Assembly: GCF_000282475.1 (NCBI RefSeq)
Contig: NZ_AKJF01000199.1
Location: 1 to 35,035, forward strand
Reading direction: 5' to 3'
DNA from: Pseudomonas sp. GM78
GTDB taxonomy: Bacteria > Pseudomonadota > Gammaproteobacteria > Pseudomonadales > Pseudomonadaceae
DNA: 35,035 nt
The first letter of the stretch is position 1. Each line of letters starts with the position of its first letter. Position numbers and translations under genes: made by a program. Below the pieces are notes generated by a model. It was not told the DNA's origin and did no database searches. It saw only the letters and a program-made list of their open reading frames with translations. Below are positions 1 through 35,035 of the stretch, one piece after another.

Positions 1-3000
1 TGCCGTTAAGCACGTCATCGTTCGGCGTGCCGACCAAGGCACTCAGCAGATTCAACGTGAAATCATCACTCACCGATAGCCCGCCCGAGTCGGTCGCCGT
101 AACGGTGATAGCAATCCCCCCGGGCTGTGTCCCTGCCGGCGGCGTACCACTGAAGCTGCGGCTCGGCGCATCGAAGATCAGCCACGCCGGCAATGGATCG
201 CCGTTCAGCAGACGGGCACTGAGAACAAGGTTGTCGCCAGCATCCACGTCAGCAAAGGTATTGGCCGGCAAGGTATAGGCAACCGCCTGCCCAAGCCCGT
301 TGAGCTGGTCGAACAACGCCACCTGCAGTGTCGGCGCATCATTCACCGCCGCCAGGTTGAAGCCCTGCACAGCGGCAACCGAACCACCCTGGCCATCCAT
401 CACCTGGTAGTTCAGCGTGACCGCGCCGTTGTAGTTGGCATCGGGCGTAAAGGTCCAGCTGCCATTGCCGTTATCGACCAGCGTGCCGTGGTTGGTGCTC
501 AGGTTGGCAACGGACAAGGTGTCGCCATCCGGATCGCTGGCGTTGGCCAGCAACTGCGCGGTGGTAATGCTATAAGCCGTGTCTTCGGTGCCAGAAGGCA
601 ACGCGCTCGGGGCGCCGAGGATCGGCGCATCGTTGGTGTTGCCGATGGTCAGGGTAAAGCTGCTGCTCGCCGTGGCACTGCTGCCATCAGTAGCCGTCAC
701 TCTCACGCTAAGACTGCCGACATCACTATTGCCCGGCGTACCACTGAAGCTACGGTTGGCCGGGTCGAAACTGAGCCAGCTCGGCAACGGGTCACCGTTA
801 GCCAGGCTGGCGCTGTAGCCGAGGGTATCGCCGACGTCCACATCGGCAAAAGTGCCGAGCGGTACGGTGTAGCTGAAGGGCGAGTCTTCGCTGGCATTCT
901 GCGCGAGCAAGGCAATGGCCACGATCGGTGCATCGTTGACGCCGGTCAGCCGCACCTCGAAGGTACCGTTGGCCGAGCCGCCGTGCCCGTCCTGCACGGT
1001 AAAGGCAATCACATCGACGGCCTGCGCTCCGGCACCGAGAGTATCGATGGCCGGGGCGTTGCCACTGTAGAAAAAGGCCCCAGGGTTCCCGGCAAACACT
1101 GAAACGCTGCCGCCCAGGCTGCTTTGAGGAGCAAAAGTGTAGGTCAGCGAATCACCGTCCGGGTCCTGTACGTTCCCACTCACACCCGCCGAGATGAAGC
1201 CGTTCTCGCTGCCTTCGGCCCACGGCACCCCGCTCACCACTGGCGCATCATTGACCGCCGCCAGATTCAGCTGCGCCGCAGTCGCGACTTGAAGACTGCC
1301 GTCACTCACGACCACGGCGAAATTCACCGGACCATTGAGGTTGCTCGCCGGACTGAAGGTCCAAGTGCCGTTGCCATTATTGGTCAAGGCTCCGAGGCCC
1401 GAGTCGACGCTGACGCTCTGCACACTCAGCGTAGTGCCCGCATCCACGTCGCTGGCATTGGCCAACAGCTGTGCAGTGGTAAAGGTATAGGCCGTGTCTT
1501 CGACACCATTGGCCAGGCTGACCGGGCTGCTGACGGTTGGCGCATCATTGACCGGCGTCACATTGATGCTCAGGGTATTGGCGTTGATGGCGAAGGCTGT
1601 GCCGTCGCTGACCTTGAAGCCGATGCCAACGTAGCCACTGCCATTACCATTGAGAGCCGGCACAAATTGCAGCTTGCCAGCATCGAGGTCGGCCTTGCTG
1701 ATGACCTGGTCCTGAACCACCGCGACCCAGGCACTGCCGTTGTTGTACTGCAGGTTGCCGAGCACCGGCAGGCTGGTGATTTTCACCGCGGCCAGCGGCG
1801 TGTTTTCCGGATCGCTGTAGGTGCCGAAGTCGGCGCTGCCCAAGATCACCGGCGTGTCCTCCAGGGTGGCCTGAGTGTCATTGGTGGAGCTTGGAGCAGC
1901 GTTGACTGGAAGAGTAGCCGCGGCCTTGAGGGCGGCCGTGTTCCAGACCACGTTGTTGCCGAAACGAACCTGGTCGATCTCGTAATCGGCGCCCAGATAA
2001 AAGTTTTTCAGGGTCAGGGTCTGGGAGTTCGCCAGCACCACCATCTGCAGGTCGTTGCCGGTGTGCACGAAGCGCACGTTGTTACTGTTGAGCCCCACCA
2101 GCTGCACGGTATCGACGTCAGTGCTGACACCGCCACTGTTATCGATCACGTCGTTGCCATAATTAGTGCCGTAGCGATAGGTGTCGCTGCCGCGGCGGCC
2201 GGCCAGAGCGTCATCGCCAGCACCACCATCGAGGAGGTTATTGCCAGTGTTGCCGGTCAGGCTGTTGGCCAGGGCATTGCCAGTGCCGTTGAGATTACTG
2301 GCGCCGGCAAGTTCGAGATTTTCCAGATTGGCACCCAGGCTGTAGGTCAGCGAGGCGCGCACGGTATCGTTGCCACCACCGACCAGCTCGGAAACACTGT
2401 CGCCACTTTGATCGACTATGTAGACATCGTCGCCGCTGCCGCCCGCCATGCTGTCGTTGCCAACCCCACCGTCAAGCAGGTCGTTGCCGGCGTCGCCGTT
2501 CAGGCTGTCATTGCCCAAGCCGCCTTGCAGAGTGTCATTGCCATCGCCGCCCTGGAGCAGGTCGTTGCCGGCACCGCCGTCAAGTTGGTTATTGCCGGCG
2601 TTGCCGATCAGAGTGTTGGCAAGCGCGTTGCCGGTGCCATTGATATTGGCACTGCCGGTCAGGGTCAGGCGCTCGACGTTGCTGCCCAAGGTGTAGCTGA
2701 TATTGGCCCGGACCAGATCATCGCCCTCGTTGCTGGCCTCCACGACCACATCTGCGGCGGTATCAACCACATACGTGTCACTCCCCACGCCACCTTCCAT
2801 GCGGTCGTTGCCGCTGCCGCCGTCAAGCGTGTCATTGCCGCCGTTGCCATACAGCGTGTCGTTGCCACCCAGCCCCTGGAGAGTGTCATCGGTGGGGTTA
2901 CCGTTGATCACGTCGGCGCCATTGGTCGGCACGACTGGCGGGTAATAGAGATTGGCCAGCGCCTCGCTGACACCCCAAGTACTGCCGTCAGCGAACTGGA

Positions 3001-3382
3001 TTCGGTCGATCGCATGGTCTGCATCGAGAAAGCACTGGCTAACGGTGATGGTTTCGCCAGTGGCCAGAACGGAGAGCACCAGGTCGTTGCCGATGCGGGT
3101 CAAGCGGATCTGGTTGGCGTTGAGGTTGGTCAACCGGAGGATGTCGACGTCGCTGTTGGCGCCACCGGAATTGTCGATCACATCGAAGCCATAGCCCTGG
3201 CCGAACCGGTAGGTATCGCTGCCGCGCCCACCCAGGAGCCGATCATTGCCCGTGCCACCGTCCAGCGTATCGTCACCCGCGTTGCCGAAGAGGGTGTCGT
3301 TACCGCCCAGGCCATTGAGGGTGTCGGCCGCAGCGCCCCCTGTCAGAGTATTGGCGTTCTCATTACCGTTGATGATAGCCAT
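1..3382 (-). CDS. Large RTX / cadherin-like repeat protein, C-terminus outside window
   Basis: The frame is open from an ATG at 3382 to the window edge (1127 codons) and has no stop in the window. A stop lies two codons upstream of the ATG, and a GGGGGTTAGG stretch serves as ribosome site. Residues about 5-400 carry many glycine/aspartate nonapeptides (GGxGNDxLxG type), the calcium-binding RTX repeat. Two HCBP-related blocks (SDTYRFG... and SDTYRYG..., each followed by VIDNSGG) are internal duplicates. Residues about 490-1115 are tandem cadherin/Ig-like beta domains marked by VNDAP, LANASD and SFSGTP. At the extreme left edge [10 protein letters not shown] suggests RTX repeats begin again. 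The family is usually secreted by a type I ABC exporter through a C-terminal signal and acts as an adhesin or surface protein. No exporter genes are visible here. The secretion route and function are inferred. Confidence 0.85.
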
Positions 3383-3671
3383 GACCTAACCCCCGATGAT
3401 TACGAAGTTTTTTCGATTTTAGGACTGTAGTCCGCAGCCACTTGTTGGCATCATCCGTTTGAATGAACAGGCAAACCTTTTGTCTGAAAGTCGGATCCTA
3501 CGCCCGGTTGACCGTCGGCATTGTCTGACAGGACAGGATCAGGGGCGGCGAGCTTCTGGCTGAAGTTCCCTGGGCTCAACCAGGCATAAACGCTTTCGAC
3601 ACTGTCGGCAGGCGGCTTTCCCGCCCAGCGATTGAGCGTGAGCCTGGCACGTCGGTCACTCGGACTACCCG
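3383..3671. other. Intergenic upstream of the RTX gene, nothing recognised
   Basis: Upstream region of the leftward RTX gene. It should hold that gene's promoter, but I see no convincing -35/-10 pair. A 91-codon leftward open frame over 3451-3726 resembles no known protein and has no clear ribosome site, so I do not call it. Confidence 0.4.
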
Positions 3672-3941
3672 ATGATGATCGTTGGCATCTACGCCACACT
3701 TGGCGTGTTCTTGATCCTGGCCGCACGTGATCCGTTAGCGAATCTGAGCCTGATCTGGTTCACCGTGTGGTCTAGCGCCGTACATGGAGGAATCATGGCC
3801 GTCCAGGCGGTCACCCAGCCGGGGCAAATGGGGCACTTGGCAGGTGACGTACCGGCGCTCTTCATCGTGGCGGTTGCCTTGGCCATCTTGACGCCCCGCT
3901 CGCAATTGGCCGCTAGGCCCCGGATACACAATGGGGCCTAA
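3672..3941 (+). pseudogene. Probable 5'-truncated DUF6632-like membrane protein remnant
   Basis: The 89-codon frame contains IYATLGVFLILAARDPLANLS, then IWFTVWSSAVHGGIMAVQA and GDVPALFIVAVALAIL. This resembles, from memory, the C-terminal three quarters of small DUF6632-type membrane proteins of Pseudomonas. Family members usually start about 30-50 residues earlier with another hydrophobic helix. Homology-like sequence (a WHxxHxxY stretch) continues in frame a few codons upstream of the ATG and then meets a TGA at 3639-3641. No Shine-Dalgarno precedes the ATG at 3672. A gene decayed at its 5' end fits best. A short expressed membrane protein is possible but less likely. Confidence 0.4.
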
Positions 3942-4190
3942 GGGTAGGTTTGACTGTCAGGATCGGGTCGATTACAGCCTTTTCTGACAGGTAACAATCG
4001 GGCCAAAAGCAGTCATGCAAACATCGAGGCCAAAGAAGTTTTCTCAAGCCACTACTGCAACCTTAGGTTTACCAATCCTTGCGAGTAATGAAAAAGCACG
4101 ACTGAGCATCGCGCCTCCACATCATCAACGCGGCGACGCGAACCGCGCGCCAACTTCACGGGTACCGACTGAGGATGGTCTGCCAGCCCT
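3942..4190. other. Intergenic, nothing recognised
   Basis: Between the membrane-protein remnant and the end of the OprD gene. Short frames on both strands have no ribosome site and no recognisable protein features. Confidence 0.4.
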
Positions 4191-4223
4191 GCAAAAATGC
4201 GGCTCCGAAACCGGCTCCTACAG
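4191..4223. repeat. Possible degenerate REP-like element at the end of the oprD gene
   Basis: Read leftward, the segment gives CTGTAGGAGCCGGTTTCGG followed by AGCCGC and a T-run. This resembles the TGTAGGAGCCGGCTTGCCGGC type of repetitive extragenic palindrome common in P. fluorescens-group genomes. The copy is degenerate, with little dyad symmetry left, and its first bases form the oprD stop codon. It may also contribute to termination. Confidence 0.25.
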
Positions 4224-5459
4224 TAACGACAGCGGATAGCTGACAATCACGCGGTTTTCATCAAATTCCAAGGTGCTGTAATCCCGACGCAAGGTGGAGT
4301 TGCGCCAACGTACGCTCAGGTTTTTGGCCACCCCGCTTTGCACCACATACGCCAGTTCCGATTCACGCCCCCATTCCTTGCCATCGCTCACAGCACCGAC
4401 ATGGGCGTTGCTGCCGTTGATGTAGCGGGTCATCAACGTCAGGCCCGGCATGCCCAAGTCCACGAAGTCATGGTCATAACGCACTTGCCAGGAGCGCTCT
4501 TGCGCCGCGTCATAACTGGAGTTGTAGCTGTCGTTGGCCAGGCTGGTGCCGGCGGTGCCATTCACCCGCATCCAAGCGTTATCCCCGAACATCCGTTGCC
4601 CGCCCAGGTAAAACGTGTGAGCACCGACCTTCGCCGACAGCATGGCCGACAACGCCCGGTTTTCCAGATCGCCGGCCAGGGCCTTGCCGTTTTCTTCACC
4701 CGCGAAGTAACCCAGGTTGGCCCCCAGCACCCAGTTGCCTGCCGGTTGGCTGTGGGTCAAGTTGAAATAGCGTTGCTGGTAGATATCGGCCAACTCCGAA
4801 TACCAGACGCCCACCTGGGTTTTCTTCTCGTTGAACTGATATTCGGCGCCGCCAAAATTGAAGCGGTCCGAGGTCGCATCCGCACGGCCAGCCATGAACA
4901 TGTCTTCCATGCTTGCGTCATTACGCGGGCTGTTTGCGCGGAACTGGCCGCCATACAGGGTCAGGCCATTGAGCTCGCGAGAGGTCAATTGCGCACCGCG
5001 AAAGGTCTGGGTCAGGGAGCGCCCATCGTCGGAGCGTAACACCGGCAAGGCCGGTGCCCATTCGCCGGCCTTGAATTCGGTGTTGGAGATTTTCGCTTTC
5101 AATGCCACCCCGAGCCGGCCGAAATCATCCGCCGGGCGACCATCGTCATGCACCGGCAGCAATTGGGTGTTGGCGGAGCCTTTTGCGCCGTCGAGTTTAA
5201 TCGAGTACAGCCCCAGTACATCCAAACCGAAGCCGACAGTACCCGTGGTGTAGCCGGAGCGTGCATCAAGGATGAAACTCTGGGTCCACTCCTCGGCCTT
5301 GGCCTGGGGATAATTGCCATCGACGAAGTTGCGATTGATGTAGAAATTGCGCAGGTTCAACGAGGCCTTGGCATCGTCGACAAAACCTTCGGCGTGGCTA
5401 TTGGCGGATAAAACCAGGCAGCCCAGCAGTGCAGGCGTGGAGCGAGAAAGGATTTTCAT
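4218..5459 (-). CDS. OprD-family outer-membrane porin
   Basis: 413 residues. The ATG at 5459 is chosen because AAGGAATAACAAC precedes it and a clear signal peptide begins there (MKILSRSTPALLGCLVLSANSHA, likely cut after SHA); a longer upstream start would bury the signal. The mature part begins EGFVDDAKASLNLRNFYINRNF, typical of OprD/Opd porins, and ends in the family's beta-signal-like IVSYPLSLL. OprD porins are 18-strand barrels that admit specific small carboxylates or amino acids. This gene is last in the leftward mvaA-mvaB-transporter series, 103 bp after the TctA-like gene, so it probably admits mevalonate or a related carboxylate. That substrate is inferred from position only. Confidence 0.88.
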   Translation of the reverse strand: MKILSRSTPALLGCLVLSANSHAEGFVDDAKASLNLRNFYINRNFVDGNYPQAKAEEWTQSFILDARSGYTTGTVGFGLDVLGLYSIKLDGAKGSANTQLLPVHDDGRPADDFGRLGVALKAKISNTEFKAGEWAPALPVLRSDDGRSLTQTFRGAQLTSRELNGLTLYGGQFRANSPRNDASMEDMFMAGRADATSDRFNFGGAEYQFNEKKTQVGVWYSELADIYQQRYFNLTHSQPAGNWVLGANLGYFAGEENGKALAGDLENRALSAMLSAKVGAHTFYLGGQRMFGDNAWMRVNGTAGTSLANDSYNSSYDAAQERSWQVRYDHDFVDLGMPGLTLMTRYINGSNAHVGAVSDGKEWGRESELAYVVQSGVAKNLSVRWRNSTLRRDYSTLEFDENRVIVSYPLSLL

Positions 5460-5562
5460 TGTTGTTATTCCTTTTTTACAGGCAACAGTCTCCCGTCGCA
5501 GAGAAAACAACTATCTGCCGAGGGGAAACGTCTTGGATGTTTAAGGTGCGCTGTGGGCTGAA

Positions 5563-6948
5563 CTACCCCACGAGCGCAATGATCGCCGGAACGCTGAGGA
5601 CCGCCGTGTAGTGCCCCATGAACTGCACACCGGTGTTGAAACCCAGGAAGCGCGCGAGGAAACCGCCGAGCAAGCCCACCGTGACAATCACCAACAATCC
5701 CAACAAACCGCCCTCCCAAATGCCAATCACCAGCACCAGTCCGATAAAGGTCGCGATCACCGCTTCATGGCTGATCTTGCGCACCACGAAAGCCGCGGCG
5801 CCGTGGGCGAAGTTCATGGTGAACGGGTAGGCCACGAGAATTGCCACGATCACCGCGAGCATTCCATAGCCAAGAAAATCCCAGGTGCTGAGCAGATTGT
5901 GCAGGTTGTTGACTTCGCCAGTGGCGTTGTCCACCCAGAAGCGTGGTGGTGCGTTGAACAGCGGCGCGGCAGGGCCGGCAGCCACCGGACTCAAGGGCAG
6001 ACCGAAGGCGATCAGCGGGATCAGCGTTTCGGCGATGTAGGTCGACTCAGTGACACCGTTTCGGGCGGTGATGACCGTTGTCAGGCGGTCATATGCCTGC
6101 TTGATTCGCGCACCGATCACTTCCCCCATGATCACGGTCATTGCCACCGGGCTGAACACGAAGGTCGCGCTCGACACACTGGCCGCCATGGCCGTGACCT
6201 TCATCTGGCGCGGGTTGATGACCTTGAGCGGGTTGGGAAAGTAACCTTTCCAACTCTTGAGGTCCGGCGCCAGGGAGAACACCCGGTATTCACTGCGGCG
6301 CATGCGCTCGCGCTCGGCCGGTGCCAACAGGGAAAACAGCGAAGCAATCAGGGGCGCCACGGCGATGCCGAGGAAGTAACTCACCGACAATTTCACCCCG
6401 TAGTGGCCGGTCAAGGCTTGCAACGCGACGATCACCACTACAAATGGCACCAGCGCCAGCACGGAGGCCCAGCGACCTGCAGAGAAGTAGGCAATGGCGA
6501 GTGCGGCGCAGAGGAACACCCAGGGCGCAAACTGCTTGATCACCCCACCAAACGGCGCCAGCAATACCGCAAACAGAACCGACAGTGGCACCGCGATCAA
6601 CGCTGCCACCGCGCCGCCGGTGATCATTTTGCGCAGGGCGATATGCGGTACGCCGAGTTTGCGCAAGTAGTTGGCGTCGCCCAGCAAGGCGGTGGCCACC
6701 GTATCACCGGGGATCCCCAACAAGGCCGTGGGCACCGCGTGGGTCATATGCTTGGCCACCGCACCGGCGAGGAAGAAGGTCAACACCCCGGCAGGCGGCG
6801 CGCCAAGCAATACCACCAGCATCGTCAGCGGGGCAAGGGTCGAGGTTTCGTCTGTGCCCGAGACCAGGCCGATCGCGGAAAACACCACGGCGCCCAGCAA
6901 CCCCAGGGCAAACGCCATCATGATTTCATGCATGAGCATTTCCATCAT
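5563..6948 (-). CDS. TctA-like transporter permease, probable mevalonate uptake
   Basis: 461 residues and almost entirely hydrophobic, with roughly eleven membrane segments. A GIPGDTVATALLGD stretch near residues 78-91 matches the glycine-proline-rich signature of the large TctA subunit of tripartite tricarboxylate transporters. A second such stretch (FGLPLSPVAAGPAAP) lies in the C-terminal half. The ATG at 6948 overlaps the stop of the preceding gene by 4 bp (ATGA), so the two are translationally coupled. Unlike a standard TTT system, no periplasmic binding protein (TctC) gene is present. Position after mvaA and mvaB suggests mevalonate as substrate. Assignment to TctA is by motif memory and could be a sister family. 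Confidence 0.65.
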   Translation of the reverse strand: MMEMLMHEIMMAFALGLLGAVVFSAIGLVSGTDETSTLAPLTMLVVLLGAPPAGVLTFFLAGAVAKHMTHAVPTALLGIPGDTVATALLGDANYLRKLGVPHIALRKMITGGAVAALIAVPLSVLFAVLLAPFGGVIKQFAPWVFLCAALAIAYFSAGRWASVLALVPFVVVIVALQALTGHYGVKLSVSYFLGIAVAPLIASLFSLLAPAERERMRRSEYRVFSLAPDLKSWKGYFPNPLKVINPRQMKVTAMAASVSSATFVFSPVAMTVIMGEVIGARIKQAYDRLTTVITARNGVTESTYIAETLIPLIAFGLPLSPVAAGPAAPLFNAPPRFWVDNATGEVNNLHNLLSTWDFLGYGMLAVIVAILVAYPFTMNFAHGAAAFVVRKISHEAVIATFIGLVLVIGIWEGGLLGLLVIVTVGLLGGFLARFLGFNTGVQFMGHYTAVLSVPAIIALVG

Positions 6949-7436
6949 CCGCGCCCTCCGCTCAGGCTGGAGGTTGCATCAATGTCTGGCGCAGCCACCG
7001 GATGCAGATTTTCTTCGCGGGCCTGGGCTTCGCGGAACAAATCATAAAGTCCCAACTCACGCAGTTCTGCGATCACTTCGGCAGACAGGCCTTCAAGCCG
7101 ACCGAGGCTGCCGTACTCCTTGAGCAGGTCTGCCACAACTTGCTCGCGAAAAGCCGGATCGGCGGCGTGCTCCTGCACATCGCGTTTGGGTGCAAACAAT
7201 TTGGCACTGATCACGCCGGCTGCCAGGCAACCGAGCACGCCCACCAACATGGCGTAAGTCTTGGCCATCTGCGCAGACTCGACGATGGGATGCAGCAGGT
7301 GGAGCGCGGTGAAGTAAGCACCCAGGCTAACCACCGCACCGATGCAGATGGAGACTGCCAAGTCTCGGCCATCGATGGTGTCGCCCCATACCTCGTAGAG
7401 GTTTTGCTTTCCAGGCGGTGAAAGAGATTGCTTCAT
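6945..7436 (-). CDS. Small membrane subunit paired with the TctA-like permease
   Basis: 163 residues from the ATG at 7436, chosen because GGAGGGCACT lies just upstream; an upstream in-frame start would overlap the end of mvaB and has no such site. It has two hydrophobic segments (about residues 23-45 and 56-78), followed by a soluble, charged C-terminal half (EYGSLGRLEGLSAEVIAELRELGLYDLFREA). TctB, the usual small TTT subunit, has four membrane segments and little soluble domain, so this is not a standard TctB. Its 4-bp overlap with the permease gene argues that the two form one transporter. I do not recognise the family. Confidence 0.75.
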   Translation of the reverse strand: MKQSLSPPGKQNLYEVWGDTIDGRDLAVSICIGAVVSLGAYFTALHLLHPIVESAQMAKTYAMLVGVLGCLAAGVISAKLFAPKRDVQEHAADPAFREQVVADLLKEYGSLGRLEGLSAEVIAELRELGLYDLFREAQAREENLHPVAAPDIDATSSLSGGRG

Positions 7437-7525
7437 AGTGCCCTCCGGCCCTTGCGGGCTTGTTGTTTTTATCGAGGCTTGAAAAGCTTGACCAGTAACG
7501 CAATTGGCGCTGGCCGGGTAAGGCA

Positions 7526-8443
7526 TCAGGCCATGCGAGGCCTGATCAGCGCATGGCGGGCGAGCATCGCCTTGGCCACGCGCGATCCACCGGTGCGCTG
7601 CAACTGACTATCGATAAACACGCCCACCTCGATCAGTTGCTCAAGGTCGACACCGGTGTCCATACCTTGGCGCTCCAGCAAGTACACCAATTCTTCGGTC
7701 GCCACGTTTCCGGTGGCACCCGGTGAATAAGGACAGCCACCCAGTCCCGAGACCGAACTGTCGAATACCCTGACCCCAGCCTCCAGCGCGGCTTGAACGT
7801 TCGCCACGGCCATGCCGTAGGTGTCATGGAAATGCCCGGCCAGAGCACCGATCGGTACTTCTTTGACACAGGCGGCTATCAGCCGGGCCGTTGCTCGCGG
7901 CGTGCCGACGCCTATGGTGTCGCCGAGGCTGATTTCATAACAGCCCATTTCATACAGTGCCGATGCCACCCGCGCCGCTTGGCTGACGCTAACATCACCA
8001 CTGAAGGGGCAGCCGAGTACGCAGGACACATAGCCCCGCACCGCGACGCCCGCCTCTCGCGCCTTGACCAATACTGGACGGAAGCGCTCCAGGCTTTCGT
8101 CAATCGAGCAATTGATATTCTTATGGGAAAACGCTTCCGAGGCCGCTGCGAACACCGCCACCTCCCGACAACCAACTGCCAGCGCTGCCTCCAGGCCTTG
8201 AAGGTTGGGCACCAGGGCGGTGTATGCCACCCCGGGTCGCTGCCCGAGTCGGCGCAGCACCTGATCGGTGCCCGCCATCTGTGGCACCCAGCGCGACGAG
8301 ACAAAAGCACCGGCCTCGATGGTGCGCAAGCCAGCCGCAACCAACCCCTCCACCAGCGCCACCCGCGTGTCTACCGACAGATTGCGGGCCTCATTCTGCA
8401 AACCATCGCGTGGCCCCACCTCCACCAATCGCACGGCGTCCAC
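7526..8443 (-). CDS. mvaB: 3-hydroxy-3-methylglutaryl-CoA lyase
   Basis: 305 residues. It cleaves HMG-CoA to acetyl-CoA and acetoacetate in the cytoplasm. The N-terminal VEVGPRDGLQNE is the family's substrate and metal-binding start (R12, D13). The active-site loop GLGGCPYSPGATGN contains the catalytic cysteine at residue 237, the same number as in P. mevalonii MvaB. AGHFHDTYG (about 202-210) supplies the metal-binding histidines. It begins at a GTG only 2 bp after the mvaA stop and lacks a strong ribosome site, so it probably depends on translational coupling to mvaA. It is the second step of mevalonate breakdown. Leucine-degradation lyases are close relatives, but the mvaA neighbour decides the role. 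Confidence 0.93.
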   Translation of the reverse strand: MDAVRLVEVGPRDGLQNEARNLSVDTRVALVEGLVAAGLRTIEAGAFVSSRWVPQMAGTDQVLRRLGQRPGVAYTALVPNLQGLEAALAVGCREVAVFAAASEAFSHKNINCSIDESLERFRPVLVKAREAGVAVRGYVSCVLGCPFSGDVSVSQAARVASALYEMGCYEISLGDTIGVGTPRATARLIAACVKEVPIGALAGHFHDTYGMAVANVQAALEAGVRVFDSSVSGLGGCPYSPGATGNVATEELVYLLERQGMDTGVDLEQLIEVGVFIDSQLQRTGGSRVAKAMLARHALIRPRMA

Positions 8444-8445
8444 GC

Positions 8446-9732
8446 TTATAGCCCGCGCTTTTCAAGCAGCAAGGCCTGGGCTCGATCGGCGCGCACGTCG
8501 TGGCTCTCGACCATGCGTTTGACCAGCCAATCCAGCTCTTCGCCACGAGCCCCCGCCGACAGCGCCACATTGCGTGCATGCAGCGCCATATGCCCGCGCT
8601 GAATGCCTTCGGTGGCCAACGCCCTCAGCGCTCCGAGGTTTTGCGCCAAGCCCACGGCAACCGCGATTTCCCCCAACTCCTGGGCGGTTTTCACGCCGAG
8701 AATGCGCAGCGACAATTGCGCCAGTGGATGGGTCTTGGTCGCCCCGCCCACCAGCCCCAATGGCATCGGCATCTCAAGGGTGCCGACCAGGTGCCCGGCG
8801 CTGTCCTTTTCCCAGGTGGTGAGCGAACCATAGTGACCGTTACGGCAGGCGTAAGCATGGGCGCCTGCCTCGACGGCGCGCCAGTCATTGCCGGTGGCAA
8901 CCACCAGCGGATCGATGCCGTTCATGATCCCCTTGTTATGGGTCGCCGCGCGGTACGGGTCGATAACCGCAAAGGTGTAGGCGTCGATGATCCCCTCAAT
9001 CACCTCTTCACCGCTGTACTCGGCGGTGGCCAAGTGCTCCGGGGCGATACGCAGTTGCGCCCGTGCCAGACGCAGGTCCGCCAGGTTGGACAGAATGCGC
9101 AAGCGCACCTTGCCACCCGTAAGGCTTTCCATCAGCGGCGCCACGGCCTCGGCCATGGTGTTGACGGTGTTGGCACCCATGGCATCGCGGACATCGACAA
9201 TCAGGTGAGCCACCAGCATCGGCCCGCGCGGGCTATCGGCAAAGGTGTGCACCTCAATATCTCGGCAGCCGCCGCCCAGCTTGATCAGCAATTGGTCCTT
9301 GCTGTTGGCCTGGGCGATGATTTGTTCCTTGTGACGCAACAGGCTCAGGCGTGCATTGAAGGGGTCACTGACGCCGACGATTTGCACTTGCGCACGCATC
9401 AGCGGTGCACTGCTGGAAGTCTGGAAGCCCCCGGCGTGCCGGGTCAACTTGGCCATGAATGAAGCGGCAGCGACCACTGAGGGCTCTTCCACCACCAGCG
9501 GAATCACTACGTCGCGGCCGTTGATCTGGAAGTTACTGGCCACGGCGTAGGGCAGTTCGAAGGTGCCGATCACGTTCTCGATCATGCCATCGGCAATTTC
9601 CAGCGCCAGTGCGCCGGCATCGCGCAGCAGGTCGCTGTCTTCGGCGCTGAGGCCCAACAGTTGCTGGAGGTGTTCAAGACGCTGGCCGGGAGAGAGGCTA
9701 CGAAAGTTGGGCAAGCGGGAATCGATAGGCAT
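8446..9732 (-). CDS. mvaA: HMG-CoA reductase, class II, degradative
   Basis: 428 residues, exactly the length of P. mevalonii MvaA, which it closely resembles throughout. In catabolism it oxidises mevalonate plus CoA to HMG-CoA using NAD+. The catalytic residues known for P. mevalonii are all present at the same numbers: E83, K267 (HNKGIMNG), D283 (GNDW) and H381 ([10 protein letters not shown]). [11 protein letters not shown] (183-193) is the cofactor-binding signature. A good ribosome site (GAGGAG) precedes the ATG. It is the first gene of the leftward mva operon and is divergent from the MocR regulator. A bacterium with mvaA next to mvaB and no mevalonate kinase nearby is using mevalonate as carbon source rather than making isoprenoids from it. 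Confidence 0.97.
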
Positions 9733-9784
9733 CGAGGGCTCCTCTGGGAGTCATTTGTTATTGGATGACGCCAAATTGCCTCAT

Positions 9785-9837
9785 CTGTATCCTTGAAAGA
9801 AGGTACAGTTTTGTCGGACAGTTAAGCGACTGTACCC
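9785..9837. promoter_or_regulatory. Three CTGTAYCY half-sites, candidate MocR operator for mvaA and its regulator
   Basis: Between the divergent mvaA and MocR genes, CTGTATCC (9785-9792) and CTGTACCC (9830-9837) form a direct repeat. An inverted copy, AGGTACAG (9801-9808), lies between them. GGTACAGT (9802-9809) and ACTGTACC (9829-9836) make a perfect 8-bp inverted repeat. Two direct copies plus an inverted one is an arrangement reported for MocR regulators such as GabR and PdxR. Binding is inferred. Confidence 0.6.
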
Positions 9838-9866
9838 ATTACAAGAAGCCCACAAGGACATTTACC

Positions 9867-11273
9867 ATGGCGCGCCAGACCCTCGCGCAACAGGTTGCCA
9901 GTGCCATTGCCCAGCAAATCATCGACGGCGCGCTGAAGGCCGGCGAGAAGCTGCCCTCGCTACGTGAATACATGCGCCTGCACGGTCATTCGAAAAACAC
10001 CGTGATCACCGCCTACGAGCACCTGGCCGCCGAAGGGCTGGTGGAAGCCCGTCACGGCCAGGGCTTTTTTGTTATCAAGCGCGTGGCGCACACCAGTGAA
10101 GAAGACGACAGCCTGCCCTACAACCGGGCGCTGGACACTATCTGGATGATGCGCCAGCAGTTCCTGCGCGACCCTGGGCATTCACCGTTGGGGGAAGGCT
10201 TTCCGCCAGTTGAATGGCTGATGGACATGCGCCTCGACAAGTTCCATCGGCAGGTGGTACGGGCCGGGGTCACCACCTTGTTTCGCTACGGCACGCGCCT
10301 GGGCAACGCCGGGCTGCGGGCACGGCTGGTACAAAAGCTGGCGGACTACAACATCAAGGTCGCACCTCGCCAACTGGTCACGACCCTGGGGGCCAACCAT
10401 GCCATGGACCTGATCATCCGACGCTATATCAATCCGGGCGATGCGGTATTGGTGGAAGACCCTGGTTACTACCCGCTGTTCGGCAAACTCCAACTTCAGG
10501 GCGCGAATATGCTGGGTGTGCCTCGTGAGCCCGACGGGCCGAACCTGGAGGCATTGGAACAGTTGCTCAAGGCCCACCGACCCAAGTTGTTCTTCTTCCA
10601 ATCCATCGGCCATAACCCCACGGGATCGGACCTGTCACCTGCCAAAGCGCACCAGCTGCTAAGGATCGCCGAGACCTATGACCTGCTGCTGGTGGAAAAC
10701 GATGCCATGGCCGACTTCAAGCCCAGTTCGGCCATCAAACTGTCGGCCCTCGACCAACTCAACCGTACGCTGTACCTGGGCAGCTTTTCCAAATCAGTGT
10801 CGGCAGCACTGCGGGTGGGGTTTATCGCCGGCAGCAAGCAACGGGTCGAAGAATTGGCCGATATCAAGATGATCCTGCATAACAGCGGAGCCGAATACAG
10901 TGAGCGGACCATCGACGTGATCCTCGGAGAAGGCCAGTTTCTTCGGCACTTGTCGCGCCTGCAGGATCGCTTGCGCCAAGCCACTGCCCGTGGCCTGGCG
11001 TTGCTGGACGAACTGGGAGCCGAGGTTTTTTGCCGTCCAGAACAAAGCCTGTACCTATGGGCACGTTTTCCGCATATCGAGGACGCCAATGTCCTGACTC
11101 GGCTCTGCCTGGCCCAAGGTGTGATGCTGGCGCCAGGGGCGATTTTTTCGACTCAGCCGAAAAAGGTAGTGCCCTGGACCCGTCTCAATGTGGCGTACCT
11201 GGATGACCCTGAATTCTGCAAGATCATTCGGGAATTACGCCTGAATAGTCCAGAAATGCGACACCCGCATTGA
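9867..11273 (+). CDS. MocR-type transcriptional regulator (GntR HTH fused to aminotransferase fold)
   Basis: 468 residues from the ATG at 9867 (AAGGACATTTACC upstream). Residues about 1-72 are a GntR winged helix (QQIIDGALKAGEKLPSLREY, then SKNTVITAYEHLAAEGLVEARHGQGFFV). Residues about 100-460 are a fold-type I aminotransferase domain with HNPTG (N250), ENDAMAD (D279) and SFSKS containing the PLP lysine K309. These proteins use PLP, sometimes together with a small ligand, to control DNA binding rather than to catalyse. It is divergent from mvaA with repeated half-sites between, so it probably controls the mevalonate operon and itself. The inducer is unknown; mevalonate or an intermediate is a guess, and an amino-group ligand would be more usual for this family. 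Confidence 0.9.
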   Translation: MARQTLAQQVASAIAQQIIDGALKAGEKLPSLREYMRLHGHSKNTVITAYEHLAAEGLVEARHGQGFFVIKRVAHTSEEDDSLPYNRALDTIWMMRQQFLRDPGHSPLGEGFPPVEWLMDMRLDKFHRQVVRAGVTTLFRYGTRLGNAGLRARLVQKLADYNIKVAPRQLVTTLGANHAMDLIIRRYINPGDAVLVEDPGYYPLFGKLQLQGANMLGVPREPDGPNLEALEQLLKAHRPKLFFFQSIGHNPTGSDLSPAKAHQLLRIAETYDLLLVENDAMADFKPSSAIKLSALDQLNRTLYLGSFSKSVSAALRVGFIAGSKQRVEELADIKMILHNSGAEYSERTIDVILGEGQFLRHLSRLQDRLRQATARGLALLDELGAEVFCRPEQSLYLWARFPHIEDANVLTRLCLAQGVMLAPGAIFSTQPKKVVPWTRLNVAYLDDPEFCKIIRELRLNSPEMRHPH

Positions 11274-11350
11274 GCTCCAACACGGGCTGATATAGAACAC
11301 CTTGGCAGCATTTTCCGCAGTTGCTCAATCCGCGTTCCAAGGACTCGAAT

Positions 11351-12190
11351 GTGAAAATAAAAACAAACAAAAACCTGCTATCCCCCTTGCTCCTCTCTCT
11401 GCTGATGCTTCATGGGACTCCCACCTTTGCCGAGGAAGTCGCCAGCCCACCTTCAAATCTTTTAACGGCTGCCGTCGCCTGGAAGCAAACCGCAGCCGAG
11501 TTTGAAGCGCTTTATTATCAAGGGTTCAACGTAGCAAGAATGCAACTGGATCGAGCGCTCCAGGCCCACAAAGCGGGTGATCGACCTTTGGCTATCATCA
11601 GCGATGTCGACGACACCGTCCTGAGTAGCAATAGCTACTGGGGCTACATGATCAACGCCGATAAGGAGTTTTTCGACGACGCTGCCTGGGATAAATGGGT
11701 GGCTGAGAATGGCCCGGTTGCTACACCTGGCGCGGTGGATTTCCTGAGCTATGCGCAATCGAAGGGGGTTGAGGTTTTCTACGTCACCAGCCGTGACCAG
11801 GGCGAAAAAACCTTTGAATACGCCTTGGCGAATCTTCGCAAAAGCAATCTTCCGTTTGCCGATGAAAAGCATCTGACGGTTTATCGGGAAAGCTCCAACA
11901 AGGAGCCACGCCAATCAGAGATCGCCAAGGATTACGATGTGGTGGTGATGCTGGGTGACAACCTCAACGACTTCAAACGCAAGTACTACGTCGCTGACGT
12001 TAAACAACGCAATGGCCTAATGACCGAAGACAAGGAGCAGTTTGGCCGCAAGTTCATTATCTTTCCGAACCCTACCGATGGCCACTGGCTCAAAGCCATT
12101 TTTGGCGACTCGGAACCACCGGCCACCCCGGAAAACCGCGCCAGGTTCAAGGCGGCGGCTGGCTCTACAGCCTGGCAGCTCAAGCAATAA
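11351..12190 (+). CDS. HAD-superfamily class C acid phosphatase, e(P4)-like, periplasmic
   Basis: 279 residues from a GTG at 11351, preferred because AAGGA lies 7 bp upstream and a signal peptide starts there (KIKTNKNLLSPLLLSLLMLHGTPTFA). The catalytic motif IISDVDDTVLSSNSYWG carries the two HAD aspartates. VTSRDQGEKTF, a downstream lysine region and MLGDNLNDF supply HAD motifs II-IV. The family removes phosphate from nucleotides or other organic phosphates in the periplasm. Haemophilus e(P4) is a lipoprotein, but this protein has no lipobox cysteine, so it is probably soluble after signal peptidase I cleavage. It stands alone between the MocR gene and a convergent binding-protein gene. Confidence 0.87.
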   Translation: MKIKTNKNLLSPLLLSLLMLHGTPTFAEEVASPPSNLLTAAVAWKQTAAEFEALYYQGFNVARMQLDRALQAHKAGDRPLAIISDVDDTVLSSNSYWGYMINADKEFFDDAAWDKWVAENGPVATPGAVDFLSYAQSKGVEVFYVTSRDQGEKTFEYALANLRKSNLPFADEKHLTVYRESSNKEPRQSEIAKDYDVVVMLGDNLNDFKRKYYVADVKQRNGLMTEDKEQFGRKFIIFPNPTDGHWLKAIFGDSEPPATPENRARFKAAAGSTAWQLKQ

Positions 12191-12216
12191 CAGGGTTGGG
12201 TCTGACAGCAGGCCTT

Positions 12217-12245
12217 AGGGGGCGGCAACCATCGTTGCGCCCCCT
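12217..12245. terminator. Strong hairpin between convergent genes, probable bidirectional terminator
   Basis: AGGGGGCG (12217-12224) pairs with CGCCCCCT (12238-12245), and CAAC pairs with GTTG above a single bulged G, closing on the loop CATC. It is a 12-bp GC-rich stem between the phosphatase stop and the stop of the convergent choline-type binding-protein gene. A weaker AACCC/GGGTT pair with T-rich sequence follows at 12247-12269. Confidence 0.6.
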
Positions 12246-12313
12246 GAACCCGCCAGACCAGGATGGGTTTTCTCACTTTGTCCGGTAGTCGGCCAAAGCC
12301 AGAGAAGTGTCGT

Positions 12314-13255
12314 CTATCTGGACGCAGTCTCCATATAAGACTTCACCGCCGCGAGCCCGGGTTGACCTTCCACTGTTTGAACATCGAGCAATGTTTTATC
12401 CAGCCATTCGGGATGATCACCCAGCCATTTTTTTACCGCAGAGCGTGGGTCAAGGCCGCCATTGATCACGTAATCCATCATGGTGTTTTCGGCATCGATG
12501 GAAAACTCCAGGTTCTTGAGAAGCTGGCCCACGTTAGGGCATTCGTCCAGGTATCCCGTACGCACGTCGGTGCGCACCGACGATGCGCCGTAATTTGCTC
12601 CGTAGTACTTGTCACCGCCTGACAAATATTCCAGTTCGATATTCTTGTTCATGGGGTGAGGCGCCCAGCCCAGAAACACGATCCAGTCGTTCTTTCTGAT
12701 CTGCCTGCCGACCTGGGTCAGCATGCCCTTCTCACTGGACTCAACCAGGCTCCAGCTCCCCAGGTTATAAGCGTTATCGGCGATGAGGTTCTGGATCGGT
12801 TTGTTGCCACCCGGTTCTACGCCATAGATTTTCCCGCCAAACTTTGCCTTGTAAGTGTCCAGGTCTGCATAGCTTTTGACACCTTGCTCATAGACGTATC
12901 GCGGAACCGCCAAGGTGAATTTGGCGCCGGTGAGGTTCACTCGCACGGTCTGAATCGACTTGTTGTCGTAGTAAGGCTGGGCCGCCTCGATCAACGCGGG
13001 ATCCCATGTTCCGAGGAACACGTCGATGCTCTTGCCTTCCATCGCCTTGTAGGCGATTCCGGTCGATAGCGTGATGACTTTCGGGGTGTAGCCCAGTCCT
13101 TCCAATACGGCGGTGGTCAAGGACGTCGTCAACGTGATGTCGGTCCATCCCACCTCTGCGAACTGAGGCGCACGACACGCCGCCGGCTCCGCGGCGCCGG
13201 CAATCCCCTGGAATGTCATCAACAGCACGGCACAACCGATAGCACTGCTTTTCAT
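12314..13255 (-). CDS. choX: Choline-type ABC transporter substrate-binding protein
   Basis: 313 residues with a signal peptide (MKSSAIGCAVLLMTFQGIAGAA) and a good ribosome site (AGGGGATCCGGT). It matches the ChoX/GbcX/CbcX group: GWTDI with W37 and D39, GTWDP with W84, W197 in FLGWAPHPMN, and a cysteine pair (C27, C239) that forms the clamp disulfide in ChoX. Such proteins trap the quaternary ammonium head group in a box of aromatic side chains. No ATPase or permease gene is next to it. In Pseudomonas several orphan binding proteins are known to share one CbcWV core, so this one may too. It is divergent from a BetI-like regulator and an amidase, which suggests its ligand is a choline-like compound that these genes process. 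Confidence 0.88.
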   Translation of the reverse strand: MKSSAIGCAVLLMTFQGIAGAAEPAACRAPQFAEVGWTDITLTTSLTTAVLEGLGYTPKVITLSTGIAYKAMEGKSIDVFLGTWDPALIEAAQPYYDNKSIQTVRVNLTGAKFTLAVPRYVYEQGVKSYADLDTYKAKFGGKIYGVEPGGNKPIQNLIADNAYNLGSWSLVESSEKGMLTQVGRQIRKNDWIVFLGWAPHPMNKNIELEYLSGGDKYYGANYGASSVRTDVRTGYLDECPNVGQLLKNLEFSIDAENTMMDYVINGGLDPRSAVKKWLGDHPEWLDKTLLDVQTVEGQPGLAAVKSYMETASR

Positions 13256-13310
13256 ACCGGATCCCCTTGCGATCTCTTGCTCTTGTTTTTAGGAGAACCT
13301 AGTGATAACT

Positions 13311-13340
13311 TTTTTTTCATTGAGTGTCCAATGAAAAAAA
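13311..13340. promoter_or_regulatory. Perfect 12-bp inverted repeat, candidate operator for the BetI-like regulator
   Basis: TTTTTTTCATTG (13311-13322) and CAATGAAAAAAA (13329-13340) are exact inverted copies around AGTGTC. They lie directly in front of the BetI-like gene and upstream of the divergent binding-protein gene. The core ATTGAGTGTCCAAT resembles the ATTGA-NN-GTCCAAT core of BetI operators as I remember it. It should control both directions. Binding is inferred. Confidence 0.65.
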
Positions 13341-13349
13341 GAGAAGCCC

Positions 13350-13940
13350 ATGCCAAAGGTCGGAATGCAGGAAATCAGAAGAAAGCAGCTCGTCGAGGCA
13401 ACGCTCGCCCTCATTGGCGAGCAAGGCATGGCGGGGACGAGCATGGCCCAGGTGAGCGCCCGCGCGGGGTTGGCCAACGGCATCGTCCACCACTATTTCT
13501 CGGACAAGAATGCGTTGCTCGAAGCCACCTTGAGAGAGCTGAACAAACGCATCAACGCCGAGATCTTTGCGCGCCTGCGCCTGTCCACGACACCCGCTGA
13601 GCGTGTTCTCGCGTTCGTGGACGGCAACGTCAGTGCCTTGAACCTGACGCACGACAATGTCGCGGCCTGGCTCGCCTTCTGGGCCCAGGTACCGCAGTCC
13701 CCGAAATTGCAGCGGGTACAGAACATCGTGGCGCGCAGGAGCCACTCCTTACTGTTCCATGCCTTGGCAAAAAGCATGGACAAGGCCACAGCCAATTCCC
13801 GGGCGCAGATGATCGCGATCTTCATCGACGGCTTATGGTTGCGGGCTGCGGTCGATTGCAACCCGGACACGATCGATGACTCGCGTCGCCTGGCTTACGA
13901 GTTCCTCAACAATGCACTTGGTTATGATCTGGAGGCGTAG
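13350..13940 (+). CDS. TetR-family regulator, BetI paralogue
   Basis: 196 residues. The start MPKVGMQEIRRKQLVEATL is almost the BetI start, and the helix-turn-helix region (MAQVSARAGLANGIVHHYFSDKNALLEATLR) and AWLAFWAQ plus IDGLWLRAAV match BetI along the whole length. BetI represses choline-to-betaine genes and releases DNA when choline binds. Here no betB or betA is present; instead an amidase follows after 2 bp. The ribosome site is AGAGAAG, just right of the inverted repeat it probably binds. It is likely a paralogue tuned to a choline-like ligand rather than the main BetI, which usually sits with betBA. Confidence 0.9.
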   Translation: MPKVGMQEIRRKQLVEATLALIGEQGMAGTSMAQVSARAGLANGIVHHYFSDKNALLEATLRELNKRINAEIFARLRLSTTPAERVLAFVDGNVSALNLTHDNVAAWLAFWAQVPQSPKLQRVQNIVARRSHSLLFHALAKSMDKATANSRAQMIAIFIDGLWLRAAVDCNPDTIDDSRRLAYEFLNNALGYDLEA

Positions 13941-13942
13941 AA

Positions 13943-15358
13943 ATGACACCTGAAGAGTATAAAAGTCTTGATGCCGTGGGCCTTGTTCAAGGGTTGAAGT
14001 CCGGTGAAGTCACTGCGCTGGAGTTGGTCAACCTGGCCGCCAGGGAAATTGAAATCCAGGACCCGGCCCTGGGCGCAGTCGTTGCAATCGATATCGAAGG
14101 CGCGCAACGTGCGGCGCTGGATCCCAAGGCAGGAGCACTCTCAGGTGTACCTATCCTGATCAAGGACACCAACATCGATGTAAAAGGCTTTGCAACCCGG
14201 CACGGTTCGCGATTGTACGAAGATGCCGCACCCGCTCAGGTCGACAGTGAGTTTGTCAGCCGGTTGCGCAAGGCCGGGGCAATCATTCTCGGGAAAACCA
14301 AGACGCCCGAGTTTGCCGGAGATTTTGTCACAGAGCCGCAATGGCAAGGCCCTTGCCGAAACCCCAGGAACCCGCGGTACGCCTCTGGTGGATCAAGCGG
14401 AGGCTCGGCCTGTGCCGTGGGCGCAGGCATGGTGCCCGTTGCGCATGGCACCGACTGTGGCGGGTCGATCAGGGTTCCGGCTGCCGTTTGTGGTGTGGTT
14501 GGACTCAAGCCAAGTCGGGGACGCAACCCTGTGGGCCCGCATGTCGGCGAGTTTGTGGGTGGCCTGGATTGCGAGCATGTACTGACCAGGACCGTGCGCG
14601 ATAGCGCATTGCTGCTGGATGTCCTGTCTGGCTATGAACCCGGCGCGCCCTATGCGGCTCCCCCCGCCCCGCCCTCCTGGCTCGAATGCCTGAAGACGAA
14701 GTCGCCACGACTGAAAATCGCCTTTGCCTGTGCCCGTCCAGATGGTTCGAGTATTGATGAGTCCATCCACAAAGCCCTATTGAATGCCGTGGATTTTTTA
14801 AGCAAAGACGGCCATGAATTACGTCCCTTCAATTGGCCGGACATGAGCCGCGCCGGGGCAGCCGCCGCATTATTCTGGCAGATGGAAATCGAGGCCTTGA
14901 TGGAGCACAAGGCCCAAGCTCGCGGTTATCCAATCTCTGAAAAAGATGTCGAATGGATTACCTATGAGTTTTACAAAAGTTCGCGTCGCAGAACGGCACT
15001 GGATGTGCACCATGCACGTGCCGCCCAGAACAAAGTAAGCCACGACATGGTCGATCGCTTCGCCGATATCGATGTTCTCATCACGCCGACAGTGGCGCTG
15101 GCACCACCGTTGATTGGTGGCTTTGTCACAACCGGGGAAAGGCATCTGGACGAGTGGTATAAAAACGCCTACGCATTCTCTCCCTTCACTGAAGTGTTCA
15201 ACTTGACCGGCCAGCCAGCCATCAACATCCCCGTTGGGATCATGGAGGGCGGCCTTCCCATCGGGATGCAAATCGTTGGCAAATTTGGTGATGAGGAAAC
15301 CATTCTGAGGCTCGCAAATGAAATTGAAAAAAGTTTATTAGCGATGGCCTTGTTTTAA
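13943..15358 (+). CDS. Amidase-signature hydrolase
   Basis: 471 residues. The Ser-cisSer-Lys triad of the amidase signature family is complete: K74 in ILIKDT, S151 in SGGSSGGSA and S175 in GTDCGGSIR, with the 24-residue spacing between the serines seen in fatty acid amide hydrolase. ARGS/GLKPSRGR continues the signature. The overall type recalls the 6-aminohexanoate-cyclic-dimer hydrolase branch, but substrates vary widely in this family. No signal peptide is seen, so it is cytoplasmic. The regulator's GGAGG and stop lie 2 bp before the ATG, so the two are co-transcribed. With a choline-type binding protein and BetI-like regulator as partners, an amide carrying a quaternary ammonium group is a reasonable substrate guess. 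Confidence 0.9.
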   Translation: MTPEEYKSLDAVGLVQGLKSGEVTALELVNLAAREIEIQDPALGAVVAIDIEGAQRAALDPKAGALSGVPILIKDTNIDVKGFATRHGSRLYEDAAPAQVDSEFVSRLRKAGAIILGKTKTPEFAGDFVTEPQWQGPCRNPRNPRYASGGSSGGSACAVGAGMVPVAHGTDCGGSIRVPAAVCGVVGLKPSRGRNPVGPHVGEFVGGLDCEHVLTRTVRDSALLLDVLSGYEPGAPYAAPPAPPSWLECLKTKSPRLKIAFACARPDGSSIDESIHKALLNAVDFLSKDGHELRPFNWPDMSRAGAAAALFWQMEIEALMEHKAQARGYPISEKDVEWITYEFYKSSRRRTALDVHHARAAQNKVSHDMVDRFADIDVLITPTVALAPPLIGGFVTTGERHLDEWYKNAYAFSPFTEVFNLTGQPAINIPVGIMEGGLPIGMQIVGKFGDEETILRLANEIEKSLLAMALF

Positions 15359-15631
15359 TGGGCAGGCACTTTTGCTTTTCCTCAATGGATGTTGTTGGCG
15401 TTAGCGGGACTGGCTGAAGCGACCCACAACTTTATAGACACTGCCACAGGCAGATATCTTGTTCCTGCCAACCATGATTGGCTGCTTCACGTCGTGAAGT
15501 ATTCATGAGTGCCGGCTTTGGTCGTTTGCCGCCCATCGTGAAAGGCGGCATTCGGCTGGAAGCAGCCGGTGACAAGTGACTCTCCCTTTCCCAAGGCGGC
15601 CCTAAGCTTTACCGGTTGTAATGCCCCATTG

Positions 15632-16318
15632 TCATTCATAAATGGCCGGCAGATCTCCGGGACCCAGTTCGGCTTTTATCGCATTACTGGGTTGGTCACA
15701 GCAGGCTGGATCACCTAGCAGCATTACCAAACGCTCATCGTACGGATGGAAAGCCCCACCTCCAACAACCCAGTGCCCGAGACACTCGCATAATTCCAGC
15801 TTATCGAAAACATCGCCGTAGCCCCAATCGGGCGAGGAGAAAACGACTGCCAACAATCGATTGAAGACCGGCTCACCATCAAGAGTGGAGAGGGCATCAA
15901 AGGGCACTACATTGAAATGCAATCGGTGTTGCCGCGCTTCCAGTAGGACACTTGCTATTTCATGCGCATCGAACGCCGGAATGGCATTGCAACAGAAGCA
16001 GGCGCACAAATAACGGATAACTGTCTCGATCCACCGGTCGAACGAGCGCCCACACGGCTGATCCGAGTAAACCAGTTGATAGTTTTGAGGCAAGAACTTT
16101 CGCTCAACAGGTTCCGCATCTAGATAAAACACGTACGAGAACTGGCCGGTAACCTGCATCGAGACATCCAGCGGGGCATTGACAAGAAACGCAAAACGGG
16201 CGCGATCGACTTCCTGAATGGTTGCATGAGAAAGCAAGCCAGCCTCATCGGCATAACTGTAGATTTTGAAATCTTGTGACTCGAACTTAAAACCAAAAAT
16301 TTCACTTCTACTGGCCAT
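15632..16318 (-). CDS. Hypothetical protein, 228 residues
   Basis: I do not recognise this family. It reads as a soluble alpha/beta protein with no signal peptide or membrane segment and a cysteine-rich stretch (RYLCACFCCNAIPAFDAHE) near residues 107-125. The N-terminus (SRSEIFGFKFESQDFKIYSY) is rich in beta-type residues. AGAGG about 12 bp upstream could be the ribosome site. It is divergent from the PD-(D/E)XK-like/sirtuin pair, with only 82 bp between the start codons, so a shared control region is likely. The 273 bp between it and the amidase hold no gene I can support. Confidence 0.65.
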   Translation of the reverse strand: MASRSEIFGFKFESQDFKIYSYADEAGLLSHATIQEVDRARFAFLVNAPLDVSMQVTGQFSYVFYLDAEPVERKFLPQNYQLVYSDQPCGRSFDRWIETVIRYLCACFCCNAIPAFDAHEIASVLLEARQHRLHFNVVPFDALSTLDGEPVFNRLLAVVFSSPDWGYGDVFDKLELCECLGHWVVGGGAFHPYDERLVMLLGDPACCDQPSNAIKAELGPGDLPAIYE

Positions 16319-16400
16319 CCGGTCAGTACCTCTGCACTATAGCAAATGGCCATTATATCATTGCTGTCACCACGTAACCCTTCGAGAGCAGACACCACTC

Positions 16401-17054
16401 ATGTCCTTCGTACCTTCATTTTTTGATTTCTTGATTACGCATCTCCAGCAGGAAGAGCGCCGACGCATGCTGATGTCCATTGCGGTCACAGTAGCCCCTG
16501 AGCATTGGTTGAGCCTGGAAGCTGCTGCGCTACTGGACGTCAATCGTGCCCGGTTTGGACTGGGCGAACCTCTGGATGATCGTCACAATGTGCCCCGCTG
16601 GCTGATCGCTGCCGAGCGCAAGAAAGTGGATTTGTGGATCGAAGATCAGACAGGAGAACAGCCACCCCATTCCGTGGAGTTCAAAGTCGTCCACAATAAT
16701 AAAAATGCCTATCAGAAAATATGGGAAATCCGCCGTGACCTGCAAAAGGTAATACCTAATACCGAATCGAATGACCAGGTCATACGGTGGGGTGTGGTCC
16801 TTCTGGTATTCCATCGCTTCTACGAAGATCAAGCCGGCGGGTACGCGCTGAATCGTCAGTTCAAGGATTGCCAGGAAATGCTTCAGGCCTTTGAACATGC
16901 ACTGCAAGACGACGAAGAATGGTATGAAGGCGCGCCAAAACTGGAGCTGGCATTAGAACCCGTGCATCTCTGCGACATGGCCACGGCAAACTACATCGAC
17001 CCGGCGAATGGACAGTCGGCTATCTATATCGCATTGGTAAGAAGAAAAAACTGA
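16401..17054 (+). CDS. Hypothetical protein with possible PD-(D/E)XK nuclease core
   Basis: 217 residues from the ATG at 16401, taken as the first methionine clear of the divergent gene's start; a longer start would overlap it. The ribosome site is weak. Residues 74-96 read KKVDLWIED ... SVEFKVV, which has the spacing of the PD-(D/E)XK nuclease core: D77, then E93-x-K95 on a following strand, with an acidic E41 in the preceding helix. A helix rich in charged residues follows (YQKIWEIRRDLQKVI). The gene ends 10 bp before the sirtuin start. This core is common in restriction, repair and defence proteins, but motif-only calls are prone to error. The family is otherwise unrecognised. Confidence 0.6.
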   Translation: MSFVPSFFDFLITHLQQEERRRMLMSIAVTVAPEHWLSLEAAALLDVNRARFGLGEPLDDRHNVPRWLIAAERKKVDLWIEDQTGEQPPHSVEFKVVHNNKNAYQKIWEIRRDLQKVIPNTESNDQVIRWGVVLLVFHRFYEDQAGGYALNRQFKDCQEMLQAFEHALQDDEEWYEGAPKLELALEPVHLCDMATANYIDPANGQSAIYIALVRRKN

Positions 17055-17064
17055 GGTGCCTCCC

Positions 17065-17868
17065 GTGGAGATTGATCAGGGCTTGCTCGATGCACTACAA
17101 AACGCCAAGCATGTCCTTGTGTTTACCGGAGCTGGAGTTTCTGCGGAAAGCGGCATTCCAACGTTCCGTGATGCGCTGGTTGGATTGTGGGCACGCTTCG
17201 ACCCCGCTGCCCTGGCTACACGTGAAGCCTTTAGACGAGATCCGACATTCGTATGGGGCTGGTATGAGTGGCGGCGGATGCAGGTGTACAACGCGCAACC
17301 CAATCTGGCGCATCGGGCAATTGCTGAACTATCCGCCATGGTGCCAAAGCTGACACTGGTCACACAGAACGTAGATGACCTGCATGAGCGCGCCGGCAGT
17401 ATTGGGGTCATCCATCTGCACGGGAGTTTAAACAAGCCACGTTGTTTTGCCTGCGCCAGGTTCGCTATCGACCCTATGCCGCCGCCTGATGAGCCAATAG
17501 AGGGTCGGCACTTGGAGCCGCCGCGATGCAGTCATTGCGGTGGCAAGCTACGCCCTGGCGTAGTGTGGTTTGGAGAAAGCCTCCCTACCCAGGCTCTCGC
17601 GCAGGCTTTTGCCGCTGCGAAAGACTGCGACGTACTCCTATCTGTCGGAACATCGGGAGTCGTCGAGCCCGCAGCACAAATACCAGACATTGCCTGGCGG
17701 GCGGGGGCTACCGTGGTACATATCAATCCAGACGCCAAGTGTGTCCGAAGCGCGCGGGAGTTTTGGTTAGGAGGGCGAGCAAGTGAGGTACTGCCACAAC
17801 TGCTGATGCAAGGGTTCAGGCCTCACGATCAGTTATTGCGCAAAGCAAATCCAAACACAGACCTGTAA
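17065..17868 (+). CDS. Sirtuin (NAD-dependent protein deacylase, SIRT5/CobB type)
   Basis: 267 residues from a GTG at 17065, chosen because GAGGT lies 7 bp before it; an earlier GTG at 17056 is possible. The Rossmann motif GAGVSAESGIPTFRD (22-36), TQNVDDLHERAG (100-111) and catalytic H119 (HLHG) are complete. Four zinc cysteines are present (C127, C130, C155, C158). Y67 and R70 in WYEWRR fit the Tyr-x-x-Arg pair that lets SIRT5 and CobB remove succinyl or malonyl groups. It should therefore use NAD+ to remove acyl groups from lysine. It directly follows the PD-(D/E)XK-like gene and is probably translated from the same message. It could simply be a housekeeping desuccinylase. Confidence 0.92.
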   Translation: MEIDQGLLDALQNAKHVLVFTGAGVSAESGIPTFRDALVGLWARFDPAALATREAFRRDPTFVWGWYEWRRMQVYNAQPNLAHRAIAELSAMVPKLTLVTQNVDDLHERAGSIGVIHLHGSLNKPRCFACARFAIDPMPPPDEPIEGRHLEPPRCSHCGGKLRPGVVWFGESLPTQALAQAFAAAKDCDVLLSVGTSGVVEPAAQIPDIAWRAGATVVHINPDAKCVRSAREFWLGGRASEVLPQLLMQGFRPHDQLLRKANPNTDL

Positions 17869-17957
17869 ATGTGGGGGATATACGTCATTTGACACCCCGC
17901 CCTTTTTGTATCGGGCTCAAGTGCACTGAGATACTGGAGGGCCCGCTGGAGTCTCCT

Positions 17958-18917
17958 TCACTGCAACGTCTGCAGGTCGCAGTGCCGGTTCACTTGAGTC
18001 AGAACAGCCTCCCCCGCGAAATGCCTCGCCAGATTATCAAACGTCAGATCCAGCATTGCCTGGACTGTCGCATCAGTAGTACTGGCCATATGCGGTGTCA
18101 GCACCACATTGGGCAACTCCAGCAAAGCCCGGGAAACGTGCGGCTCATCGCAAAACACATCGAGCCCCGCCGCGAGAATCCTGCGTTCGCGCAAGGCCTC
18201 GACAAGGGCCTGTTCGTCGACGATGGAGCCGCGCGCGATATTGATCAATACACCGCTGGGGCCAAGCGCTGCCAGCACGGCCGCGTTGATCATGCCGTGA
18301 GTCTCGGCGCCACCGCTCGCGCACACCACCAGATAATCGACACTCGCTGCCAGTGCCTGCACATCGCTGCACCAGCGATAGGGCACGTCAGACTTTGGCG
18401 TGCGTCCCGTATAGGCAATGCTCATACCGAACGCCTGGGCCCGTAACGCCACTGCCCTGCCAATGCGGCCCAAACCGACGATGCCGATTCGCCCGCCGAA
18501 CACCCGCGCCGTCATCGGATAGCGGCCGGCTGGCCATTCACCTCGTCGTATAAACCGGTCGGCGTTCAGAACCTGGCGGGCGGCACACAGCAATAGCGCG
18601 ATGGCGAAATCTGCAATGTCGTCGGTGGACAGTCGAGGGGTATGGGTGACACAGACGTTGTGTTCACGCGCGGCTTCAAGATCGATTCCGTCGTAACCGA
18701 CACCCAGCACCGAGATGATTACGAGCGCTGGCAATCGGGCGATCAATGCACGGGGCACGCGGGATTCGGCCGTTGCAACAATGCCTCGCACGGTGGGAGC
18801 CAGCTCCGTGATCCGCGTTTCGTCGAGATGCGAATAGGCGTGGCAGTCGAAGTGCTCGCGCAGGCGGATGATGAAACTGTCGGGCAAGCGGGAAAGCAGT
18901 AACACAGTGGGCTTCAT
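17958..18917 (-). CDS. NAD(P)-dependent D-2-hydroxyacid dehydrogenase
   Basis: 319 residues from the ATG at 18917 (AGGACCACGCG upstream). A longer open frame upstream is antisense noise over the aldolase gene. The nucleotide-binding loop is GIVGLGRIGRAV (146-157). The catalytic triad is R229 (NIARGS), E258 (CDEPH) and H276 (LTPHMAS). GRTPK after the second beta strand suggests NADPH. This fits glyoxylate/hydroxypyruvate or hydroxyphenylpyruvate reductase relatives. It is the last gene of the TauD-aldolase-dehydrogenase operon and probably reduces, or forms, the 2-keto acid handled there. Confidence 0.9.
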   Translation of the reverse strand: MKPTVLLLSRLPDSFIIRLREHFDCHAYSHLDETRITELAPTVRGIVATAESRVPRALIARLPALVIISVLGVGYDGIDLEAAREHNVCVTHTPRLSTDDIADFAIALLLCAARQVLNADRFIRRGEWPAGRYPMTARVFGGRIGIVGLGRIGRAVALRAQAFGMSIAYTGRTPKSDVPYRWCSDVQALAASVDYLVVCASGGAETHGMINAAVLAALGPSGVLINIARGSIVDEQALVEALRERRILAAGLDVFCDEPHVSRALLELPNVVLTPHMASTTDATVQAMLDLTFDNLARHFAGEAVLTQVNRHCDLQTLQ

Positions 18918-18996
18918 CGCGTGGTCCTGTCTCGGCAAGGTTCGAAGTACCGGCGGCATGGACGTCTGCCGTGCCGCCGCGCCTGGTGGGGGAGGC

Positions 18997-19767
18997 TTAG
19001 TCGAGAACGCCTGGATCGCGCCGGATTTCCTCGCGAGCCATGGCTTCCCAAAGGAATGGAAAGCCATTGGCATCGGTGCGCGCTCCGGTGGCGAGCGCGA
19101 CGCTGGCGGGCAAGGGTGCGCCACCGCCGAGCGCTTCGACATGCCAGGCCAGGCGGCTGCGCCACTCCAGGGTGATGGCGCGCAAATGTGCCTGGCGAAT
19201 GCCGTTGGCCACCACCAGCACGCCGTGGTTGGCGAGCAACGCCCATTTTTGCGCACCGAGCGCGTCCACGACGGCGCGGCCTCGCTCGGTGTCTTCGACG
19301 GTGCCCTGATACTCGTCATAGAGCACCGGGTCCGTGTCGACAAGAGCGGACGTCTGGTCATAGATCGGTGGAACACGCCCGGCTGCCGACCACACCGATC
19401 CCCACTGCGGATGGTTGTGGATCACTACGCCGACATCATGCCGGGCAGTGTGCACATCAATGTGCAGGTTGATGGCCGGGGTGATGTTCCACTGCCCTTC
19501 GATCACCTTGCCTTGCTGGTCAAGGCGCACGATATCCGAGGCGGTCACTTCACCCCAGGTCAGTTCCCAGGGGTTGGCCAGGTAGGTGCCGTCGTCCTGG
19601 CGAACGGTGATGTGGCCGGCGATGTGGTCGTTATAGCCTTCGCGATACAACACCCGACACAGCAACGCCACGCTCTGCTGGGGTGACAACGGGGGCAGCA
19701 GCGCATGGCGACCTGGCTTGGGCGCGTAGCGGGCCAGCAAATCCTTGTTCAGCGTATCCATCAACAT
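18997..19767 (-). CDS. Class II aldolase/adducin-family protein
   Basis: 256 residues from the ATG at 19767 (AGAGGAAACAGTC upstream). The zinc-binding HNHP (residues 117-120) and a later ANHG (about residues 183-186) are the family's ligands. YREGYNDHIAGHITVR matches the N-terminal loop found in aldolase/adducin proteins. Members cleave or decarboxylate phosphorylated or free sugar acids, or act on hydroxy-keto acids, and the substrate cannot be read from sequence. Position between a TauD-like dioxygenase and a hydroxyacid dehydrogenase suggests a small hydroxy-keto acid as intermediate. The gap to the upstream stop is 31 bp. Confidence 0.88.
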   Translation of the reverse strand: MLMDTLNKDLLARYAPKPGRHALLPPLSPQQSVALLCRVLYREGYNDHIAGHITVRQDDGTYLANPWELTWGEVTASDIVRLDQQGKVIEGQWNITPAINLHIDVHTARHDVGVVIHNHPQWGSVWSAAGRVPPIYDQTSALVDTDPVLYDEYQGTVEDTERGRAVVDALGAQKWALLANHGVLVVANGIRQAHLRAITLEWRSRLAWHVEALGGGAPLPASVALATGARTDANGFPFLWEAMAREEIRRDPGVLD

Positions 19768-19798
19768 GACTGTTTCCTCTTGAGCGACTGGCAATGAA

Positions 19799-20638
19799 TT
19801 ACCCGTGGAAAGACCCGCGAGCGAATACCGAGGTGCGCTGCATGCGCCGTTGGTGCGGTTGATAGTCCAGGATGGCGTTGTGGAGCACGCTGCGGTTGTC
19901 CCAGAGCACCATGTCGCCGACGCGCCAGCGATGGCGGAAACCGAATTGCACGTGTTGGCAATGCGCATGCAGGTAGGCAAGGATGGCGTCGCCCTCGGGG
20001 ACCGCCAGGCCGTCGATGTGGGTGGTGTAGGTGGGGCTCAGGTACAGCGCCTTGCGACCTGTCTGCGGGTGTTGAATGACCAGCGGATGCAGGTGCCGCC
20101 GGTTGGCCTTGACGACCTCGACATAGCGCTCGTGCGTGACCACGTTCTGCCGCAGCGCGGTCGTCATGGGGCCGTTCATGTCGTGCCAGGCGCTGAGGCC
20201 TTCGAGGTAGTGCTTCATGCGCTCGGACAGCGCGTCGTAGGCCGTGGTCATGCTGATCCAGCAGGTGTCGCCGCCACAGGGCGGCAGGATCTGCGCGTGA
20301 GTCATGGTGACAATCGGCGGGCTGGGCAGGAAGCTCTCGTCGTGGTGCCACATATCCGCTCGATCGCCCAACTTGGAGTCGATCACGGTGATCTGCTCAA
20401 AGCCCTCACCCAGGTTAGGGTAGAAGGTGTGTACCTCCGGCTCACCGAAATACCGCGCAATCGCCAGATGTTGCTCGGGTTTAAGCCCCGGGACGTGCAG
20501 TACCAAGGCTTCATGTTTGATGAGTGCGGCCTCGAGCGCCGCCAGCGTTTCTGGCAAAACGACTGAAGCCGGATCCAGCTCAAGCACTTCGGCACCCAGG
20601 CTGGGGCCAAGGGGCCGGACGGTGAAAGATGAAGACAT
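19799..20638 (-). CDS. TauD/TfdA-family Fe(II)/2-oxoglutarate dioxygenase
   Basis: 279 residues from the ATG at 20638 (GGGAGATTGCCC upstream). The iron triad is H98-x-D100 (WHHDESF) and H253 in DNRSVLHNA. The 2-oxoglutarate-binding arginine lies in the DYQPHQRRMQR stretch (264-268). The family hydroxylates a C-H bond next to a leaving group, releasing sulfite, an alcohol or an aldehyde from taurine, alkyl sulfates, phenoxy acids or similar. It opens a three-gene operon with an aldolase and a hydroxyacid dehydrogenase. Its substrate is unknown; no sulfonate or sulfate-ester transporter is next to it. Confidence 0.92.
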   Translation of the reverse strand: MSSSFTVRPLGPSLGAEVLELDPASVVLPETLAALEAALIKHEALVLHVPGLKPEQHLAIARYFGEPEVHTFYPNLGEGFEQITVIDSKLGDRADMWHHDESFLPSPPIVTMTHAQILPPCGGDTCWISMTTAYDALSERMKHYLEGLSAWHDMNGPMTTALRQNVVTHERYVEVVKANRRHLHPLVIQHPQTGRKALYLSPTYTTHIDGLAVPEGDAILAYLHAHCQHVQFGFRHRWRVGDMVLWDNRSVLHNAILDYQPHQRRMQRTSVFARGSFHG

Positions 20639-20695
20639 GGGCAATCTCCCGGTAGGGTTTGAACAAGGCGCATCACTACGCGTTTGGACGATGTC

Positions 20696-20800
20696 TGATC
20701 GACGAAAACGATCATACTCAGGTCGCGAAAGCTCGAATATTCGCATTCCAGAAGCGCCTAAAAACTCAACCAACTAATTGATTTAATTGATAAATATTTA
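20696..20800. promoter_or_regulatory. Control region between tauD-like and tetR genes with several dyads
   Basis: The 200-bp divergent gap holds TGATCG/CGATCA (20696-20701 and 20709-20714), the 10-bp palindrome CGAATATTCG (20734-20743), a direct repeat TAATTGAT (20775-20782 and 20784-20791) and the 10-bp palindrome TAAATATTTA (20791-20800). One or more are candidate sites for the adjacent TetR protein. The AT-rich end is the likely promoter area. Confidence 0.45.
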
Positions 20801-20838
20801 ATTTTTAGGACCGCGAGAAATACACCACTCGGATTCCC

Positions 20839-21519
20839 ATGAACAAGAAAGGCGTTGAAACCAGGATGGCCCCACAGTCTTCGCCGGAGCAGCTTCCCGC
20901 GTTACGCAAACGTCCGACCCAGTCACGCTCTCGCGCCCTGGTCGATGCCGTGGAGCAGGCGTGCCTGCGGATTCTGGACGAGGCCGGCGAGCAGGCGCTG
21001 ACCGTCGCCCGCATCGCGGAAGTATCTGGAGTTGCCGTTGGCTCGATCTACCAATATTTCCCCAACAAGGACGCGATCGTCGCCCTGCTCTACGAGCGTG
21101 TTCTCGACGAGGAATCGGAGGAGCTGCTGAGGGTGCGCGAACGGCTGGTGGGCGTGCCCTTAAAATCAGCACTGCGCGAGATCCTGGCCAACATCATTCG
21201 TGTCGAAACACGCCTGTTCAAATTGAACAAGGCCTTTCACTTGCGTTACCACTGCGCCCTTCACCTGGGAATGTGGCGCGGCCCTTACCGCACGACAGGT
21301 GAATTCATCGAAGCGACCTGGCTGCCGCTCCTGCATCTGTACGAACATGAGATCACCACGCAGCACCCCGCCCTGTCGGCTTATTTGCTTGGGCAGGGAC
21401 TGCGCAGTGTCATCCGCTCGGTATTGGAGGATATGCCGGCACAGCTGGAAGATCCGGCCTTACTCGACAGCCTGGTTGCCATGGCTATCGGTTGCCTGCG
21501 TCCATCCGCACTCGGCTGA
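20839..21519 (+). CDS. TetR-family transcriptional regulator
   Basis: 226 residues. The DNA-binding domain is RALVDAVEQACLRILDEAG followed by LTVARIAEVSGVAVGSIYQY and FPNKDAIVALLYERV, classic TetR helices 1-4. The ligand domain is not assignable to a known subgroup. An ATG at 20866 is an alternative start. It is divergent from the TauD-aldolase-dehydrogenase operon and so probably represses it. Its stop lies 14 bp from the stop of the convergent Dabb gene, with no clear terminator between. Confidence 0.9.
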   Translation: MNKKGVETRMAPQSSPEQLPALRKRPTQSRSRALVDAVEQACLRILDEAGEQALTVARIAEVSGVAVGSIYQYFPNKDAIVALLYERVLDEESEELLRVRERLVGVPLKSALREILANIIRVETRLFKLNKAFHLRYHCALHLGMWRGPYRTTGEFIEATWLPLLHLYEHEITTQHPALSAYLLGQGLRSVIRSVLEDMPAQLEDPALLDSLVAMAIGCLRPSALG

Positions 21520-21533
21520 CGCAACCACGAACC

Positions 21534-21836
21534 CTACGAAGTCCGGTAATCAACCTGATGCCGCGCGATACGTGAGTTCCCCAACTCCCCTTTCACCCGC
21601 AGATGCTCGGGATGGGAGGCGTAGGCTTCCAGGGCTTCCCGGGAAGCGAATTCACTGTAGAGCACCACATCGCACGCATAGTCGATACGACTGAAATCCA
21701 CACCCACCTCGATTTTCAGAAGTCCGGGGATCAGCCCGGCAAGTCCTTCGAAACGCTCCTTGAGGAACAGGCAGGCCTGCTTGTGTTCCTCGGCCGTCTT
21801 GCCCTCCACCTTCCACATCACGATGTGCTTGATCAT
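21534..21836 (-). CDS. Dabb (stress-responsive alpha/beta barrel) family protein
   Basis: 100 residues. It starts MIKHIVMWKV and continues with ACDVVLYSEFASREALEAYASHPEHLRV, the pattern of Dabb ferredoxin-like proteins that dimerise into an alpha/beta barrel. GGGGAG is the ribosome site. It lies 36 bp after the ABC permease gene and is the last gene of the long leftward operon. Relatives include cyclases and small enzymes of aromatic or polyketide pathways as well as proteins of unknown role. Here it could act on an unstable aromatic or keto-sugar intermediate; this is a guess. Confidence 0.85.
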   Translation of the reverse strand: MIKHIVMWKVEGKTAEEHKQACLFLKERFEGLAGLIPGLLKIEVGVDFSRIDYACDVVLYSEFASREALEAYASHPEHLRVKGELGNSRIARHQVDYRTS

Positions 21837-21872
21837 CGCGAACTCCCCGCCGTGTCGGTCATGCCTGCCATA

Positions 21873-23063
21873 TCAAACCTTGCTCTTCTGATAAACATCC
21901 ACAAATACCGCCGCCAGCAACACGGCGCCCTTGATCATCTGCTGATAGTCGATACCGATGCCCATGATCGACATGCCGTTGTTGAGTACACCCATGATGA
22001 AGGCGCCGATCACCACGCCGACGACCTTGCCAACCCCGCCAGACGCCGAGGCGCCGCCGATGAACACCGCCGCGATCACATCCAGTTCGAAGCCGGAGCC
22101 CCCGCGTGGTGTAGCACTGTTGAGGCGGGCAACGAAAATCAGACCCGCCACTGCTGCAAGCACGCCCATGTTGACGAAGGCAAAGAAGGTCACCCGCGAC
22201 GTGTTGATCCCGGACAACTTGGCGGCTTTCAGATTGCCGCCCACGGCGTAGATCCAGCGACCGATCACGGTACGGTTCATGATGAAGGTGTACACGCCGA
22301 TCAACACACTCATGATCACCAGCACCGTGGGGATGCCGCGATACGTCGAGAGCAGGTAGCAGAAGTACACGATGAGCGCCGTGATCACGCCATTTTTCAG
22401 CGCGAACAGGGCCATGGGGGCGACGTTGCCGCCGCTCTTGTGCGTGCGTCTGCGACTACGGTATTCGACGACCCAGAACGCGGCGGCGACGGCGATGCCC
22501 ACCAGCAGGGAGGTAATGCGCAGGTGTTCATGGGCGAAGATGTCGGGGATGAAGCCCGAGCTGATCGCTGAAAAGGCCGGTGGGAACGGACCGATCGACT
22601 GCCCCTGGGAGATCGCGATGGTCGCGCCACGAAAGATCAGCATGCCCGCCAGGGTGACGATGAATGACGGCATGCCCCAGACCGCGACCCAATAGCCCTG
22701 CGCCGCGCCAATCAGCGCGCCGGTGGCCAGGCAGATGATCGTGACGGTGAAGAAGTCCATTCGATACTGGACCATCAGCACGGCAGCAATCGCTCCGATC
22801 ACGCCGACCACCGAACCGACCGACAGATCGATGTGACCGCAGACGATCACCATCAACATGCCCAGCGCCATGACCACGATGTAGCTGTTCTGCAACAACA
22901 GGTTGGTCAGGTTGAGCGGCTGCATCAGCGCCCCGCCGGTGGCCACCTGGAAGAACACCATGATGACGATCAACGAGGCCAGAAGACCGTATTCCCGAGC
23001 GCCACGCTTGATTGACGTGAGCGCCGTTGGTTTGGATGTGAGAGGTACGCTGACTTCGCTCAC
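21873..23063 (-). CDS. gguB: Multiple-monosaccharide ABC transporter permease
   Basis: 396 residues with about ten membrane segments. It starts at a GTG that overlaps the ATPase stop by 4 bp (GTGA) and has GAGGTGATCCA just upstream, so it is coupled to the ATPase gene. Features such as HIDLSVGSVVG, WVAVWGMPSFIVTLAGM and the C-terminal GGSGFELDVIAAVFIGGASASGG are those of the XylH/GguB branch of ribose-type permeases. It forms the membrane channel for sugars delivered by the ChvE-like protein encoded two genes upstream. Confidence 0.92.
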   Translation of the reverse strand: MSEVSVPLTSKPTALTSIKRGAREYGLLASLIVIMVFFQVATGGALMQPLNLTNLLLQNSYIVVMALGMLMVIVCGHIDLSVGSVVGVIGAIAAVLMVQYRMDFFTVTIICLATGALIGAAQGYWVAVWGMPSFIVTLAGMLIFRGATIAISQGQSIGPFPPAFSAISSGFIPDIFAHEHLRITSLLVGIAVAAAFWVVEYRSRRRTHKSGGNVAPMALFALKNGVITALIVYFCYLLSTYRGIPTVLVIMSVLIGVYTFIMNRTVIGRWIYAVGGNLKAAKLSGINTSRVTFFAFVNMGVLAAVAGLIFVARLNSATPRGGSGFELDVIAAVFIGGASASGGVGKVVGVVIGAFIMGVLNNGMSIMGIGIDYQQMIKGAVLLAAVFVDVYQKSKV

Positions 23064-24595
23064 TGGATCACCTCATTTTTCATGATTGCGTGCATGATTT
23101 TTTCCTGCGATGCCTGTGCGATCGGAAACTCGCCGACAAAGCGCCCTTCGTTCATCACATAAATCCGGTCACAGGTCCCCAGCAGCTCGGGCATCTCCGA
23201 GGAGATCATCACGACCCCCCTGCCCTCGCTGACGACTTGATTGACCACGCCGTAAATCTCGTACTTGGCCCCCACATCGATGCCGCGGGTGGGCTCGTCG
23301 AGAATCAACACCTTGGGATCGGAAAACAGCCACTTGCCCAGCACGACCTTCTGCTGGTTACCACCCGAGAGCTTGTCCACCGACTGCAATACATCCGGGG
23401 TGCGAATGCGCAGGCGCGCCTGGTAGTCGACGGCCACTTTGGTCTCGGCCAGTTCGTTCATCACCCAGCGTTTGGACACGGCGGCCAGGTTGGCCATGCT
23501 GGTGTTGCGCGTGATGCTCTCGCCCAACACCAGGCCCGCACCCTTGCGGTCTTCGGTGGCGTACGCCAGCCCTTGATCGATGGCCTTGCGCACCGTGCCG
23601 AGGTCGACTTCCCGTCCCTCCAGGCGAGCCTTGCCGCGAATGTTGGTGCCGTAGGTGCGGCCAAACACACTCATGGCGAATTCGGTACGGCCTGAGCCCA
23701 TCAACCCCGCGATGCCGACCACCTCGCCACGCCGCACATGGAAATTGATATTGCGAATGCGGTCACGACCAGGACGCTCGGGGTCGCCCACCGACCAGCC
23801 CTCGACCTCGAACAGCGTGTCGCCGATCTCGCTGACGCGGGACGGGTAGCGATCCGACAACTCGCGACCGACCATGGAGCGGATGACCCGAGCTTCATCG
23901 ATGGGCTCGGCGCGGCAGTCGATGACGTCGACGGTACTGCCGTCGCGAATCACCGTGATCTCGTCGGCCACGCGGCCAATCTCGTTGAGCTTGTGCGAAA
24001 TGATGATCGAGGTAATGCCACGCCCCTTGAGTTCAAGCATCAGCTTGAGCAAGGTGTCGCTGTCTTTTTCGTTGAGGCTGGCGGTGGGCTCGTCAAGGAT
24101 CAGCAGTCGCACGTCCTTGGCCAGCGCCTTGGCGATTTCCACCATTTGCTGCTGGCCGATGCCGAGTTTGCCCACCAGGGTCTGGGGGCTTGCATCAAGG
24201 CCGACACGAGCGAGCAAATCACGGGCTCGCCGGTGCGCCTGGTTCCAGTCGATTACGCCATGCCGGGCGATCTCATTGCCGAGAAACAGGTTCTCGGTGA
24301 TCGACAGCATTGGCACCAGTGCCAGCTCCTGGTGAATGATGCAAATGCCCAGTGCCTCACTGTCGCGCAACCCCTGGAAGGTTCTTGGCGAACCATCGAA
24401 GACAATTTCACCGGCGTAGCTGCCATGGGGATAGACGCCGCTGAGGATCTTCATCAGGGTCGATTTACCGGCACCGTTTTCACCGCAGATCGCATGGATT
24501 TCACCATCGCCGACCTTGAGGTTGACCCGGCTGAGCGCCTTCACAGGGCCGAAGCTCTTCTGGATATCACGCATATCGAGAATGGTTTTTGTCAT
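23060..24595 (-). CDS. gguA: Multiple-monosaccharide ABC transporter ATP-binding protein
   Basis: 511 residues from the ATG at 24595 (AGGAGAGAGAAA upstream). It has two fused ATPase halves. The first has a perfect Walker A, GENGAGKST (38-46), and a signature LGIGQQQMVE. The second has a degenerate Walker A (GLMGSGRTEF) and signature LSGGNQQKV, the normal asymmetry for sugar ABC ATPases such as XylG and GguA. The DEPT Walker B occurs in both halves. The gene lies 39 bp after the binding-protein gene and overlaps the permease gene by 4 bp. Confidence 0.94.
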   Translation of the reverse strand: MTKTILDMRDIQKSFGPVKALSRVNLKVGDGEIHAICGENGAGKSTLMKILSGVYPHGSYAGEIVFDGSPRTFQGLRDSEALGICIIHQELALVPMLSITENLFLGNEIARHGVIDWNQAHRRARDLLARVGLDASPQTLVGKLGIGQQQMVEIAKALAKDVRLLILDEPTASLNEKDSDTLLKLMLELKGRGITSIIISHKLNEIGRVADEITVIRDGSTVDVIDCRAEPIDEARVIRSMVGRELSDRYPSRVSEIGDTLFEVEGWSVGDPERPGRDRIRNINFHVRRGEVVGIAGLMGSGRTEFAMSVFGRTYGTNIRGKARLEGREVDLGTVRKAIDQGLAYATEDRKGAGLVLGESITRNTSMANLAAVSKRWVMNELAETKVAVDYQARLRIRTPDVLQSVDKLSGGNQQKVVLGKWLFSDPKVLILDEPTRGIDVGAKYEIYGVVNQVVSEGRGVVMISSEMPELLGTCDRIYVMNEGRFVGEFPIAQASQEKIMHAIMKNEVIQ

Positions 24596-24634
24596 TTTCT
24601 CTCTCCTGCCAGCACGCACCCATCACGGTTCGCC

Positions 24635-25705
24635 TTAGCGCAACTGCTCCGAGGTGTAGAACTTGGTGTCGTCCACCAGGACTTTCTGCCAGTTGTTGCC
24701 ATCGACCAGTTGTGGCGTGAGCAGTTGGGTCGGCACGATCATCACGCCGTTGTCGTAGGACGTGGAGTCATTGACCACCACCGTCTTGCCGCTCAAGCTG
24801 GCGTCCATCATCTGCGCAGCGGCCTCGGCGAGGGCGCGGGTGTCCTTGAAGATGGTCGAGGATTGATCGCCGCGAATGATCGACTTGATGCTGGCCACCT
24901 CGGCGTCCTGCCCGGTGACGATCGGCATGGCTGCCTTGCCCGTGCCGTAACCCACGCCGCGCAATGAAGACACCACGCCGGTTGCGATCTGGTCGTTCAT
25001 CGCCAGCACGGCGTCCAGGTGGGCGGTGCCGTAAAAGGCGCTGAGCAGGTTATCCATGCGCGCCTGGGCCTGGGCGCCATCCCAGTTGGGTGTCGCGACC
25101 TTTTCCATGGCCTGCTGGCCGCTACGAATCACCAGTTTGCCGCTGTCGATGTAGGGCTTGAGCTGCGACATCACGCCCGCGTACACCACATGGGCATTGT
25201 TGTCGTCGGTGGAGCCGGCGAAGATTTCCAGGTTGAACGGACCCTTGCCCTGCTGCAGTTGCAACTTGTCGACGATGGACTGGCCTTGCAGCACACCGGT
25301 GCGGTAGTTGTCGAAGGTGACGTAGTAGTCGAAGTCCTTGGTGCTGCGGATCAGCCGGTCATAGGAAATGACCTTGATGCCTTTTTCCTTGGCCTGCTTG
25401 AGCACATCGGCCATGGTCGTGCCATCGATCGGCGCGACGATCAGCCCCGTGATGCCCTTGACCATCATGTTTTCGATTTGCGACAGCTGGGTCGGTGCTT
25501 CGTATTGGGCGTACTGCAGGTCGGTGTCGTAGCCGAGCTTCTTCAACGAGTCGACGATACTGCTGCCGTCCGACACCCAGCGTGCTTCGGTTTTCGAGGG
25601 CATGGCCACGCCAATGGTGCCCTTGGTGCTGGTCGCGCTTTTATCGCAGGCACTGACGGCCAGTCCCAACAGTATTGCGCCGGCAATCTTGATGATCGTG
25701 TGCAT
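24635..25705 (-). CDS. chvE: ChvE-like sugar-binding lipoprotein of the GguAB importer
   Basis: 356 residues. The leader ends in LAVSAC, a lipobox, so the mature protein is probably lipid-anchored; Agrobacterium ChvE itself has an ordinary signal peptide. The body matches ChvE through VGIAMPSKTEARWVSDG, LSQIENMMVKG, SYDRLIRST, MDNLLSAFYGTA, GQDAEVASIKSI and STIFKDTRALA. ChvE binds several aldoses, among them arabinose, galactose, xylose and glucose. In this cluster the natural ligand could be a sugar, a sugar acid, a cyclitol or a glycoside. RBS AGAGGTCACC. Confidence 0.93.
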   Translation of the reverse strand: MHTIIKIAGAILLGLAVSACDKSATSTKGTIGVAMPSKTEARWVSDGSSIVDSLKKLGYDTDLQYAQYEAPTQLSQIENMMVKGITGLIVAPIDGTTMADVLKQAKEKGIKVISYDRLIRSTKDFDYYVTFDNYRTGVLQGQSIVDKLQLQQGKGPFNLEIFAGSTDDNNAHVVYAGVMSQLKPYIDSGKLVIRSGQQAMEKVATPNWDGAQAQARMDNLLSAFYGTAHLDAVLAMNDQIATGVVSSLRGVGYGTGKAAMPIVTGQDAEVASIKSIIRGDQSSTIFKDTRALAEAAAQMMDASLSGKTVVVNDSTSYDNGVMIVPTQLLTPQLVDGNNWQKVLVDDTKFYTSEQLR

Positions 25706-25811
25706 GGTGACCTCTTTTTCTTGTTGTGGGCATTTCTCGGGATGCAGGTCCCCTTCCGACCCTGAAAACAGAGTCGGCCGGGGTATTCATTTACGGGATG
25801 CGTGAAGCCGA

Positions 25812-26903
25812 TTACCTGGCCAGGAGGACTTCCTGGCCGTTCAACTCAGCGGACTCGAACAGCGCTTCGAGAATCACGTTGATGTTGTGCGCCTGGGTGG
25901 CGGGCACGGTCGAAGGGCTGCCGGTACGCAACGACTGGACGAAAGCTGCGGCTTCGCGATCGAAATACACCGGGTTGCCGATCTCGGCGATCTCCGGGGA
26001 ATAGACCGTTTTGCGCACCGCCCAGATCTCTGGAAAGCTGTTCTCGTTCCAGTGGGTCCAGCCTTGCTGATGGCCGTTCTTGCCATCGTGATAAAGCTTG
26101 TACGACGCCGGCATCGGCGTGGAGTGCATCACCCCGTGGGTGCCGTAGGCCGTGATGTCCCAGCTCTCGGTCCAGGGCATCGGATCCCAGGACATGAAGT
26201 CGATGGTGATCAACTTGTCATCGTAGTTGAGGACCGCGCCCACGGCGTCTTCGCGCGCCGAATCGCTCATCTGCCCGGCGAATTTGGTGATCCGCGCATT
26301 GACCGATTTGGGCATGCCGAAGTGCAGCAACAAACGGTCGATGGTGTGGCAGCCAATCACGTAGAAGGCACCACCGCGGTCGCCCGGTTGTTTCATGTGG
26401 TTGGTGTCGGCCTCATCGTGGGAACAGCCGGCATGGGCGCGAACCTGCAGGACCTTGCCGATCTCACCGCTCTGCAGCACTTGCTGCATCTTTTCCACCG
26501 ACGGCGCGTAACGCCAGCAATAGCCCACCTGGAACAACCCGCCGGTGCGCTCGACCGCTTCGACGATACGGGTGGTATCGATCGTGCCGCGACCCGCCGG
26601 CTTCTCGCAGAGCACGGCTTTGCCGGCTTCCAGGGCTTCGATGGCCCAGTCGGCCATCAGGTAGCTTTTTGGGTGCACCAGTACGACGTGCACGTTCGGG
26701 TCGGCGAGGATTTCTTCCTTGCTGCGCGCCTGCAAACCCAGTGCATCGCAGAAGGGCTCAAGCAACGGACTGTCGTCGTAGGCACCCAGGAACTGCGCGC
26801 CCGGTATGCGCTTGAACGCTTTGACGCGGCCCGACGTGTGTGGGTGGGTGATCCCCAGGCAGGCCACACCGATGGTGGCGCCACTCTCAAGCTGATAGGA
26901 CAT
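25812..26903 (-). CDS. Gfo/Idh/MocA-family oxidoreductase
   Basis: 363 residues. The N-terminal half is a Rossmann domain (IGVACLGITHPHTSGRVKAF), with the family's CEKPAG near residues 98-103 containing the catalytic lysine. GCHTIDRLL (about 202-210) holds the active-site histidine and aspartate. The C-terminal half is the usual beta-sheet domain. Members oxidise a sugar or cyclitol hydroxyl with NAD(P), often at C3 of a glycoside or C2 of inositol. The modified GxGxxG (ACLGITHPH) is a variant also seen in other family members. It lies 46 bp after an IolG-like gene, so two dehydrogenases of the same family work in one operon. GGGAGAACAAC is the ribosome site. Confidence 0.9.
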   Translation of the reverse strand: MSYQLESGATIGVACLGITHPHTSGRVKAFKRIPGAQFLGAYDDSPLLEPFCDALGLQARSKEEILADPNVHVVLVHPKSYLMADWAIEALEAGKAVLCEKPAGRGTIDTTRIVEAVERTGGLFQVGYCWRYAPSVEKMQQVLQSGEIGKVLQVRAHAGCSHDEADTNHMKQPGDRGGAFYVIGCHTIDRLLLHFGMPKSVNARITKFAGQMSDSAREDAVGAVLNYDDKLITIDFMSWDPMPWTESWDITAYGTHGVMHSTPMPASYKLYHDGKNGHQQGWTHWNENSFPEIWAVRKTVYSPEIAEIGNPVYFDREAAAFVQSLRTGSPSTVPATQAHNINVILEALFESAELNGQEVLLAR

Positions 26904-26949
26904 GTTGTTCTCCCGATGTTCTTGTCCGAAGTAGCGAGTAACGTTCGGC

Positions 26950-27945
26950 TCAGAGCCGGACCGCGCGCCCGGTCTTGACCGACTCGACAGCGGCGTCGGC
27001 CAGTTTCAGCGCCTTGAGGCCATCCTGTACGGTGGTCGGCATTGGGCTGCCTTTGACCAGCGCATCGATGTAGGCATCCAGTTCGGCCTTGTAGGCTTGC
27101 TGGTAGCGCTCGAGGAAGAAGTTCAGCAACGGCTCGCGAGCGTCGGTAACGTCCTGGCTCCAGCGACGGATGGTGGTCGGGCGCAGGTTGTCCATTTGCA
27201 GCATGCCTTTGGAGCCGAACACCTCGATGCGCTGGTCGTAGCCATAGACCGCCTGGCGGCAATTATTGATGTGGCACTGTTTGCCCGATGCAGTCTGCAT
27301 CTGCACCATCGCGGTGTCGTAGTCGTCGTACTTTTCCATCATCTGCGGGTCGATCAGGCGGCTGCCGATGGCGGTCAGTTCCACCGGTTCCTCGCCCAGC
27401 AGCCAACGGCCGATGTCCAGGTCATGGATGGTCATGTCGCGGAAGATGCCGCCGGAATGTTCAATATAGCCTTCTGGCGCCAGGCCCGGGTCGCGACTGC
27501 TGATGATCACCTGGCGCACCTCACCGATATCGCCGGCTTCAATCGCCGCGCGCATTTCTGCGAAGGTGGTCTCGAAGCGGCGGTTGAACGCGAGCATCAC
27601 CCGGCCGTTGAGGCGCTCCACTTCTTCCACCGCGGCCAGGCTCTTGGCCATGTCCAGATCGATCGGCTTCTCGCACAGCACCGCCTTGCCCTGGCGCACG
27701 GCGCGCAGCATCAGGCTGATATGAGTGTGGGTCGGGGTGCCGATGACGATGGCCTGGACGTCGTCGCGATCGATCGCCGCTTCGCAGTCGGTCATGGCGT
27801 CAGCGCCGAGTGCACCCGCCAATTGCTCAGCGGCATTGCCGAACGGGTCGGCTACCACCACCAGTTTTGCGAACGGGCTGGCCGCGACGTTGGCTGCGTG
27901 AATCTTGCCGATACGGCCGGCGCCGAGAACTGCGATACCTACCAT
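26950..27945 (-). CDS. iolG: Inositol 2-dehydrogenase-like Gfo/Idh/MocA oxidoreductase
   Basis: 331 residues. The NAD loop is GAGRIGKIHAANV. CEKPID has the catalytic lysine K93, and FRDMTIHDLD has D170 and H174, matching the K97-D172-H176 triad of Bacillus IolG. The usual IolG length is 330-345. It would oxidise myo-inositol, or a related polyol or sugar, to the 2-keto compound with NAD. No other iol gene (iolB, iolC, iolD) is in the window, so this may not be a standard inositol operon. The ribosome site is AGGAGAGAGACA. Confidence 0.85.
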   Translation of the reverse strand: MVGIAVLGAGRIGKIHAANVAASPFAKLVVVADPFGNAAEQLAGALGADAMTDCEAAIDRDDVQAIVIGTPTHTHISLMLRAVRQGKAVLCEKPIDLDMAKSLAAVEEVERLNGRVMLAFNRRFETTFAEMRAAIEAGDIGEVRQVIISSRDPGLAPEGYIEHSGGIFRDMTIHDLDIGRWLLGEEPVELTAIGSRLIDPQMMEKYDDYDTAMVQMQTASGKQCHINNCRQAVYGYDQRIEVFGSKGMLQMDNLRPTTIRRWSQDVTDAREPLLNFFLERYQQAYKAELDAYIDALVKGSPMPTTVQDGLKALKLADAAVESVKTGRAVRL

Positions 27946-28014
27946 TGTCTCTCTCCTGAAAACTCTATTGTTCGTTGTTGTGTACGAGCAAAATTGGCGT
28001 GTTTATCCGGTGCA

Positions 28015-28887
28015 TCAGTTCGGGAACTTGATCCCTTCGAACTGCGCGATGGTTGTTTCAAAGGCTCGCTTGGCGGCGACTTCCAGCGGCAGCTTGCGCA
28101 ACTCGGCGGAGATCAGCTCGACGCCCCAGGGCCCGTCGTAGCCGACGTTGACCACTTGCTGGATGAAGTCCGGCACGTCCAGCTGGCCTTCGCCGCACAA
28201 TTTGCGGTGGTGCGTGGAGTCGTTGAACAGGGTTTCGACGATGGCGTGGTTGGCGTCATCCAGCTCGATGGACTTGATCAACTCCAGCGGGATCTTGGCG
28301 ATTTCATCAAAGCTCATGCCGCCGCGCGCCACATGCCAGGTGTCGACCAGCAGGCCGCCGTTAGGACGTACGCCTTCGGCCACGGCAATCGCGAGGTCGA
28401 TGGTGCGCACGCTGGAAAACGGCAGGAACTCGATCACCACGTTGACGCCGAAGGGTTGGGCGCGGTCGCACAACAGGCCAAAGGTTTCACGCATGCGCGG
28501 TACATCGGGCAGGCCGTCTTCGAACAGGCCGCCGGCTACCTTGAGGCTGCGCGCACCGAGTTCGCCAGCGACTTCCAGCAGTTCATCGCGGATCTTGTCC
28601 GAGGCCGCGCGGCGCTCTCCGTCCAGGTGCCAGTCAGTCAGGAACTCCACTTCCAGGTGCTTGATGCCGTTGTCCTGGAAGATGTTACGCATGGTGGAGA
28701 TGCCCAGTTTCTCAACGTTGTGCAGGATGTCGGCATGCACCAGGCCCATGCCGCGCCAGCCGGCTTTCGATGCCGCTTCGGCACGCGCTTGCAAGGAGAA
28801 CGGACTGATCTCGCTGGGGGCGCCAGGGTATGTGTCGCCAGCGAGGGTCCAGTAGGCGGCAAGCAGTTCAATACTTTTATTTGGCAT
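28015..28887 (-). CDS. TIM-barrel sugar isomerase/epimerase or dehydratase (AP endonuclease 2 family)
   Basis: 290 residues from the ATG at 28887; a GTG nine bases earlier is an alternative, and neither has a strong ribosome site. Xylose-isomerase-like TIM-barrel features are seen: E153 (VVIEFLPF), D182 and H185 (LLVDTWHVARGG), a THHRKLCGEGQLD loop with H226/H227, and E257 (GPWGVELIS), all plausible divalent-metal ligands. IolE (2-keto-myo-inositol dehydratase), IolI, 3-keto-glycoside lyases and C-glycoside deglycosidase subunits share this fold. Set between two dehydrogenase genes and a ring-cleavage dioxygenase gene, it probably dehydrates, isomerises or splits the keto compound they make. 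Confidence 0.85.
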   Translation of the reverse strand: MPNKSIELLAAYWTLAGDTYPGAPSEISPFSLQARAEAASKAGWRGMGLVHADILHNVEKLGISTMRNIFQDNGIKHLEVEFLTDWHLDGERRAASDKIRDELLEVAGELGARSLKVAGGLFEDGLPDVPRMRETFGLLCDRAQPFGVNVVIEFLPFSSVRTIDLAIAVAEGVRPNGGLLVDTWHVARGGMSFDEIAKIPLELIKSIELDDANHAIVETLFNDSTHHRKLCGEGQLDVPDFIQQVVNVGYDGPWGVELISAELRKLPLEVAAKRAFETTIAQFEGIKFPN

Positions 28888-28939
28888 GACGATCACTTAT
28901 GAGTGAGTGGTTTCAGGACGGTCGCTAACAGTTTTTTGT

Positions 28940-29836
28940 TCAGGCCGGGGTCAGGACAAAGTCCCAATTCACCGCCAGGAACGGCACCTGCAAGTCATAG
29001 CGCTGCGCAACGTGCGGGTCGGTTTGGGTGGTGAACTCGGCGATCAGTTCTTTCTTCACGCCGAACACGGTGTCCTCGTGCAAGTACGGGCAGTCGGGGG
29101 TGAAAATGTGCGTGATGACCTGGTCGTAACCTTCGGCAGTCACGATGAAATGCAAATGCGCGGCCCGGTTGGGGTGGCGGCCCAGATCACCCAGCAACTT
29201 GCCCACGGGGCCATCGGCGGGAATCGGGTAATGACGCGGCTTGACCGTGCGGAACGCGTAGTAGCCGTCGGCATCGGTGGTGAACAGGCCGCGCAGGTTG
29301 TAATCCGGTTGTACGCCTTTTTGCTGCACGTCATAGAAACCGTCGTCGTTGGTTTGCCAGATGTCCAGGGTTGCACCGGCAATCGGCCGACCGGCCGTGT
29401 CCAGCACCCGACCGCTGACCAGCGTTGGCTCGCCCTTGCCATCCAGGCAGATGTTCGCGCCGTTCTCATAGCGCGGCGCATCGGCCACGTAGAAAGGGCC
29501 AAGGATCGTGTTAGGCGTGGCGCCCTTGGGCCGGCGATGGTTGATCGCATCCACCAGCATGGTTGCACCCAGCACGTCCGACAGCAGGATGTATTCCTGG
29601 CGCCAGTCGGTGCACATCTGCCCGGTTTGGGTCAGGAACTCGATAGCCTTGAACCACTCATCGTGCGTCGGCTCGATTTCCTTGATGGCCGCGTGCAGAT
29701 GCCGGGTGAGTACCGACATGATCTCAACCAGCCGTGGATTGGCGTCGGCCGAGTTGCGGGCATTGACGATCTCGGCGGAGTGTTCCTCTTCGAAAAGGCC
29801 GCCGATGGCGATGTCGGTATCCAGATGAGCAGTCAT
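28940..29836 (-). CDS. Intradiol ring-cleavage dioxygenase, hydroxyquinol 1,2-dioxygenase type
   Basis: 298 residues from the ATG at 29836 (AAGGACCTCACGTC upstream). All four Fe(III) ligands are present: Y116 in ILGPFYVADAP, Y203 in PRHYPIPADGPVG, and H227 and H229 in RAAHLHF. The helical N-terminal domain (about 1-105) is the usual dimerisation part. LDIWQTNDDGFYDVQ and NLRGLFTTDADGYY form the substrate pocket typical of hydroxyquinol rather than protocatechuate enzymes. It would cleave 1,2,4-trihydroxybenzene to maleylacetate, which the maleylacetate reductase at 33797-34864 could reduce to 3-oxoadipate. Catechol activity cannot be excluded. It sits in a sugar-type operon between a sugar-porter MFS gene and a TIM-barrel gene. 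Confidence 0.93.
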   Translation of the reverse strand: MTAHLDTDIAIGGLFEEEHSAEIVNARNSADANPRLVEIMSVLTRHLHAAIKEIEPTHDEWFKAIEFLTQTGQMCTDWRQEYILLSDVLGATMLVDAINHRRPKGATPNTILGPFYVADAPRYENGANICLDGKGEPTLVSGRVLDTAGRPIAGATLDIWQTNDDGFYDVQQKGVQPDYNLRGLFTTDADGYYAFRTVKPRHYPIPADGPVGKLLGDLGRHPNRAAHLHFIVTAEGYDQVITHIFTPDCPYLHEDTVFGVKKELIAEFTTQTDPHVAQRYDLQVPFLAVNWDFVLTPA

Positions 29837-29914
29837 GACGTGAGGTCCTTGTTTCATTGTTCTTGAAGGCCGGCAGGCTGTTCAGGTTTGACTGCCGGCA
29901 AGCGCTGGTCGTTC

Positions 29915-31348
29915 TCAATAGGCCTGGGCGTCGGCAGCACGCCATTTACGACCGTTGAAGCGTTGCTTCATCTGCTGCTCGATCTCTTCCAGGGTCAGCC
30001 CTTTGGTTTCCGGCAACCACAGCGTGCAGAAGACGATCGAGCCGATGTTCACCACCGCAAAGAGGAAGAAGGTCATACCGCCCATCACGCTCAGCAGCAC
30101 CGGGAAAACGAAGGCGACGATGGCGTTGAAAATCCAGAATACGCTCACTGAAATGCCATTCATCAAGCCACGGGCGTGGGTCGGGAACAGTTCCGACATC
30201 AGCAGCCAGTAGACCGGGCCGATGCACATCTGCATGAAGAACAGGAACACCAGCACACCAGACAGCGCCAGGTAGCTTTGCACCAGCGAGTGCGGCATGA
30301 AGTTGAGCACCACACCGAGGAAGATCTGCGCCAGCACCACCACGGTCAGCCCCAACAACAGCATCGAACGCCGACCCATGCGGTTGATCACCCACATGCC
30401 GATCAGGGTGGCGATCACCGAGATCACGCCGTTGCCAATGGTGGCGATCAGCGCGGCATTGATGCCCATCCCGGTCTCCTTGAGGATCATCGGCGTGTAA
30501 TACATGAACGCGTTGACACCGGTGAACTGGATCACGAAACCAAGGCCGATACCAATGGCGAGCAACTTGAGCAGCCAGGGTTCATTGAGCGTGGCGAGCA
30601 CACTTGAATGGCGCTGTTCGACCTTGCACTGGGAGATGATTTCCTTCAGCTCGCGGTCGGCCTCGCGTTGCGTGTCACGAATACCGGCCAGGACCGTCTT
30701 GGCCTCGGCAACACGGCCTTTGCTGACCAGCCAGCGTGGCGAAGTGGGGACGAAATGCATGCCAACGTACAGCAGCGCCGCGGGTATCAAGGCGATCGCC
30801 AGCATGTAGCGCCAGATGGTCGGGCTATCGAACAGGTGTGCCAGCCCGGCACTGGCGATGTAGGCCAGGCATTGACCGGAGACGATCATCAATTCGCTCT
30901 GGCACACCAGCCGTCCGCGATGCTTGGGCGCCGCCAGCTCGGCGATCAGCACCGGCACGGTGGACGATGCACCGCCGACGGCGATACCGAGAATGAAGCG
31001 GGTGACGACCATGGACCACATGTCCGGGGCCAGCGCGGTGCCCAGGGCACCCAATGCAAACAACAGGGCCAAGGCCTTGAGTACGCCGAGACGACCATAA
31101 CGGTCGGATAACTGACCGGCGAACAGTGCACCCACTGCGCCGCCGAATATCAGGGAAGACGCCACCAGACCTTCCGAGACCGGGGTCAGGCCCAGGCCGC
31201 CCTGGCTGGCATCCAGCGACATGAAGGGCAATGCACCGGAGATGACACCGGTGTCGTAACCGAAACCCAATGACCCCATGGTGGTGATGGCTGCGATACG
31301 CCAGAGAATTTTCGACGACGCACTACCGGCAGTTCGACTGTTGGACAT
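29915..31348 (-). CDS. MFS transporter, sugar-porter family
   Basis: 477 residues from the ATG at 31348 (AAGGTTGACCTC upstream). Twelve membrane segments are expected. Sugar-porter marks are GFGYDTGVISGAL in TM1, DRYGRLGVL after TM2, PTSPRWL after TM6, NAFMYYTP in TM7, NRMGRR and LPETKGLTLEEIE at the end. These match the galactose/xylose/myo-inositol branch (GalP, XylE, IolT) rather than aromatic-acid symporters. It is the first gene of the long leftward operon and suggests that the growth substrate is a sugar, cyclitol or similar polyol. Confidence 0.92.
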   Translation of the reverse strand: MSNSRTAGSASSKILWRIAAITTMGSLGFGYDTGVISGALPFMSLDASQGGLGLTPVSEGLVASSLIFGGAVGALFAGQLSDRYGRLGVLKALALLFALGALGTALAPDMWSMVVTRFILGIAVGGASSTVPVLIAELAAPKHRGRLVCQSELMIVSGQCLAYIASAGLAHLFDSPTIWRYMLAIALIPAALLYVGMHFVPTSPRWLVSKGRVAEAKTVLAGIRDTQREADRELKEIISQCKVEQRHSSVLATLNEPWLLKLLAIGIGLGFVIQFTGVNAFMYYTPMILKETGMGINAALIATIGNGVISVIATLIGMWVINRMGRRSMLLLGLTVVVLAQIFLGVVLNFMPHSLVQSYLALSGVLVFLFFMQMCIGPVYWLLMSELFPTHARGLMNGISVSVFWIFNAIVAFVFPVLLSVMGGMTFFLFAVVNIGSIVFCTLWLPETKGLTLEEIEQQMKQRFNGRKWRAADAQAY

Positions 31349-31439
31349 GAGGTCAACCTTTATTGAAGTTATGTGTGCACTCAGTGGGAATGAGACTACT
31401 GCCATTGAATCGGAAGAAAAACGTTCATATGGCAAATGT

Positions 31440-31460
31440 GTTTTCCGGCTGGTGGAAAAC
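31440..31460. terminator. Inverted repeat just after the LysR gene
   Basis: GTTTTCC (31440-31446) and GGAAAAC (31454-31460) pair around a 7-nt loop, 5 bp beyond the leftward LysR stop and about 90 bp before the MFS start. It may end LysR transcription or serve as a regulator site. No T-run follows on the leftward strand, so it would be a weak terminator. Confidence 0.35.
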
Positions 31461-31465
31461 TGCGG

Positions 31466-32380
31466 CTAGCGCGTCCAGTAGCGCTCATATTCATGCTCGG
31501 CAAAATCGGCGAGCAAGAAGTCGATGAACACCCGCAGCTTGGTCGGCATGTAGCGCCGGCTCTGAAACGCCATGTTGATCGTCAAGCGAGGTAGGTCCCA
31601 CTCATCCAGCACCGGGATCAAGCGCCCCGCCACCAGGTCGGCGTTGATGATGTACTTGGGCTGCACCAGGATGCCGCCATGCGCCAGCGCCGCTGCCCGA
31701 ACGATCTGCCCGTCGTTGGTTTCCAGGATGGGATCGACCTTGATCGCGACTTCTTCGTCGCCTTTGGTGAAACGCATGACCCGCGGCTGGTTGGCATGGC
31801 TGTAGATCAACAGGTCATGGTTGACCAGGTCATCAATGGTTTTGGGCGTGCCCTTGCGCTGCAAGTAGCCGGGTGATGCGGCCAGGACCCTGCGGGTTTC
31901 CGCGAGCCGGCGGATGGTGATGTTGGAGTCTGGCTCGTATTCCTTGGTCCTGATCGCCAGGTCGATTTCGCTATCGATGATGTCGTAATAGCGGTTTTCG
32001 CCCAGCACCTTGACGGTGATATGCGGGTACTTCTTGCGAAACGCCGGGATCAGCGGCGCGATATGCAGCATGCAGAATGAGATCGACGAGGTGATGGTCA
32101 GGGTGCCGACCGGCTGTACCAGGGATTCGGTGAGCGAAGCCTCGGCTTCCTTGAGCTCGCCGAGCAAGCTCTTGCAACTCGTATAGAACTGATGGCCCGA
32201 ATGGGTCAGCGCCAGCCGGCGAGTGTTGCGATCGATCAACCTCACGTTCAGTCGTTGCTCCAGCGCCACCAGGTGTCGACTCGCCGCCGCATTGGACAAG
32301 CCGAGGAATTCGGCGGCCTTGCTCAAGGTGCCCAACTCGGCCGTCGTTACAAAAAGCTCCAGTTCGGTTAGCCGATCCAT
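31466..32380 (-). CDS. LysR-family transcriptional regulator
   Basis: 304 residues. The N-terminal winged helix is clear (LGTLSKAAEFLGLSNAAASRHL, then LEQRLNVRLIDRNTRRLALT). The rest is the two-lobed effector domain, of the CrgA/AaeR-like LysR type often annotated in Pseudomonas. It lies upstream of, and in the same direction as, the MFS-dioxygenase operon, and is divergent from the pseudo-dioxygenase/NTF2/maleylacetate reductase operon, so it is placed to control both halves of the pathway. The inducer would be an aromatic or pathway intermediate; this is inferred. Confidence 0.92.
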   Translation of the reverse strand: MDRLTELELFVTTAELGTLSKAAEFLGLSNAAASRHLVALEQRLNVRLIDRNTRRLALTHSGHQFYTSCKSLLGELKEAEASLTESLVQPVGTLTITSSISFCMLHIAPLIPAFRKKYPHITVKVLGENRYYDIIDSEIDLAIRTKEYEPDSNITIRRLAETRRVLAASPGYLQRKGTPKTIDDLVNHDLLIYSHANQPRVMRFTKGDEEVAIKVDPILETNDGQIVRAAALAHGGILVQPKYIINADLVAGRLIPVLDEWDLPRLTINMAFQSRRYMPTKLRVFIDFLLADFAEHEYERYWTR

Positions 32381-32401
32381 CGCGTGCTCCGTCTTTTAGT
32401 T

Positions 32402-32463
32402 TTTCATATATGAAATAAAGAATTTCTTTATCGGACTTTTTTTGCGCTGTTTGGAACTATAAC
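32402..32463. promoter_or_regulatory. Two abutting palindromes and a -10-like box between LysR and the rightward operon
   Basis: TTTCATATATGAAA (32402-32415) is a perfect 14-bp palindrome. It shares its last base with ATAAAGAATTTCTTTAT (32415-32431), whose 8-bp arms match exactly around one central T. TATAAC at 32458-32463 is a possible -10 for the rightward operon, with no good -35. This would place the second palindrome near -40, where a LysR protein activates. All roles are inferred. Confidence 0.55.
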
Positions 32464-32553
32464 GTGCAGTGCCATAGCCTGAACAGATCGGTTGGCGGTG
32501 TAGCCGCGAGTGCCGGCAGGGCGTGAAAAAATCTGAAGAATTCGGGAGTCACG

Positions 32554-33396
32554 ATGCGCAATCTGGACGAAGCCTCCATCACCCAAGCCGTATTGGCGCG
32601 TAACAGTGGTGCCACGGACGCGCGCTTGTGTGAAGTCATGACCAGCCTCGTGCAGCACCTGCATGCCTTTGCTCGTGACATCAAACTGACGGAAAAAGAG
32701 TGGCAACAGGGAATGGCGTTTCTGGCCCAGGCGGGCAAGGTCAGCTCTGCGGATCGCCAGGAATTCGTGCTCCTTTCCCACACCTTGGGGCTGTCGACCC
32801 TGGTGCTGGCGCAGAACGACAGGAAGCCCGCCGGCTGCACCGAAGCCACAACCCTCCCTGTGCTGGAGGCGCCGGCCGCGACGATCCACGATCTGGGCGC
32901 CGATATAAACACCGGACACGTCGGGCCCAGGCTGCATGTGCGCGGGGTGATTCATGACGTCAAGGGCAATCCCGTTCCCGGTGCCACGCTGCGGATATCT
33001 ACGGCAGGCGGCGCCCAGGACGGTGGCCATGCCTTGATTCAAGCCGATCAGACCGGGGGCTACCATTTCTGGACCGTCGTGCCCGATGGCCAGCCCATCC
33101 TTGACGACGGGCCTGTCGGTCACATGCTGACATCGCTCAATCGCCATGCATGGCGCCCGGCCCACTTGCAGTTCGACATCAGCGCAACAGGCTTCCAGCG
33201 CTTGAACACCCAGGTGTTTCGCGAAGGCGACCCGTATCTGGATTCGGACGCGGTATTTGGCGTGCGCCCTTCATTGATTGCGCAATGGCTCCGGCAAGAA
33301 CCCGGCCAGGCCCCGGACGGCACGTTAATCAGCGAAGCGTTCCATACCTTGGCGTTCGACTTTGTCCTGACCGAAGCTCGAGGGGCCCATGAATAA
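32554..33396 (+). CDS. Degenerate intradiol dioxygenase homologue, probably not catalytic
   Basis: 280 residues with a good ribosome site (GGGAG). It aligns end to end with the intact enzyme at 28940-29836: same helical N-terminal domain, DRQEFVLLSHTLG for WRQEYILLSDVLG, LDDGPVGHMLTSLNRH for PADGPVGKLLGDLGRH, and DSDAVFGVR for HEDTVFGVK. Three of four iron ligands are gone. The first tyrosine region reads TTLPVLEAP with no tyrosine, the second tyrosine is Q180, and the second histidine is Q206 in AHLQF; only H204 remains. About 20 residues of the substrate pocket are also deleted. The frame is intact, with normal codons, so it seems maintained. It may bind a ligand, a metal by another route, or a partner. 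The next gene overlaps it by 8 bp. Confidence 0.88.
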   Translation: MRNLDEASITQAVLARNSGATDARLCEVMTSLVQHLHAFARDIKLTEKEWQQGMAFLAQAGKVSSADRQEFVLLSHTLGLSTLVLAQNDRKPAGCTEATTLPVLEAPAATIHDLGADINTGHVGPRLHVRGVIHDVKGNPVPGATLRISTAGGAQDGGHALIQADQTGGYHFWTVVPDGQPILDDGPVGHMLTSLNRHAWRPAHLQFDISATGFQRLNTQVFREGDPYLDSDAVFGVRPSLIAQWLRQEPGQAPDGTLISEAFHTLAFDFVLTEARGAHE

Positions 33397-33775
33397 CGAC
33401 AGTACTGTCATCAAGGAACTTGAGGCGCAACGTTACCTGGCCATGCGCCAAGGTGACTTGCCAGCCTTTGAAAGGCTGTCCCACCCGCAGTTGACCTACG
33501 TCCACTCCAACGGCGTCCAGGACAGTTTGAGCAGTTACCTGAGCAAATGCCGTGACGGTCTCTACGTCTATCACCGCATCGACCACCTGATTCATCAAGT
33601 TCGGTGTTCAGGCGATACCGCCCTCGTCTTTGGAGAAATGTCAGCCGACATCACGTCCCATGGCGTCGCCAAAACCATTCACAACCGCACGCTGACGGTC
33701 TGGGTGAAGGCCGGCCTGCAATGGCAGTTTTTCGCTTATCACCCCACGCCCATGGCCAAACCTTCAGCGCTCTAA
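33389..33775 (+). CDS. NTF2-like / SnoaL-type (DUF4440-like) small protein
   Basis: 128 residues. It begins inside the last codons of the dioxygenase-like gene (8-bp overlap). MNNDSTVIKELEAQRYLAMRQGD, FERLSHPQLTYVHSNG, DSLSSYLSKCRDG, YHRIDHLIHQVRCSGDTALVFGEM, RTLTVWVKAGLQWQFFAYHPTP form the helix-then-sheet cone of NTF2-like proteins. Such proteins bind small hydrophobic molecules and some act as isomerases or dehydratases. Set between a dioxygenase homologue and maleylacetate reductase, it could act on a ring-cleavage product or its precursor. No specific catalytic residue can be named with confidence. Confidence 0.85.
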   Translation: MNNDSTVIKELEAQRYLAMRQGDLPAFERLSHPQLTYVHSNGVQDSLSSYLSKCRDGLYVYHRIDHLIHQVRCSGDTALVFGEMSADITSHGVAKTIHNRTLTVWVKAGLQWQFFAYHPTPMAKPSAL

Positions 33776-33796
33776 CTGCCCCCGGAGAACCGCCCC

Positions 33797-34864
33797 ATGT
33801 CCACCCTACCCTTCATCTATAACGGCCAACCGTCGCGCGTCATTTTCGGCAAGGGCTCGCTGCAACAACTGGAAGCGGAAATCGATCGGTTGGGCGCCAA
33901 ACGGGCACTGGTACTGTGCACCCCGGAACAGCGTTCCCAGGCTGAGCACATCGCGCAATTGCTGGGCAGTCGTGCCGCCGATATTTTCGACAAGGCCGTC
34001 ATGCATGTGCCCATCGAAACCGCCCGCGAGGCTCGCGAAGTCGCACGCAAACTGGGTGCCGATTGTGCAGTCGCCATTGGCGGTGGCTCGACCACAGGTT
34101 TGGGCAAGGCCATCGCCATGGACTCGGGCCTGCCGATCCTGGCGATCCCGACCACCTACGCCGGCTCCGAAATGACACCGGTATTCGGCCTGACCGAAAA
34201 CGGCCTCAAGCGCACCGGCAAAGACCCACGCGTACTGCCCAAAACCGTGATCTATGACCCTGAGCTCAGCGTCAGCCTGCCCCTGGATATGTCCATCACC
34301 AGTGGCATGAACGCCATCGCCCACGCCGCCGAAGGTTTGTACGCCCAGGATGGCAACCCGGTCATGTCGCTGATGGCCGAAGAAGGCATCCGTGCACTGG
34401 CCGAAGGCATGAAAAAAATCCATCAGAGCCCATCCGACATCGATGCTCGCGGCGATTGCCTGTACGGCGCCTGGCTATGCGGCACGGTGCTTGGCAATGT
34501 CGGCATGGCCCTGCACCACAAGCTGTGCCACACCCTGGGCGGCAGCTTCAATTTGCCCCATGCACAAACCCACACCATCGTGCTGCCCCACGCCATCGCC
34601 TACAACCAGCCCGCCGCGCCGGCACTGTCGCGCATCAGCCGGGCGCTGAACGTGGATGATTGCAGTCCCGCCGCTGCGCTGTTCGATCTTTCCAGTTCGC
34701 TGGGTGCACCGACCCGGCTCAAGGACCTGGGCCTGACCGAGGCGGATCTGGATCGCGCCACTGACATCGCACTGTCCAACCCTTACTGGAATCCGCGGCC
34801 TATCGAAGCAACGGCAATCCGTCAGTTGCTGCAAGACGCTTTTGACGGCGTTCGCCCGCAGTGA
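33797..34864 (+). CDS. Maleylacetate reductase (iron-type alcohol dehydrogenase family)
   Basis: 355 residues with ribosome site GGAGAACCGCCCC. VIFGKGSLQQLEAEIDRLG, AIGGGSTTGLGKAIA (about 93-107), PTTYAGSEMTPVFG and GMALHHKLCHTLGGSFNLPHAQTHTIVLPH match maleylacetate reductases (MacA, TftE and relatives). It reduces maleylacetate to 3-oxoadipate with NAD(P)H, completing hydroxyquinol breakdown. It is the last gene of the rightward operon; the dioxygenase that would make its substrate is intact only in the divergent leftward operon. This split makes shared control by the LysR gene between them likely. Confidence 0.95.
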   Translation: MSTLPFIYNGQPSRVIFGKGSLQQLEAEIDRLGAKRALVLCTPEQRSQAEHIAQLLGSRAADIFDKAVMHVPIETAREAREVARKLGADCAVAIGGGSTTGLGKAIAMDSGLPILAIPTTYAGSEMTPVFGLTENGLKRTGKDPRVLPKTVIYDPELSVSLPLDMSITSGMNAIAHAAEGLYAQDGNPVMSLMAEEGIRALAEGMKKIHQSPSDIDARGDCLYGAWLCGTVLGNVGMALHHKLCHTLGGSFNLPHAQTHTIVLPHAIAYNQPAAPALSRISRALNVDDCSPAAALFDLSSSLGAPTRLKDLGLTEADLDRATDIALSNPYWNPRPIEATAIRQLLQDAFDGVRPQ

Positions 34865-34899
34865 CCTGAGGAAAGAACGCAGAGGGGCATAATCACTTT

Positions 34900-35035
34900 A
34901 GGTTGTTGGCTGCAGGTGTATGTTTGGAATGGGTGTATATCCATTCCTGCGGTAACGGCCACCTAGGGTTTCGCCCTTACGGCGAGTCACTTGGAAAAAC
35001 GGAACGCCGCCCGGCCCTAAGTAACCAAGGGCTCT
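34900..35035. repeat. Widespread Pseudomonas intergenic repeat, right end outside window
   Basis: A GGAATGG/CCATTCC stem (34926-34932 and 34941-34947, 8-nt loop) is followed by GCGGTAACGGCC, GGTTTCGCCCTTACGGCGAG, TCACTTGGAAAAAC and AAGTAACCAAGGGCTCT. I recall this order (tatatcc-att, cggtaacggc, tttcgcccttacggcg, agtcactt, agtaaccaa) from many intergenic regions of Pseudomonas genomes, where it yields spurious short ORFs. The assignment is from memory; function unknown. Confidence 0.5.

Follow-up and report, generated by a model that had tools for sequence, protein, structure and literature searches.

A gene cluster of Pseudomonas sp. GM78 is proposed here to be a dedicated module for the catabolism of cyclitols (ring polyols), in which one oxidation and two losses of water would yield hydroxyquinol, to be followed by ring opening and the formation of 3-oxoadipate; we regard this reading as rather probable. 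The gene set suggests an unrecorded conversion of ring sugar alcohols into a phenol, which then serves as food. A literature search confined to open-access papers gave no paper pairing quercitol with hydroxyquinol or hydroxyquinol with 'inositol dehydrogenase', and, among the titles and abstract openings listed, no work linking cyclitol catabolism to hydroxyquinol cleavage save a paper on indole in Corynebacterium glutamicum. The gene families, the intact site of the dioxygenase and the conservation of the cluster as one module are read from the sequences themselves.

Methods

The window is the whole stretch of DNA analysed, 35,035 nucleotides of contig NZ_AKJF01000199.1. Gene families were assigned with Pfam and NCBIfam models, the scores being given in bits against the cut-off of each model. 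A scan with the TIM-barrel protein of the cluster (TIM) yielded 78 loci, in which genes were called by identity thresholds, the Dabb gene being counted at an identity of at least 50%. Ten ordinary Pseudomonas loci with a hydroxyquinol-type dioxygenase (HQD) and a maleylacetate reductase (MAR) served as the control.

Gene organisation

All the genes named in the first-pass annotation were located by Pfam and NCBIfam within positions 21534-34864 of the window:

21534..21836 (-), Dabb protein, 100 aa, final gene of the presumed operon (PF07876, 81.7 bits, cut-off 25)
21873..23063 (-), GguB, ABC permease (NF040906, 547.7 bits, cut-off 450)
23060..24619 (-), GguA, ABC ATPase (NF040905, 827.5 bits, cut-off 810)
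24635..25705 (-), ChvE-type sugar-binding protein (NF040907, 462.8 bits, cut-off 460; nearest solved structure 3URM, ChvE)
25812..26903 (-), Gfo2, protein of the Gfo/Idh/MocA fold (Pfam only)
26950..27945 (-), IolG-type cyclitol dehydrogenase (TIGR04380, 395 bits, cut-off 355)
28015..28896 (-), TIM, proposed aromatising dehydratase (PF01261, 80 bits, cut-off 31)
28940..29857 (-), HQD, hydroxyquinol-type 1,2-dioxygenase with intact iron site (Pfam intradiol dioxygenase)
29915..31435 (-), sugar-porter MFS transporter (TIGR00879, 343 bits, cut-off 237.8)
31466..32380 (-), LysR regulator (PF00126 and PF03466)
32554..33396 (+), psHQD, intradiol-dioxygenase homologue without iron site, frame open
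33389..33775 (+), SnoaL-like/DUF4440 protein (PF14534, 49.6 bits)
33797..34864 (+), MAR (Fe-ADH Pfam; solved relatives include the MARs 3HL0 and 3W5S)

On the minus strand the genes follow one another in the order LysR-MFS-HQD-TIM-IolG-Gfo2-ChvE-GguA-GguB-Dabb with intergenic gaps of -4 to 106 bp, and likely form a co-transcribed unit, MAR being divergent. The Dabb protein is a candidate small dehydratase or tautomerase and the SnoaL-like/DUF4440 protein a candidate small dehydratase; a DUF4440 gene is also present in one Acinetobacter and one Rhodococcus version of the cluster.

Ring-cleaving enzymes

The intact hydroxyquinol-type dioxygenase and the divergent maleylacetate reductase described in the first-pass annotation were both borne out. 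HQD matches solved hydroxyquinol-type dioxygenases with E-values of 1.5e-93 to 4e-62, as against 2e-43 for the best catechol dioxygenase, and retains two Tyr and two His residues (Y175, Y210, H234, H236), the four iron ligands; it is predicted to act as a hydroxyquinol 1,2-dioxygenase. MAR has the Fe-ADH fold, and while its best solved match (3JZD, E 3.5e-163) is named merely iron-containing alcohol dehydrogenase, the second and third (3HL0, 3e-125; 3W5S, 5e-122) are both named maleylacetate reductase.

TIM-barrel protein

Three TIM-barrel proteins of the same genome were compared with the TIM profile, and QuiC (E 7e-18 over 238 columns) is by far the nearest, the E-values being 3.7e-5 for a hydroxypyruvate-isomerase-like protein and 2.8e-4 for IolE. 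TIM is much closer to the aromatising 3-dehydroshikimate dehydratase than to inosose dehydratase. Five residues, E156, D185, H188, E211 and E260, presumably the metal ligands, are invariant in 44 of 44 rows, and the acidic and His positions align to QuiC. TIM falls below the curated QuiC model, a two-domain NCBIfam model of 635 aa, with 53.5 bits (N-terminal part only) against a cut-off of 1200, which the genuine QuiC of the genome passes with 1295 bits; the IolE model TIGR04379 is absent among the NCBIfam matches of TIM at E 0.001. An unassigned TIM-barrel protein, near locus L039, slightly beats QuiC against the TIM profile (E 1e-20); it is QuiC-like, yet at 50.8 bits also lies under the QuiC cut-off.

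IolG and Gfo2

The description of two Gfo/Idh/MocA dehydrogenases stands only in part. Both genes encode the fold, and IolG carries the Lys-Asp-His residues and the GxGxxG motif, exceeds the TIGR04380 cut-off for inositol 2-dehydrogenase and has inositol dehydrogenases (3EUW, 4HKT) as its nearest solved structures; by these likenesses a related cyclitol is as possible a substrate as an inositol. In the Gfo2 family, the region of the NAD motif reads THPHTSGR and not GxGxxG, and Val replaces the catalytic Asp of IolG, both in 56 of 56 rows, with Lys and His kept; a GxGxx[GA] match occurs somewhere in the first 60 aa in one of the 56. With neither the NAD motif nor the catalytic Asp in Gfo2, the plural 'dehydrogenases' is open to doubt, and a non-redox (dehydratase-like) or atypical redox step is proposed for this protein. 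Its best solved match, at an E-value of just 1e-14, is DgpA, a C-deglycosylation enzyme.

Conservation of the cluster

The gene set singled out in the first-pass annotation is conserved together in other genera: HQD, MAR, IolG, Gfo2 and Dabb accompany TIM in 43 of the 78 loci, under 19 genus-level labels. An HQD-family gene is present in 70 of these loci, HQD and MAR together in 61 and a Dabb gene, at the threshold given above, in 66; HQD was not found in eight, within the stretches read. Conversely, HQD occurs in all 52 IolG loci and in 53 of the 55 Gfo2 loci, and the genomes found through Gfo2 alone have HQD-family, TIM, IolG and Dabb genes nearby in 11 cases out of 11, with MAR in ten and a contig end in the eleventh. 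Chance neighbourhood was rejected in view of this recurrence in many genera.

The versions of the cluster differ in content. The compact Paraburkholderia version L096 consists of six enzymes, an importer and a regulator, and in such compact versions neither a gene for a sugar half nor a separate lower pathway was seen. The Acinetobacter version holds genes for the 3-oxoadipate exit (a CoA-transferase pair and pcaF) and the Agrobacterium version holds pcaF. Short-chain dehydrogenases (SDRs) are the dehydrogenases in the Rhodococcus jostii and Agrobacterium versions, and several Paraburkholderia/Caballeronia TIM loci have a distant IolG-like gene (24-27%). The one examined, at L113, is levoglucosan-dehydrogenase-like, so that the substrate of some TIM proteins may be a different keto-sugar; as the dehydrogenases vary, the versions are unlikely to share a single substrate. 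In one Caballeronia locus TIM and Gfo2 are accompanied by an extradiol-type dioxygenase and a FAH-family hydrolase, with no HQD in the stretch read, and L117 has TIM, MAR and HQD together with a FAD hydroxylase. An amidohydrolase gene occurs in some versions, owing to which an aminocyclitol substrate was considered; no positive evidence for it was obtained. P. daroniae and P. dryadis are oak isolates, a circumstance outside the present evidence.

Hydroxyquinol and hydroquinone pathways of aromatic degraders have HQD and MAR in common with the window cluster, but TIM, IolG, Gfo2 and Dabb occur in none of the ten control loci. PnpD is present in seven of these and a FAD hydroxylase in two others, so that nine of ten have a FAD hydroxylase or hydroquinone dioxygenase, as against one of the 78 TIM loci (PnpD none, FAD hydroxylase one) in a search for homologues of three query proteins, which other hydroxylases could escape. 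With such homologues absent from 77 of the 78 loci, ordinary phenol degradation is an unlikely role.

Proposed pathway and alternatives

A cyclitol would be taken up by the sugar-porter MFS or by ChvE-GguAB, and IolG would convert one of its ring hydroxyls into a ketone. Two waters would then leave this keto-cyclitol: TIM may catalyse the last, aromatising dehydration, as in 3-dehydroshikimate dehydratase, while the other dehydration or a tautomerisation may fall to Gfo2, to a small alpha-beta protein (Dabb, SnoaL-like) or to both. The resulting hydroxyquinol would be opened by HQD to maleylacetate, which MAR would reduce to 3-oxoadipate, to be finished by beta-ketoadipate enzymes encoded elsewhere. 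The substrate, both dehydrations and the order of the steps are what we infer from the genes. Going by formula, the deoxy-inositol quercitol would be the simplest starting compound (C6H12O5 - 2H - 2 H2O = C6H6O3), and it may be the actual one. Protected myo-inositol gives a 1,2,4-oxygenated benzene by threefold elimination, and a 1,2,3,5-tetraoxygenated ring arises when an inosose sheds two benzyl alcohols; a deoxy-inosose would therefore give three oxygens.

The first-pass annotation had set this deoxy-inositol route beside the oxidation and elimination of an aromatic glycoside, and the former is favoured. Conservation of the module, the likeness of IolG to inositol dehydrogenases and of TIM to dehydroshikimate dehydratase, and the near-absence of hydroxylase homologues support it, apart from the share given to more than one dehydrogenase, as does the C. 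glutamicum counterpart described below, in which an inositol transporter is paired with MAR and HQD under a repressor most responsive to 1,2,4-trihydroxybenzene. For the glycoside, an aryl glycoside would be imported, its sugar oxidised by the Gfo proteins, the bond broken by beta-elimination in the TIM barrel and the freed hydroxyquinol cleaved. The DgpA match of Gfo2, the sugar-type importer and the L113 dehydrogenase speak for such a scheme; it is nevertheless weakened, and we consider it unlikely, given an inositol-dehydrogenase-like IolG, a Gfo2 family without GxGxxG and catalytic Asp, and compact versions such as L096 in which nothing was seen for the sugar half. Moreover, since homologues of the hydroxylases sought are so rare at TIM loci, the glycoside would need to carry hydroxyquinol as its aglycone.

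An ordinary inositol might instead be oxidised, dehydrated, re-reduced by Gfo2 and relieved of two more waters (C6H12O6 - 3 H2O = C6H6O3), which would make a deoxy-cyclitol unnecessary and would agree with two Gfo-fold genes, the TIGR04380 score of IolG and the activity of C. glutamicum OxiD on myo- and D-chiro-inositol. The missing redox residues of Gfo2, the slight in vitro effect of inositol on the binding of IhtR to the MAR-HQD promoter of C. glutamicum and a canonical IolE elsewhere in the genome (382.6 bits, cut-off 290) make this, too, improbable. Given that IolE, the cluster is in all likelihood dispensable for myo-inositol, and the canonical myo-inositol pathway was rejected as its main role. 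Protected keto-inositol derivatives aromatise chemically, so HQD and MAR could merely clear phenols arising by chance from unstable keto-cyclitols while the main route opens the ring as IolD does; with HQD-MAR kept across many genera and no separate lower pathway seen in versions such as L096, this is quite improbable. Least credible is the coincidence of two unrelated catabolic modules side by side. The divergent orientation of MAR and psHQD relative to the window's main operon would suit it, but in the versions from Azospirillum (L070), Paraburkholderia (L096) and Rhizobium (L076) MAR is co-directional with HQD, TIM, IolG and Gfo2, and HQD lies nearby in every one of the Gfo2 genomes.

Comparison with known systems

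Quinate and shikimate are converted to protocatechuate by a dehydrogenase, a dehydratase and QuiC, and on to 3-oxoadipate through an intradiol dioxygenase. The cyclitol route would run in parallel: once oxidised and dehydrated, a ring polyol would be made aromatic by a TIM barrel related to QuiC and then opened by an intradiol enzyme. The route differs in having no carboxylate, hydroxyquinol instead of protocatechuate, an inositol-type dehydrogenase, and the addition of Gfo2, Dabb and MAR. With the canonical iol pathway the cluster shares an IolG-type dehydrogenase as the first enzyme, but IolE is a weak relative of TIM, and no IolB/C/D-like gene is among the Pfam/NCBIfam families of the window cluster.

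A similar gene set is described, in the parts of the published accounts drawn on here, from C. glutamicum (PMC9603128, PMC7764795). There the inositol transporter gene iolT2 shares an operon with MAR and HQD (rhcM2D2) under IhtR, an IclR-type repressor, and the iol2 cluster is oxiC-cg3390-oxiD-oxiE, in which cg3390 is a putative sugar phosphate isomerase, OxiD is active on myo- and D-chiro-inositol and OxiC is without assigned function. Compared by gene content alone, as published, iol2 and iolT2-rhcM2D2 hold the same set (inositol transporter, MAR, dioxygenase, cg3390, inositol dehydrogenases), in an actinobacterial host and with an IclR-type regulator where the window cluster has LysR. OxiC, like Gfo2, has no complete GxGxxG and no Asp179 (PMC9603128, PMC7764795), and in our alignment it has Ile where Gfo2 has Val. 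IhtR is released from DNA by 1,2,4-trihydroxybenzene at 0.05 mM (the lowest), hydroquinone at 0.5 mM and indole at 4 mM, inositol at 5 mM having barely any effect on binding in vitro; rhcM2 RNA in vivo with inositol or resorcinol was 'comparable to indole addition', so inositol is not singled out, and these parts of the accounts assign no cyclitol substrate to the MAR-HQD operon (PMC9603128, PMC7764795).

A bolder generalisation is put forward tentatively, as possible though less than probable: that a widespread, unrecorded aromatisation of cyclitols exists, in which a single oxidation and two enzyme-catalysed dehydrations turn carboxylate-free ring sugars (deoxy-inositols such as quercitol) into hydroxyquinol and 3-oxoadipate follows, with Gfo2, and probably OxiC, having given up NAD-dependent chemistry to perform one of the dehydrations. 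If true, the proposal would join sugar-alcohol and aromatic catabolism, fields kept apart, show what bacteria make of plant cyclitols, among them the quercitol reported from oak and eucalyptus (PMC8919412), and name a candidate enzyme route from sugar to polyphenol. It would also give a reason for the C. glutamicum inositol transporter sharing an operon with hydroxyquinol-cleaving enzymes, and a possible role for OxiC.

The iron-less dioxygenase homologue

At the four iron-ligand columns psHQD has a gap, Gln, His and Gln, and these columns are not YYHH in any of the 11 rows of its clade. An active dioxygenase is judged unlikely as the ligands are absent, and so is a plain dead gene, the frame being open and dN/dS 0.09-0.19 (11 pairs); psHQD is evolving under constraint despite the lost iron site. 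The HQD tree fits a replacement, within the cluster, of one HQD lineage by another.

Gene organisation of the cluster

The window spans all 35 kb of contig C199. The genome, 7.29 Mb in size, has Pseudomonas as its closest named relatives in the scan with TIM (below). The window carries at 21534-34864 all of the uptake, cyclitol-type oxidation and hydroxyquinol dioxygenase genes that the first-pass annotation had assigned to a single locus. These are:

21534-21836, minus strand: Dabb protein
21873-23063, minus strand: GguB
23060-24619, minus strand: GguA
24635-25705, minus strand: ChvE
25812-26903, minus strand: Gfo2, second Gfo/Idh/MocA protein
26950-27945, minus strand: IolG, inositol-dehydrogenase-type protein
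28015-28896, minus strand: TIM, TIM-barrel protein
28940-29857, minus strand: HQD, intradiol dioxygenase
29915-31435, minus strand: sugar-porter MFS (Pfam/NCBIfam)
31466-32380, minus strand: LysR (Pfam/NCBIfam)
32554-33396, plus strand: psHQD, intradiol-type ORF
33389-33775, plus strand: SnoaL/DUF4440 protein
33797-34864, plus strand: MAR, maleylacetate reductase

The minus-strand genes from LysR to Dabb are separated by gaps of -4 to 106 bp, which makes a single operon likely, and the MAR gene is divergent from this row, as had been described. The cluster has the same make-up in a complete genome of the same species (G632), where none of the six ORFs scanned past MAR was obviously related to the pathway.

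HQD matches solved 6-chlorohydroxyquinol/hydroxyquinol-type dioxygenases with E-values of 1.5e-93 to 4e-62, against 2e-43 at best for catechol dioxygenases, and retains all four iron-ligand positions; the earlier description of an intact hydroxyquinol-type dioxygenase is thus upheld as a predicted activity. The solved relatives of MAR include 3HL0 and 3W5S, each named maleylacetate reductase.

Conservation of the gene set

The psHQD ORF was traced through 249 genomes of the genus, this one among them, from which 18 regions of relatives and two of the own genome were taken. The cluster recurs in three of these 18 (L035, L036 and L041, the last on a contig that stops short of SnoaL and MAR). A further five (L037-L040, L043) contain a psHQD orthologue with intact ligands, accompanied by LysR, MAR and SnoaL in four and by TIM in three. 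Another Pseudomonas genome carries decayed remnants of MAR and HQD (L042:11948-13809).

A TIM profile built from seven proteins was searched against 84,980 species, each represented by a single genome, and the best 80 of 197 confirmed stretches, representing 78 loci, were analysed up to 10 kb on each side (thresholds: at least 40% identity to either window dioxygenase for the HQD family, at least 50% for IolG and at least 60% for Gfo2; any hit for GguA). An HQD-family gene was found in 70 of the 78 loci, MAR in 62, both together in 61, IolG in 52, Gfo2 in 55, Dabb in 66 and GguA in 71, in a sample that is biased because the search starts from TIM and query-like proteins. The linkage proposed for the window extends beyond Pseudomonas: HQD, MAR, IolG, Gfo2 and Dabb occur together in 43/78 loci under 19 labels, mostly genera, including Pseudomonas (16), Paraburkholderia, Caballeronia, Azospirillum, Rhizobium, Aureimonas, Thioclava, Polaromonas, Collimonas and Cupriavidus. 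HQD was not found within the stretch analysed (up to 10 kb on each side) in eight loci (L073, L093, L095, which is a 4.5-kb contig, L112, L116, L120, L128 and L129).

Counting the own genome each time, Gfo2 occurs in 10 of the 298 genomes searched in the genus, in 2 of 398 in the phylum and in 1 of 369 in the class. The search starting from Gfo2 yielded 11 different genomes, one of the same species, and in the stretches read all 11 carry HQD-family, TIM, IolG and Dabb genes; MAR is present in ten, the contig ending in the remaining one. The HQD ligands are intact in ten, the unaligned sequence of G645 (L159) being unmatched by a simple motif pattern. The Gfo2 family is sharply bounded: of the 30 matches listed among 757 plasmid records with a hit, 13 show 60-80% identity and the other 17 at most 27.2%. 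The module is real and conserved.

Upstream enzymes and the proposed chemistry

Of the two Gfo/Idh/MocA dehydrogenases claimed in the first-pass annotation, one is well founded: IolG scores above the inositol 2-dehydrogenase cut-off and its nearest solved structures are inositol dehydrogenases. Gfo2 keeps Lys and His but has Val in place of the catalytic Asp and THPHTSGR at the GxGxxG site of NAD enzymes (both 56/56 rows), a GxGxx[GA] match elsewhere within the first 60 residues occurring in one row; it is therefore not counted as a proven dehydrogenase. Gfo2 is nevertheless under strong constraint (dN/dS 0.01-0.07): among the five genes compared, its value is the lowest, or ties for lowest, in 8 of 11 pairs, and in the remaining three MAR has a lower one.

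The sole NCBIfam match of TIM is to the N-terminal part of the 3-dehydroshikimate dehydratase QuiC, far under the whole two-domain cut-off. Among own-genome proteins the TIM profile matches QuiC (itself 1295 bits, cut-off 1200) at 7e-18, a hydroxypyruvate-isomerase-like protein at 3.7e-5 and IolE at 2.8e-4; it matches an unassigned TIM-barrel protein near L039, which is itself QuiC-like (50.8 bits), at 1e-20. The acidic and His residues that line up with those of QuiC do not vary across the 44 rows (44/44).

By formula balance, quercitol (C6H12O5) would lose 2H through IolG to give C6H10O5, and the loss of two waters would give C6H6O3, the formula of hydroxyquinol; Gfo2, Dabb and the SnoaL-like protein are candidates for the first water. 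TIM would act on its own substrate as QuiC acts on dehydroshikimate, and since hydroxyquinol is protocatechuate with OH replacing COOH, the two steps would be parallel. Inositol as a substrate would need one more reduction and the loss of a third water. Work in organic synthesis shows that inositol rings can aromatise in such a manner (PMC11467972). Exit genes for 3-oxoadipate, a CoA-transferase pair and pcaF (732 bits, cut-off 597), lie in an Acinetobacter cluster, pcaF lies near the Agrobacterium cluster, and outside the cluster the own genome encodes two proteins of pcaJ/scoB type that score above the cut-off. The module is probably a cyclitol-to-hydroxyquinol pathway resembling the quinate pathway in its build, with quercitol and the dehydration steps as candidates. 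No description of it was found in the open-access literature searched and, as far as this search extends, the module is undescribed.

Control and variant loci

Ten other Pseudomonas HQD-MAR loci (L044-L053, one from the own genome; L045 cut by a contig end; Pfam check on four) served as controls, and TIM, IolG, Gfo2 and Dabb were found in none of them. A PnpD-like hydroquinone dioxygenase subunit is encoded in seven of the ten as against 0/78 TIM loci, and an FAD hydroxylase in two, both without PnpD, as against 1/78. With such genes in 9/10 controls and 1/78 TIM loci, these enzymes are probably not the source of hydroxyquinol in the latter. The exception points the other way: in Novosphingobium L117 (5331-12899), genes for an FAD hydroxylase and an epoxide-hydrolase-like protein accompany TIM-MAR-HQD, so that TIM stands in another setting there. 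A single dehydrogenase of the L113 type was analysed and also points away from the cyclitol reading, being levoglucosan-dehydrogenase-like, though below the cut-off (313 vs 650 bits).

Plasmid pRHL1 of Rhodococcus jostii RHA1 has a row of TIM, SDR, HQD, MAR, a SnoaL-like gene, another SDR and a sugar-type ABC ATPase, and in Agrobacterium two SDRs sit between HQD and TIM with MAR ahead. In Caballeronia L073 (3771-12196), TIM, an SDR, ABC genes and Gfo2 are accompanied by an extradiol-type dioxygenase and an FAH-family hydrolase, HQD not being found within the stretch analysed (up to 10 kb on each side); this arrangement suggests a catechol-like intermediate, whatever the ring-opening enzyme. 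At L097 (7463-12981), YCII, FMN reductase, amidohydrolase and beta-keto acid cleavage enzyme genes lie beside HQD, Dabb, TIM and MAR; an amino-cyclitol is a possible substrate here, given the amidohydrolase.

Counterpart in Corynebacterium glutamicum

The iol2 and iolT2-rhcM2D2 genes of C. glutamicum were compared with the window cluster by their published gene content; cg3389-cg3392 presumably adjoin the iolT2 operon, judging from gene numbers. According to one report, iolT2-rhcM2D2 is controlled by the repressor IhtR (Cg3388). In vitro, 0.05 mM 1,2,4-trihydroxybenzene was enough to release it, the lowest concentration of any compound; hydroquinone required 0.5 mM and indole 4 mM, and 5 mM inositol, resorcinol, catechol or protocatechuate scarcely had an effect. 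RNA levels measured in vivo after adding inositol or resorcinol are described as 'comparable to indole addition' (PMC7764795). A second report gives the iol2 cluster as oxiC-cg3390-oxiD-oxiE: myo- and D-chiro-inositol are oxidised by OxiD, whereas no function is assigned to OxiC, in which Asp179 and a complete GxGxxG are missing. The words 'dioxygenase' and 'quercitol' occur nowhere in that paper (PMC9603128).

The iron-less homologue and other window genes

In a tree made by a quick method, psHQD forms one clade (11 rows from 11 Pseudomonas loci, SH-aLRT 100, frame open) nearest to intact Pseudomonas and Acinetobacter HQDs. The complete YYHH ligand set is absent in 11/11 rows, and each of the 11 loci additionally encodes an HQD from a different lineage whose ligand motifs are intact. 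Over one set of 11 pairs, pairwise dN/dS (a simple Nei-Gojobori count, dS exceeding 1 in several pairs) is 0.09-0.19 for psHQD vs 0.04-0.11 for HQD; psHQD is faster-evolving yet still under selection, and is possibly a working pseudo-enzyme or a subunit.

Elsewhere in the window, 1124-3430 is a putative frame of 768 codons without a Pfam match, and a Sir2-family gene (17056-17868) has neighbouring ORFs that are likewise unmatched. Genes for an OprD-type porin, a TctA-type transporter, an HMG-CoA-lyase-like protein and an HMG-CoA reductase are adjacent at 4218-9732, adjoined by a GntR/aminotransferase (MocR-like) regulator, and this group looks like a cluster for the use of mevalonate or hydroxymethylglutarate.
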